A DNA stretch of 64,000 bases from NCBI RefSeq assembly GCF_025602895.1, contig NW_026516210.1:868001-932000 (forward strand), given 5' to 3'. Both the position numbers and the translations under genes were made by a program. Each line of letters opens with the position of its first letter. Position 1 is the stretch's first letter. The DNA comes from Polychytrium aggregatum. Lineage: Eukaryota > Chytridiomycota > Chytridiomycetes > Polychytriales. The notes under the pieces are model-generated. The model did no database searches. It had not been told where the DNA came from and saw nothing but the letters and a program-made list of their open reading frames with translations. Positions 1 through 64,000 of this stretch are shown here, one piece after another.

Positions 1-423
1 GTGAATATGGAGTGAGAAGCACTTTTGGGGCCGGTTGGGGCATTGGAGAAGAAAAAACAAAATTTTCAAGAAAAAAAAAGATATTCATGGTCGGGAAGTA
101 TTCGGGGCCCACCCACCCATTCGTGGAGTGGAGTGGGTCGGAAGAGACTCGGAAGTGAGGCTCACTCGATAAACATGGTGTAGGGCTGAAAACTCGTAAG
201 AGACTCGGAAGTGAAACGTCGTCGCCTGTGAGTGGGTCGGAAGAGACTCGGAAGTGAAACGTCGTCGCCCGTGAGTGGGCCGGAACAGGATTGGAAGAAG
301 GTGTGTGCACTGCATTCACTGCATGCATCCCTCGCGAATGAGCCTCTCATAGCGAGACCAAATAGCAGCACCATTGCTCTTGACCATGATGGAGCGCTTG
401 AGTAGCTTGATAAACACGACTTG
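1..423. other. left flank, no gene seen
   Basis: The stretch left of the first A-element LTR has no coding region I can support. It holds short repeats built on an 'agactcggaagtga' core, described separately, and an A-rich start. Its last five bases (acttg) are not repeated at the far end of the A1/A2 tandem at 17465, so the flank cannot be tied to the other side of that insertion. Confidence 0.5.
198..283. repeat. two 43-bp direct repeats
   Basis: Positions 198-240 and 241-283 are two nearly identical 43-bp units beginning aagagactcggaagtgaaac and ending gagtgggtcgg or gagtgggccgg. A partial third unit lies near 132-159. No protein or RNA function is evident. Confidence 0.8.
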
Positions 424-733
424 TGTAACGTCCACTACTGGGACGTTGGGGCAAGACGGGGAGGGAGGGGGTACAAGACAAGACAGGACAGGGCAGAACA
501 GGGCGGTGCTAGGCTACTCTAGCGGACGGGTGAGCTCGGGGAAGCACTTACGTTTATTCACGATAAAACCGAACTCCAGACAAACGGGGGGAACGGGGGC
601 AACCCGCAGGTATACCCTGCGGTGGCCTGCCTGCGGTGCGTGAAAACGCAAAGCGCAGCACAGGTCACGACCCACTGCGCCGCGCAGTACGCGCAGTACG
701 CGCAGCACAGCGTCGGAGATACCATCTCCTACA
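424..733 (-). repeat. A1 3' LTR (310 bp)
   Basis: Matches the units at 5583-5892 and 17155-17464 base for base as far as I can read, with TG...CA ends. An AATAAA signal is visible in element sense around 553. Three 9-bp units of the gcgcagtac type lie at 682-708. Confidence 0.93.
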
Positions 734-742
734 CTCCCACAC

Positions 743-3700
743 TTAAGAAGGCTTCCTGCGAGGAGCCCTGCGTGTGCTCTTTATTTGGGGCTCCTCGAGG
801 TGTTTACCGTATTTACTCAGCTCCTCGGGTGCATGGGACAAGTCCTCCAGTGTTTGCCATGTGTTGCCCGAGTGTGGGTAACCAACCCACTTGACATAAA
901 ACCGAAGTGACCCATCAGCCACTTTCTTGTGCCTCACGATCCTTTCGACTTCATATTCTTGAGTATAGTATTGTCCGAGGTCGTCTTCCAGTGGTGCGTC
1001 GTCCGGGACACCTTCGTCGGCGTCGGGGAACTGTGCTGGACTGCGGGTCGTGTGGCGACGCAGCTTGGACACATGGAAGACAGGATGGAGCTTGCTTCCA
1101 GGTGGCAAGTCCAACAGGTAGTTGAGGGGACTGGGTCGGGCCGCTATCTTAAACGGTCCTCGGTACTTGGGCAACAACTTCTTTGACTGGGCTTCGGGGA
1201 CCTTGATGTTGTCGGCGTCCAGGTAGACAAGGTCTCCAACTTCAAAGGAGACATCCTGGTGTCGGCGGTCGTAGTACTTCGCCATCACTTGTTGCGCATC
1301 CGTGAGCGCATCGGCGATCATCTTGTGTCGGACTTGATGATCTTTGACAAAGGCACTTGGTTTGGGAGGCAATCCAGCCGTGGACTCGGTCAGTGTCAAG
1401 GAGGTGGGAACATCAGGCTGGAATCCGTAGAGCGCCTCAAAGGGGCTCAAGCCAGTTGTGCTCGACTTGGCGGTGTTGTATGCAAACTCTGCATGACTCA
1501 GCTGTATGTCCCAGTCGTCTTGGCTGGTCGAGGCGTATGTCCTCAGGTATTGCTCGAGGGTGCGGATCGTCCGCTCGGACTGTCCATCCGTTTGTTGGTG
1601 GTGCGAGGTTGACATGTTCAGCTTGGTGCCGAGATGGTCGAACAGACTTGTCCAAAACAAGGAGGTGAATCGGGGGTCTCGATCACTGACGATGGACTTT
1701 GGGAGGCCGTGGTGCTTGAACACATGCTTGAAGAACAGCAGTGCAAGGTCAGGCGCGGAGCATGTCGTCTGGCACGGCACAAAGTGTGCCATCTTGCTGA
1801 ACCTGTCGACAAAGACAGCGATTGCATCGTGGTCCAACTTGGTCGTCGGTAGATGCGTGATGAGATCCATGGACATGCTGGTCCAGGGGCGGTCGGGAAC
1901 AGGCAGGGGTTGCAGCAATCCTTGCTCTCGGGTCGTGCGTGACTTGACCATCTTGCAGGTATGGCAGGACTCGATGTACTTCTCGACGGTGCGCTTCATT
2001 CCAGGCCAGTATGCGACTTTGGCCAGTCGGTCGTATGTCTTCTCGACTCCAAAGTGTCCAGCGAGGGGCGAGTCGTGGACCTCTTGGAGCAACTTGGTCT
2101 TCAACGACGGAATGTCCGGCACACAGACACGGCTGTCCTTCTTCAGGAGGAGCAGGCCATCACGCACTGTGTACTCGGACGATTCGTCGTCCTTGGGGAG
2201 CTTAGACACCTTTCGGAACAGTTCTCCGAACTGTTTGTCGTTGGCGATGTTGTCTCGGACAACATCCAGCATCGTGTTGTCGACACTGACAGTCGACTCG
2301 TACAGTGACGCCAATTGGTAGTCGGGGCGTCGGGACAGTGCGTCAGGCACCACATTGAGTTTGCCTTTCTGGTATACAACCTCGTAGTTGTACTCGGCGA
2401 GGAACTCCATCCATCGCGCTTGGCGTCGGCTCAGGTTCTTCTTGGTGTCGAGGTAACGCAGTGACTGGTGGTCCGTCACAATCTTGAAGGGCTTGGCGGT
2501 ACCGTGGAGGTACACTCGGAACTTCTGCAGCGCGTAGATGATCGCAAGCTGCTCCTTCTCGTGCACGGGATAGTTGATCTCGTGTTGGGACAGTTTGCGC
2601 GACTCGAAGGCAACGGGCCTTCCCTCCTGCATCAAAACAGCTCCCACCGCAAAGTCGGAGGCGTCGGTGTGCACGGAGACATCCGTGTTCGGGTCGAACA
2701 CAGCGAGGACAGGAGCGTTCGTCAAGGCGTGCTTGAGGGTCTCGAACGCTTGGCGTTGTGGGTGGTCCCACACGAAGGGGCACTCTTTGCGGAGTAGGTC
2801 TGTGAGTGGACCGGCAGTGCGCGCCAGATCGGGGATGAATCGGCGGTAGTAGTTGACGAGACCGAGAAACGACTGCACGTCAGAGACGCATGCGAGCGGC
2901 GGCCACTCGACCACAGACTTGACCTTGGCGGGGTCGACTTCGATTCCTCTTCCTGAGACAACGTGTCCCAGGAACGGGACTTGATTCTTGAAGAACTCGC
3001 ACTTGGACAGTTTGGCATACAACTTGTGCTCGCGTAGCTTGGCCAGCACGCGGGCGACATGACCTTCATGGGTCGCTTCATCCTTGCTGTACACAAGGAT
3101 ATCATCCAGGTACACGATGACAGAGTTGTCGAGCTCTTGGCGGAACACATCGTTCATCAGCTGCATGAACGTGGCAGGTGCGTTCGTCAATCCGAACGGC
3201 AGCACTAGGAACTCGTACAGTCCGTAGCGAGTCCTGAAGGCGGTCTTGTGGACATCATCCTCGTGGATGCGGATCTGATGGTAGCCTGAGCGGAGGTCTA
3301 TCTTGCTAAAGACCTTTGCTCCACTCAGACGATCCATCAACTCGTCGATCCTTGGCAACGGGTAGGTGTTCTTGATGGTCTGTTTGTTTAGTGCGCGATA
3401 GTCGACGCACATCCTGAGATCACCTTCTTTCTTCTTGACAAAGAGCACTGGTGCACCATACGGTGACTGGCTCGGGCGGATGAACCCATGGGCGAGGAGG
3501 TCATCCAACTGGCGCTTGAGTTCGTCCATCTCCGTCAGCGACAGTTGGTACGTCGGTCTTGACGGAGGCGACGAGCCTGGTTCGATGTCGATGCGATGAT
3601 CGACGGTGCGTTGGGGTGGCAGGCATTGTGGCAACTGGTCGGGGAATACGTCCTTGTACTCGTCGAGCAGCTTGGTCACCACAGGCGGGGGACCGGGACC

Positions 3701-4660
3701 GGCTTGGTCGGTGTCGTCGACCTCACGCACGACACAGAGGAACGACGTGTCCTTCTTGATCAGCCTCTTGAATTGCATGGCTGAGAGGAGAGGTGGCATG
3801 TTGGGTGAGGCCATGCCCTGCAGGACAATGTCAGGGCCAACACGGACAGTGCGGCCTTTCCAGTCGACGACTGGAGTCGGCTCGGCACGAGCAAGCCAGC
3901 TCATGCCGAGGATGGCATCGAACTTGGTGTCGATCACTTGGAACAACAGGACAGGATGGTACTTGGGATGGAGGGCCACTCGCAGGACCACTTGGTGTGT
4001 GCACTGCTGCACACGATCGTCTGCAAGCGCCACACTCATCGGCGACTTCTTCTTGGTTGCATGTATGTTGAGCTCCTGGAGCAAGCGTCTGCTGACAAAG
4101 TTGCAGCTTGCTCCAGAGTCCACCATCATTCGGACGGTGTGACCTTGGACGGTGGCAGGGAGGTACAGCAGGGACTCTTCATGGTCCTCCTGCACAGCCT
4201 CCTGCACCATGACTTGACTTGGGGGAACGGGCGACACTTGGTCTTGGTTGGCTTCATCACGGCCACTCGGACATTTTGGATAGGGTTCGGCCATTGCGGG
4301 GGCCTGCGGCGTCAGCACGCCATTGCACACGACGTCCACGGCTTGCGGACACATGTCGGAAGCATCCGACACACACGACTTGACAGGGGTGAGGGCACAG
4401 GCGGTCCTGTCCCTCAAGGGTTCTTGATTTTCTTTTTTGTTTTGGTTTTCAATTTTGGTTTTCTCTTCACGTTCGTGGAGAGGCAGGCGGCTTGCGCCAC
4501 CATGCACCTCTCGCACGACGCACAACACTTGGTTTGTTTCTCCTTCGGGGGAGGGGGCGAGGTGAACTTCCTCTGGAGACGCGTGGACTGCATTGAGCAA
4601 TCCGCGGCGTTGGCCTCCTACTAGGGCTCCAGAGCCACCTAGTAGGGTCGGCCGTTTCCC
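743..4660 (-). CDS. pol: A1 pol polyprotein with chromodomain
   Basis: Ty3/gypsy pol of about 1,305 residues, entered by -1 frameshifting from gag at the GGGAAAC heptamer (4654-4660); the frame is open upstream to 4675. Order: aspartic protease (DSGA near residue 185), reverse transcriptase (YLDD near 522), RNase H (TDAS near 670), integrase HHCC finger near 867-910 and DDE residues near 936, 999 and 1035, then a C-terminal chromodomain (about 1240-1300) with the YVKW signature. The stop is 9 bp from the 3' LTR. Chromodomains of this class are known to steer integration to modified chromatin. No break was found, so the product could be functional. Confidence 0.93.
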
Positions 4661-5460
4661 GACTTCATGGGGCACTCCTTGGCCTGGTGTCCCGGTCGGT
4701 GACAGAAGAAGCAGGAACCATGGCGGAGGTCCTCCTGCTTCTGTCTGTCCTTGGGGGAGACAGTGGCAGCTTGCTGGAACCGGGAGCGGGGAGGGCCACG
4801 AGCCTCCATGGCGTTGACGTCAACGTCCATGGGCTCAGGCATGGGTCTTGCGGGCGGGGCCGGGCGAGGCGGACGGGCTGGGACGTGATGAGACCGATGG
4901 CCGCCTGCCAGCTGCGGGTAGAACTGGCGGCCATGGTACTGGACGTTGTCGAGGTTCTCGGCAACGTCCATCATCACGTCCAGGGACTTGCGGGCATCAG
5001 GGTTGCTGGCGATGTACTCTCTGATCTTGGGCTTGAGGCCCTTCTGGAAGAGGTACATCGCATCAGCAGAGCCCAGCTCCTCAATCTGGGAGGAGAGGTC
5101 TTCAAACTCCTCGATGTAGCGGGTCACAGAACCACGCTGCACGAGAGAGTATAGCTTGTCACGGGCAATGAGTTCAGCATTGGGGCTGCCGAAGCGGCGA
5201 CGGAGGCGGTCCTTGAAGTCGTCAAACACACCTTCGCTCTGCTCGTCGAACCCTTGGCGGCGGTACCAACGGTACGCCTGGTCCTTCAAGCAGAGCTTGG
5301 CGGCGACGATGTGGTGGGTGGGGGCGACTTGGGCAGCATCGAGGTAGTCCTCGAGTTGCTGCAGCCAGTCCTCCACCGAGGAGGAGCGGCTCTTCCCAGT
5401 AAACACTGGGGCACGGAAGGTCTTGAGGAAGGCTTCCGGAAGTGGGCGGGGGTTGCTCAT
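4639..5460 (-). CDS. gag: A1 gag, capsid/nucleocapsid protein
   Basis: A 273-residue Gag starting with [11 protein letters not shown], with a retrotransposon capsid-type central region and a C-terminal CCHC zinc knuckle (CFFC, then H and C with CX2CX4HX4C spacing). It should form the particle and bind the element RNA. The start is the first ATG after the LTR and leader. It overlaps pol by about 20 bp in the -1 frame, with the slippery site just before the stop. A2 and A3 carry the same protein. Confidence 0.9.
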
Positions 5461-5570
5461 GGCAGGGGCAGGCTCCAGGGACAGAGAGGAGAGTCGGTCG
5501 GCAAGAGAGGCGGGATCCAGCTTGAGGATCTAGAAAGAGGACAAACAGGACGAAAACAAGACGAGGATTT

Positions 5571-5582
5571 CCGATGCTACCA
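5571..5582 (-). promoter_or_regulatory. A1 primer-binding site (tRNA type)
   Basis: Directly inside the 5' LTR the element strand reads TGGTAGCATCGG. A TGGTA start is the usual complement of the 3' ACCA end of a host tRNA, most often initiator tRNA-Met. A2 and A3 have the same site next to their 5' LTRs. The exact tRNA was not checked. Confidence 0.7.
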
Positions 5583-5892
5583 TGTAACGTCCACTACTGG
5601 GACGTTGGGGCAAGACGGGGAGGGAGGGGGTACAAGACAAGACAGGACAGGGCAGAACAGGGCGGTGCTAGGCTACTCTAGCGGACGGGTGAGCTCGGGG
5701 AAGCACTTACGTTTATTCACGATAAAACCGAACTCCAGACAAACGGGGGGAACGGGGGCAACCCGCAGGTATACCCTGCGGTGGCCTGCCTGCGGTGCGT
5801 GAAAACGCAAAGCGCAGCACAGGTCACGACCCACTGCGCCGCGCAGTACGCGCAGTACGCGCAGCACAGCGTCGGAGATACCATCTCCTACA
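5583..5892 (-). repeat. A LTR shared by A1 (5') and A2 (3')
   Basis: Left of it lies the A1 primer-binding site and gag leader; right of it lies the last part of a second pol. One LTR therefore serves two elements. Confidence 0.92.
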
Positions 5893-6041
5893 CTCCCACA
5901 CTTAAGAAGGCTTCCTGCGAGGAGCCCTGCGTGTGCTCTTTATTTGGGGCTCCTCGAGGTGTTTACCGTATTTACTCAGCTCCTCGGGTGCATGGGACAA
6001 GTCCTCCAGTGTTTGCCATGTGTTGCCCGAGTGTGGGTAAC

Positions 6042-6833
6042 TGTTAGAGTCCGAAGGGGACTCAACGGCAAAAGAAGAAGTGAGCTCGAAGTGAGCTCAG
6101 GGAAGGCAAGGGTAAAGTCCGAAGTGGACTCGGAGAGGGAGCGAGGGAAGCAAAGATCCGTTCAAGATAAGACTAGTCTCGAAATGAGACGTGAGGAACA
6201 CTCAGAGAATAAAGTAGAAGGCACTTTATTTAGTCCTATTTTGAACGCTGAGGTTCGACTACACATCGCGGGGGTCAGGCTATTTATAGACAAGTCCGGA
6301 CTTGGCAGCGAAGGGCGGCCAAGGGAGGGAAAAGTGGGCGATCGAGCAGGGCGAAGGGGGCGATGCACGAACGAGGGCCGAGAAGGACCACCGAGACAGG
6401 CAGAGAACCAAAGCGAGGGAGGCGCAAGCAAAAGCGAAGCACCTGGCAGGAGAAACGTGCAAAGGCGAAGCAATGTGACTCAACGTCCAAGAAGCGGATT
6501 GGTCAAGTATAAGGTTGGGGCAAATGCATGCGAGATGAACAAGAGATCGGGGCGGTCAGGCAGGTCATGAGTCACCGGTGGGGGGACACATGACCGGCAG
6601 CCGAATTGCAACCAATCGCAGCAAGGCGCGTGCACAAACAAACCGGCGCGTGCGAAGAAGACAAAGGAAGCGGAGCAGCGCGGGAAAACGGAAGTGCGGA
6701 AGGAGCGGAAAAGACAGGCAAAGGGCGGAAAATTGGAGGGGAACTGACAAAGCTACACACAAACAAACAGAAAGGCAAAAGAACAGCCAAGTGTGCAGTC
6801 AAAGTGGAGAACAAGCAGGAGCTATCCCTAACA
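6042..6833 (-). repeat. B1 3' LTR (792 bp)
   Basis: Matches the other B LTRs. Contains a TATA box (TATAAA, minus strand, near 6282-6287), an AATAAA signal close downstream, and four short inverted repeats near the outer edge. Confidence 0.92.
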
Positions 6834-6845
6834 TCATCCCCTTCC

Positions 6846-9800
6846 TTAGCGACGAACTCCGGGACGTCGCCTTCGGCTTTGAGGGATAGCGAAGGTGGAA
6901 GTCAGCAACAAGATCAGTGGCGTGGGAAACATTGGCAGCGGGCTCCCAAGACCGGTCAGTCTCGGAATAGCCCTTCCACTGAACCAAGTACTGTAAGCGA
7001 CCACGGAAGAGCCGAGAATCGAGAACAGTCTCGACCTCAAACTCTTCCTGGGAGTCAACAAGAATGGGAGGTGGTTCGGGTTGGGTGAACTCGGGAACAA
7101 TGTCCTTCGTTCGGGGTTCAAGGAGGGATACATGAAAGACGGGGTGGACTTTGAGTGTGGAAGGGAGTTTAAGTTCAAAGGCAACGGGGTTGATGCGGCG
7201 AAGAACTTTAAAGGGGCCAAGCTTTTTCTGGTCAAGCTTGTTGGAGGGACGAAGGGTGCGGATGTGGCGACGATCAAGAAAAACGAGGTCGCCAACGGAG
7301 ATGTCGGGAGTGGGGAGACGGGATTTGTTGGCCTGCACAGTGTAGGACTCTTGGGCAACCCGGAGGTTGGCCTTGAGATCCTCGAGAACGGTCTGAAGTC
7401 GGTCGACACGTTCTTCGGCAGAGGGCACAACAGAGGGATCACGGATGATAGAGGGATCAAAAATGGGGTGATGGCCATGGACTGCAAAGAAGGGAGTCAT
7501 GCCAGTGGAGGTGTTTTCCGAGTTGTTGTAAGTGAACTCGGCAAGGGGAAGGTGAAGGGTCCAGTCGTCTTGCAGGTAATTGCAATGGATACGCAAATAC
7601 TGCTCGATGACCTGGTTGAGAACCTCGGTCGAACCGTCGGTCTCGGGGTGGAAGGCAGAAGAAAGGGAAATCTTCGTCTTCAGAAGCTCATTGAAGCGCC
7701 TCCAGAAGGCCGAAGTAAACTGAGTTCCTCGGTCCGAAACAATAGACCGGGGACAACCATGCAAGCGGAAGATGTGGGAGAGGAAGAGTTCGGCGGTTTG
7801 CTCGCCTGTAACCGTCTTCGTGGTGGGCACAAAGTGTGCTTGTTTGGACAGGCGGTCCTTAACCACGAAGATGGAGTCAAAGCCGTTCGAAGGTGGGAGA
7901 TCCGTGATGAAGTCCATCGACAGGTCCCACCAACGTTCGGAAGGAACGGGGAGAGGGTGAAGTAAACCATAAGGGGAGTGACGGGACGGCTTGGCTCGCT
8001 GGCACGCTTCACAATTAGCAATGAAGCGACGCACAGACTTACGAAGCCGGGGCCAGTGAAAGTCCCGGGAGATGAGCTCAACGGTCTTGGCAAGACCAAA
8101 GTGACCAGCGGCAGCGGAGCAGTGACGTTGCTCAAACACTTTGAGCTGGAGCTCGGGGGAAGGGACAACGATCAGGTCTTTAAAGTAAAGGAGACCGTCA
8201 CGGAAGGAGTAATCGCCATCAAGACGTTTGGCGTTAAAGTCAGAAAGAAGGGAACAAGAAAGGGTGGCAGCTCGAATCTCGGAAAGAAAATCGGGATTCG
8301 AGCCGATAACAGTGATGCTGTCGAGAGAAATAGACTCGAACAGCTGAAGGAAGTTGGTGGAGTGGAGGGAGTCACCAGGCTTTATCTCAAAGTCAGAACG
8401 GCGACTGAGAGCATCGGCTTTGGTGTTGAGACGACCAGGGCGGTGGTAAATGCGAAAAGCAAAGTCAGAAAGGAATTGGGCCCACCGGAACTGGCGGCGA
8501 GAAAGTTGGGAAGCGGAAGTGAACCGGGTAAGGTTCTGATGATCAGAGAAAACAAGAGTGGGATGATCAGGGTCGGCAGCCATCAAGTAATGACGCCAGG
8601 CAGTGAAGGAATCGACAATAGCAAGGAGCTCTTTGTCGTGGGTGTCATAATTCACCTCGGCGGGACGGAATTGCCGAGAGTGAAAAGCAACGGGGTGAAG
8701 AGCGCCGTCAGGGTCAAACTGGGAAAGGACGGCACCCAAAGCAAAGTCAGAAGCATCGGGCTCGATGACAGCGGGTTTGGAGAAATCAAAGTAGCGAAGA
8801 ATAGGTGCGGAAGTGAATGAACGTTTAAGAGAATCAAAAGCCTCTTGGGCCTCGGGAGACCAAGAGAAGGTGGAGGATTTGGTGGTGAGTGAAGTCAAAG
8901 GACGAGCAAGTGCGGAAAAGTCCTTGACGAAGCGGCGGTAAAAGTTTGCGAAACCAATAAAAACTTGGATATCGCGAGCAGAAGAGGGAACAGGCCAAAG
9001 GGAAACGGCCTCGACCTTGGCAGGGTCCATTTTGATGCCATCGGCAGAAATGATCATGCCGAGAAAGTCAACTTCAGAAAGGTCAAAAGAACACTTGGCC
9101 GGATTGACCTTAAGGGAGTGTTCACGAAGGCGAGAAAGAACAAGCTTAACATGCTCCTCATGCTCCTGGGGATCTTTTGAGAAGATCAGGATGTCGTCAA
9201 GATAAATGACAACACAGACACCAAGGAGGTCCGAGAAGATGTCGTTCATAAAAAACTGGAAAGCAGCGGGGGCATTCGAAAGACCAAAGGGGATAACATT
9301 GTACTCAAATGAGCCAGATTTACAAACAAAAGCAGTCTTCCACTCATCGCCCTTCTTGACACGAACCAAGTGGTAAGCATCAGGAAGGTCAAGGTGTGAG
9401 AAGACGCGGGCAGAAGAAAGTTTATCCAGAAGATCCTGGAAGAGGGGAAGAGGGTAGCGATTCTTCTTCGTGATGGCATTGAGGCCCCGGTAGTCGACGC
9501 AAAGGCGAAGACCACCATTGGGCTTCTTCACGAAGAAGCAGGGAGCACCAACGGGAGAAGAGGATTTGGAGATCCAACCACGTGCGAGGGCGTTGGTCAG
9601 ATACTCCGAAAGAGCAGATTCCTCGGCCGGGGACAAAGGATAGACTTTCCCCGGCTTTGGCAAACGAGGTTCCTTTCCATCCTCGGTCCGTACAAACTCA
9701 ATAGACAAGTCATACGGACGGTGAGGAGGCAAGGAAGAAGGAGGGTCAGACTTGAGGCTGAAAACGTCGCCAAACTCATTGTATTTGAGCTGGGACACCT

Positions 9801-10669
9801 CGAGAGTCAACAGGGGTGCCAGACTCGGCATACACCTTCGTCGTGAGCACGGACCTTATCGACACCGTAGGATACGTCTCCGGCGAAGGAGGACGGATAT
9901 CCATTTGGGCAGCGAAAATGTCGAGCTTGTCTTCCCGTGCAAGACGGAGAAGACTCGCCGCATTAACGAGCTCAATGTCGGGCGAAGATAAAGCCGTTGG
10001 CTCTTCAGAAAGCGAAGCAGAGTCAAGGCGGGAAGAAAGGGAAGGCGAAGTGCCAAAGGAGGGAACCGGTGTAAGGGAAGGACCGGAGGGAGGAGTCAAA
10101 GGCGAAGTGCCCGAAGGGGGAGGCGAATAGCCGGAAGGGGACGAAGTGTCCAAGGAGGAAGCAGAGACATCCGCGAGGATGTGTCCATCAGCAAGGCAAG
10201 AGGGATCGGAGAACGAAAGGGAGAGGGACTTCCAATTGACAACTGGATTATGCAAGCGCATCCAGGGAAGACCAAGAGTGATGGGAGTGGTGGAGAGTCG
10301 AGTCACAAGAAAAGAAATCGACTCGGTGTGGGAACCAATGGTCAACGTCACAGGAACGGTTTGGAAACGAATGAAACCGGCCGAAGAACCATCAGCAAGG
10401 GAAACGGAGTAGGGAGTAGAAAGAGGGATAAGAGAGAGTTTATGGAGATCCGCAAAGGCAGGATCAATGAGGGCAAGAGCGGTGCATCCATCATCAATAA
10501 AGACAGAAAGGGAGATGGAGACCGGGCCAGAAAGACTCATGACGACAAGGGTGGCCGGAAGAAGAAGCTTATCGTCCGATAATGACGAGTCAGAGGGGGA
10601 AGATGTTCGTATCGCCGAACAGACCACCTCGCTTACTTGCGAGGTGCTGCTCGGCTGTGGGCATTTCCC
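6846..10669 (-). pseudogene. pol: B1 pol, frameshifted
   Basis: Ty3/gypsy pol: protease, reverse transcriptase (YLDD), RNase H, integrase and a C-terminal chromodomain (YLVQWKGY). Compared with intact B4, one extra base near 9790 (gagctgggac) splits the protein after the protease into frames 9776-10669 and 6799-9831. A second extra base near 6863 changes the last residues and lets the frame run into the LTR. Expected entry is by -1 frameshift at GGGAAAT (10663-10669). Confidence 0.88.
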
Positions 10670-11586
10670 GAGTTCCGTTTGACCAGAACCGGGCACTGCT
10701 GAACATCGCGACTGCCGGGACAAGACTTTTCCCCGCAGTACAGGCAGAGACCCTGCTCACGACGTCGCTTTTTCTCGACGTCGGAGAGCTTAGCAGGGCG
10801 GACCGAGACAGAGTCAAGGTCCATGGGAGTGGGTGCAGAAGAGGAGGAAGAAGAAACATGCGCGGGAGAATGGTGGTGATGGGGAGCAGAGCGAGAAGAA
10901 GGAGGAGGAGGTTGGGAACGGGAGGAGATCTTGAGACGATGGAGGGCATCGTCGTACTCGACCGCTGCCTTGATCAACTCAGGCAGGGAAGCGGGAGCGG
11001 GGCGGAGACCGATGAGGTGGAACTTGACCTCAGACTTCAAACCCTCCTTGAAGAAGTGCATCTTGGTGGGTTCATCAGTCTGGACGCGGGCGGCGAGCTG
11101 GACGAAGCGGGTGGCGAAGGCTTGGCAGGACTTGAGCTGGACCAAGCGCTTGAGGTCGTTCAAGGCCTTATCTTGCGAGGAGGCCGTGTCCTCACCGAAG
11201 GTCGACTTGAGGGCAACTTCAAAATCCGCGAAGGAAGCCGGGAAGCGGTTGGCCATGTAGAAGGCGGCCTCGTACCACTTGAAGGCTTCACCGCGGAGGA
11301 AGGAGGTGGCGTACAGGACCTTCTGGCGCTCGGGCGCGAAGAAGGCAGGATCGGCGAGGAAAACCAGGTGGCACTGGGCGAGGAAGGCCGTCGTTTCATC
11401 GCGGGAACCTAGGAACTCCTTGGGCTTGTTGACCTGGTAGACCTGGCGGGGAGCGGCGGCGGGAGCTTGCAGATCTTGGATCTGACGATGGAGAGCAGCG
11501 TTCTGGGTCATGAGGGCGTTCATACGCTCCTCCATGCGCGCCAGATACGCGTTGAGGTCTGCAGGGGGTGCAGCAGGCTCAGCCAT
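10633..11586 (-). CDS. gag: B1 gag
   Basis: A 317-residue Gag from the first ATG (MAEPAAPP...). A short coiled-coil-like segment (MEERMNALMTQNAALHRQI) precedes a retrotransposon-Gag-type capsid region, then a serine, proline and histidine-rich linker. The C-terminal cysteine cluster is unusual: C-X2-C-X4-C-X8-C with no histidine in the CCHC position. The frame is open upstream to 11652 but without ATG. It overlaps pol in the -1 frame. Confidence 0.88.
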   Translation of the reverse strand: MAEPAAPPADLNAYLARMEERMNALMTQNAALHRQIQDLQAPAAAPRQVYQVNKPKEFLGSRDETTAFLAQCHLVFLADPAFFAPERQKVLYATSFLRGEAFKWYEAAFYMANRFPASFADFEVALKSTFGEDTASSQDKALNDLKRLVQLKSCQAFATRFVQLAARVQTDEPTKMHFFKEGLKSEVKFHLIGLRPAPASLPELIKAAVEYDDALHRLKISSRSQPPPPSSRSAPHHHHSPAHVSSSSSSAPTPMDLDSVSVRPAKLSDVEKKRRREQGLCLYCGEKSCPGSRDVQQCPVLVKRNSGNAHSRAAPRK

Positions 11587-11643
11587 CGGATCGACGAGGG
11601 AAAGAGAGGCGAAAGAAGAAGAAAGGCCGGGAAGCCAAGAGGG

Positions 11644-11655
11644 AGCGTTCAAAAT
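11644..11655 (-). promoter_or_regulatory. B1 putative self-priming site
   Basis: The element strand reads ATTTTGAACGCT two bases inside the 5' LTR. Its exact complement lies in the LTR leader (11854-11865). Compare the identical pair in B4 at 43003-43014 and 42793-42804. Confidence 0.7.
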
Positions 11656-11657
11656 GA

Positions 11658-12448
11658 TGTTAGAGTCCGAAGGGGACTCAACGGCAAAAGAAGAAGTGAG
11701 CTCGAAGTGAGCTCAGGGAAGGCAAGGGTAAAGTCCGAAGTGGACTCGGAGAGGGAGCGAGGGAAGCAAAGATCCGTTCAAGATAAGACTAGTCTCGAAA
11801 TGAGACGTGAGGAACACTCAGAGAATAAAGTAGAAGGCACTTTATTTAGTCCTATTTTGAACGCTGAGGTTCGACTACACATCGCGGGGGTCAGGCTATT
11901 TATAGACAAGTCCGGACTTGGCAGCGAAGGGCGGCCAAGGGAGGGAAAAGTGGGCGATCGAGCAGGGCGAAGGGGGCGATGCACGAACGAGGGCCGAGAA
12001 GGACCACCGAGACAGGCAGAGAACCAAAGCGAGGGAGGCGCAAGCAAAAGCGAAGCACCTGGCAGGAGAAACGTGCAAAGGCGAAGCAATGTGACTCAAC
12101 GTCCAAGAAGCGGATTGGTCAAGTATAAGGTTGGGGCAAATGCATGCGAGATGAACAAGAGATCGGGGCGGTCAGGCAGGTCATGAGTCACCGGTGGTGG
12201 GACACATGACCGGCAGCCGAATTGCAACCAATCGCAGCAAGGCGCGTGCACAAACAAACCGGCGCGTGCGAAGAAGACAAAGGAAGCGGAGCAGCGCGGG
12301 GAAACGGAAGTGCGGAAGGAGCGGAAATGGCAGGCAAAAGGCGGAAAATTGGAGGGGAACTGCAAAGCTACACACAAACAAACAGAAAGGCAAAAGAACA
12401 GCCAAGTGTGCAGTCAAAGTGGAGAACAAGCAGAAGCTATCCCTAACA
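11658..12448 (-). repeat. B1 5' LTR (791 bp)
   Basis: TG...CA ends, followed by gtaac at 12449-12453, the duplicated target in A2. Confidence 0.92.
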
Positions 12449-15400
12449 GTAACCAACCCACTTGACATAAAACCGAAGTGACCCATCAGCCACTTTCTTG
12501 TGCCTCACGATCCTTTCGACTTCATATTCTTGAGTATAGTATTGTCCGAGGTCGTCTTCCAGTGGTGCGTCGTCCGGGACACCTTCGTCGGCGTCGGGGA
12601 ACTGTGCTGGACTGCGGGTCGTGTGGCGACGCAGCTTGGACACATGGAAGACAGGATGGAGCTTGCTTCCAGGTGGCAAGTCCAACAGGTAGTTGAGGGG
12701 ACTGGGTCGGGCCGCTATCTTAAACGGTCCTCGGTACTTGGGCAACAACTTCTTTGACTGGGCTTCGGGGACCTTGATGTTGTCGGCGTCCAGGTAGACA
12801 AGGTCTCCAACTTCAAAGGAGACATCCTGGTGTCGGCGGTCGTAGTACTTCGCCATCACTTGTTGCGCATCCGTGAGCGCATCGGCGATCATCTTGTGTC
12901 GGACTTGATGATCTTTGACAAAGGCACTTGGTTTGGGAGGCAATCCAGCCGTGGACTCGGTCAGTGTCAAGGAGGTGGGAACATCAGGCTGGAATCCGTA
13001 GAGCGCCTCAAAGGGGCTCAAGCCAGTTGTGCTCGACTTGGCGGTGTTGTATGCAAACTCTGCATGACTCAGCTGTATGTCCCAGTCGTCTTGGCTGGTC
13101 GAGGCGTATGTCCTCAGGTATTGCTCGAGGGTGCGGATCGTCCGCTCGGACTGTCCATCCGTTTGTTGGTGGTGTGAGGTTGACATGTTCAGCTTGGTGC
13201 CGAGATGGTCGAACAGACTTGTCCAAAACAAGGAGGTGAATCGGGGGTCTCGATCACTGACGATGGACTTTGGGAGGCCGTGGTGCTTGAACACATGCTT
13301 GAAGAACAGCAGTGCAAGGTCAGGCGCGGAGCATGTCGTCTGGCACGGCACAAAGTGTGCCATCTTGCTGAACCTGTCGACAAAGACAGCGATTGCATCG
13401 TGGTCCAACTTGGTCGTCGGTAGATGCGTGATGAGATCCATGGACATGCTGGTCCAGGGGCGGTCGGGAACAGGCAGGGGTTGCAGCAATCCTTGCTCTC
13501 GGGTCGTGCGTGACTTGACCATCTTGCAGGTATGGCAGGACTCGATGTACTTCTCGACGGTGCGCTTCATTCCAGGCCAGTATGCGACTTTGGCCAGTCG
13601 GTCGTATGTCTTCTCGACTCCAAAGTGTCCAGCGAGGGGCGAGTCGTGGACCTCTTGGAGCAACTTGGTCTTCAACGACGGAATGTCCGGCACACAGACA
13701 CGGCTGTCCTTCTTCAGGAGGAGCAGGCCATCACGCACTGTGTACTCGGACTGATTCGTCGTCCTTGGGGAGCTTAGACACCTTTCGGAACAGTTCTCCG
13801 AACTGTTTGTCGTTGGCGATGTTGTCTCGGACAACATCCAGCATCGTGTTGTCGACACTGACAGTCGACTCGTACAGTGACGCCAATTGGTAGTCGGGGC
13901 GTCGGGACAGTGCGTCAGGCACCACATTGAGTTTGCCTTTCTGGTATACAACCTCGTAGTTGTACTCGGCGAGGAACTCCATCCATCGCGCTTGGCGTCG
14001 GCTCAGGTTCTTCTTGGTGTCGAGGTAACGCAGTGACTGGTGGTCCGTCACAATCTTGAAGGGCTTGGCGGTACCGTGGAGGTACACTCGGAACTTCTGC
14101 AGCGCGTAGATGATCGCAAGCTGCTCCTTCTCGTGCACGGGATAGTTGATCTCGTGTTGGGACAGTTTGCGCGACTCGAAGGCAACGGGCCTTCCCTCCT
14201 GCATCAAAACAGCTCCCACCGCAAAGTCGGAGGCGTCGGTGTGCACGGAGACATCCGTGTTCGGGTCGAACACAGCGAGGACAGGAGCGTTCGTCAAGGC
14301 GTGCTTGAGGGTCTCGAACGCTTGGCGTTGTGGGTGGTCCCACACGAAGGGGCACTCTTTGCGGAGTAGGTCTGTGAGTGGACCGGCAGTGCGCGCCAGA
14401 TCGGGGATGAATCGGCGGTAGTAGTTGACGAGACCGAGAAACGACTGCACGTCAGAGACGCATGCGAGCGGCGGCCACTCGACCACAGACTTGACCTTGG
14501 CGGGGTCGACTTCGATTCCTCTTCCTGAGACAACGTGTCCCAGGAACGGGACTTGATTCTTGAAGAACTCACACTTGGACAGTTTGGCATACAACTTGTG
14601 CTCGCGTAGCTTGGCCAGCACGCGGGCGACATGACCTTCATGGGTCGCTTCATCCTTGCTGTACACAAGGATATCATCCAGGTACACGATGACAGAGTTG
14701 TCGAGCTCTTGGCGGAACACATCGTTCATCAGCTGCATGAACGTGGCAGGTGCGTTCGTCAATCCGAACGGCAGCACTAGGAACTCGTACAGTCCGTAGC
14801 GAGTCCTGAAGGCGGTCTTGTGGACATCATCCTCGTGGATGCGGATCTGATGGTAGCCTGAGCGGAGGTCTATCTTGCTAAAGACCTTTGCTCCACTCAG
14901 ACGATCCATCAACTCGTCGATCCTGGGCAACGGGTAGGTGTTCTTGATGGTCTGTTTGTTTAGTGCGCGATAGTCGACGCACATCCTGAGATCACCTTCT
15001 TTCTTCTTGACAAAGAGCACTGGTGCACCATACGGTGACTGGCTCGGGCGGATGAACCCATGGGCGAGGAGGTCATCCAACTGGCGCTTGAGTTCGTCCA
15101 TCTCCGTCAGCGACAGTTGGTACGTCGGTCTTGACGGAGGCGACGAGCCTGGTTCGATGTCGATGCGATGATCGACGGTGCGTTGGGGTGGCAGGCATTG
15201 TGGCAACTGGTCGGGGAATACGTCCTTGTACTCGTCGAGCAGCTTGGTCACCACAGGCGGGGGACCGGGACCGGCTTGGTCGGTGTCGTCGACCTCACGC
15301 ACGACACAGAGGAACGACGTGTCCTTCTTGATCAGCCTCTTGAATTGCATGGCTGAGAGGAGAGGTGGCATGTTGGGTGAGGCCATGCCCTGCAGGACAA

Positions 15401-16210
15401 TGTCAGGGCCAACACGGACAGTGCGGCCTTTCCAGTCGACGACTGGAGTCGGCTCGGCACGAGCAAGCCAGCTCATGCCGAGGATGGCATCGAACTTGGT
15501 GTCGATCACTTGGAACAACAGGACAGGATGGTACTTGGGATGGAGGGCCACTCGCAGGACCACTTGGTGTGTGCACTGCTGCACACGATCGTCTGCAAGC
15601 GCCACACTCATCGGCGACTTCTTCTTGGTTGCATGTATGTTGAGCTCCTGGAGCAAGCGTCTGCTGACAAAGTTGCAGCTTGCTCCAGAGTCCACCATCA
15701 TTCGGACGGTGTGACCTTGGACGGTGGCAGGGAGGTACAGCAGGGACTCTTCATGGTCCTCCTGCACAGCCTCCTGCACCATGACTTGACTTGGGGGAAC
15801 GGGCGACACTTGGTCTTGGTTGGCTTCATCACGGCCACTCGGACATTTTGGATAGGGTTCGGCCATTGCGGGGGCCTGCGGCGTCAGCACGCCATTGCAC
15901 ACGACGTCCACGGCTTGCGGACACATGTCGGAAGCATCCGACACACACGACTTGACAGGGGTGAGGGCACAGGCGGTCCTGTCCCTCAAGGGTTCTTGAT
16001 TTTCTTTTTTGTTTTGGTTTTCAATTTTGGTTTTCTCTTCACGTTCGTGGAGAGGCAGGCGGCTTGCGCCACCATGCACCTCTCGCACGACGCACAACAC
16101 TTGGTTTGTTTCTCCTTCGGGGGAGGGGGCGAGGTGAACTTCCTCTGGAGACGCGTGGACTGCATTGAGCAATCCGCGGCGTTGGCCTCCTACTAGGGCT
16201 CCAGAGCCAC

Positions 16211-17032
16211 CTAGTAGGGTCGGCCGTTTCCCGACTTCATGGGGCACTCCTTGGCCTGGTGTCCCGGTCGGTGACAGAAGAAGCAGGAACCATGGCGGAG
16301 GTCCTCCTGCTTCTGTCTGTCCTTGGGGGAGACAGTGGCAGCTTGCTGGAACCGGGAGCGGGGAGGGCCACGAGCCTCCATGGCGTTGACGTCAACGTCC
16401 ATGGGCTCAGGCATGGGTCTTGCGGGCGGGGCCGGGCGAGGCGGACGGGCTGGGACGTGATGAGACCGATGGCCGCCTGCCAGCTGCGGGTAGAACTGGC
16501 GGCCATGGTACTGGACGTTGTCGAGGTTCTCGGCAACGTCCATCATCACGTCCAGGGACTTGCGGGCATCAGGGTTGCTGGCGATGTACTCTCTGATCTT
16601 GGGCTTGAGGCCCTTCTGGAAGAGGTACATCGCATCAGCAGAGCCCAGCTCCTCAATCTGGGAGGAGAGGTCTTCAAACTCCTCGATGTAGCGGGTCACA
16701 GAACCACGCTGCACGAGAGAGTATAGCTTGTCACGGGCAATGAGTTCAGCATTGGGGCTGCCGAAGCGGCGACGGAGGCGGTCCTTGAAGTCGTCAAACA
16801 CACCTTCGCTCTGCTCGTCGAACCCTTGGCGGCGGTACCAACGGTACGCCTGGTCCTTCAAGCAGAGCTTGGCGGCGACGATGTGGTGGGTGGGGGCGAC
16901 TTGGGCAGCATCGAGGTAGTCCTCGAGTTGCTGCAGCCAGTCCTCCACCGAGGAGGAGCGGCTCTTCCCAGTAAACACTGGGGCACGGAAGGTCTTGAGG
17001 AAGGCTTCCGGAAGTGGGCGGGGGTTGCTCAT
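16211..17032 (-). CDS. gag: A2 gag
   Basis: Intact 273-residue Gag, the same as in A1 with the CCHC knuckle. Overlaps pol in the -1 frame. Confidence 0.9.
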
Positions 17033-17154
17033 GGCAGGGGCAGGCTCCAGGGACAGAGAGGAGAGTCGGTCGGCAAGAGAGGCGGGATCCAGCTTGAGGA
17101 TCTAGAAAGAGGACAAACAGGACGAAAACAAGACGAGGATTTCCGATGCTACCA

Positions 17155-17464
17155 TGTAACGTCCACTACTGGGACGTTGGGGCAAGACGGGGAGGGAGGG
17201 GGTACAAGACAAGACAGGACAGGGCAGAACAGGGCGGTGCTAGGCTACTCTAGCGGACGGGTGAGCTCGGGGAAGCACTTACGTTTATTCACGATAAAAC
17301 CGAACTCCAGACAAACGGGGGGAACGGGGGCAACCCGCAGGTATACCCTGCGGTGGCCTGCCTGCGGTGCGTGAAAACGCAAAGCGCAGCACAGGTCACG
17401 ACCCACTGCGCCGCGCAGTACGCGCAGTACGCGCAGCACAGCGTCGGAGATACCATCTCCTACA
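17155..17464 (-). repeat. A2 5' LTR (310 bp)
   Basis: Third LTR of the tandem. Its right edge cuts the reverse-transcriptase frame of N1 at 17465. Confidence 0.92.
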
Positions 17465-19307
17465 AGAGGAAGGAGACATCAAGATGTACCGCCCCATCTC
17501 ACTACTACAAGTAACGAGGAAGATATTCGAAAGGATCGTTCACAGCCGCCTCCTGGAAGAAATGGGCCCCATCGACATTGCCCAGGGAGGCTTCCGACAC
17601 AACCGTGGAACCCTCGACCAAGTATTCACACTCGACGTCCTCGTCAAGAAACTCAACAACGAAGGCCACACCCCCTGGGTAGTCTTCATGGACATCAAAG
17701 CAGCCTACGACTCTGTCGACCGTGAGATTCTCTGGCCAAAGCTAGAGCTACGGGGAGTACACATGTCCACCGTCAGAATACTCAGAACACTATTCGACAA
17801 CGTCAAAACCACGGTACTCATCAGCGGAGCCCGTTCCCACACTTACTGGCTCGAAATCGGACTACTACAAGGCTCGGTCATCTCACCAACCCTGTACAGC
17901 CTTTTCGTCGACGACCTCCCCCAGAGGCTCCGGAGAATCGACTCACCAAAGATTGGCGACCTGACCATCAACAATGTCATGTACGCCGACGACATGGCAC
18001 TGGTCGCGACCAATCACGACGACGCACAACGACTACTCGACATCTGTGAGGCACATGCGGCGGAGCATAAGTACTCCTTCGCCCCGACCAAGTGTGAAGT
18101 ACTCACAGCGACACCAAACCCCGAACCACTGACTCTCGGAGGAACCGAGCTCGGCTTCGTCCGAAGTACTTTCAAGTACCTCGGAGTACAGTTCGGGGCC
18201 AAGGGAATTGACGACGAAGCACATGTCACACACCTGAAACACCGCGCCACATTCCAAACGAAGAAATTCAGGATGTACGGCATCTTCAGCAAACAAGTAC
18301 ACCCCGGTGTCATCAACAAAATCTTCAAAACCTTTATCAGACCACGCCTAGAATACGGGCTGGCAATCATGAGACCCAGTGCAAGGGTAATGACTAGTCT
18401 ACGTACATGCATGCTGGACAACCTCCGGGCAGCCTTCAACGTGCGAAAAACCACCTCAGGACACGCCCTCATGACGGTCACGGGGGTCTACTCCATGGCC
18501 GTGAGACGAGAAGTACTCATGATCAAGTGTTACGGCCGCTGGTTCGAAAGGATCAACGACCCTGGGTTCCTGGGCTCCCGAGTACTCAAGTACCTCCTGG
18601 AGCTCCCGGACAGGGACCGCAACAAGTCGATTCTCACACCAGTCCTGAGCAACGACTGGTGGAAAAAGGTGTCAGCACTGAAGATCCGCTTCCCGACTCG
18701 ATCACGTGTTCAGCTGTTCGAGAAAGCACTACCCGGAAGTACCCCACTGAAACGAAGAATGATCACCAAATTCTTCGAGGACGGACGAGACCCCGAAAAA
18801 ATCATGTCAGTAGCAGGGACGTACCGCTGGAAGGGTGACCCCATACTCAGCGGTCGCAAACCGGTAGCCTCCGTGGGACAGGTACGACGGATATTCCTGT
18901 GGAGACTCGGAGTATTCCCCCCCAAGCCAGACAGAATCTGCAAAAAATGTGAAAGAGAGGGCCACCCAGATGTCAAAGTCAACCGCCGACACGTGGCAGA
19001 ATGCATAGACGCCGAAGGACGACTGTGGGAATTTCTTAGAACTCCGCCACCACCAGAAGGATTATCGTATATTGACCAAGCCATCGATGCCCTCCCCAAG
19101 CTCAAGCGACTACCCCAGAAGCCGTTCACGACCGACGAAACAAGACTAGAAGCATGGCGGACCGAGTACCAAAAAGTACTCGACCAGTCCCCACCACTGT
19201 GGAGAGCAGTGCTGGAAACCCTAGGTGCAGTCACCAACCAATGTCTGGGTTGGACTGACGACATAACAGCCCCCGCGAGAGTCGCAAGGGACCATGTGGA
19301 CAACTGA
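17465..19307 (+). CDS. N1 ORF2 C-terminal part: reverse transcriptase
   Basis: About 613 residues of a non-LTR reverse transcriptase, lacking its start. RT motifs are in order: a YRPISLL block at the start, a GGFRHNRGT block, an MDIKAAYDSVDR block, LLQGSVISP, then the catalytic YADD near 17982. After the RT and thumb comes a cysteine/histidine cluster (CKKC...H...C near 18940-19005), typical of the C-terminal finger of APE-type LINEs. No RNase H was recognised. The N-terminal endonuclease of this family is seen in N3. The open frame continues upstream into the LTR only by chance. Confidence 0.88.
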
Positions 19308-19561
19308 TCCCACGGCCACACGGAGAAAAATAGTGTGGGATAGGGGCATGCTCTGACAACCTCGTGCTAAAGGGCGATGAGTACTCGCAAATCTTGACAT
19401 CGCTTGACCTCTCCCTGCCGCTTGAACCCTCACGGGTGATGAGGGGAAGGAACACCCACTACTATCCCAGCTGGGCGCATGGCCAGCAACCAGTGCCAGA
19501 GCCCGAACGGGACGCTAAGGCAAAAGTCTGTCTAATAAACGGCCCATCTGATGAAAAAAAA
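17465..19561 (+). mobile_element. N1: non-LTR retrotransposon, 5'-cut, with 3' end
   Basis: The 3' part of a LINE-type element: reverse transcriptase to the C-terminal finger, a 3' UTR of about 250 bp with AATAAA near 19533, and an end of eight A residues (19554-19561). The 5' part is replaced by the A2 LTR. The 3' end abuts a 14-nt piece of a tRNA-Ala gene and then the 5' end of another copy, N2. Confidence 0.85.
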
Positions 19562-19575
19562 TGAGCTGATTCCCC
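19562..19575 (-). other. 14-nt tRNA-Ala 5' fragment between N1 and N2
   Basis: Reads TGAGCTGATTCCCC on the plus strand, the complement of the first 14 bases of the intact tRNA-Ala at 55762 with one difference. It stands between the A tail of N1 and the 5' end of N2. It may be a target duplication or a relic of the target gene. Confidence 0.7.
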
Positions 19576-19798
19576 CAGGTTTGCCCCGATCTCGTTATCG
19601 AGTGTTCCGCGGACGCACCTTTTGAATTACTACCCTCCCATTGCCTACCAACCTAACCAACCCGGTATCAACCATGCCCCCCGACGACTCGCCTGCCCCC
19701 GAAATGGCCGTAGACGTCCATGACAGTGTCCCTGGACCCTCCAGAGCACCCCCTGAGGCCCAAGCTCAGCCCGAAACAATCGATCTCACGGACCAGCC
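19576..19798 (+). mobile_element. N2: 5' end of a non-LTR retrotransposon
   Basis: A 5' UTR of about 98 bp, then the first 42 codons of ORF1 from ATG at 19674 (MPPDDSPAPEMAVDV...). Nearly the same as the 5' end of N3 at 55540-55760. Cut at 19798 by LTR E. No matching duplication is seen on the other side of E. Confidence 0.85.
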
Positions 19799-20492
19799 TG
19801 TAACAGGACTGGGGACTGGACGAGAGCGGATGGACTGGAGTGAGCGGGTAACGACTGGTTTACTAGGCGAAGGACGGTGTTGTCGTCTCGCTGGTTTATT
19901 TTCGGCGGGCGACGCCTTGCATTTACATCCCTGGGGGGTAGCGGACCGGCTTGCCTGCGCTCCTTGGCGCGGGCTAAGCCCCCTCGGGATGCCTTCCGGG
20001 TCGTCCCGGAGCTCCCTGTCCGCGTGCCCATTACATCACCCTCTCCCTAAGCCCCCTTCCTATGTCTGGGGTGTCTTGCGGACTTGGTCTTGGTCGACGT
20101 TCGAGGCTTCAAGGGGTACCGTTGATGGAATTCTTGGACTACTTGAGGTGCGCTCCTGCAATTCTTTTCGGATTCCCACGAGTCTTCGTCTGGTCCGTAG
20201 CCACGCCATCGGATCAGGTGTTTGTAACGGGGATGGGAACTGGGCTGGGACTGGACCTGGGCTGGGACTGAACTGGGATCGGGCTGGGACTGGTTTTACT
20301 GGCGTTGTCTGCCTGGAGTTTATTTGTTAAGCTCAAGGGCATCCTATTTATCGACCCTCCTCTCGCGGTCCGCAGGCGGTGAGCTGGTGCCTGCGGTCGG
20401 CGGGCGTGGCTGCGGAAGGTGCGGATGCCTGCGGACGAGGCTGCGGAGCGGAGTTGGCAGAGCCATCGGCGGCCTTGCTGCGCTCTGTCACA
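19799..20492 (-). repeat. E: lone LTR (694 bp)
   Basis: Ends are TGTGACAG and CTGTTACA in minus-strand sense. A TATA-like GATAAATAGG (near 20346) and AATAAA (near 20326) fit an LTR promoter and polyA site in that orientation. Left flank cagcc (in N2) and right flank gtgtt (in the C chromodomain) differ, so this is not a simple solo LTR; it may be left from recombination between two E copies. No E internal sequence is present. Confidence 0.65.
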
Positions 20493-21850
20493 GTGTTCCA
20501 ACTTATTACCTCTTACCCTCGAGTCCAGTATCTCCTGCACCTCGTATTCTTCGTGGCCGTCAATTTCGATCGGCGGTGGAGGAGGTGCCTGTCGTCCTGG
20601 GAGCTCATTGGGCTTGACCGGTTCCAGCAGAGACGCATGGAACACCGGATGGATCCGGGCCATCGACTTCGGCAGCTTGAGTTCGAAGGCCACCTCGTTG
20701 ATCGCCCTAACGACTTCGAAGGGTCCAAGGCGCTTCCAATCCAGCTTGTCGCTTGGGCGCTGCGTCCTTATGTTGCGACGAGACAACCAGACCTTGGATC
20801 CGACGGCAATGTCAAAAGACTTACGGTGCCTGTCGGCGTTGGCCTTCTGTCTGGACTGTGCGTCCGCGAGGTGAGTCTTGAGTTGTTCGAGGTGCTGCTT
20901 GATTTTTTCGATGCGCTCCTCGGCTGCAGGCACCTCGGACTGGGTCGACAGCTTGAAGTCACAGGCAGGGTGGAATCCGTAGTTCGCATAGAACGGTGTG
21001 CTCTTGGTGCTCGAGTGGGCCGAGTTATTGTATGCGAACTCAGCTAACGGCAAAAGCGAGACCCAATCGTCCTGTTGGTAATCGCAGTAACATCGGATGA
21101 AGGTTTCGAGGACGCTGTTGACTCTTTCCGACTGCCCATCCGACTCGGGGTGGTAGGCGCTGGACAGGTCAGTCGAAGTGCCCAGAAGCTCATGGAATCG
21201 TCGCCAGAAGGTGGACTTGAACTGCGGACCCCTGTCCGTCACGATGGACTTGGGAGCCCCGTGGATCCTGAAGATGCTGTCCATGAACAGCGTTGCCGTT
21301 TCTTCGGCCGTGATGGAGGTACTGCAAGCCCGGAAGTGGGCCATCTTCGTGAGCCTGTCGACGAACACGGCAATTGCGTCGAAGCCTTCGGACTTGGGAA
21401 GTTCGACCACAAAGTCCATGGATACGGCCGACCAGGGTGACTCCGGGATCGGGAGTGGCTTAAGCAGTCCGTATGGTGCGTGGCGTGCTGGCTTGGCTCT
21501 GCAGCACGTCTCGCAGGACTGCACGTACTTGCGCACCGTGGCGGCCATCTTGGGAAACCAGTAGTTCCTGCTCAGGAGCTCCAGTGTTTTCTCCCTCCCA
21601 AAATGGCCCGCCGTCCTCGAGTCGTGGCTGTCCCACAGCACTTCAAGCTGCAGCTCGGTGGTCGGGACATACAGCAACCCGTCTCGGAAGAGGAGTCCAT
21701 CTCGGAGGCGGATGGCATGGAATCGCGGGTTGGTCAGGTTTGCGATTACTTCCTGGGCATAGGGGTCAGTCTGTTGAACTGCCTTGACCTTCTCCTCGAA
21801 TGCCGACAGTGCTATCACCTGAAGGGCAGCGATTCTGAGGCGACTTGCAT
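20493..21850 (-). pseudogene. pol: C pol, 3' half: integrase and part of chromodomain
   Basis: Starts in the linker after RNase H and encodes the integrase HHCC finger (H...H...CETC), the catalytic core with D, D and E residues (VSMDF, VTDRGPQF, YHPESDGQSER) and the first residues of a chromodomain (EEYEVQEILDSR). There LTR E cuts it and the YLVKW part is missing. Longer open frames running into the A or E LTRs are artefacts of the insertions. Confidence 0.87.
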
Positions 21851-22159
21851 TGTAGGAGATGGTATCTCCGACGCTGTGCTGCGCGTACTGCGCGTACTGC
21901 GCGGCGCAGTGGGTCGTGACCTGTGCTGCGCTTTGCGTTTTCACGCACCGCAGGCAGGCCACCGCAGGGTATACCTGCGGGTTGCCCCCGTTCCCCCCGT
22001 TTGTCTGGAGTTCGGTTTTATCGTGAATAAACGTAAGTGCTCCCCGAGCTCACCCGTCCGCTAGAGTAGCCTAGCACCGCCCTGTTCTGCCCCGTCCTGT
22101 CTTGTCTTGTACCCCCTCCCTCCCCGTCTTGCCCCAACGTCCCAGTAGTGGACGTTACA
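21851..22159 (+). repeat. A3 5' LTR
   Basis: TG...CA ends. AATAAA near 22025 marks the likely R/U5 region. Followed directly by TGGTAGCATCGG, the primer-binding site (22160-22171). Confidence 0.94.
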
Positions 22160-22281
22160 TGGTAGCATCGGAAATCCTCGTCTTGTTTTCGTCCTGTTTG
22201 TCCTCTTTCTAGATCCTCAAGCTGGATCCCGCCTCTCTTGCCGACCGACTCTCCTCTCTGTCCCTGGAGCCTGCCCCTGCC

Positions 22282-23103
22282 ATGAGCAACCCCCGCCCAC
22301 TTCCGGAAGCCTTCCTCAAGACCTTCCGTGCCCCAGTGTTTACTGGGAAGAGCCGCTCCTCCTCGGTGGAGGACTGGCTGCAGCAACTCGAGGACTACCT
22401 CGATGCTGCCCAAGTCGCCCCCACCCACCACATCGTCGCCGCCAAGCTCTGCTTAAAGGACCAGGCGTACCGTTGGTACCGCCGCCAAGGGTTCGACGAG
22501 CAGAGCGAAGGTGTGTTTGACGACTTCAAGGACCGCCTCCGTCGCCGCTTCGGCAGCCCCAATGCTGAACTCATTGCCCGTGACAAGCTATACTCTCTCG
22601 TGCAGCGTGGTTCTGTGACCCGCTACATCGAGGAGTTTGAAGACCTCTCCTCCCAGATTGAGGAGCTGGGCTCTGCTGATGCGATGTACCTCTTCCAGAA
22701 GGGCCTCAAGCCCAAGATCAGAGAGTACATCGCCAGCAACCCTGATGCCCGCAAGTCCCTGGACGTGATGATGGACGTTGCCGAGAACCTCGACAACGTC
22801 CAGTACCATGGCCGCCAGTTCTACCCGCAGCTGGCAGGCGGCCATCGGTCTCATCACGTCCCAGCCCGTCCGCCTCGCCCGGCCCCGCCCGCAAGACCCA
22901 TGCCTGAGCCCATGGACGTTGACGTCAACGCCATGGAGGCTCGTGGCCCTCCCCGCTCCCGGTTCCAGCAAGCTGCCACTGTCTCCCCCAAGGACAGACA
23001 GAAGCAGGAGGACCTCCGCCATGGTTCCTGCTTCTTCTGTCACCGACCGGGACACCAGGCCAAGGAGTGCCCCATGAAGTCGGGAAACGGCCGACCCTAC
23101 TAG
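22282..23103 (+). CDS. gag: A3 gag
   Basis: 273-residue Gag: capsid-like region in residues 1-180, a proline and arginine-rich linker, then a CCHC zinc knuckle (CX2CX4HX4C) near residues 253-266. The start is the first ATG after the leader. The stop at 23101-23103 lies within the arm of the frameshift hairpin. Confidence 0.92.
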
Positions 23104-23125
23104 GTGGCTCTGGAGCCCTAGTAGG
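23082..23125 (+). promoter_or_regulatory. A -1 ribosomal frameshift signal
   Basis: Slippery heptamer GGGAAAC (23082-23088) in the right phase of gag (TCG GGA AAC), a 7-nt spacer, then an 8-bp perfect stem CCTACTAG/CTAGTAGG (23096-23103 and 23118-23125) with a short inner stem GGCT/AGCC. This is the standard retroviral layout. A1 and A2 carry the same signal (4654-4660; 16226-16232). Confidence 0.88.
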
Positions 23126-26100
23126 AGACCAACGCCGTGGATTGCTCAATGCAGTCCACGCGTCTCCAGAGGAAGTTCACCTCGCCCCCTCCCCCGAAGG
23201 AGAAACAAACCAAGTGTTGTGCGTCGTGCGAGAGGTGCATGGTGGCGCAAGCCGCCTGCCTCTCCACGAACGTGAAGAGAAAACCAAAATTGAAAACCAA
23301 AACAAAAAAGAAAATCAAGAACCCTTGAGGGACAGGACCGCCTGTGCCCTCACCCCTGTCAAGTCGTGTGTGTCGGATGCTTCCGACATGTGTCCGCAAG
23401 CCGTGGACGTCGTGTGCAATGGCGTGCTGACGCCGCAGGCCCCCGCAATGGCCGAACCCTATCCAAAATGTCCGAGTGGCCGTGATGAAGCCAACCAAGA
23501 CCAAGTGTCGCCCGTTCCCCCAAGTCAAGTCATGGTGCAGGAGGCTGTGCAGGAGGACCATGAAGAGTCCCTGCTGTACCTCCCTGCCACCGTCCAAGGT
23601 CACACCGTCCGAATGATGGTGGACTCTGGAGCAAGCTGCAACTTTGTCAGCAGACGCTTGCTCCAGGAGCTCAACATACATGCAACCAAGAAGAAGTCGC
23701 CGATGAGTGTGGCGCTTGCAGACGATCGTGTGCAGCAGTGCACACACCAAGTGGTCCTGCGAGTGGCCCTCCATCCCAAGTACCATCCTGTCCTGTTGTT
23801 CCAAGTGATCGACACCAAGTTCGATGCCATCCTCGGCATGAGCTGGCTTGCTCGTGCCGAGCCGACTCCAGTCGTCGACTGGAAAGGCCGCACTGTCCGT
23901 GTTGGCCCTGACATTGTCCTGCAGGGCATGGCCTCACCCAACATGCCACCTCTCCTCTCAGCCATGCAATTCAAGAGGCTGATCAAGAAGGACACGTCGT
24001 TCCTCTGTGTCGTGCGTGAGGTCGACGACACCGACCAAGCCGGTCCCGGTCCCCCGCCTGTGGTGACCAAGCTGCTCGACGAGTACAAGGACGTATTCCC
24101 CGACCAGTTGCCACAATGCCTGCCACCCCAACGCACCGTCGATCATCGCATCGACATCGAACCAGGCTCGTCGCCTCCGTCAAGACCGACGTACCAACTG
24201 TCGCTGACGGAGATGGACGAACTCAAGCGCCAGTTGGATGACCTCCTCGCCCATGGGTTCATCCGCCCGAGCCAGTCACCGTATGGTGCACCAGTGCTCT
24301 TTGTCAAGAAGAAAGAAGGTGATCTCAGGATGTGCGTCGACTATCGCGCACTAAACAAACAGACCATCAAGAACACCTACCCGTTGCCCAGGATCGACGA
24401 GTTGATGGATCGTCTGAGTGGAGCAAAGGTCTTTAGCAAGATAGACCTCCGCTCAGGCTACCATCAGATCCGCATCCACGAGGATGATGTCCACAAGACC
24501 GCCTTCAGGACTCGCTACGGACTGTACGAGTTCCTAGTGCTGCCGTTCGGATTGACGAACGCACCTGCCACGTTCATGCAGCTGATGAACGATGTGTTCC
24601 GCCAAGAGCTCGACAACTCTGTCATCGTGTACCTGGATGATATCCTTGTGTACAGCAAGGATGAAGCGACCCATGAAGGTCATGTCGCCCGCGTGCTGGC
24701 CAAGCTACGCGAGCACAAGTTGTATGCCAAACTGTCCAAGTGTGAGTTCTTCAAGAATCAAGTCCCGTTCCTGGGACACGTTGTCTCAGGAAGAGGAATC
24801 GAAGTCGACCCCGCCAAGGTCAAGTCTGTGGTCGAGTGGCCGCCGCTCGCATGCGTCTCTGACGTGCAGTCGTTTCTCGGTCTCGTCAACTACTACCGCC
24901 GATTCATCCCCGATCTGGCGCGCACTGCCGGTCCACTCACAGACCTACTCCGCAAAGAGTGCCCCTTCGTGTGGGACCACCCACAACGCCAAGCGTTCGA
25001 GACCCTCAAGCACGCCTTGACGAACGCTCCTGTCCTCGCTGTGTTCGACCCGAACACGGATGTCTCCGTGCACACCGACGCCTCCGACTTTGCGGTGGGA
25101 GCTGTTTTGATGCAGGAGGGAAGGCCCGTTGCCTTCGAGTCGCGCAAACTGTCCCAACACGAGATCAACTATCCCGTGCACGAGAAGGAGCAGCTTGCGA
25201 TCATCTACGCGCTGCAGAAGTTCCGAGTGTACCTCCACGGTACCGCCAAGCCCTTCAAGATTGTGACGGACCACCAGTCACTGCGTTACCTCGACACCAA
25301 GAAGAACCTGAGCCGACGCCAAGCGCGATGGATGGAGTTCCTCGCCGAGTACAACTACGAGGTTGTATACCAGAAAGGCAAACTCAATGTGGTGCCTGAC
25401 GCACTGTCCCGACGCCCCGACTACCAATTGGCGTCACTGTACGAGTCGACTGTCAGTGTCGACAACACGATGCTGGATGTTGTCCGAGACAACATCGCCA
25501 ACGACAAACAGTTCGGAGAACTGTTCCGAAAGGTGTCTAAGCTCCCCAAGGACGACGAATCATCCGAGTACACAGTGCGTGATGGCCTGCTCCTCCTGAA
25601 GAAGGACAGCCGTGTCTGTGTGCCGGACATTCCGTCGTTGAAGACCAAGTTGCTCCAAGAGGTCCACGACTCGCCCCTCGCTGGACACTTTGGAGTCGAG
25701 AAGACATACGACCGACTGGCCAAAGTCGCATACTGGCCTGGAATGAAGCGCACCGTCGAGAAGTACATCGAGTCCTGCCATACCTGCAAGATGGTCAAGT
25801 CACGCACGACCCGAGAGCAAGGATTGCTGCAACCCCTGCCTGTTCCCGACCGCCCCTGGACCAGCATGTCCATGGATCTCATCACGCATCTACCGACGAC
25901 CAAGTTGGACCACGATGCAATCGCTGTCTTTGTCGACAGGTTCAGCAAGATGGCACACTTTGTGCCGTGCCAGACGACATGCTCCGCGCCTGACCTTGCA
26001 CTGCTGTTCTTCAAGCATGTGTTCAAGCACCACGGCCTCCCAAAGTCCATCGTCAGTGATCGAGACCCCCGATTCACCTCCTTGTTTTGGACAAGTCTGT

Positions 26101-26999
26101 TCGACCATCTCGGCACCAAGCTGAACATGTCAACCTCGCACCACCAACAAACGGATGGACAGTCCGAGCGGACGATCCGCACCCTCGAGCAATACCTGAG
26201 GACATACGCCTCGACCAGCCAAGACGACTGGGACATACAGCTGAGTCATGCAGAGTTTGCATACAACACCGCCAAGTCGAGCACAACTGGCTTGAGCCCC
26301 TTTGAGGCGCTCTACGGATTCCAGCCTGATGTTCCCACCTCCTTGACACTGACCGAGTCCACGGCTGGATTGCCTCCCAAACCAAGTGCCTTTGTCAAAG
26401 ATCATCAAGTCCGACACAAGATGATCGCCGACGCGCTCACGGATGCGCAACAAGTGATGGCGAAGTACTACGACCGCCGACACCAGGATGTCTCCTTTGA
26501 AGTTGGAGACCTTGTCTACCTGGACGCCGACAACATCAAGGTCCCCGAAGCCCAGTCAAAGAAGTTGTTGCCCAAGTACCGAGGACCGTTCAAGATAGCG
26601 GCCCGACCCAGTCCCCTCAACTACCTGTTGGACTTGCCACCTGGAAGCAAGCTCCATCCTGTCTTCCATGTGTCCAAGCTGCGTCGCCACACGACCCGCA
26701 GTCCAGCACAGTTCCCCGACGCCGACGAAGGTGTCCCGGACGACGCACCACTGGAAGACGACCTCGGACAATACTATACTCAAGAATATGAAGTCGAAAG
26801 GATCGTGAGGCACAAGAAAGTGGCTGATGGGTCACTTCGGTTTTATGTCAAGTGGGTTGGTTACCCACACTCGGGCAACACATGGCAAACACTGGAGGAC
26901 TTGTCCCATGCACCCGAGGAGCTGAGTAAATACGGTAAACACCTCGAGGAGCCCCAAATAAAGAGCACACGCAGGGCTCCTCGCAGGAAGCCTTCTTAA
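23082..26999 (+). CDS. pol: A3 pol polyprotein with chromodomain
   Basis: Intact pol of about 1,305 residues, read after a -1 shift at 23082-23088 (open from 23067). Protease DSGA at about 23621; reverse transcriptase catalytic YLDD at about 24631; RNase H TDAS near 25077; integrase finger (H...H...CHTC) near 25667-25790; DDE residues near 25873, 26060 and 26170; chromodomain near 26785-26960 with aromatic residues in YVKW. It would copy the element RNA into DNA and insert it. The stop lies 9 bp before the 3' LTR, with a purine-rich GTGTGGGAG tract between. Confidence 0.94.
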
Positions 27000-27008
27000 G
27001 TGTGGGAG

Positions 27009-27317
27009 TGTAGGAGATGGTATCTCCGACGCTGTGCTGCGCGTACTGCGCGTACTGCGCGGCGCAGTGGGTCGTGACCTGTGCTGCGCTTTGCGTTTTC
27101 ACGCACCGCAGGCAGGCCACCGCAGGGTATACCTGCGGGTTGCCCCCGTTCCCCCCGTTTGTCTGGAGTTCGGTTTTATCGTGAATAAACGTAAGTGCTC
27201 CCCGAGCTCACCCGTCCGCTAGAGTAGCCTAGCACCGCCCTGTTCTGCCCCGTCCTGTCTTGTCTTGTACCCCCTCCCTCCCCGTCTTGCCCCAACGTCC
27301 CAGTAGTGGACGTTACA
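27009..27317 (+). repeat. A3 3' LTR
   Basis: Second 309-bp LTR, followed by tgcat (27318-27322), the target duplication. Confidence 0.94.
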
Positions 27318-29474
27318 TGCATCCAGCAGCACTTGGCGCTGCTGTGTGTAAGCCGGCTCGTCCGGCTTGATCTCCAGCTGGGGCTTCCTGGAGAGGGCGT
27401 CGGGCACGACCATCTCCCTTCCAGGCTTGTACACGATCTCGTAGTCAAACTCGGACAGGAACATCGCCCATCGCGCTTGGCGACGGTTGAGCATGCGACT
27501 GGTGGTGAAGTACACCAGGTTCTTGTGGTCACTGTGGACCACCACCTTGTGCTTGGATCCGGAGAGGAAGTGCCTCCACTCCTTGAGTGCCGTGACAATG
27601 GCAAGCATCTCCTTGTCGTACACTTCGTAGTTGATCTCTGGTGCCGTCAGCTTGCGTGACATGTACGAGATCGGATGCATCGACTCGTCGGGTCCAAGCT
27701 GGCAGAGCACGGCTCCCAAAGCATAGTCGCTGGCGTCTGTCTCAACAACGAATGGCTTATCCGGGTCTGGGTGTGCGAGCACAGGTGCCGTCGTGAAGGC
27801 TTGCTTCAGCAGATCGAATGCTTCCTGAGCCGTGGGAGACCACTCGAAACTCCCCGAGTTGCCCGTCAGGGCGTGCAGTGGGGTAGCTATCTTGCTGAAG
27901 TCGTGGATGAATGTCCTGTAGTAATTGGCAAGACCCAGGAACATCTGCAATTGCTTCACAGACTGGGGCGGGACCCAGTCGAGGACAGCTTGCACCTTGC
28001 GGGGATCCATCTTGATGCCCTCGGTGTTGACAATGTGTCCCAGGAACTCGACTTCGTCCGTGTCGAAGTGGCACTTCTCGAGCTTGCAGTACAGTCCATT
28101 GCGGCGGAGCTGTTCCAGGACAGCACGCACATGGTCTTCGTGTTGCTCGGGGTCCTCGGAGTAAATGAGAATGTCATCCAAGTACACAGCCACACAGTGT
28201 CCCAGATCCTTCATGACATGATCCATGAACGCCTGGAATGTGGCCGGCGCACCTTGCAGCCCGAATGGCATCACCAAGTATTCGAACTGCCCCAAAGGGC
28301 AAGTGAAACTGGTGAGCCACTCGTGGCCCTCGGCGATCCTCACGAGGTTGTACGCCCCTCGGAGGTCCAGCTTGGTGAAGACTCGGGCGCTTCGGATCTT
28401 CCTGAACAGGTCTCGAATGTTTGGCAGTGGGTAGAACTGCTTCTTGCATGCTTGGTTCAAACGGCGGTAGTCGACGCACAGCCGTAGCTCGCCGGATTTC
28501 TTCTTCACGAACAGAATTGGAGCGGCAACCGGGGAGGTGCTCCGGCGAGTGAATTCCTTGTCAAGGTTCTCCTTGACATAGTCTTGCAGTGCCTGCATCT
28601 CCAACTCTGTGAGGGGGTACACCGGGCCACGGACCGGGTGCTTGTCCGGGTCGACCAGCTCGACGCGGTGGTCCCACGGTCGGTGGTCGGGCAAGTGGTC
28701 AGCCTGTTGCTTGCTGAACACATCGTTGTAGTCTTCGTATTTGTCTGGGAGCGGGAGGTCTGTTTCCGGAGTTGCGGTGCTCAAGGCTCCAATCAGGACT
28801 GGCTGGCCCCGCTTGAGCATTCTCTTGAGGCCCGCGGCGCTGACGAACGACACATGAGGCAAGGTGGGCACGCTCGGAGCGTCTTGTGCGCTCTCGGTAT
28901 CTGGCTCGGAGGGTGCAGAGTCCGGAGGCAACGACTGACTTGGCTCCGTTGGGAGCGATACGGTTTCGGACCGACACACCTCTTGGCAATGACTGGATGT
29001 GAATCGGATGATCTTCTTGCCCCAACGTATCCAAGGCTCGTGGGATTGCAGCCACGGGTAGCCCAGGATAACTTGGTGGTATGGGGACTTGATGATCTTG
29101 AAGGTGAGGACTTCCTTGTGGCTATCGATGTCCATCACAAGGGGCAAGGTCTCGTGCGAGATGCCCCCGGATGTGAGTGGTTGACCATCGATGGCCCGTC
29201 CATCAATGGGGCTGTCCAAGCATCGGAGTGGAACTTGGTGGCGTTGGGCAAAGTCAGCATCCATGCAGTTCAGCTGGGCCCCAGAGTCGATGAAGGCCTT
29301 GGCGGTAAACTGGGACTCTTGGGATTGGCAAGATACGGGAGTCTCAAAGCACATTGGTGGAGTACCACTCGAGAGGCTGCTGATGAGTGCACGCTCTGCG
29401 TGGGTAGGGTCAGGAGGTTTGTTGTTGGAGTCCGGCGGGGCTCCTGATGCAGCCGCCGGACTCAGCGAAAACCC
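27318..29474 (-). pseudogene. pol: C pol, 5' half: protease, RT, RNase H
   Basis: Entered from gag by a -1 shift at GGGTTTT (29468-29474). Encodes an aspartic protease (FIDSGAQLN), a reverse transcriptase with YLDDIL, and RNase H (ETDAS...HSDHKNL), ending at A3. The frame is open throughout, so the insertion is the only lesion seen in this half. Divergent from A, B and D over the shared domains. Confidence 0.88.
29428..29474 (-). promoter_or_regulatory. C -1 frameshift signal
   Basis: In element sense: slippery GGGTTTT (CAG GGT TTT in gag phase), a 4-nt spacer, then an 11-bp perfect stem GAGTCCGGCGG/CCGCCGGACTC with a 14-nt loop. The gag stop TGA is at 29462-29464. The pol frame is the -1 frame and is open from this point. 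Confidence 0.83.
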
Positions 29475-30442
29475 TGCTGTTGCTTCTCAGGGCAGTGCTT
29501 TGCGATATGGCCTTTGCCTCCACAATAGAGGCAGAGGCCCAAGCGACGACGTCGGTCGCGCTCGTCGATGGCCAGCTTACCCTTCGCTGCGGGCTGCGGG
29601 CCAAGAGGTGCCTTTAAGGCATCCACTTCCATTGGAGTGGGTTCGGCCGAGGCGTAGGCGTTGGTCGGGAATCTTGAGCTTGCGCGGGGAGCAGGCTGGT
29701 AGCGGCGCTCTGCACGTTGCTCTTGACGGCGCTCGTACAGGCGGTTGTCGATCGATATTATGTGTTCGACAAGGTCGTCGAGGTCGAACGGCTCTCGGGA
29801 CTTGGCGAGCTCGTCCTTGACCTCTGGGTGCAGACCACGGCGGAGGGCAGAGCGGAGGGCCGCGTCGTTCCAGTCCGTGTCGACTGCGAGGCGACGGAAC
29901 TCGGCGATGTAGCTGGCGGCCGATCGGGTTCCTTGGGTGAGCGTGTCGAGGGCTCTCTCGGCTGACTTGGTTCGATCGGGGTCACCGAACGAGGCGTCGA
30001 GGCGGCGGACAAACTCCTCGAAGTTGTCCAGCACCATGGCGTCGTTGCGCTCCAGCACCGGAGCGAACCATGCTGCTGCAGTTTCGCGAAGGAAACTGGC
30101 AGCGAACATGACCTTGAGGCGCTCGGTGCTGTAGCGGCGAGGTTGGACCGAGTAAATCAAGCGCAGGTGGTTCAAGAACGAACGAGTCTCCGAACGGCGA
30201 CCAGAGAACATGGGTGGGTCAGCCATCCGTGGCTCGTTGGGAGCCTGGGGAAGTTGGGCGAGGAAGTTGCCCAGCGCGGCGTGCTGCTGGGCATTGGGAA
30301 CTTGGGCTTGCTGGAGGGCAGCGTATGCGTGCTGCAACTGACCGAACTGCTCGTGCAGTTGCTGATAGGCAGCGAACAGTTGGTTGGCATCGGGGGGAGG
30401 AGGAGCTTCAGCCTCCATCGGCGGGACGTCGGGATTGTACAT
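29462..30442 (-). CDS. gag: C gag
   Basis: About 326 residues from the ATG at 30442 (MYNPDVPPMEAEAPP). A glutamine-rich N-terminal segment, a retrotransposon-Gag capsid region (SGRRSETRSFLNHL...), and a CCHC knuckle (CLYCGGKGHIAKHC) near the end. Open upstream through the repeat and into LTR D without meaning. No lesion was found in this gene. Confidence 0.87.
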   Translation of the reverse strand: MYNPDVPPMEAEAPPPPDANQLFAAYQQLHEQFGQLQHAYAALQQAQVPNAQQHAALGNFLAQLPQAPNEPRMADPPMFSGRRSETRSFLNHLRLIYSVQPRRYSTERLKVMFAASFLRETAAAWFAPVLERNDAMVLDNFEEFVRRLDASFGDPDRTKSAERALDTLTQGTRSAASYIAEFRRLAVDTDWNDAALRSALRRGLHPEVKDELAKSREPFDLDDLVEHIISIDNRLYERRQEQRAERRYQPAPRASSRFPTNAYASAEPTPMEVDALKAPLGPQPAAKGKLAIDERDRRRRLGLCLYCGGKGHIAKHCPEKQQQGFR

Positions 30443-30465
30443 GGTTAACAGAGAGACAGGGCACA

Positions 30466-30520
30466 GGGCACAGGGCAAGGCAAGGCAAAGCAAGGCAAGG
30501 CAAGGCAAGGCAAGGCAAGG
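30466..30520. repeat. short tandem repeat, CAAGG/CAGGGCA units
   Basis: Runs of cagggca and then about nine caagg units in the leader between C gag and LTR D. The last caagg could also be the target duplication of D. Confidence 0.8.
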
Positions 30521-30844
30521 TGTCACGGACGGGCAGGGCTGGAGAGGACGGAACGGCGGGCGAGGCTCGAGCGAAGGCAGGACGGAAGCGAGGCGACGGC
30601 AGGGCGGAAGCAGGACGGGATCGGGGGACGGGGACTGGAGACGGTCGTTTATTTGGCGAACGACGCAGGGCAAGGCGGAGAATACAGGTGATTCCTCTTG
30701 CTGGGCCTCTCGGGCGACGGGGATGGCGCCTTTATATAGTTTGGGCCCAGCAAGAGTCGGTGCGGGGAACCGGGTCGAGGTTCCCACGCTGCGTCGCTCA
30801 GTCTGCGTGCACGCGCTATGTGACGAACACGCCGGTTCGTCACA
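30521..30844 (-). repeat. D 3' LTR (324 bp)
   Basis: TG...CA ends in minus sense (TGTGACGAAC ... CGTGACA). TATATAAAG near 30730-30740 and AATAAA near 30649 support an LTR. The first bases form an inverted repeat TGTGACGAAC/GTTCGTCACA. Confidence 0.75.
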
Positions 30845-30862
30845 TCACACCCTTCTCAACCC

Positions 30863-32839
30863 TTACGCTTGCTTGTTGGGGGGAACTGGCTTCTCTGGGA
30901 AGCGCTGGTGGAACTCCTTGACAATCAGTGGTGCGTGGGCAAGATTCGAAGCGGGTTCCCAAGTGGCTTCGGTGATGTGATAGCCTCTCCAGGCGACCAA
31001 GTATTGGATTCCCCTCCCTTGCCTTCTCGAGTCCAGAATCTCTTCAACTTCGTATTCGAGTTGGTCTTCCACCTCGATTGGAGGTGGAGGAGGGATATCC
31101 CGGTTGGGGATCGTTGACTTGTGGTACGGCTCCAGGAGTGCGGTGTGGAACACCGGGTGCACTCGGAAGTGTGCTGGGAGGTCCAGCTCGAACGCTACCT
31201 CGTTCACCTTCCTCTTGATCTTGTAAGGGCCAATTCGCCTATAATCGAGCTTCTCCGACGGGCGTGTGGTCTTGATGTTGACCCGCCGGAGCCACACCTT
31301 GTCGCCCGGTGCATACGGCGGTGGTTCTGCCCGGTGATGGTCGGCAAATCGTTTGTGTCGTTCTTGCGCCTCTGTCAAGACCTTTGTCAGACGCTGACGA
31401 ACATCTTCAAGGAGCTTTGCGTGCCCCTCCGCGGCGGGATTGACCGTTGCTTGTGGCTGGAGGACTGAGAAACGAGGGTGCAAGCCATAATTAGCGTAGA
31501 ATGGGGACACTCCTGTCGACTCGTGAGTTGCGTTGTTGTACGCAAACTCTGCAAGTGGCAGGAGTTCCAACCAGTCATCCTGCTGGTATGACACATAACA
31601 GCGGAGATACTGTTCCAGGATCTGGTTCACCCGCTCGGTTTGCCCGTTGGTCTGCGGGTGAAACGCAGATGAGAGATTGACCGTGGCACCGAGCAGTTCC
31701 ATTAGTCGCCTCCAGAAGCGGGAGACAAATTGTGGGCCCCGGTCGGACACGATCGTGTCTGGCATCCCATGCAGTCGAGCAACCTCACGGATGAACAGCG
31801 AGGCGGCCTGTGGAGCAGTGGTTGTTTTGGTACATGGTACGAAGTGAGCCATCTTGGTCAGGCGACACACGACGACCATGACCGAGTCCATTCCCTTTGC
31901 TGGCGGTAGGTCCGTTATGAAGTCGACTGATGTTGAGCCCCAAGGCCGATTTGGGACTGGGAGTGGTACCAGGAGGCCACTTGGAGGGTGTCTTGGAGTC
32001 TTGGCCCGTGCACACGTATCACATGTGCGCACGTAATCGGCAACATCACGCTTCATTCCGGGCCATCTGTGGTCACGACTGAGCAGCTTGTACGTCTTGG
32101 AGATCCCGAAATGTCCTGCGAGCGGACTGTCGTGATACTGACGCAGTAACTCAAGCTGGCGTTCCGGGCTTGGGGGGTGGTGCTGGTCGTCCTGACTTGG
32201 GAGAGGGTCGGCATCTTCTGTACCATCCGGATGCGTATCGTCCAGGTCATTTGGGCAAGCGTGCGCATCCTCCTTGTCGAGGTCGCTCTCGTCGTCGTCG
32301 GCCTCGTCTTGATGGATGGCGCTGGCTAGGACTTGTTCGGGTCGTATGAGCGGCTGTTCGACCCGGGCGGAGCCTTCTCCCTCCTCAAAGCCATGCTCCG
32401 CCCTGCGAGACAAGGCGTCGGCCTTGGTGTGGAGCTTGCCAGGTCGGAAAGTAATGACAAAGTCAAAGTTTGCCAGGGTCATGGCCCATCGTGCTTGGCG
32501 TCCGTTGAGCGCCCGTGCGGTCATGAAATACTGCAGATTTCTGTGGTCGGTGTGGACCGTGACTCGATGTGCCGATCCGACCAGGAAGTGCCGCCATCTC
32601 TTGAATGCATCCACGATGGCGAGCAACTCCTTGTCATGCACATCGTAGCGACTCTCGTTGGGCAGCAGCTTTCGGGAGTGGAAGGCTACGGGGCGTAGCA
32701 CATCCTCCCCGTCCGGCTGCGAGAGTACTGCTCCGATGGCAAAGTCAGACGCATCAGTCTCGACCACAAATGGGGCATCCATCCTGGGATGTGCAAGGAC
32801 GGGTGCGGACGTAAAGGCTTGTTTGAGTGAGTCGAACGC
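30863..32839 (-). pseudogene. pol: D pol fragment: RNase H, integrase, chromodomain
   Basis: Begins in the RT/RNase H connection (FDSLKQAF), continues through RNase H (ETDASDFAIGAVL), an acidic spacer, the integrase finger (H...H...CDTC), the core with D, D and E residues (TSVDF, VSDRGPQF, FHPQTNGQTERV), and a complete chromodomain (YEVEEILDSR...YLVAWRGY). The N-terminal protease and reverse transcriptase are missing. The frame itself is open. Confidence 0.88.
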
Positions 32840-33510
32840 TGTTAGAGTCCAAAGGGGACTCAACGGCAAAAGAGAAAGTGAGCTCGAAGTGAGCTCAGGG
32901 AAGGCAAGGGTAAAGTCCGAAGTGGACTCGGAGAGGGAGCGAGGGAAGCAAAGATCCGTTCAAGATAAGACTAGTCTCGAAATGAGACGTGAGGAACACT
33001 CAGAGAATAAAGTAGAAGGCACTTTATTTAGTCCTATTTTGAACGCTGAGGTTCGACTACACATCGCGGGGGTCAGGCTATTTATAGACAAGTCCGGACT
33101 TGGCAGCGAAGGGCGGCCAAGGGAGGGAAAAGTGGGCGATCGAGCAGGGCGAAGGGGGCGATGCACGAACGAGGGCCGAGAAGGACCACCGAGACAGGCA
33201 GAGAACCAAAGCGAGAGAGGCGCAAGCAAAAGCGAAGCACCAGGCAGGAGAAACGTGCAAAGGCGAAGCAATGTGACTCAACGTCCAAGAAGCGGATTGG
33301 TCAAGTATAAGGTTGGGGCAAATGCATGCGAGATGGACAAGAGATCGGGGCGGTCAGGCAGGTCATGAGTCACCGGTGGGGGACACATGACCGGCAGCCG
33401 AATTGCAACCAATCGCAGCAAGGCGCGTGCACAAACACACCGGCGCGTGCGAAGAAGACAAAGGAAGCGGAGCAGCGCGGGAAAACGGAAGTGCGGAATG
33501 GGCGGAAATG
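32840..33510 (-). repeat. B2 3' LTR, left part
   Basis: First 671 bp of a B LTR, cut by B3 after aaatg (33506-33510). The rest is at 39926-40044. Confidence 0.88.
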
Positions 33511-34302
33511 TGTTAGAGTCCGAAGGGGACTCAACGGCAAAAAGAAGAAGTGAGCTCGAAGTGAGCTCAGGGAAGGCAAGGGTAAAGTCCGAAGTGGACT
33601 CGGAGAGGGAGCGAGGAAATTAAAGATCCGTTCAAGATAAGACTTGTCTCGAAATGAGACGTGAGGAACACTCAGAGAATAAAGTAGAAGGCACTTTATT
33701 TAGTCCTATTTTGAACGCTGAGGTTCGACTACACATCGCGGGGGTCAGGCTATTTATAGACAAGTCCGGACTTGGCAGCGAAGGGCGGCCAAGGGAGGGA
33801 AAAGTGGGCGATCGAGCAGGGCGAAGGGGGCGATGCACGAACGAGGGCCGAGAAGGACCACCGAGACAGGCAGAGAACCAAAGCGAGAGAGGCGCAAGCA
33901 AAAGCGAAGCACCAGGCAGGAGAAACGTGCAAAGGCGAAGCAATGTGACTCAACATCCAAGAAGCGGATTGGTCAAGTATAAGGTTGGGGCAAATGCGTG
34001 CGAGATGAACAAGAGATCGGGGCGGTCCGGCAGGTCATGAGTCACCGGTGGGGGGACACATGACCGGCAGCCGAATTGTAACCAATCGTAGCGAAGCGCG
34101 TGCACAAACAAACCGGCGCGTGCGAAGAAGACAAAGGAAGCGGAGCAGCGCGGGAAAACGGAAGTGCGGAAGGAGCGGAAAAGACAGGCAAAAGGCGGAA
34201 AATCGGAGGGGAACTGCAAAGCTACACACAAACAAACAGAAAGGCAAAAGAACAGCCAAGTGTGCAGTCAAAGTGGGGAACAGGCAGGAGCTATCCCTAA
34301 CA
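33511..34302 (-). repeat. B3 3' LTR
   Basis: 792 bp, TG...CA ends; shares with 39129-39920 private differences (for example caaaaagaagaag and gaggaaattaaag) that mark them as one pair. Confidence 0.92.
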
Positions 34303-34314
34303 TCATCCCCTTCC

Positions 34315-37300
34315 TTAGCGACGAACTCCGGGCGTCGCCTTCGGCTTTGAGGGATAGCGAAGGTGGAAGTCAGCAACAAGATCAGTGGCGTGGGAAACAT
34401 TGGCAGCGGGCTCCCAAGACCGGTCAGTCTCGGAATAGCCCTTCCACTGAACCAAGTACTGTAAGCGACCACGGAAAAGCCGAGAATCGAGAACAGGTCT
34501 CGACCTCAAACTCTTCCTGGGAGTCAACAAGAATGGGTGGAGGTTCGGGTTGGGTGAACTCGGGAACAATGTCCTTCGTTCGGGGTTCAAGGAGGGATAC
34601 ATGAAAGACGGGGTGGACTTTAAGTGTGGAAGGGAGTTTAAGTTCAAAGGCAACGGGGTTGATGCGGCGAAGAACTTTAAAGGGGCCAAGATTTTTCTGA
34701 TCAAGCTTGTTGGAGGGGCGAAGGGTGCGGATGTGGCGACGATCAAGAAAAACGAGGTCGCCAACGGAGATGTCGGGAGTGGGGAGACGGGATTTGTTGG
34801 CCTGCAAAGTGTAGGACTCTTGGGCAACCCGGAGGTTGGCCTTGAGATCCTCGAGAACGGTCTGAAGTCGGTCGACACGTTCCTCGGCAGAGGGCACAAC
34901 AGAGGGATCACGGATGATGGAGGGATCAAAAATGGGGTGATGGCCATGGACTGCAAAGAAGGGAGTCATGCCAGTGGAAGTGTTTTCCGAGTTGTTGTAA
35001 GTGAACTCGGCAAGGGGAAGGTGAAGGGTCCAGTCGTCTTGCAGGTAATTGCAATGGATACGCAAATACTGCTCGATGACCTGGTTGAGAACTTCGGTCG
35101 AACCGTCGGTCTCGGGGTGGAAGGCAGAAGAAAGGGAAATCTTCGTCTTCAGAAGCTCATTGAAGCGCCTCCAGAAGGCCGAAGTAAACTGAGTTCCTCG
35201 GTCCGAAACAATAGACCGGGGACAACCATGCAAGCGGAAGATGTGGGAGAGGAAGAGTTCGGCGGTTTGCTCGCCTGTAACCGTCTTCGTGGTGGGCACA
35301 AAGTGTGCTTGTTTGGACAGGCGGTCCTTAACCACGAAGATGGAGTCAAAGCCGTTCGAAGGTGGGAGATCCGTGATGAAGTCCATCGACAGGTCCCACC
35401 AACGTTCGGAAGGAACGGGGAGAGGGTGAAGTAAACCATAAGGGGAGTGACGGGACGGCTTGGCTCGCTGGCACGCTTCACAATTAGCAATGAAGCGACG
35501 CACAGACTTACGAAGCCGGGGCCAGTGAAAGTCCCGGGAGATGAGCTCAACGGTCTTGGCAAGACCAAAGTGACCAGCGGCAGCGGAGCAGTGACGTTGC
35601 TCAAACACTTTGAGCTGGAGCTCGGGGGAAGGGACAACGATCAGGTCTTTAAAGTAAAGGAGACCGTCACGGAAGGAGTAATCGCCATCAAGACGTTTGG
35701 CGTTAAAGTCAGAAAGAAGGGAACAAGAAAGGGTGGCAGCTCGAATCTCGGAAAGAAAGTCGGGATTCGAGCCGATAACGGTGATGCTGTCGAGAGAAAT
35801 AGACTCGAACAGCTGAAGGAAGTTGGTGGAGTGGAGGGAGTCACCAGGCTTTATCTCAAAGTCAGAACGGCGACTGAGAGCATCGGCTTTGGTGTTGAGG
35901 CGACCAGGGCGGTGGTAAATGCGAAAGGCAAAGTCAGAAAGGAATTGGGCCCACCGGAACTGGCGGCGAGAAAGTTGGGAAGCGGAAGTGAACCGGGTAA
36001 GGTTCTGATGATCAGAGAAAACAAGAGTGGGATGATCGGGGTCGGCAGCCATCAAGTAATGACGCCAGGCAGTAAAGGAAGTCGACAATGGCAAGGAGCT
36101 CTTTGTCGTGGGTGTCATAATTCACCTCGGCGGGACGGAATTGCCGAGAGTGAAAAGCAACGGGGTGAAGAGCGCCGTCAGGGTCAAACTGGGAAAGGAC
36201 GGCACCCAAAGCAAAGTCAGAAGCATCGGGCTCGATGACAGCGGGTTTGGAGAAATCAAAGTAGCGAAGAATAGGTGCGGAAGTGAAGAACGTTTAAGAG
36301 AATCAAAAGCCTCTTGGGCCTCGGGAGACCAAGAGAAGGTGGAGGATTTGGTGGTGAGTGAAGTCAAAGGACGAGCAAGTGCAGAAAAGTCCTTGACGAA
36401 GCGGCGGTAAAAGTTTGCGAAACCAATAAAAACTTGGATGTCGCGAGCAGAAGAGGGAACAGGCCAAAGGGAAACGGCCTCGACCTTGGCAGGGTCCATT
36501 TTGATGCCATCGGCAGAAATGATCATGCCGAGAAAATCAACTTCAGAAAGGTCAAAAGAACACTTGGCCGGATTGACCTTAAGGGAGTGTTCACGAAGGC
36601 GAGAAAGAACAAGCTTAACATGCTCCTCATGCTCCTGGGGATCTTTTGAGAAGATCAGGATGTCGTCAAGATAAATGACAACACAGACACCAAGGAGGTC
36701 CGAGAAGATGTCGTTCATAAAAAACTGGAAAGCAGCGGGGGCATTCGAAAGACCAAAGGGGATAACATTGTACTCGTAATGAGCCAGATTTGCAAACAAA
36801 AGCAGTCTTCCACTCATCGCCCTTCTTGACACGAACCAAGTGGTAAGCATCAGGAAGGTCAAGGTGTGAGAAGACGCGGGCAGAAGAAAGTTTATCAAGA
36901 AGATCCTGGAAGAGGGGAAGAGGGTAACGATTCTTCTTCGTGATGGCATTGAGGCCCCGGTAGTCGACGCAAAGGCGAAGACCACCATTGGGCTTCTTCA
37001 CGAAGAAGCAGGGAGCACCAACGGGAGAAGAGGATTTGGAGATCCAACCACGTGCGAGGGCGTTGGTCAGATACTCCGAAAGAGCAGATTCCTCGGCCGG
37101 GGACAAAGGATAGACTTTCCCCGGCTTTGGCAAACGAGGTTCCTTTCCATCCTCGGTCCGTACAAACTCAATAGACAAGTCATACGGACGATGAGGAGGC
37201 AAGGAAGAAGGAGGGTCAGACTTGAGGCTGAAAACGTCGCCAAACTCATTGTATTTGAGTGGGACACCTCGAGAGTCAACAGGGGGTGCCAGACTCGGCA

Positions 37301-38140
37301 TACACCTTCGTCGTGAGCACGGACCTTATCGACACCGTAGGATACGTCTCCGGCGAAGGAGGACGGATATCCATTTGGGCAGCGAAAATGTCGAGCTTGT
37401 CTTCCCGTGCAAGACGGAGAAGACTCGCCGCATTAACGAGCTCAATGTCGGGTGAAGATGAAGGCCGTTGGCTCTTCAGAAAGCGAAGCAGAGTCAAGGC
37501 GGGAAGAAAGGGAAGGCGAAGTGCCAAAGGAGGGAACCGGTGTAAGGGATGGACCGGAGGGAGGAGTCAAAGGCGAAGTGCCCGAAGGGGGAGGCGAGGA
37601 GCCGGAAGTGGACGAAGTGTCCAAGGAAGAAGCAGAGACATCCGCGAGGATGTGTCCATCGGCAAGGCAAGAGGGATCGGAGAATGAAAGGGAGAGGGAC
37701 TTCCAATTGACAACTGGATTATGCAAGCGCATCCAGGGAAGACCAAGAGTGATGGGAGTGGTGGAGAGTCGAGTCACAAGAAAAGAAATCGACTCGGTGT
37801 GGGAACCAATGGTCAGAGTCAAAGGCACGGTTTGGAAACGAATGAAACCGGCCGAAGAGCCATCAGCAAGGGAAACGGAGTAAGGAGTAGAAAGAGGGAT
37901 AAGAGAGAGTTTATGGAGATCCGCAAAGGCAGGATCAATGAGGGCAAGAGCGGTGCATCCATCATCAATAAAGACAGAAAGGGAGATGGAGACCGGGCCA
38001 GAAAGACTCATGACGATAAGGGTGGCCGGAAGAAGAAGCTTATCGTCCGATAGTGACGAGTCAGAGGGGGAAGATGTTCGTATCGCCGAACAGACCACCT
38101 CGCTTACTTGCGAGGTGCTGCTCGGCTGTGGGCATTTCCC
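34315..38140 (-). pseudogene. pol: B3 pol with several single-base frameshifts
   Basis: Same pol as B4, but the frame breaks near 37460-37500, 37285 (extra g), 36778 (extra t), 36285 (missing base), 36080 (extra g) and 34497 (extra g). Protease, RT, RNase H, integrase and chromodomain are recognisable in order across the pieces. Entry by -1 shift at 38134-38140. Confidence 0.85.
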
Positions 38141-39057
38141 GAGTTCCGTTTGACCAGAACCGGGCACTGCTGAACATCGCGACTGCCGGGACAAGACTTT
38201 TCCCCGCAGTACAAGCAGAGACCCTGCTCACGACGTCGCTTTTTCTCGACGTCGGAGAGCTTAGCAGGGCGGACCGAGACAGAGTCAAGGTCCATGGGAG
38301 TGGGGGCAGAAGCGGAGGAAGAAGAAACATGCGCGGGAGAATGGTGGTGATGGGGAGCAGAGCGAGAAGAAGGAGGAGGAGGTTGGGAACGGGAGGAGAC
38401 CTTGAGACGATGAAGGGCATCGTCGTACTCGACCGCTGCCTTGATCAACTCAGGCAAGGAAGCGGGAGCGGGGCGGAGACCGATGAGGTGGAACTTGACC
38501 TCAGACTTCAAACCCTCCTTGAAGAAGTGCATCTTGGTGGGTTCATCGGTCTGGACTCGGGCGGCGAGCTGGACAAACCGGGTGGCGAAGGCTTGGCAGG
38601 ACTTAAGTTGAACCAAGCGCTTGAGGTCGTTGAGGGCCTTATCTTGCGAGGAGGCCGTGTCCTCACCGAAGGTCGACTTGAGGGCAACTTCGAAGTCGGC
38701 GAAGGAGGCAGGGAAGCGGTTGGCCATGTAGAAGGCTGCTTCGTACCACTTGAAAGCCTCACCGCGGAGGAAGGAGGTGGCATAAAGGACCTTCTGGCGC
38801 TCGGGCGCGAAGAAGGCGGGATCGGCGAGGAAAACGAGGTGGCACTGGGCGAGGAAGGCCGTCGTCTCGTCGCGGGAACCTAGGAACTCCTTGGGCTTGT
38901 TCACCTGGTAGACCTGGCGGGGAGCGGCGGCGGGAGCTTGCAGATCTTGGATCTGACAATGGAGAGCAGCGTTCTGGGTCATGAGGGCGTTCATACGCTC
39001 CTCCATGCGCGCCAGATACGCATTCAAGTCTGCAGGGGGTGCAGCAGGCTCAGCCAT
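38104..39057 (-). CDS. gag: B3 gag
   Basis: 317-residue Gag, open, very close to B1 gag, with the same C-X2-C-X4-C-X8-C cluster. Confidence 0.87.
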   Translation of the reverse strand: MAEPAAPPADLNAYLARMEERMNALMTQNAALHCQIQDLQAPAAAPRQVYQVNKPKEFLGSRDETTAFLAQCHLVFLADPAFFAPERQKVLYATSFLRGEAFKWYEAAFYMANRFPASFADFEVALKSTFGEDTASSQDKALNDLKRLVQLKSCQAFATRFVQLAARVQTDEPTKMHFFKEGLKSEVKFHLIGLRPAPASLPELIKAAVEYDDALHRLKVSSRSQPPPPSSRSAPHHHHSPAHVSSSSASAPTPMDLDSVSVRPAKLSDVEKKRRREQGLCLYCGEKSCPGSRDVQQCPVLVKRNSGNAHSRAAPRK

Positions 39058-39128
39058 CGGATCGACGAGGGAAAGAGAGGCGAAAGAAGAAGAAAGGCCG
39101 GGAAGCCAAGAGGGAGCGTTCAAAATGA

Positions 39129-39920
39129 TGTTAGAGTCCGAAGGGGACTCAACGGCAAAAAGAAGAAGTGAGCTCGAAGTGAGCTCAGGGAAGGCAAGGG
39201 TAAAGTCCGAAGTGGACTCGGAGAGGGAGCGAGGAAATTAAAGATCCGTTCAAGATAAGACTTGTCTCGAAATGAGACGTGAGGAACACTCAGAGAATAA
39301 AGTAGAAGGCACTTTATTTAGTCCTATTTTGAACGCTGAGGTTCGACTACACATCGCGGGGGTCAGGCTATTTATAGACAAGTCCGGACTTGGCAGCGAA
39401 GGGCGGCCAAGGGAGGGAAAAGTGGGCGATCGAGCAGGGCGAAGGGGGCGATGCACGAACGAGGGCCGAGAAGGACCACCGAGACAGGCAGAGAACCAAA
39501 GCGAGAGAGGCGCAAGCAAAAGCGAAGCACCAGGCAGGAGAAACGTGCAAAGGCGAAGCAATGTGACTCAACATCCAAGAAGCGGATTGGTCAAGTATAA
39601 GGTTGGGGCAAATGCGTGCGAGATGAACAAGAGATCGGGGCGGTCCGGCAGGTCATGAGTCACCGGTGGGGGGACACATGACCGGCAGCCGAATTGTAAC
39701 CAATCGTAGCGAAGCGCGTGCACAAACAAACCGGCGCGTGCGAAGAAGACAAAGGAAGCGGAGCAGCGCGGGAAAACGGAAGTGCGGAAGGAGCGGAAAA
39801 GACAGGCAAAAGGCGGAAAATCGGAGGGGAACTGCAAAGCTACACACAAACAAACAGAAAGGCAAAAGAACAGCCAAGTGTGCAGTCAAAGTGGGGAACA
39901 GGCAGGAGCTATCCCTAACA
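39129..39920 (-). repeat. B3 5' LTR
   Basis: 792 bp, followed by aaatg (39921-39925). Confidence 0.92.
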
Positions 39921-40044
39921 AAATGGCAGGCAAAAGGCGGAAAATCGGAGGGGAACTGCAAAGCTACACACAAACAAACAGAGGGGCAAAAGAACAGCCC
40001 AGTGTGCAGTCAAAGTGGAGAACAGGCAGGAGCTATCCCTAACA
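39921..40044 (-). repeat. B2 3' LTR, right part
   Basis: Remainder of the LTR split by B3, ending CTAACA before the B2 polypurine tract. The first five bases are the duplicated target. Confidence 0.85.
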
Positions 40045-40056
40045 TCATCCCCTTCC

Positions 40057-42209
40057 TTAGCGACGAACTCCGGACGTCGCCTTCGGCTTTGAGGGATAGC
40101 GAAGGTGGAAGTCAGCAACAAGATCAGTGGCGTGGGAAACATTGGCAGCGGGCTCCCAAGACCGGTCAGTCTCGGAATAGCCCTTCCACTGAACCAAGTA
40201 CTGTAAGCGACCACGGAAGAGCCGAGAATCGAGAACAGTCTCGACCTCAAACTCTTCCTGGGAGTCAACAAGAATGGGTGGAGGTTCGGGTTGGGTGAAC
40301 TCGGGAACAATGTCCTTCGTTCGGGGTTCAAGGAGGGATACATGAAAGACGGGGTGGACTTTGAGTGTGGAAGGGAGTTTAAGTTCAAAGCGAAGAACTT
40401 TAAAGGGGCCAAGCTTTTTCTGATCAAGCTTGTTGGAGGGACGAAGGGTGCGGATGTGGCGACGATCAAGAAAAACGAGGTCGCCAACGGAGATGTCGGG
40501 AGTGAGGAGACGGGATTTGTTGGCCTGCACAGTGTAGGACTCTTGGGCAACCCGGAGGTTGGCCTTGAGATCCTCGAGAACGGTCTGAAGTCGGTCGACA
40601 CGTTCCTCGGCAGAGGGCACAACAGAGGGATCACGGATGATGGAGGGATCAAAAATTGGATGGTGGCCATGGACTGCAAAGAAGGGAGTCATGCCAGTGG
40701 AAGTGTTTTCCGAGTTGTTGTAAGTGAACTCGGCAAGGGGAAGGTGAAGGGTCCAGTCGTCTTGCAGGTAATTGCAATGGATACGCAAATACTGCTCGAT
40801 GACCTGGTTGAGAACCTCGGTCGAACCGTCGGTCTCGGGGTGGAAGGCAGAAGAAAGGGAAATCTTCGTCTTCAGAAGCGCATTGAAGCGCCTCCAGAAG
40901 GCCGAAGTAAACTGAGTTCCTCGGTCCGAAACAATAGACCGGGGACAACCATGCAAGCGGAAGATGTGGGAGAGGAAGAGTTCGGCGGTTTGCTCGCCTG
41001 TAACCGTCTTCGTGGTGGGCACAAAGTGTGCTTGTTTGGACAGGCGGTCCTTAACCACGAAGATGGAGTCAAAGCCGTTCGAAGGTGGGAGATCCGTGAT
41101 GAAGTCCATCGACAGGTCCCACCAACGTTCGGAAGGAACGGGGAGAGGGTGAAGTAAACCATAAGGGGAGTGACGGGACGGCTTGGCTCGCTGGCACGCT
41201 TCACAATTAGCAATGAAGCGACGCACAGACTTACGAAGCCGGGGCCAGTGAAAGTCCCGGGAGATGAGCTCAACGGTCTTGGCAAGACCAAAGTGACCAG
41301 CGGCAGCGGAGCAGTGACGTTGCTCAAACACTTTGAGCTGGAGCTCGGGGGAAGGGACAACGATCAGGTCTTTAAAGTAAAGGAGACCGTCACGGAAGGA
41401 GTAATCGCCATCAAGACGTTTGGCGTTAAAGTCAGAAAGAAGGGAACAAGAAAGGGTGGCAGCTCGAATCTCGGAAAGAAAGTCGGGGTTCGAGCCGATA
41501 ACGGTGATGCTGTCGAGAGAAATAGACTCGAACAGCTGGAGGAAGTTGGTGGAGTGGAGGGAGTCACCAGGCTTTATCTCAAAGTCAGAACGGCGACTGA
41601 GAGCATCGGCTTTGGTGTTGAGACGACCAGGGCGGTGGTAAATGCGAAAAGCAAAGTCAGAAAGGAATTGGGCCCACCGGAACTGGCGGCGAGAAAGTTG
41701 GGAAGCGGAAGTGAACCGGGTAAGGTTCTGATGATCAGAGAAGACAAGAGTGGGATGATCAGGGTCGGCAGGCCATCAAGTAATGACGCCAGGCAGTAAA
41801 GGAGTCGACAATGGCAAGGAGCTCTTTGTCGTGAGTGTCATAATTCACCTCGGCGGGACGGAATTGCCGAGAGTGAAAAGCAACGGGGTGAAGAGCGCCG
41901 TCAGGGTCAAACTGGGAAAGGACGGCACCCAAAGCAAAGTCAGAAGCATCGGGCTCGATGACAGCGGGTTTGGAGAAATCAAAGTAACGAAGAATAGGTG
42001 CGGAAGTGAATGAACGTTTAAGAGAATCAAAAGCCTCTTGGGCCTCGGGAGACCAAGAGAAGGTGGAGGATTTGGTGGTGAGTGAAGTCAAAGGACGAGC
42101 AAGTGCAGAAAAGTCTTTGACGAAGCGGCGATAAAAGTTTGCGAAACCAATAAAGACTTGGATGTCGCGAGCAGAAGAGGGAACAGGCCAAAGAGAAACG
42201 GCCTCGACC
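40057..42209 (-). pseudogene. pol: B2 pol, 3' half
   Basis: RNase H to chromodomain of B pol. One extra g near 41768 (ggcaggccatc) breaks the frame in RNase H, and a small in-frame deletion near 40390 removes six residues of the integrase C-terminal region. B4 interrupts it at 42209. Confidence 0.85.
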
Positions 42210-43000
42210 TGTTAGGGATAGCTTCTGCTTGTTCTCCACTTTGACTGCACACTTGGCTGTTCTTTTGCCTTTCTGTTTGTTTGTGTGTAGCTTTGCAGTT
42301 CCCCTCCAATTTTCCGCCTTTTGCCTGCCATTTCCGCTCCTTCCGCACTTCCGTTTCCCCGCGCTGCTCCGCTTCCTTTGTCTTCTTCGCACGCGCCGGT
42401 TTGTTTGTGCACGCGCCTTGCTGCGATTGGTTGCAATTCGGCTGCCGGTCATGTGTCCCACCACCGGTGACTCATGACCTGCCTGACCGCCCCGATCTCT
42501 TGTTCATCTCGCATGCATTTGCCCCAACCTTATACTTGACCAATCCGCTTCTTGGACGTTGAGTCACATTGCTTCGCCTTTGCACGTTTCTCCTGCCAGG
42601 TGCTTCGCTTTTGCTTGCGCCTCTCTCGCTTTGGTTCTCTGCCTGTCTCGGTGGTCCTTCTCGGCCCTCGTTCGTGCATCGCCCCCTTCGCCCTGCTCGA
42701 TCGCCCACTTTTCCCTCCCTTGGCCGCCCTTCGCTGCCAAGTCCGGACTTGTCTATAAATAGCCTGACCCCCGCGATGTGTAGTCGAACCTCAGCGTTCA
42801 AAATAGGACTAAATAAAGTGCCTTCTACTTTATTCTCTGAGTGTTCCTCACGTCTCATTTCGAGACTAGTCTTATCTTGAACGGATCTTTGCTTCCCTCG
42901 CTCCCTCTCCGAGTCCACTTCGGACTTTACCCTTGCCTTCCCTGAGCTCACTTCGAGCTCACTTCTTCTTTTGCCGTTGAGTCCCCTTCGGACTCTAACA
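42210..43000 (+). repeat. B4 5' LTR (791 bp)
   Basis: TATA box TATAAA at 42754-42759, self-complementary primer segment at 42793-42804, AATAAA at 42812-42817, then four hairpins at 42852-42995 before the TAACA end. Confidence 0.93.
42852..42995 (+). repeat. four short hairpins in B U5
   Basis: Inverted repeats at 42852-42866 (GTCTC/GAGAC), 42912-42926 (AGTCC/GGACT), 42944-42960 (GAGCTC/GAGCTC) and 42979-42995 (GAGTCC/GGACTC), each with a 5-nt loop ending TTC. The same set appears in the other B LTRs. Confidence 0.8.
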
Positions 43001-43002
43001 TC

Positions 43003-43014
43003 ATTTTGAACGCT
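43003..43014 (+). promoter_or_regulatory. B4 putative self-priming site
   Basis: ATTTTGAACGCT, two bases inside the LTR, is the exact complement of AGCGTTCAAAAT at 42793-42804 near the expected RNA 5' end. Tf1 of fission yeast primes in this way. No TGG-type tRNA site is present. Confidence 0.72.
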
Positions 43015-43071
43015 CCCTCTTGGCTTCCCGGCCTTTCTTCTTCTTTCGCCTCTCTTTCCCTCGTCGATCCG

Positions 43072-44029
43072 ATGGCTGAGCCTGCTGCACCCCCTGCAGA
43101 TCTCAATGCGTATCTGGCGCGCATGGAGGAGCGTATGAACGCCCTCATGACCCAGAACGCTGCTCTCCATCGTCAGATCCAAGATCTGCAAGCTCCCGCC
43201 GCCGCTCCCCGCCAGGTCTACCAGGTGAACAAGCCCAAGGAGTTCCTAGGTTCCCGCGACTGAGACGACGGCCTTCCTCGCCCAGTGCCACCTCGTCTTC
43301 CTCGCCGATCCTGCCTTCTTCGCGCCCGAGCGCCAGAAGGTCCTTTATGCCACCTCCTTCCTCCGCGGCGAAGCTTTCAAAGTGGTACGAGGCCGCCTTC
43401 TACTATGGCCAACCGCTTCCCGGCTTCCTTCGCGGATTTTGAAGTTGCCCTCAAGTCGACCTTCGGTGAGGACACGGCCTCCTCGCAAGATAAGGCCTTG
43501 AACGACCTCAAACGCTTGGTCCAGCTCAAGTCCTGCCAAGCCTTCGCCACCCGCTTCGTCCAGCTCGCCGCCCGCGTCCAGACTGACGAACCCACCAAGA
43601 TGCACTTCTTCAAGGAGGGTTTGAAGTCTGAGGTCAAGTTCCACCTCATCGGTCTCCGCCCCGCTCCCGCTTCCTTGCCCTGAGTTGATCAAGGCAGCGG
43701 TCGAGTACGACGATGCCCTCCATCGTCTCAAGGTCTCCTCCCGTTCCCAACCTCCTCCTCCTTCTTCTCGCTCTGCTCCCCATCACCACCATTCTCCCGC
43801 GCATGTTTCTTCTTCCTCCTCTTCTGCACCCACTCCCATGGACCTTGACTCTGTCTCGGTCCGCCCTGCTAAGCTCTCCGACGTCGAGAAAAAGCGACGT
43901 CGTGAGCAGGGTCTCTGCTTGTACTGCGGGGAAAAGTCTTGTCCCGGCAGTCGCGATGTTCAGCAGTGCCCGGTTCTGGTCAAACGGAACTCGGGAAATG
44001 CTCACAGCCGAGCAGCACCTCGCAAGTAA
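43072..44029 (+). pseudogene. gag: B4 gag with four 1-base insertions
   Basis: Same Gag as B1 to B3 but with extra bases near 43261 (gcgactgagac), 43380 (tttcaaagtgg), 43405 (ctactatggcc) and 43680 (ttgccctgag), giving open pieces 43006-43263, 43285-43683 and 43685-44029. All lesions are one-base insertions, which could be sequencing errors. The C-terminal cysteine cluster and frameshift site are unaffected. Confidence 0.87.
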
Positions 44030-44037
44030 GCGAGGTG
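43993..44037 (+). promoter_or_regulatory. B -1 frameshift signal
   Basis: Slippery GGGAAAT (43993-43999; TCG GGA AAT in gag phase), then a perfect 8-bp stem CACCTCGC/GCGAGGTG (44016-44023 and 44030-44037) with the gag stop in its 6-nt loop. The 16-nt spacer is longer than usual; a GCTC/GAGC pairing in between or a pseudoknot may fill it. Confidence 0.7.
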
Positions 44038-47000
44038 GTCTGTTCGGCGATACGAACATCTTCCCCCTCTGACTCGTCACTATCGGACGATAAGCTTCTT
44101 CTTCCGGCCACCCTTGTCGTCATGAGTCTTTCTGGCCCGGTCTCCATCTCCCTTTCTGTCTTTATTGATGATGGATGCACCGCTCTTGCCCTCATTGATC
44201 CTGCCTTTGCGGATCTCCATAAACTCTCTCTTATCCCTCTTTCTACTCCCTACTCCGTTTCCCTTGCTGATGGTTCTTCGGCCGGTTTCATTCGTTTCCA
44301 AACCGTTCCTGTGACGTTGACCATTGGTTCCCACACCGAGTCGATTTCTTTTCTTGTGACTCGACTCTCCACCACTCCCATCACTCTTGGTCTTCCCTGG
44401 ATGCGCTTGCATAATCCAGTTGTCAATTGGAAGTCCCTCTCCCTTTCGTTCTCCGATCCCTCTTGCCTTGCTGATGGACACATCCTCGCGGATGTCTCTG
44501 CTTCCTCCTTGGACACTTCGTCCCCTTCCGGCTATTCGCCTCCCCCTTCGGGCACTTCGCCTTTGACTCCTCCCTCCGGTCCTTCCCTTACACCGGTTCC
44601 CTCCTTTGGCACTTCGCCTTCCCTTTCTTCCCGCCTTGACTCTGCTTCGCTTTCTGAAGAGCCAACGGCTTTATCTTCGCCCGACATTGAGCTCGTTAAT
44701 GCGGCGAGTCTTCTCCGTCTTGCACGGGAAGACAAGCTCGACATTTTCGCTGCCCAAATGGATATCCGTCCTCCTTCGCCGGAGACGTATCCTACGGTGT
44801 CGATAAGGTCCGTGCTCACGACGAAGGTGTATGCCGAGTCTGGCACCCCTGTTGACTCTCGAGGTGTCCCGCTCAAATACAATGAGTTTGGCGACGTTTT
44901 CAGCCTCAAGTCTGACCCTCCTTCTTCCTTGCCTCCTCACCGTCCGTATGACTTGTCTATTGAGTTTGTACGGACCGAGGATGGAAAGGAACCTCGTTTG
45001 CCAAAGCCGGGGAAAGTCTATCCTTTGTCCCCGGCCGAGGAATCTGCTCTTTCGGAGTATCTGACCAACGCCCTCGCACGTGGTTGGATCTCCAAATCCT
45101 CTTCTCCCGTTGGTGCTCCCTGCTTCTTCGTGAAGAAGCCCAATGGTGGTCTTCGCCTTTGCGTCGACTACCGGGGCCTCAATGCCATCACGAAGAAGAA
45201 CCGCTACCCTCTTCCCCTCTTCCAGGATCTTCTGGATAAACTTTCTTCTGCCCGCGTCTTCTCACACCTTGACCTTCCTGATGCTTACCACTTGGTTCGT
45301 GTCAAGAAGGGCGATGAGTGGAAGACTGCTTTTGTTTGCAAATCTGGCTCTTACGAGTACAATGTTATCCCCTTTGGTCTTTCGAATGCCCCCGCTGCTT
45401 TTCAGTTTTTTATGAACGACATCTTCTCGGACCTCCTTGGTGTCTGTGTTGTCATTTATCTTGACGACATCCTGATCTTCTCAAAAGATCCCCTGGAGCA
45501 TGAGGAGCATGTTAAGCTTGTTCTTTCTCGCCTTCGTGAACACTCTCTTAAGGTCAATCCGGCCAAGTGTTCTTTTGACCTTTCTGAAGTTGACTTTCTC
45601 GGCATGATCATTTCTGCCGATGGCATTAAAATGGACCCTGCCAAGGTCGAGGCCGTTTCCCTTTGGCCTGTTCCCTCTTCTGCTCGCGACATCCAAGTTT
45701 TTATTGGTTTCGCAAACTTTTACCGCCGCTTCGTCAAGGACTTTTCCGCACTTGCTCGTCCTTTGACTTCACTCACCACCAAATCCTCCACCTTCTCTTG
45801 GTCTCCCGAGGCCCAAGAGGCTTTTGATTCTCTTAAACGTTCATTCACTTCCGCACCTATTCTTCGTTACTTTGATTTCTCCAAACCCGCTGTCATCGAG
45901 CCCGATGCTTCTGACTTTGCTCTGGGTGCCGTCCTTTCCCAGTTTGACCCTGACGGCGCTCTTCACCCCGTTGCTTTTCACTCTCGGCAATTCCGTCCCG
46001 CCGAGGTGAATTATGACACCCACGACAAAGAGCTCCTTGCTATTGTCGATTCCTTTACTGCCTGGCGTCATTACTTGATGGCTGCCGACCCCGATCATCC
46101 CACTCTTGTTTTCTCTGATCACCAGAACCTCACCCGGTTCACTTCCGCTTCCCAACTTTCTCGCCGCCAGTTCCGGTGGGCCCAATTCCTTTCTGATTTT
46201 GCTTTTCGCATTTACCACCGCCCTGGTCGCCTCAACACCAAAGCCGATGCTCTCAGTCGCCGTTCTGACTTTGAGATAAAGCCTGGTGACTCCCTCCACT
46301 CCACCAACTTCCTTCAGCTGTTCGAGTCTATTTCTCTCGACAGCATCACCGTTATCGGCTCGAACCCCGATTTTCTTTCCGAGATTCGAGCTGCCACCCT
46401 TTCTTGTTCCCTTCTTTCTGACTTCAACGCCAAACGTCTTGATGGCGATTACTCCTTCCGTGACGGTCTCCTTTACTTTAAAGACCTGATCGTTGTCCCT
46501 TCCCCCGAGCTCCAGCTCAAAGTGTTTGAGCAACGTCACTGCTCCGCTGCCGCTGGTCACTTTGGTCTTGCCAAGACCGTTGAGCTCATCTCCCGGGACT
46601 TTCACTGGCCCCGGCTTCGTAAGTCTGTGCGTCGCTTCATTGCTAATTGTGAAGCGTGCCAGCGAGCCAAGCCGTCCCGTCACTCCCCTTATGGTTTACT
46701 TCACCCTCTCCCCGTTCCTTCCGAACGTTGGTGGGACCTGTCGATGGACTTCATCACGGATCTCCCACCTTCGAACGGCTTTGACTCCATCTTCGTGGTT
46801 AAGGACCGCCTGTCCAAACAAGCACACTTTGTGCCCACCACGAAGACGGTTACAGGCGAGCAAACCGCCGAACTCTTCCTCTCCCACATCTTCCGCTTGC
46901 ATGGTTGTCCCCGGTCTATTGTTTCGGACCGAGGAACTCAGTTTACTTCGGCCTTCTGGAGGCGCTTCAATGAGCTTCTGAAGACGAAGATTTCCCTTTC

Positions 47001-47814
47001 TTCTGCCTTCCACCCCGAGACCGACGGTTCGACCGAGGTTCTCAACCAGGTCATCGAGCAGTATTTGCGTATCCATTGCAATTACCTGCAAGACGACTGG
47101 ACCCTTCACCTTCCCCTTGCCGAGTTCACTTACAACAACTCGGAAAACACCTCCACTGGCATGACTCCCTTCTTTGCAGTCCATGGCCATCACCCCATTT
47201 TTGATCCCTCCATCATCCGTGATCCTTCTGTTGTGCCCTCTGCCGAAGAACGTGTCGACCGACTTCAGACCGTTCTCGAGGATCTCAAGGCCAACCTCCG
47301 GGTTGCCCAAGAGTCCTACACTTTGCAGGCCAACAAATCCCGTCTCCCCACTCCCGACATCTCCGTTGGCGACCTCGTTTTTCTTGATCGTCGCCACATC
47401 CGCACCCTTCGTCCCTCCAACAAGCTTGATCAGAAAAAGCTTGGCCCCTTTAAAGTTCTTCGCCGCATCAACCCCGTTGCCTTTGAACTTAAACTCCCTT
47501 CCACACTCAAAGTCCACCCCGTCTTTCATGTATCCCTCCTTGAACCCCGAACGAAGGACATTGTTCCCGAGTTCACCCAACCCGAACCTCCACCCATTCT
47601 TGTTGACTCCCAGGAAGAGTTTGAGGTCGAGACTGTTCTCGATTCTCGGCTCTTCCGTGGTCGCTTACAGTACTTGGTTCAGTGGAAGGGCTATTCCGAG
47701 ACTGACCGGTCTTGGGAGCCCGCTGCCAATGTTTCCCACGCCACTGATCTTGTTGCTGACTTCCACCTTCGCTATCCCTCAAAGCCGAAGGCGACGCCCG
47801 GAGTTCGTCGCTAA
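43993..47814 (+). CDS. pol: B4 pol polyprotein with chromodomain
   Basis: Intact pol (about 1,273 residues after the shift; open from 43939). A protease-like domain near the start has FIDDGCTALALID in place of the usual DSGA/DTGA, so the catalytic motif is DDG. Then the reverse transcriptase (YLDDILIF near 45457), RNase H (EPDASDFALGAVL, with P where T is usual), integrase finger (H...H...CEAC) and DDE core (LSMDF, VSDRGTQF, FHPETDGSTEV), and a chromodomain (EEFEVETVLDSR...YLVQWKGY). The stop is 12 bp before the 3' LTR. Confidence 0.93.
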   Translation, partial: GKCSQPSSTSQVSEVVCSAIRTSSPSDSSLSDDKLLLPATLVVMSLSGPVSISLSVFIDDGCTALALIDPAFADLHKLSLIPLSTPYSVSLADGSSAGFIRFQTVPVTLTIGSHTESISFLVTRLSTTPITLGLPWMRLHNPVVNWKSLSLSFSDPSCLADGHILADVSASSLDTSSPSGYSPPPSGTSPLTPPSGPSLTPVPSFGTSPSLSSRLDSASLSEEPTALSSPDIELVNAASLLRLAREDKLDIFAAQMDIRPPSPETYPTVSIRSVLTTKVYAESGTPVDSRGVPLKYNEFGDVFSLKSDPPSSLPPHRPYDLSIEFVRTEDGKEPRLPKPGKVYPLSPAEESALSEYLTNALARGWISKSSSPVGAPCFFVKKPNGGLRLCVDYRGLNAITKKNRYPLPLFQDLLDKLSSARVFSHLDLPDAYHLVRVKKGDEWKTAFVCKSGSYEYNVIPFGLSNAPAAFQFFMNDIFSDLLGVCVVIYLDDILIFSKDPLEHEEHVKLVLSRLREHSLKVNPAKCSFDLSEVDFLGMIISADGIKMDPAKVEAVSLWPVPSSARDIQVFIGFANFYRRFVKDFSALARPLTSLTTKSSTFSWSPEAQEAFDSLKRSFTSAPILRYFDFSKPAVIEPDASDFALGAVLSQFDPDGALHPVAFHSRQFRPAEVNYDTHDKELLAIVDSFTAWRHYLMAADPDHPTLVFSDHQNLTRFTSASQLSRRQFRWAQFLSDFAFRIYHRPGRLNTKADALSRRSDFEIKPGDSLHSTNFLQLFESISLDSITVIGSNPDFLSEIRAATLSCSLLSDFNAKRLDGDYSFRDGLLYFKDLIVVPSPELQLKVFEQRHCSAAAGHFGLAKTVELISRDFHWPRLRKSVRRFIANCEACQRAKPSRHSPYGLLHPLPVPSERWWDLSMDFITDLPPSNGFDSIFVVKDRLSKQAHFVPTTKTVTGEQTAELFLSHIFRLHGCPRSIVSDRGTQFTSAFWRRFNELLKTKISLSSAFHPETDGSTEVLNQVIEQYLRIHCNYLQDDWTLHLPLAEFTYNNSENTSTGMTPFFAVHGHHPIFDPSIIRDPSVVPSAEERVDRLQTVLEDLKANLRVAQESYTLQANKSRLPTPDISVGDLVFLDRRHIRTLRPSNKLDQKKLGPFKVLRRINPVAFELKLPSTLKVHPVFHVSLLEPRTKDIVPEFTQPEPPPILVDSQEEFEVETVLDSRLFRGRLQYLVQWKGYSETDRSWEPAANVSHATDLVADFHLRYPSKPKATPGVRR

Positions 47815-47826
47815 GGAAGGGGATGA

Positions 47827-48618
47827 TGTTAGGGATAGCTTCTGCTTGTTCTCCACTTTGACTGCACACTTGGCTGTTCTTTTGCCTTTCTGTTTGTTTG
47901 TGTGTAGCTTTGCAGTTCCCCTCCAATTTTCCGCCTTTTGCCTGCCATTTCCGCTCCTTCCGCACTTCCGTTTCCCCGCGCTGCTCCGCTTCCTTTGTCT
48001 TCTTCGCACGCGCCGGTTTGTTTGTGCACGCGCCTTGCTGCGATTGGTTGCAATTCGGCTGCCGGTCATGTGTCCCACCACCGGTGACTCATGACCTGCC
48101 TGACCGCCCCGATCTCTTGTTCATCTCGCATGCATTTGCCCCAACCTTATACTTGACCAATCCGCTTCTTGGACGTTGAGTCACATTGCTTCGCCTTTGC
48201 ACGTTTCTCCTGCCAGGTGCTTCGCTTTTGCTTGCGCCTCCCTCGCTTTGGTTCTCTGCCTGTCTCGGTGGTCCTTCTCGGCCCTCGTTCGTGCATCGCC
48301 CCCTTCGCCCTGCTCGATCGCCCACTTTTCCCTCCCTTGGCCGCCCTTCGCTGCCAAGTCCGGACTTGTCTATAAATAGCCTGACCCCCGCGATGTGTAG
48401 TCGAACCTCAGCGTTCAAAATAGGACTAAATAAAGTGCCTTCTACTTTATTCTCTGAGTGTTCCTCACGTCTCATTTCGAGACAAGTCTTATCTTGAACG
48501 GATCTTTGCTTCCCTCGCTCCCTCTCCGAGTCCACTTCGGACTTTACCCTTGCCTTTCCCTGAGCTCACTTCGAGCTCACTTCTTCTTTTGCCGTTGAGT
48601 CCCCTTCGGACTCTAACA
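47827..48618 (+). repeat. B4 3' LTR (792 bp)
   Basis: TG...CA ends, followed by cgacc (48619-48623). Confidence 0.93.
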
Positions 48619-50278
48619 CGACCTTGGCAAGGTCCATTTTGATGCCATCGGCAGAAATGATCATGCCGAGAAAATCAACTTCAGAAAGGTCAAAAGAACA
48701 CTTGGCCGGATTGACCTTAAGGGAGTGTTCACGAAGGCGAGAAAGAACAAGCTTAACATGCTCCTCATGCTCCTGGGGATCTTTTGAGAAGATCAGGATG
48801 TCGTCAAGATAAATGACAACACAGACACCAAGGAGGTCCGAGAAGATGTCGTTCATAAAAAACTGAAAAGCAGCGGGGGCATTCGAAAGACCAAAGGGGA
48901 TAACGTTGTACTCGTAAGAGTCAGATTTGCAAACAAAAGCAGTCTTCCACTCATCGCCCTTCTTGACACGAACCAAGTGGTAAGCATCCGGAAGGTCGAG
49001 GTGTGAGAAGACGCGGGCAGAAGAAAGTTTATCCAGAAGATCCTGGAAGAGGGGAAGAGGGTAGCGATTCTTCTTCGTGATGGCATTGAGGCCCCGGTAG
49101 TCGACGCAAAGGCGAAGACCACCATTGGGCTTCTTCACGAAGAAGCAGGGAGCACCAACGGGAGAAGAGGATTTGGAGATCCAACCACGTGCGAGGGCGT
49201 TGGTCAGATACTCCGAAAGAGCAGATTCCTCGGCCGGGGACAAAGGATAGACTTTCCCCGGCTTTGGCAAACGAGGTTCCTTTCCATCCTCGGTCCGTAC
49301 AAACTCAATAGACAAGTCATACGGACGGTGAGGAGGCAAGGAAGAAGGAGGGTCAGACTTGAGGCTGAAAACGTCGCCAAACTCATTGTATTTGAGTGGG
49401 ACACCTCGAGAGTCAACAGGGGTGCCAGACTCGGCATACACCTTCGTCGTGAGCACGGACCTTATCGACACCGTAGGATACGTCTCCGGCGAAGGAGGAC
49501 GGATATCCATTTGGGCAGCGAAAATGTCGAGCTTGTCTTCCCGTGCAAGACGGAGAAGACTCGCCGCATTAACGAGCTCAATGTCGGGCGAAGATAAAGC
49601 CGTTGGCTCTTCAGAAAGCGAAGCAGAGTCAAGGCGGGAAGAAAGGGAAGGCGAAGTGCCAAAGGAGGGAACCGGTGTAAGGGAAGGACCGGAGGGAGGA
49701 AGAGTCAAAGGCGAAGTGCCCGAAGGGGGAGGCGAAGTGCCAGAAGTGGACGAAGTGTCCAAGGAAGAAGCAGAGACATCCGCGAGGATGTGTCCATCAG
49801 CAAGGCAAGAGGGATCGGAGAATGAAAGGGAGAGGGACTTCCAATTGACAACTGGATTATGCAAGCGCATCCAGGGAAGACCAAGAGTGATGGGAGTGGT
49901 GGAGAGTCGAGTCACAAGAAAAGAAATCGACTCGGTGTGTGAACCAATGGTCAGAGTCACAGGAACGGTTTGGAAACGAATGAAACCGGCCGAAGAACCA
50001 TCAGCAAGGGAAACGGAGTAAGGAGTAGAGAGAGGGATAAGAGAGAGTTTATGGAGATCCGCAAAGGCAGGATCAATGAGGGCAAGAGCGGTGCATCCAT
50101 CATCAATAAAGACAGAAAGGGAGATGGAGACCGGGCCAGAAAGACTCATGACGATAAGAGTGGCCGGAAGAAGAAGCTTATCGTCCGATAATGACGAGTC
50201 AGAGGGGGAAGATGTTCGTATCGCCGAACAGACCACCTCGCTTACTTGCGAGGTGCTGCTCGGCTGTGGGCATTTCCC
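48619..50278 (-). pseudogene. pol: B2 pol, 5' half
   Basis: Protease and reverse transcriptase of B pol in one open frame from the frameshift site GGGAAAT (50272-50278) to the B4 insertion. YLDDILIF is intact. Cut after the RT connection. Confidence 0.87.
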
Positions 50279-51195
50279 GAGTTCCGTTTGACCAGAACCG
50301 GGCACTGCTGAACATCGCGACTGCCGGGACAAGACTTTTCCCCGCAGTACAAGCAGAGACCCTGCTCACGACGTCGCTTTTTCTCGACGTCGGAGAGCTT
50401 AGCAGGGCGGACCGAGACAGAGTCAAGGTCCATGGGAGTGGGTGCAGAAGAGGAGGAAGAAGAAACATGCGCGGGAGAATGGTGGTGATGGGGAGCAGAG
50501 CGAGAAGAAGGAGGGGGAGGTTGGGAACGGGAGGAGACCTTGAGACGATGAAGGGCATCGTCGTACTCGACCGCTGCCTTGATCAACTCAGGCAAGGAAG
50601 CGGGAGCGGGGCGGAGACCGATGAGGTGGAACTTGACTTCCGACTTCAGACCCTCCTTGAAGAAGTGCATCTTCGTGGGTTCATCGGTCTGGACTGGGGC
50701 GGCAAGCTGGACGAAGCGGGTGGCAAAGGCTTGGCAGGACTTAAGTTGAACCAAGCGCTTGAGGTCGTTCAAGGCCTTATCTTGCGAGGAGGCCGTGTCC
50801 TCACCGAAGGTCGACTTGAGGGCAACTTCGAAATCAGCGAAGGAGGCAGGGAAGCGGTTGGCCATGTAGAAGGCGGCCTCGTACCACTTGAAGGCTTCGC
50901 CACGGAGGAAGGAGGTTGCGTACAGGACCTTCTGGCGCTCAGGCGCGAAGAAGGCGGGATCGGCGAGGAAGACGAGGTGGCACTGGGCGAGGAATGCCGT
51001 CGTCTCGTCGCGGGAACCGAGGAACTCCTTGGGCTTGTTGACCTGGTAGACCTGGCGGGGAGCGGCGGCGGGAGCTTGCAGATCTTGGATTTGACGATGG
51101 AGAGCAGCGTTCTGGGTCATGAGGGCGTTCATACGCTCCTCCATGCGCGCCAGATACGCATTCAAATCTGCAGGGGGTGCAGCAGGCTCAGCCAT
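50242..51195 (-). CDS. gag: B2 gag
   Basis: 317-residue Gag, open, with the same features as B1 gag. Differences include A-P for A-R near 50695. Confidence 0.87.
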   Translation of the reverse strand: MAEPAAPPADLNAYLARMEERMNALMTQNAALHRQIQDLQAPAAAPRQVYQVNKPKEFLGSRDETTAFLAQCHLVFLADPAFFAPERQKVLYATSFLRGEAFKWYEAAFYMANRFPASFADFEVALKSTFGEDTASSQDKALNDLKRLVQLKSCQAFATRFVQLAAPVQTDEPTKMHFFKEGLKSEVKFHLIGLRPAPASLPELIKAAVEYDDALHRLKVSSRSQPPPPSSRSAPHHHHSPAHVSSSSSSAPTPMDLDSVSVRPAKLSDVEKKRRREQGLCLYCGEKSCPGSRDVQQCPVLVKRNSGNAHSRAAPRK

Positions 51196-51266
51196 CGGAT
51201 CGACGAGGGAAAGAGAGGCGAAAGAAGAAGAAAGGCCGGAAAGCCAAGAGGTAGCGTTCAAAATGA

Positions 51267-52058
51267 TGTTAGAGTCCGAGGGGGACTCAACGGCAAAAGA
51301 AGAAGGTGAGCTCGAAGTGGGCTCTGGGAAGGCAAGGGTAAAGTCCGAAGTGGACTCGGAGAGGGAGCGAGGGAAGCAAAGATCCGTTCAAGATAAGACT
51401 AGTCTCGAAATAAGACGTGAGGAACACTCAGAGAATAAAGTAGAGGGCACCTTATTTAGTCCTATTTTGAACGCTGAGGTTCGACTACACATCGCGGGGG
51501 TCAGGCTATTTATAGACAAGTCCGGACTTGGCAGCGAAGGGCGGCCAAGGGAGGGAAAAGTGGGCGATCGAGCAGGGCGAAGGGGGCGATGCACGAACGA
51601 GGGCCGAGAAGGACCACCGAGACAGGCAGAGAACCAAAGCGAGAGAGGCGCAAGCAAAAGCGAAGCACCTGGCAGGAGAAACGTGCAAAGGCGAAGCAAT
51701 GTGACTCAACGTCCAAGAAGCGGATTGGTCAAGTATAAGGTTGGGGCAAATGCATGCGAGATGAACAAGAGATCGGGGCGGTCAGGCAGGTCATGAGTCA
51801 CCGGTGGGGGGACACATGACCGGCAGCCGAATTGCAACCAATCGCAGCAAGGCGCGTGCACAAACAAACCGGCGCGTGCGAAGAAGACAAAGGAAGCGGA
51901 GCAGCGCGGGAAAACGGAAGTGCGGAATGGGCGGAAATGGCAGGCAAAAGGCGGAAAATCGGAGGGGAACTGCAAGGCTACACACAAACAAACAGAAAGG
52001 CAAAAGAACAGCCAAGTGTGCAGTCAAGGTGGAGAACAAGCAGGAGCTATCCCTAACA
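51267..52058 (-). repeat. B2 5' LTR (792 bp)
   Basis: B LTR with a few private changes (gggggactc, gtgggctct). Its right edge cuts ORF2 of N3. Confidence 0.9.
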
Positions 52059-53520
52059 ACTTGATGGCCTCTTGTACTTGTGCGGGGGTGATGTCTCCCA
52101 CGCCCACTCGACTGAATGCGACATGTTGCCTGGGCGCGACTACTCGGTCTTCTTGGACCCCATGTCGGCTTGAAATGTTTCCGAAGTGAGTTCTGTAGGT
52201 TTCCAAGCTTTCTGCGTCGTTCGGGAGTACTGAGCGGTTGAAGTAACCACTCTTGATCTTCTCACGCTTGCTGATTTCCTTCATGAGCTCGGTGTCAGGC
52301 TTGGTCGGAAGTGATTCGGCCCAGTTGTTGTAGAATTCTCGCTTGCGACGTTTGACAAGTTTGCGGAGGGTAATGTTCTGGAGATTGTACTCTGCCGCGC
52401 TTTCGACTTGTAGTCTCGAGCCGTGGGGCGCTCTGGAAGCGAGTAGGTACGCTGCGTTCCGGCGCCTCTTGATCTCGGTCATCTCTGGGGTCCAGAAGCC
52501 ATTCGGGGGGACGGCTCCGTACTTCTTGCGCTTCCCGATGACGATGTTGGCAATCGAGTTGATGTGGCCTTTGATGATCGACCATCCGTTTTCTATGAGG
52601 GTCTCGGCGTCGGGTGGTCCGAGTAGTCCTTCCCGCCGTGGGAATCGTTGTTCGAGTTGGGTGAGCTGCTCGATTACTACCGGGTGTACTTGCTCGAAGG
52701 CCTCGAGGTACTCTTCGTGGACCCGTGGGAATTCCAATTGCTTGGTGCGCCAGACATGTATCGTGGGCTGTCGGGGTTGCCTTTCGGCGTCCCACTCGAG
52801 CTCCATCGTTACTAGTCGGTGGTCCGAGTTGCAGGTGGTGTTTGTTTGTACTTTGACGGTCTTTTGCATCCGTCGGAGGGCAATCGATGCGAAGAATAAG
52901 TCGATTACTGACGTCCCTTCCACATCGCAGTAGTGTGTCCAGTGGTCCCCGCGAGGGTTGGACGAATCGACGAAGGTGAGTAGTCCCTCGGTGGCGGCCG
53001 AGAGGAGGGTTGGTCTTCGGTCGTTGAAACGAGAGTCCCTGGCCATTTGGCCGAGTCTGGTGTTGAAGTCACCCATGATCACAGATGGGATCGGGGTGCC
53101 TTGCTGGGTAGTCTGTCTCTTGATGATGGACAGGCCCTCCTTGACTTTCTCACGGAGTAGTGGTTTGAGGTAGAATGAACCGAAGGTGATTCCTCTGAAC
53201 TTGAACCAGATACTGGTGTGGTGCGGGCCTACATAGAAGTTGCTAAAGTCCTCCATGTTGGTTCTTCGTGGGTTCCGGATCAGGGCGATCCCACCGGTAC
53301 CTCGGCTGCGGCCGTTTGGGTCCGGCTCGCGTGTCTCGAAGACTATGAGGTTCTTGAGTGGTCCAATTGAGCTATGAGGTTTCAGCCATGTTTCTTGAAC
53401 TGTGATGAATTCCAGTTTCTGTTTGTCGAGTACTTCAATGATTTCGTGGTATGAGGTTTCAAGGCCGTTCACGTTGAGAGTCGCGAACCTGATTGTCGGT
53501 ACGTTGGGTACCTGATTCAT
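52059..53520 (-). CDS. N3 ORF2 N-terminal part: APE endonuclease
   Basis: About 487 residues of a LINE ORF2. The first 240 residues form an apurinic-type endonuclease: FATLNVNG at the start, an E in VQETWL, the GDFNTRLG motif, VIDLFF and the terminal SDHRLV. These residues bind the metal and nick the target for priming. A linker follows, and the frame ends in the B2 LTR before RT motifs. The ATG overlaps the ORF1 stop as ATGA at 53517-53520. Confidence 0.88.
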
Positions 53521-55662
53521 TGATGGGATTGGGGTTCTGTGCGTCCGCCCATCGCGGGGCGGCCTGTTCTTCCTTGGGCGATCTCACGGGCCCTGGAGGT
53601 GATTTGCTCGGCAATGTCGGGGTCGTCGAGCTTGCGCTGGTAGACTGTGGCCGTGAGAAGATCCCTGGACTCGGCACATATCTTGGCTGCGCGTTCAATG
53701 TAATTCTTGATTTGCATCTTCTTGGTGTTTCTTTCCTCTTCGGTGAAGTTCTTGACATCCACGCCTGGGATCTCTGTGAACTTCCAGCTTTTGATGAGCT
53801 TGAGGAACTGTTCTTTGTAACTGGCGTCCCTGAGGATGAATTCGCTTGTGTGTCGGTCGACGAAGCTAATGTTCAGGATTTGGTTCGTCGGGAAGCCTGC
53901 CAGCTTGAACGCCTGTCTGACAGCCTTGTAGCTTCCTCTCGGGATTCCCCTGACGTAGACCCATGTGGCACTGTCGATCTTGGTCTTCATGGGGCCTTCT
54001 TCGATTGCGGCCTTGGCTCGGATCATTCTGAAGGGGGTGGCGACCTTGGGAACGATCCATTTGCCGTCGTCTGGGTTTCGGCCTCTGAGCACCGCTCCAA
54101 TGGCACTGATTCTCTTCTCAGTATCGTTTTCCAGGGTGACCTTCTCCAGGGCCTCGAGCCGGTTGGCGGTGACGGTCCTGGCGCTGGCGTGTGTAACCTT
54201 GCGGGCACCACGCGCGGCGGCGGCAGCAAAGGTGTCCGGTGGGGGAGCGCGTTTCTCCTCAGACGCGTGATTGGTGTAGCACACGAGTGCCTCTACCGCC
54301 TCAGTGGCGATGGCCTTGAGCTTGTTGACTCCTTCAGGGCTGGAGAGGTCAAGCTGCTGGATCAGCTGCTTCATTTCTTGTGCTCTCTTGGCGCTTGTCA
54401 GTGGCTGGCGCCGCGTCTTGTGGCTACGGCCATGTCAAGACTGGACAACGGGGCAAGCAGGGAAGTGCGCAAGAGTCCTAATGCAAGACTCGAACGTAGG
54501 GAGAGGAGCGGGGACTGGACTGGGACACAGAGTGTCAAGTGTGAAGCCAAAGTTTTATTCTAGATCCAAGGCTTAGGATACTAAAAATACAAAGTGGCAA
54601 GACGAAGGCAAAAGACAGAGGCTGGTCGGAGGGCTATTTATGCGAGCGCCAAGGATCGACGTTGCAGAGCGAGGGGGCAGGAGCGAAGCAGCGGCGGGGA
54701 GGGCGAAGCAGCGAGCGAAGCAGGTGGCGGCCGTGACTCGGGATCCGTGAGTCAGCGGGCGTCAGTGGCGGCGGCATGGCGGCGCCAAGGCGTCAGGCGG
54801 CGTCGAGGCGGCGTCGTGGGCGTAACCCATGACCAACAGCAAGGAAGCGGGAACGGAACACAGGCAGCGCGCGTGCTGGCGGTAAGACAACAAGGCAGCA
54901 CAGCGCGGGAAACAAACAAACAGAAGGAAGGGAAAGCACTAAGACAGGCAAACAGAAAGGAAAGGGCAAGGGTAAAGGAAGGAAGAGGGCAAAGGCAGAG
55001 GGTGTTCATGACAGGCCATCACAGACTCGGGCCCCGACCGTGTTGGCGTCGCCGAGGGACACCCGTTGGTTGAAGGCTTGAATGTTGTCCGCAGTGCGGG
55101 TCATTAGTCCCCAAAAGGCGAGGACGGGGAAGCGCTGGCCGCACTCCTTAATCTTGGCCGGGTTGTCAGGGCTCATCATGTTGTTCTTGCACACGATGTC
55201 GTGGTCGTCTTGGTCGAGGTGCCATGAGGCCTGCTTCCTGTCTGCACAGCGTGAGCAGCGGACCCTGTGGCCTCGGAGTGCAAAGACCAAGCGGAATCGA
55301 CGGTAAGTGATCTCGTCAAAGGTGAGTGACATGTAGTCGGCCTCACAGGCTTCGCCCCTTTCTTCCTTGGCTGCAATTTCGATGGCCCAGTTCTTCTCGG
55401 CCTCGACATCGGGAGGGTTGGGGTACATTTCGGAGTCTCCGTAGAGCTCCTCGATCGTTGTTTCGATCGGCTTCTGGCCACTGGGGACTATGGGCTGGGA
55501 GACTTCTTGGCCATCGCCTCTGCGTTTCTTGGGCGTGGGCTGGTCCGTGAGATCGATTGTTTCGGGCTGAGTTTGGGCCTCAGGGGGTGCTCTGGAGGGT
55601 CCAGGGACACTGTCATGGACGTCTACGGCCATTTCGGGGGCAGGCGAGTCGTCGGGGGGCAT
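53517..55662 (-). pseudogene. N3 ORF1, split by LTR F
   Basis: ORF1 starts at ATG 55662 (MPPDDSPAPEMAVDV) and ends at 53517. Removing F (54433-55013) and one ggcca leaves a single frame of 519 residues, so F is its only lesion. It has an acidic, proline-rich N-terminus, a cysteine cluster (VRCSRC...C) near residue 135, an alanine-rich middle and a basic C-terminal half (ATWVYVRGIPRGSYKAVRQA) that may be a nucleic-acid-binding fold. I do not recognise a named family. Confidence 0.8.
54433..55013 (-). repeat. F: solo LTR (581 bp)
   Basis: TGTCAT...TTGACA ends in minus sense, with duplication ggcca at 54428-54432 and 55014-55018. CATAAATAGC (near 54637-54646) and AATAAA (near 54555) fit a minus-strand promoter and polyA signal. 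No internal sequence, so this is a solo LTR left by LTR-LTR recombination. Confidence 0.85.
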
Positions 55663-55761
55663 GGTTGATACCGGGTTGGTTAGGTTGGGAGGCAATGGGA
55701 GGGTAGTAATTCAAAAAGTGCGTCCGCGGAACACTCGATAACGAGATCGGGGCAAACCTGG

Positions 55762-55834
55762 GGGGAATTAGCTCAGATGGTAGAGCGCTCGCTTAGCATG
55801 CGAGAGGCACGGGGATCGATACCCCGATTCTCCA
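55762..55834 (+). tRNA. tRNA-Ala (AGC)
   Basis: 73 nt with a complete cloverleaf: acceptor GGGGAAT/ATTCTCC with one G-T pair, D arm GCTC/GAGC, anticodon stem CTCGC/GCGAG, anticodon AGC (55795-55797), T arm CGGGG/CCCCG with an A54 loop as in many eukaryotic tRNA-Ala. It begins one or two bases from the 5' end of N3. Confidence 0.95.
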
Positions 55835-55842
55835 CTTTCACT

Positions 55843-55915
55843 GCCCGGCTAGCTCAATCGGTAGAGCGTGAGACTCTTAATCTCAAGGTTGTGGGTTCGA
55901 CCCCCACGTTGGGCG
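55843..55915 (+). tRNA. tRNA-Lys (CTT)
   Basis: 73 nt; acceptor GCCCGGC/GTTGGGC, anticodon CTT (55876-55878), T loop TTCGA. Eight bases after tRNA-Ala, with no T run between. Confidence 0.95.
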
Positions 55916-55919
55916 ATTG

Positions 55920-55993
55920 GCTCCTATGGCGCAATTGGCTAGCGCGTTCGGCTGTTAACCGGAAGGTTGGTGGTTCGAGCCCACCTAGGAGCG
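55920..55993 (+). tRNA. tRNA-Asn (GTT)
   Basis: 74 nt; acceptor GCTCCTA/TAGGAGC, anticodon GTT (55954-55956), T arm GGTGG/CCACC. Four bases after tRNA-Lys. Confidence 0.95.
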
Positions 55994-55994
55994 C

Positions 55995-55998
55995 TTTT
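55995..55998 (+). terminator. RNA polymerase III terminator
   Basis: TTTT directly after tRNA-Asn, with another T run near 56008. No T4 run separates the three tRNA genes, so one transcript may cover all. Confidence 0.65.
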
Positions 55999-57594
55999 CA
56001 TCCTAAATTTTTCTCTTCCATCGTTTTTCGTCCTTCGATGTCTTTGTTCCTCTGCTTTCCTTTCATTATTTATGCTCAGTGAGTCTATCTTTCCTTTTCT
56101 CATCCATTTCTCGTTCTGACCCGAAGTCTTTTCCCAATTTTCCATTGATCGATTCCTCCAATTTCCGAATTCGGATAGAATTTGATCTTATGTCTGGAGT
56201 ATTGTTGAATCTCCTCAGTCCTTGCTGGATGTTTTGTCAGTGATTCCCTTGTCTCATCTTATCATGATTTTCACTCTGTACCTGGTTTTTTTCAGTTCTA
56301 TTTCTCCAAGGCCCACCTCTGAGTATTGTCTACCCTACTCGTCCGTATCGCGATTTGGCTTATTGTCCTGTTCGTTTCTTCCCCATATCAAATATGCCTT
56401 CCTCTCCCGAGTCGGGTTGCTTGTAGCTACAGCGTCTTGCTGGTTCCCTCCGTGCTTGCGCCCTCTATGTTCCCTCGGGACCCCACAACCCACGTCGGTC
56501 AAGCATTGGCAGCTAGAATCCCACGGAGGAATGACCAGGGCCTCGCCTTGTATCCATGGCGGTGATATGCGCATCGCTGGTTGTTGCTGGCTCGACACCG
56601 CCATCCTCATGCGGCCAATGTGTCCAACCCCTCTGCGTCTCGGGAATCAATCCACACCTCCATGGGTCGGACACCCAGGAATGGGTTTGACCACATGGTC
56701 GCTCTTGGCCGAGTACAACATGATCCAACGACGTTGTGTCCCTGTCCCTAGCGAAGATGTGCCCTACTCTCCTCAGAATGCCGTCAAGAGCGAGGGGAGG
56801 CCAGACTCTCTTCCCAAATGAAATTTCACGCATTCATTGCCCACAATGACCTTTTGGAAATTAGAAACAAGCCGACAGATATCCAAGCCATGAAACCTCA
56901 GGTTTGCTTCGTGTTTGCGCATATGCACCGCCGCCACCTAAAGCACCAAAGCTCAGATCGTCGACCGATACCCTGTGCATCGTTCTCAGTTGCAGAGCCA
57001 ATGAACTCATCCTCCCCTGCGTCTAATTATTTATTGAGGCAATTCTCGTTCGTCGATGAGGTGTGATCTTTTTTTCTTGTCCCCCCGTATTCAAAGCATT
57101 TTGGATGTTTAGGCCATGCATCCCCTTCCGTATAAATTTCTCGAGCCTTCAAAGCCTTATATCTGTGCACCAGCCCCTTGGATGGCATGGGGATGGATGT
57201 CTGTTTCTTAACCTTGCACATCAATTCACTTTTCTTTTATTCTATCTCAAGAGAGTCGGAACCGTTTCCCCTGTCTCAATAAATCGCGCTCTTGATCGAT
57301 ATCATTTTTCAGTGATGGCTCCTCGGACTCCAAGTCGTTCCTCACATTAACCATCTCCCTTATTCCTCCTAAAGCACCTTCTGAAATGTCGAGCTCGTCC
57401 GATAGCTGGGCGAAGTGACCGCTGTCGTCGGGTTGTACAGCCTCCTTTGGTGTTCAGCAGCTTCCTATTCATCCTTCACTTCCTCGGAGTCCTCAGTATG
57501 TGCTGGATGTGGCACCAGAGTTCCCTTGCGTTTGAGTTCACAAGATATACCACAAGAATGGGAGCCTGTTGCAATTGAGAGCCTATCTGTGGGT
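55999..57594. other. intergenic region, no gene assigned
   Basis: About 1.6 kb of lower-GC sequence between the tRNA array and the carbonic anhydrase gene. The plus-strand frame at 56222-56821 has no recognisable domain and reads like non-coding sequence. The right end should hold the 3' UTR of the carbonic anhydrase gene. Confidence 0.5.
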
Positions 57595-58920
57595 TCATTG
57601 GGCGACTGTTGGGCTGTCATTCTCGGTAAATGTCACCAGGGGTTCGAAAATATTGTTCTCAACGTCGTAACCAAGTAGCTCGCCGCGTTCAAAGTCAAAA
57701 TACCAGCCGTTGATTGTGATCTCGTTCTTCATGAGGCGTTCTTTGACCCAAGGATAGGACATGAGATTTTCCAACGACAGGAGAATGCTTGCGTGTTCTG
57801 TCGTTAATAGGTTCAGTTAAATTATGACCAGAAACACCTCAGCGGACATGATTTCGGCACAACCAAAATTAGTCGCATAATTTTGCTGCGAAAATATGTC
57901 GGCTTTGTGAAACCAGCATTTCTATTCATCAAACTTCAGCTCCAAACGAACGCTCATGACTATGTTCCCCATCCCTCCGTTTGGGCGACTCAGTCGCGCA
58001 TTTGGAGGCAGCACCTTCGTGCATGATCTCGTCGGGTGATTCGAACAATTGGTTTATCACTTACCGCATGCACGTTGTTGAACCTCTGGTGCTGCGTCCG
58101 GAAAATTCCTTGGAGCGAAATCAGTAGTCAGTGTCGTGTGCTACCTCCTGCCAAGGAGCCACAGCCGGCATTCGGTGGAGCATTGATCATTTGGTTGACT
58201 CCCCGGACCACGATCAAGTATCGACATTGTTGGCGTGGCATCCAGCCGGCATGCTCAACTTATGACCACCCTTTTTGGCATTAAAGGTGCACTTAAACGC
58301 GTATTGACGAGACCCGCAGGCAACTTACTTTAGGGTTTTGTCCTTTGCGAGCTGCACAATACTCATCCACTGGCCAACGAACTGATATTCGTCTTTCGAG
58401 ACTCCCTGCATAAGTGCTTTTATGCCACCGCACTGAGTATGTCCCATAACGATGATGTTCTCCACCTTCAGACCTTTGACGGCAAACTCAACCGCGGCAG
58501 ATACGCCATGAAATCCGCTAACGCCGTCGGGATGGTAAGGGGCAACCAGATTGGCCACGTTGCGGACCACAAACATATCCCCCGGATCGCATTCGGTGAT
58601 TATCGCTGGATCGACTCGTGAGTCACAGCAGCCAATGAGGAGTGTCTGGTCGAGATCAATATGGCCGCGTTAGATTCGTTTGACAAAGAACCTTCATACC
58701 CCGCGTAAACTATTGACCGCACTGACGCATCCCTGGTCGCAAACTGTTATATCGCGCTCAAATCGACCCTTCTCTTCATCTAAAATCCGGGCGGCCCCTT
58801 TTGGCGATGCGTCGACATTACCTTTGGACTCTGGGCCTGTCGAAGATGATCAAAAAGCTCAATGTTATCGCAAAAGTAGTTTTTGTGAAATCTCTTGAAT
58901 CCAGAGAGAAACTTATTCAT
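57595..58920 (-). CDS. beta-class carbonic anhydrase, four exons
   Basis: Converts CO2 and water to bicarbonate and a proton. Exons: 58920-58822, 58645-58329, 58108-58065, 57797-57595, giving 220 residues (663 nt with stop). All introns are GT-AG (176, 220 and 267 bp), the first with a CTAAC branch site near its end. The zinc site is Cys39 (GCCDSR), His102 and Cys105 (MGHTQCGG), with the Asp41-Arg43 dyad. Further conserved parts are DMFVVRNVANLV, QQRACEHASI and the C-terminal NGWYFDFERGEL. Length is typical. The start is the ATG 33 codons before the first intron. No targeting signal is evident, so a cytosolic location is likely. Confidence 0.93.
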
Positions 58921-60943
58921 GTTGTGCTTGCTGAGTTCTGGGGTGGGTATTGACGATATTAATGCATGGACAGGCTCCTTCCAGCGACATCATTATTGCA
59001 TACAGCAGTATATCTGGGGATAGCGCGCCTGATCAATGGAATCAACGTCTCACCCGACACCGATGAGCTCATCATGTTGGCCAGGATAGGGTTTGGGCTC
59101 GTAGTTCGGTAAAGGGCGGCATGGTCGCTCTTCAAGACGGCCAGCGGGCCCTTGCCCTTGGCATCGGGGCGATCCTCCGTGTCAATGGAAGGTGGATGGG
59201 CAGAACCAATATGGGACATGGCTTCACCAATTGTTCAATCGAGGAGAGTCTTTGAGGTGGCCAAAGCTCGGAAGGTGTTAGCAGACAGCAAAGTCACCGT
59301 GAGCGATACGAGAGTAAGGATGAATTGCTACTGGCTGTCCTTATGATCAAAGTTATTGTCCTTTGGCGCGAAGATGGTCCGATTTATTGCCCGCTCGTTT
59401 TGAAACGGTACACCTTCACACACGGATGACTTGTGTGGGCTGTGTGAATCAGACGACTTTGATTGGCACCCAAACCAGCAACTTTTCTCTTTGCCCTGCG
59501 TCCTTCTCCCTCATCCCAGGTATGCCTGCTTGCTCTGGCCCGCAGTGACTGCATCTGCGGCGGCTCGCTGGTTCCCGTCGTGCTCACTCACTCCATACAT
59601 CTCCCACACAGGGAAGCGACTTGCCTCACTTGGCCGGGTGTGTGATAGGATCCGTGTTTGTCCGAATGAGACAATGTGTCCCATTTTTCTTCAACACGCT
59701 GTATTGCCCGCCCAAATGAAAGCGGGGCGCTTGGGCAGGCGGACGACTTGCGTGGATTGAACATTGTTGATAAATGACCCGGTTGAACGACGTCGACAGG
59801 CGCTTGCAGTCAACAGCATCCGCTTGCTGGTCCGTCCCAACTGTCCTGACTTGCAGCGTGATCCAGGGACAGTGTTCTTTTGTCCGAGCAGAGCAGACCA
59901 TATCCCATTGTTTTTCCAGCCCGCTCTATCCCCAGATTGGCAGTGTGGCTGCCCGCGAACGACAAGAGCCTGATTGGCGCTTTGTGTTGAAGACCTGAGG
60001 GAGAAACGGCGCAGAGTGTGTGCGAGGATCAAGGCGGGGACGAAGGAGTACTTGTAGTAAACGAGAAATATATTGATAGGTTTGGCCTCTTGGTGGGCTC
60101 TTGGATTTTTGGATGGTACTTTTGAATAGGAGGGTTCGTCCCGAGGTTTTGATACATCGGGGGAGTAAGAGGTCTTTTTATATTCCACTGTGCCCCACAC
60201 TTTGGGGTGCTTGTCCTGATCTGGTGATCAGTCTCGGTTGCAATTGGTCCTTTGCCAATTTCCACACTTTGCTCGCTGGCAGAAGGACCGCCCTCATGTG
60301 CGCCATTTGCTCTGCACCGATTCCTGCGAATGGAGACAGGTGCGCAGCATCTGTTCGCCAAGAACACTTGGCGGGCCACTCGCTCTTCGGCTCGATCATC
60401 GCCGTTGCCTCACCCTCGTCTAGAAAGCAATGGACTCAGGAACACCGCATCCAGCAGAATCCCGGGTCTCAGATATCATAGGTGAGTTCTATCGTTTAGA
60501 TCTACGTTAAGCTATCACCTTTGGGCCCCTGGCCAAATCCGCTGATCCCTGATCGCTAAACACCCCCCCCTCCACAACTCCTACTCTACTGGCTCCGATC
60601 TGCAGCCCTACTTGCCTCCGACTTTGTCGATATTTGCCATGATGAACTCACTGAGACGATGGCCAAGCCCGACACCAGCCGACATTATCCGATCCATGTC
60701 AGGTCTCTTTCCCTTTGAGCCGCAGCAATTGGCTTGCCATTCCGAAGCCCTCTACGGGCGCCAGGGTTTTGGAACCGTCCACCGACGACGCTGCCAAAAG
60801 CCGATGACTCGCTCTCGGCCTCCTCATTGACTTTTTGGCTGAATGAACCACCACTCTTACGATTTCATCCGCCATCAACACATTTGACGCACAGCATACT
60901 GGACTATTCTCACAAAAATCCATGGATGTGCAATCAGATTGCC
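58921..60943. other. region between carbonic anhydrase and MCM9
   Basis: About 2 kb between two divergent genes, which should hold both promoters. A minus-strand frame at 58959-59219 (86 codons) matches nothing I recognise and could be an unplaced exon or chance. Near 60825-60900, frames resembling an MCM9 N-terminus (LLIDFLAE, then HHSYDFI in another frame) may mark the first exon of MCM9, but I could not join them. Confidence 0.4.
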
Positions 60944-63900
60944 ATGAACCCAACCGATTTCATCCCACTCATGGATGCGGCTCTTCAACAGGCCCAGAGT
61001 CTCATCCTGCAACGCAACCCCAGTGCCACTGAACTGTCCATAAAGCCCAAGACCCATGCACGGCTAAACCGGTACGAAGATGCCGGAGCAGCTTCAGCAT
61101 GACTGACTTTGCTTCGTCAAGCTTGGGGGCGTGGATCATGTTTGCCGTCCACCCTGTTCGTCTTTGGTTCAACCTGAGCTGAATCTGCAACGGCAATTGT
61201 GGCCTACGATCAGCGTACCAATGGTGGACGAAGTTTGTCTCCCCAAGCTCCCTCGTTCGAAAGATGTCGGGCGATTGGTGTGCATCTCTGGGACGGTCAT
61301 TCGAACTGGCATGGTTAAGATGCTTGAAACCCTCAAGTTGTACGAGTGCCAAAAGTGCGGCCGGCGGTTTACAATGAAATCCGATCCCGAGCAGTACAAT
61401 GTTATCCCGAAACCGGTCAGGTGCGGCGGATTAGATGCCTTCAACGCCGCTGGGATTCCATATTGTGATAGCCTCAAATTTCGGGAAGTGGCCGTGACAA
61501 CAGGTAATTTTGTAGTGCGCTTCGTTGGGTCCTCGAAGCGCCTGCCTTGAAAGCGATGGCGGCGCGGCCGCTGGTGGGACATAGCAGAAACCCTGTATTG
61601 GGGACGAAGGAGATATCGATCTCAACTGCGCACCCGTCCTGTTCCAACACACCGTTGCTCACGCTCGCTGTCTTTGAATCGTCCCTACACAGGCGATATT
61701 CCAGACTCGTGCAAGGACTACCAAGAGATCAAAATCCAAGAACAGATCAGCAAGCTCGCCATAGGAACCATATCTTTTTGCGCACTAACCCATTCCACTT
61801 ACCCGCTCGAGCCAACCACTTGCCTTTGCTGCAGCCTGGGATATCCACACTCTGGCCATCTACTTCAATGGATGAGTCCTTGACTCCCGTTGGCCCATAA
61901 TCTTCGCTGCTGGTCCTGTTTTTCACATCCCCAGATCGCTGCTGGTGATTCTAGAAGATGATCTTGTGGATAGCGCCAAAGCCGGAGATGACGTCACGAT
62001 TGTGTAAGGAGACTCGGATGCCATTTGCCATTCAATCGAAACAATCGAGATGACTAGAAGCCATTTCGCAGACCGACCCATGAAGTGCTTGTCTATCCCA
62101 CCGCTTGTCTTGACACCTTAGCCGCTGTTTCTGCTCCGCTGTGGGTCCGCCGGAAACTGACTGGCACCGCGTTACGTCTCAGGGGCATCGTCACTCGCCG
62201 GTGGCGACCGTTTTTTAGTGGAATTCGACCAGACCCGGAGATTGTCCTTTATGCCAATCATGTCCGCATCAACAACGAGCAGCGAGCCAATGCCATATTG
62301 AGTGACGAACGACGAGCGGAATTTGAGCGATTTTGGGATCAACATCGAGAGTACCCACTTCGTGGTAAGTTGGTTGGTGACTTTGATTGCTCGATGAAGC
62401 GTCGTGGGGGACCATGTCGACCCATGACTATAGTATTCAACGTCGAGTGCCCAGTTGCCTATATCGAGCACCACTGGGCCACCAGTGCATTTACTTGGAG
62501 ACTGGATAGCGAGGCGAGCGTTGCCGCATCATTCTCAGGACTGATCTCTGCTTCTTTGCCCCAAATGAGAAGGCCGCAACATTATCCTTCGAAGCTTTTG
62601 TTCCAAGATTTTTGGACTCTACGTCGTTAAACTCGCCGTAATGCTTGTCTTGGTTGGTGGGGTGCCCCGACAAGATCCTTCTGGCATGAAAATCCGCGGA
62701 GATGGGCATCTGCTCCTCGTGGGCGACCCCGGCACCGGCAAATCCCAGTTTCTGCGGTATGCGGCCAAAATCAGTCCCCGGGTGGTCTTGACGACAGGCA
62801 TTGGCTCGACAAATGCTGGTCTCACGGTCACTGCCGTTCGTGACTCGGGTGAATGGCAGCTTGAGGCCGGGGCCCTCGTCCTGGCCGACCGTGGACTCTG
62901 TTGTATCGATGAATTTGGCAGCATCAAGGAGAGTGATAAGACAGCCATCCACGAGGCTATGGAACAGCAGGTAAATCGACAACTACATTCGACTTGGAAG
63001 TTGGTTCGTAACCGGCTATGCATCGACGTGAATGTAGCGACTTTGCCACATTTGTTAGAGGTTGAATTGTGGCCCGTTATTGGCTCTGGAGATGTCGTTT
63101 TTGGTAATCGACCGTGGCGCATATACACCGTGGACCTACCTCCTTCGGCACTGCGCTCACACCACTCGTCGTCATGATTTGGCGCGACGACTACATACCT
63201 GATCCAGACAATCAGCGTTGCAAAGGTACGTCTTGAGCCATCGCCGTGACAGCCTCGATCGCGGTCTCGTATGCCAATTTGCACATGAGGACGCCATAGA
63301 GTTGGGTGTGTGTACATTGGTCTGCGCATACCTACAGGGCACCTGTGAGGTTCAAAAGTCACCATTTGCCTCCACATTGTCGATACCTGATCTTGGCTTC
63401 ACCTTGCTCATTGGCTCTGGTCAATTGTGCCTTTTTTTACAGGCCGGTATGGTTTGCAAGCTCAATACCCGATGCTCCATTCTTGCTGCGACCAACCCCA
63501 AGGGAAAGTACGATCCGAATCAGAATGTAACGGTCAATATCGCCATTGGAAGCCCGCTCCTGTCCCGGTTTGATTTGGTCCTGGTGCTCATCGACAGCCA
63601 CAACGATGACTGGGATAGGTGTGTTGCAGGAAGAGCGAGGGGATATCGAATAAGCAAAGTTCGTCGACTGTAGGGATGGGTCGGTGCTATCGAAGAGTTG
63701 GCCCAGGCGTGCCCGCTCAGTCTTCTTGCCGTCTGGTCATAGGTCGGTTTCGACCCACATCCTTGATGCCGAGGTTAGCAAGACGCGAGAATCGCAACCC
63801 GATGCAACCCAACCGGAACCTCTGGACCTGTGGGATCTCGAGAAGCTGCAGGCCTACATATCTTATGTCAAGAGTGAGTGCCACCCAGAACTTACAGAGG

Positions 63901-63974
63901 AAAGCGGTCAAGTTTTGAAGAAATACTATCAACTCCAGCGGGCCGTCGATCTCCGTAACGCTGCTCGAACTACA
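60944..63974 (+). CDS. MCM9: MCM9-like DNA helicase, partial, ten exons seen
   Basis: MCM9 is an AAA+ helicase working with MCM8 in homologous recombination and mismatch repair. Exons: ..60944-61071, 61214-61503, 61693-61769, 61927-62003, 62183-62364, 62573-62970, 63208-63225, 63443-63618, 63743-63974; phases agree at every join. The N-terminal domain has a cysteine cluster (YECQKC...PYC). The AAA+ core has Walker A GDPGTGKS near 62722, Walker B LCCIDEF near 62905, sensor AATNPKG near 63490 and the arginine-finger motif SPLLSRFDL near 63550. [10 protein letters not shown] and [14 protein letters not shown] point to MCM9 rather than MCM2-8. The first exon is uncertain; the gene runs off the window at a GTAAGT donor. 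Confidence 0.9.
61770..61926 (+). other. putative U12-type AT-AC intron in MCM9
   Basis: Begins ATATCTTTTT and ends TTTTTCAC. A TCCTTGAC at 61877-61884 fits the minor-spliceosome branch site, though 43 nt from the acceptor. Splicing here restores a conserved GTIPRSL junction; no GT donor gives it. Confidence 0.7.
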
Positions 63975-64000
63975 GTAAGTCGGAACGCGGGTTTTACTGT

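What the first reader, a model, noticed from the sequence alone, without database searches (positions are those of the whole stretch)
55753..55834. Non-LTR element N abuts a tRNA-Ala gene at its 5' end in both observed cases
N3 (minus strand) starts one or two bases from the 5' end of the intact tRNA-Ala (55762). N2, 36 kb away, has the same 5' end, and what lies just before it (19562-19575) is the complement of the first 14 bases of tRNA-Ala with one change. That 14-mer follows the A tail of N1, giving N1 - tRNA piece - N2. The simplest reading is a site-directed element that enters tRNA-Ala 5' ends, head to head, leaving a duplication of about 14-16 bp; a second insertion at the same site made the N1/N2 tandem. 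Dictyostelium TRE elements show that LINE-type elements can target tRNA genes, but entry into the gene edge with the tRNA kept intact on one side would be distinctive.
Basis: partly seen in the sequence, partly recalled or inferred. Interest (0 to 1): 0.88.

Follow-up and report, generated by a model that had tools for sequence, protein, structure and literature searches.

The report
Jumping gene that targets tRNA starts
This eukaryotic genome carries a family of copy-and-paste jumping genes that insert at one exact spot at the start of transfer RNA genes and copy the first 14 to 16 letters as they enter, so the tRNA gene stays whole.

Summary
N is a non-LTR retrotransposon (APE endonuclease plus reverse transcriptase). 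Its 5' end lies 0-2 bases from base 1 of tRNA-Ala(AGC), head to head, at 17 of the 26 such genes found. The five full N 3' ends found are each followed by the antisense of tRNA-Ala bases 1-14 and then another N. A sister family, called M here (ORF2 61% identical), makes the mechanism plain. Of 23 M 3' ends, 21 are followed by the exact antisense of bases 1-16 of tRNA-Gly, tRNA-Glu or tRNA-Ala(CGC). In 19 a second copy of that 16-mer lies at the other end; fourteen of these span 5458-5467 bp. At six junctions read, M's 5' end touches tRNA base 1. Eight full-length M copies are 99.7-100% identical over 1.4 kb but have different outer flanks, so they are recent separate insertions. Most likely the element nicks the tRNA sense strand in the A box, primes reverse transcription there and duplicates bases 1-14/16. 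The gene is thus regenerated and can be hit again, which builds stacks. For N itself, spread by duplication remains possible. tRNA-targeting LINEs are known (Dictyostelium TRE/NLTR, NeSL-type elements), so this is a new variant.

The parts
52059..55759 (-). N3: 5' part of non-LTR retrotransposon N (ORF1, start of ORF2 with APE endonuclease), cut off near 52059 by an LTR-like repeat
   Evidence: sequence, ORFs, Pfam PF03372/PF14529 on 52024-53520, alignment to the other copies
54433..55013 (-). LTR-like insert of 581 bp (TGTC...GACA) inside N3 with 5-bp repeat TGGCC, later than N3
   Evidence: read by eye; in L046, L048, L053 and L058 N has only 67 bp between the two flanking parts
55760..55761 (.). 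two extra bases between the N 5' end and tRNA base 1 (0-2 at the 17 loci)
55762..55835 (+). tRNA-Ala(AGC), intact; bases 1-14 are the duplicated target
   Evidence: ARAGORN
55842..55916 (+). tRNA-Lys(CTT), 6 bp behind tRNA-Ala
   Evidence: ARAGORN
55920..55994 (+). tRNA-Asn(GTT), 3 bp behind tRNA-Lys
   Evidence: ARAGORN
17465..19561 (+). N1: 3' part of N (reverse transcriptase, Cys/His region seen by eye, 3' UTR, A tail); 5' part cut off by an LTR-like repeat
   Evidence: Pfam PF00078 on 17367-19307; 99.6-99.9% identical to L046, L053, L058; repeat D11 in front
19562..19575 (+). target-site duplicate: antisense of tRNA-Ala bases 1-14 with one change
   Evidence: exact in 3 of 5 equivalent places
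19577..19798 (+). N2: first ~220 bp of the next N copy, then interrupted

Best explanation
N and its sister M are site-specific APE-type non-LTR retrotransposons that use the 5' edge of tRNA genes as target. Shown by sequence: the element lies head to head with the tRNA. Its 5' end meets tRNA base 1 (M) or lies 0-2 bases from it (N). Its 3' tail is followed by a second copy of tRNA bases 1-14 (N) or 1-16 (M). Full-length M copies compared are nearly identical and have different outer flanks. Stacks occur. Inferred: the endonuclease nicks the tRNA sense strand inside the A box (after base 14 or 16). The freed 3' end (...CTCA or ...CAGT) primes reverse transcription from the 3' tail of the element RNA. 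For M the tail ATTG(ACTG)n can pair with CAGT, and its variable length fits slippage there. The other strand is cut at the base -1/+1 boundary. Filling in duplicates bases 1-14/16, so the gene next to the element's 5' end is complete and can be targeted again. New copies would then enter beside the tRNA and push older ones outward.
For: N 5' end at 17 of 26 tRNA-Ala(AGC) genes. Five of five full N 3' ends found are followed by the 14-mer and another N (capped list). M: 21 of 23 3' ends followed within 4-11 bases by an exact tRNA 16-mer; 19 of 23 with the partner copy, 14 of them with 5458-5467 bp between. The four exact occurrences of GGGGATTTAGCTCAGT in the genome are two such pairs. Six 5' junctions read: M touches base 1 in tRNA-Gly(GCC) twice, tRNA-Glu(CTC) twice, tRNA-Ala(CGC) once by ARAGORN and once by the same first 23 bases. 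Eight full-length M copies are 99.7-100% identical over 1.4 kb with different outer flanks. Copies of 88 bp have the duplication on both sides (C367). ORF2 is open at full length in 3 N and 13 M-type copies; M is 61% identical to N. In C257 an M is followed by the 16-mer and then a degenerate relative with an ORF1 remnant: young inside, old outside.
Against: For N no outer flank (14-mer followed by unique DNA) was seen; the arrays are cut by LTR-like repeats or contig ends. All 17 N-bearing clusters share an identical Ala-Lys spacer, so part of their number may be duplication or gene conversion. N has an off-target truncated piece on two contigs. Four of 23 M ends lack the full pair: C212 and C37 have no exact outer 16-mer (C37 has the tRNA-side one at 5488; its M end lies 30 bases from the contig start), and two ends on C266 have no partner, where the element would run past the contig ends. 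Several M loci are duplicates of each other (C18, C40 and C266 share one outer flank). The two 88-bp copies share one truncation point. An older M-like type at C367/C356 shows only a decayed 16-mer. Nick position, priming and activity are inferred; nothing was measured.
Confidence: 0.93

Rival explanations
1. Segmental duplication: one N-tRNA-Ala-Lys(-Asn) unit was copied or spread by gene conversion, and N does not seek tRNA genes.
For: All 17 N-bearing clusters share the Ala-Lys spacer CTTTCACT, while the 8 N-less tRNA-Ala genes that have a Lys gene behind them show four other spacers. Several loci share downstream flanks (classes A, B, C, E).
Against: Six downstream flank classes by eye. 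N sequence types do not follow the classes: L041 (class B) equals L045 (class A), while two class A copies differ at 6 and two class C copies at 5 of 219 aligned columns. The sister family M shows duplications on both sides and different outer flanks beside nearly identical bodies, which duplication does not give.
Confidence: 0.1
2. The tRNA is part of the element (a tRNA-derived head serving as promoter), not a host target.
For: A tRNA gene lies at the 5' end of each of the 17 N and 6 M copies whose tRNA junction was read.
Against: The same M 5' end is joined to three different isotypes. Copies of 88 bp also lie beside the tRNA. The outer 16-mer matches that at the tRNA side in all 19 pairs. 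56 of 94 occurrences of the three 16-mers are linked to no M 3' end found (that each is a tRNA gene was not checked), and 9 of 26 tRNA-Ala(AGC) genes lack N itself.
Confidence: 0.03
3. Entry guided by Pol III factors as in TRE5-A, with the exact position only a by-product.
For: TRE5-A is also head to head with tRNA genes and its ORF1 protein interacts with TFIIIB subunits (PMC5911963, passages read).
Against: The duplication is bases 1-16 in all 19 M pairs with no spread; TRE5 sits within a 40-54 bp window. The three target genes share CAGT at bases 13-16, which points to recognition or pairing at the sequence itself. Help from Pol III factors in addition is not excluded.
Confidence: 0.25

Closest known systems
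Dictyostelium purpureum NLTR-A (PMC5006619, PMC5911963; passages read)
   Same: Non-LTR element with APE endonuclease at the 5' edge of tRNA genes (2-6 bp upstream of base 1)
   Different: Carries an RNase H domain; N has no RNase H match. Here the element touches base 1 (M) or lies 0-2 bases away (N) and the duplication is tRNA bases 1-14/16; the passages read give no target-site duplication for NLTR-A, so it may prove closer than it looks
Dictyostelium TRE5-A / TRE5 (PMC5911963, passages read)
   Same: APE and RT in ORF2, two ORFs, opposite orientation to the tRNA gene; a zinc finger follows the RT there, and N has a Cys/His motif by eye
   Different: TRE5 lies 40-54 bp upstream; here the A box itself is the inferred cut site and the gene is regenerated by the duplication
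NeSL-1_TV (tRNA-Pro), LIN15_SM (tRNA-Arg), LIN25_SM (tRNA-Glu) (PMC4640811, passages read; its figure S6 not seen)
   Same: Non-LTR retrotransposons specific for tRNA genes
   Different: Elements related to NeSL, with a restriction-like endonuclease (RLE); N is APE type. Their exact site was not seen here
Dada-t DNA transposons (PMC3706591, passages read)
   Same: Insert at fixed points in tRNA genes; for three Perkinsus families the putative duplication TAGCTC lies in the A box
   Different: DDE DNA transposons with 6-7 bp duplications, located inside the tRNA gene
R1/R2 rDNA elements (recalled, except that PMC3706591 passages name them as 28S-specific)
   Same: Site-specific target-primed reverse transcription in a multicopy RNA gene, 5' truncation
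   Different: They interrupt the rRNA unit; here the target gene is left whole

Membership tests
Site-specific non-LTR retrotransposon (general kind) | Endonuclease and reverse transcriptase in one ORF | tested here: met
   PF03372/PF14529 and PF00078 on the 1159-aa ORF2 of N
Site-specific non-LTR retrotransposon (general kind) | Same nucleotide of a multicopy target, with target-site duplication | tested here: met
   19 of 23 M ends paired with identical 16-mers; N 14-mer at 5 of 5 full 3' ends found; exception: the N piece in L014/L015
Site-specific non-LTR retrotransposon (general kind) | 5'-truncated copies and simple 3' tail | tested here: met
   88-bp M copies, 77-81-bp N piece with A tail
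TRE5 | Insertion 40-54 bp upstream of the tRNA gene | tested here: not met
   0-2 bp for N at 17 loci, 0 bp for M at 6 junctions
TRE5 | Opposite orientation to the tRNA gene | tested here: met
TRE5 | Reverse transcriptase in the L1/TRE clade | not tested
   no reference set of clades was at hand; no tree was built
NLTR-A | RNase H domain after the reverse transcriptase | tested here: not met
   no RNase H family at E<=0.1 in the 1159-aa ORF2
NLTR-A | Insertion 2-6 bp upstream of tRNA base 1 | tested here: not met
   0-2 bp for N (2 bp at one of 17 loci), 0 bp for M; close, and the way of measuring may differ
NeSL-type tRNA elements | Restriction-like endonuclease instead of APE | tested here: not met
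   APE-type endonuclease found

The most novel reading that the evidence does not exclude
The elements and the tRNA genes have become a self-repairing pair. The RNA tail is tuned to pair with the A box of the chosen isotypes (M: ACTG against CAGT; N: CCATCTGA against TCAGATGG). The duplication restores the gene.
Probability: 0.2. Interest if true: 0.82.

Novelty: new variant of a known kind. Interest (0 to 1): 0.62.

Why it matters
It shows a harmless-entry strategy: by nicking inside a gene but duplicating exactly the part it would have cut off, a LINE can target an essential gene and leave it intact and reusable. One family uses the same point in the A box of three tRNA isotypes, so whether target choice rests on the protein, on pairing of the RNA tail or on Pol III factors becomes directly testable. 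It may also interest those who look for safe insertion sites.

Tried and rejected
Rejected: that the M copies on C18, C37, C40 and C114 belong to a tRNA (GGATGGG...) 6.4-6.5 kb away in the tRNA scan, which scored only 63 of 1357 candidates. The 16-mer search showed the true partner, tRNA-Gly, 5476 bp away at C18, C40 and C114. Rejected: that M's 5' end copies a native tRNA flank. The one similar stretch (L035) proved to be a decayed relative in tandem; the other 11 of 12 stretches compared were not similar (p 0.116 or more), and at least three of those 12 are element rather than native DNA. Left open: N's first ~50 bp match the stretch before N-less tRNA-Ala genes (L062, L064/L066, L065/L067). 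This may be a captured host promoter or a relic of older N-type insertions. For the relic: L064 has a degenerate 14-mer (12 bases) 207 bp out, p 0.006 in 1000 shuffles, the best of five flanks tested; the other four gave p 0.23 to 1.0. L059-L061 hold an old N relative. A ~30-bp likeness at the start of the stretches beyond the tRNA-Glu 16-mer in L016, L031 and L032 was first taken for a native promoter motif; in L016 and L032 it starts short composite copies with M's 3' end, in L031 its nature is open. Led nowhere: a protein search with the Fanzor-like ORF scored 7995 candidates without a hit. The host was not identified: of the 120 listed RT relatives (510 found) two carry species names, Umbelopsis isabellina and Lichtheimia ramosa, which does not place the host. 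Literature: searches (two of them returned nothing) of an open-licence library showed in their listings no LINE whose duplication is tRNA bases 1-16; passages of PMC7175516 and PMC10886601 gave none either. Subscription papers are not covered, and Kojima and Fujiwara 2004 was seen only as a citation.

Full report
What was checked. The window lies in a 64.7-Mb eukaryotic assembly of 418 contigs, at C397:868001-932000. tRNA-Ala(AGC), tRNA-Lys and tRNA-Asn stand at 55762-55994 with spacers of 6 and 3 bp. N3 runs away from tRNA-Ala on the minus strand from 55759. N1 ends with an A tail at 19561, the 14-mer TGAGCTGATTCCCC follows at 19562-19575, and N2 starts at 19577.

What N is. The cleanest copies lie outside the window: in L046 an ORF2 of 1159 aa is open with an APE-type endonuclease (PF03372, PF14529) and a reverse transcriptase (PF00078), and no RNase H at E<=0.1. 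A Cys/His motif near its end is seen by eye only. ORF1 lies upstream. Of 120 listed RT relatives two bear species names, Umbelopsis isabellina (38% identical) and Lichtheimia ramosa (36%). Among solved structures the RT matches R2 and LINE-1 proteins.

N across the genome. A search with tRNA-Ala gave 26 matches, all scored, one of them only 96% identical. All 26 were inspected. Seventeen have N's 5' end 0-2 bases away, always head to head; nine do not, though three of these (L059-L061) carry an old N relative. The DNA behind the tRNA cluster falls into six classes by eye (A: window, L045, L052; B: L040, L041, L049, L050, L055, L056; C: L042, L043, L047, L048; D: L044; E: L039, L054; F: L057). 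N types and flank classes do not run together. Yet all 17 share the Ala-Lys spacer CTTTCACT; the 8 N-less tRNA-Ala genes with a Lys gene behind them have four others. Some spread by duplication or conversion is therefore likely, and the number of separate N insertions is not known. Exact 14-mers in the genome number 28: 25 at tRNA-Ala genes and 3 in these tandems. Two similar contigs hold the last 77-81 bp of N with A tail between copies of a 15-mer that is no tRNA start (L014, L015).

The sister family M. N's 3' end also matched, at about 84%, many other elements whose 3' ends run into the antisense of other tRNA starts. A 24-base pattern from their 3' end, with up to 3 mismatches, finds 23 places and none for the reversed control. 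Within 4-11 bases behind it stands the exact antisense of GCATGGTTGGTCCAGT, TCCGCATTGGTCCAGT or GGGGATTTAGCTCAGT in 21 of 23. In 19 of 23 the same 16-mer in the same orientation lies at the other end: 14 times with 5458-5467 bp between, and five times with 88, 88, 357, 366 and 650 bp between. The four that fail are C212, C37 (tRNA-side 16-mer present, outer one not exact, 30 bases from the contig start) and two ends on C266, which would run past the contig ends. Short stretches fetched at six far ends show M's 5' end touching base 1 of tRNA-Gly(GCC) (L084, L088), tRNA-Glu(CTC) (L085, L086) and tRNA-Ala(CGC) (L087 by ARAGORN; L068 by the same first 23 bases); L087 lacks two of M's terminal bases. 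GGGGATTTAGCTCAGT occurs four times in the genome, as two such pairs.

Independence and age. The last 1.4 kb of eight full-length M copies (L020, L030, L031, L032, L035, L036, L037, L038) are 99.7-100% identical, while the DNA beyond their outer 16-mers differs. Two of these flanks, L031 and L032, share about 30 bp at the start and then diverge, and the L035 flank is an old relative. At 13 loci where the outer flank was read (L016, L020, L030-L038, L073, L074) there are ten different flanks; C18, C40 and both C266 ends share one, so those are duplicates. M's ORF2 is 61% identical to N's over residues 4-1144 and open at full length in 13 copies. This points to a recently active family.

How it works (inferred). 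The duplication is tRNA bases 1-16 for M and 1-14 for N, so the first cut is placed on the tRNA sense strand inside the A box and the second at the base -1/+1 boundary. The freed 3' end CAGT can pair with the ACTG of M's tail. The tail between the 3' core and the 16-mer is 4 bases in 11, 8 in 9 and 11 in 1 of the 21 places, as expected from slippage on that pairing. N's tail holds CCATCTGA, the antisense of tRNA-Ala bases 12-19; this match was noticed after the fact and has no test behind it. Because the duplication rebuilds the gene, the site can be used again: N-N tandems, M over a short composite copy at C346, and M over a decayed relative at C257. In C257 the young copy is next to the tRNA and the old one outside, which fits re-entry at the tRNA and not at the outer duplicate; this is one case. 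The two 88-bp copies at C367 have the same truncation point and may be one insertion duplicated.

A side question left open. The first ~50 bp of N are 85% alike over 41 columns to the stretch before N-less tRNA-Ala L062, 81% over 43 to L064/L066, and 68% over 94 to L065/L067. Either N took over the tRNA's own upstream region or these are relics whose first 50 bp were kept. For M no such likeness to native flanks was found.

Known relatives. TRE5 (40-54 bp upstream, opposite orientation, APE-RT-ZF) and NLTR-A (2-6 bp upstream) of dictyostelids are the nearest in behaviour (PMC5911963 and PMC5006619, passages read). Elements related to NeSL (NeSL-1_TV; LIN15_SM and LIN25_SM of planaria) are tRNA-gene specific but carry another endonuclease (PMC4640811, passages read). 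Dada DNA transposons use the A box too, with 6-7 bp duplications (PMC3706591, passages read). What is different here is the exact, gene-restoring duplication of the tRNA's own first bases by an APE-type LINE, shared across isotypes by one family.

None changes the odds.

Noticed in passing
L044:1274-4174: Long open frame downstream of the tRNA cluster with a Cas12f1-like TNB domain (PF07282), probably a Fanzor-type nuclease; a coding stretch that looks alike by eye lies just before the off-target N piece in L014/L015.
   Followed up: partly
window:55762-55994; L016; L031: tRNA genes stand in tight clusters (Ala-Lys-Asn, Glu-Thr, Val-Ile) with spacers of 3-7 bp, which suggests joint transcription.
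   Followed up: no
L040/L041 (C333) and L049/L050 (C15): Two tRNA-Ala-Lys-Asn clusters about 14 kb apart face each other, each with N on its outer side; C333 (14.6 kb) consists of little more than this unit.
   Followed up: no
L032:1588-1937 and L016: Short composite elements (about 350 bp in L032) with a different 5' part and M's last ~164 bp, lying beyond the tRNA-Glu 16-mer: possibly non-autonomous passengers of M.
   Followed up: partly
window:1-27203 and 32835-52058: Dense LTR-retrotransposon-like repeats (by eye, no domain test), several pairs 99-100% alike over 1-5 kb in both orientations, interrupting N copies.
   Followed up: no
window:61131-63177 and 58325-58576: Coding stretches that look like MCM9 and a beta carbonic anhydrase, apparently with introns (names from memory, no tool test).
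   Followed up: no
L059, L060, L061: N-less tRNA-Ala genes carry an old N relative at the same place (70-73% over N 182-277).
   Followed up: partly
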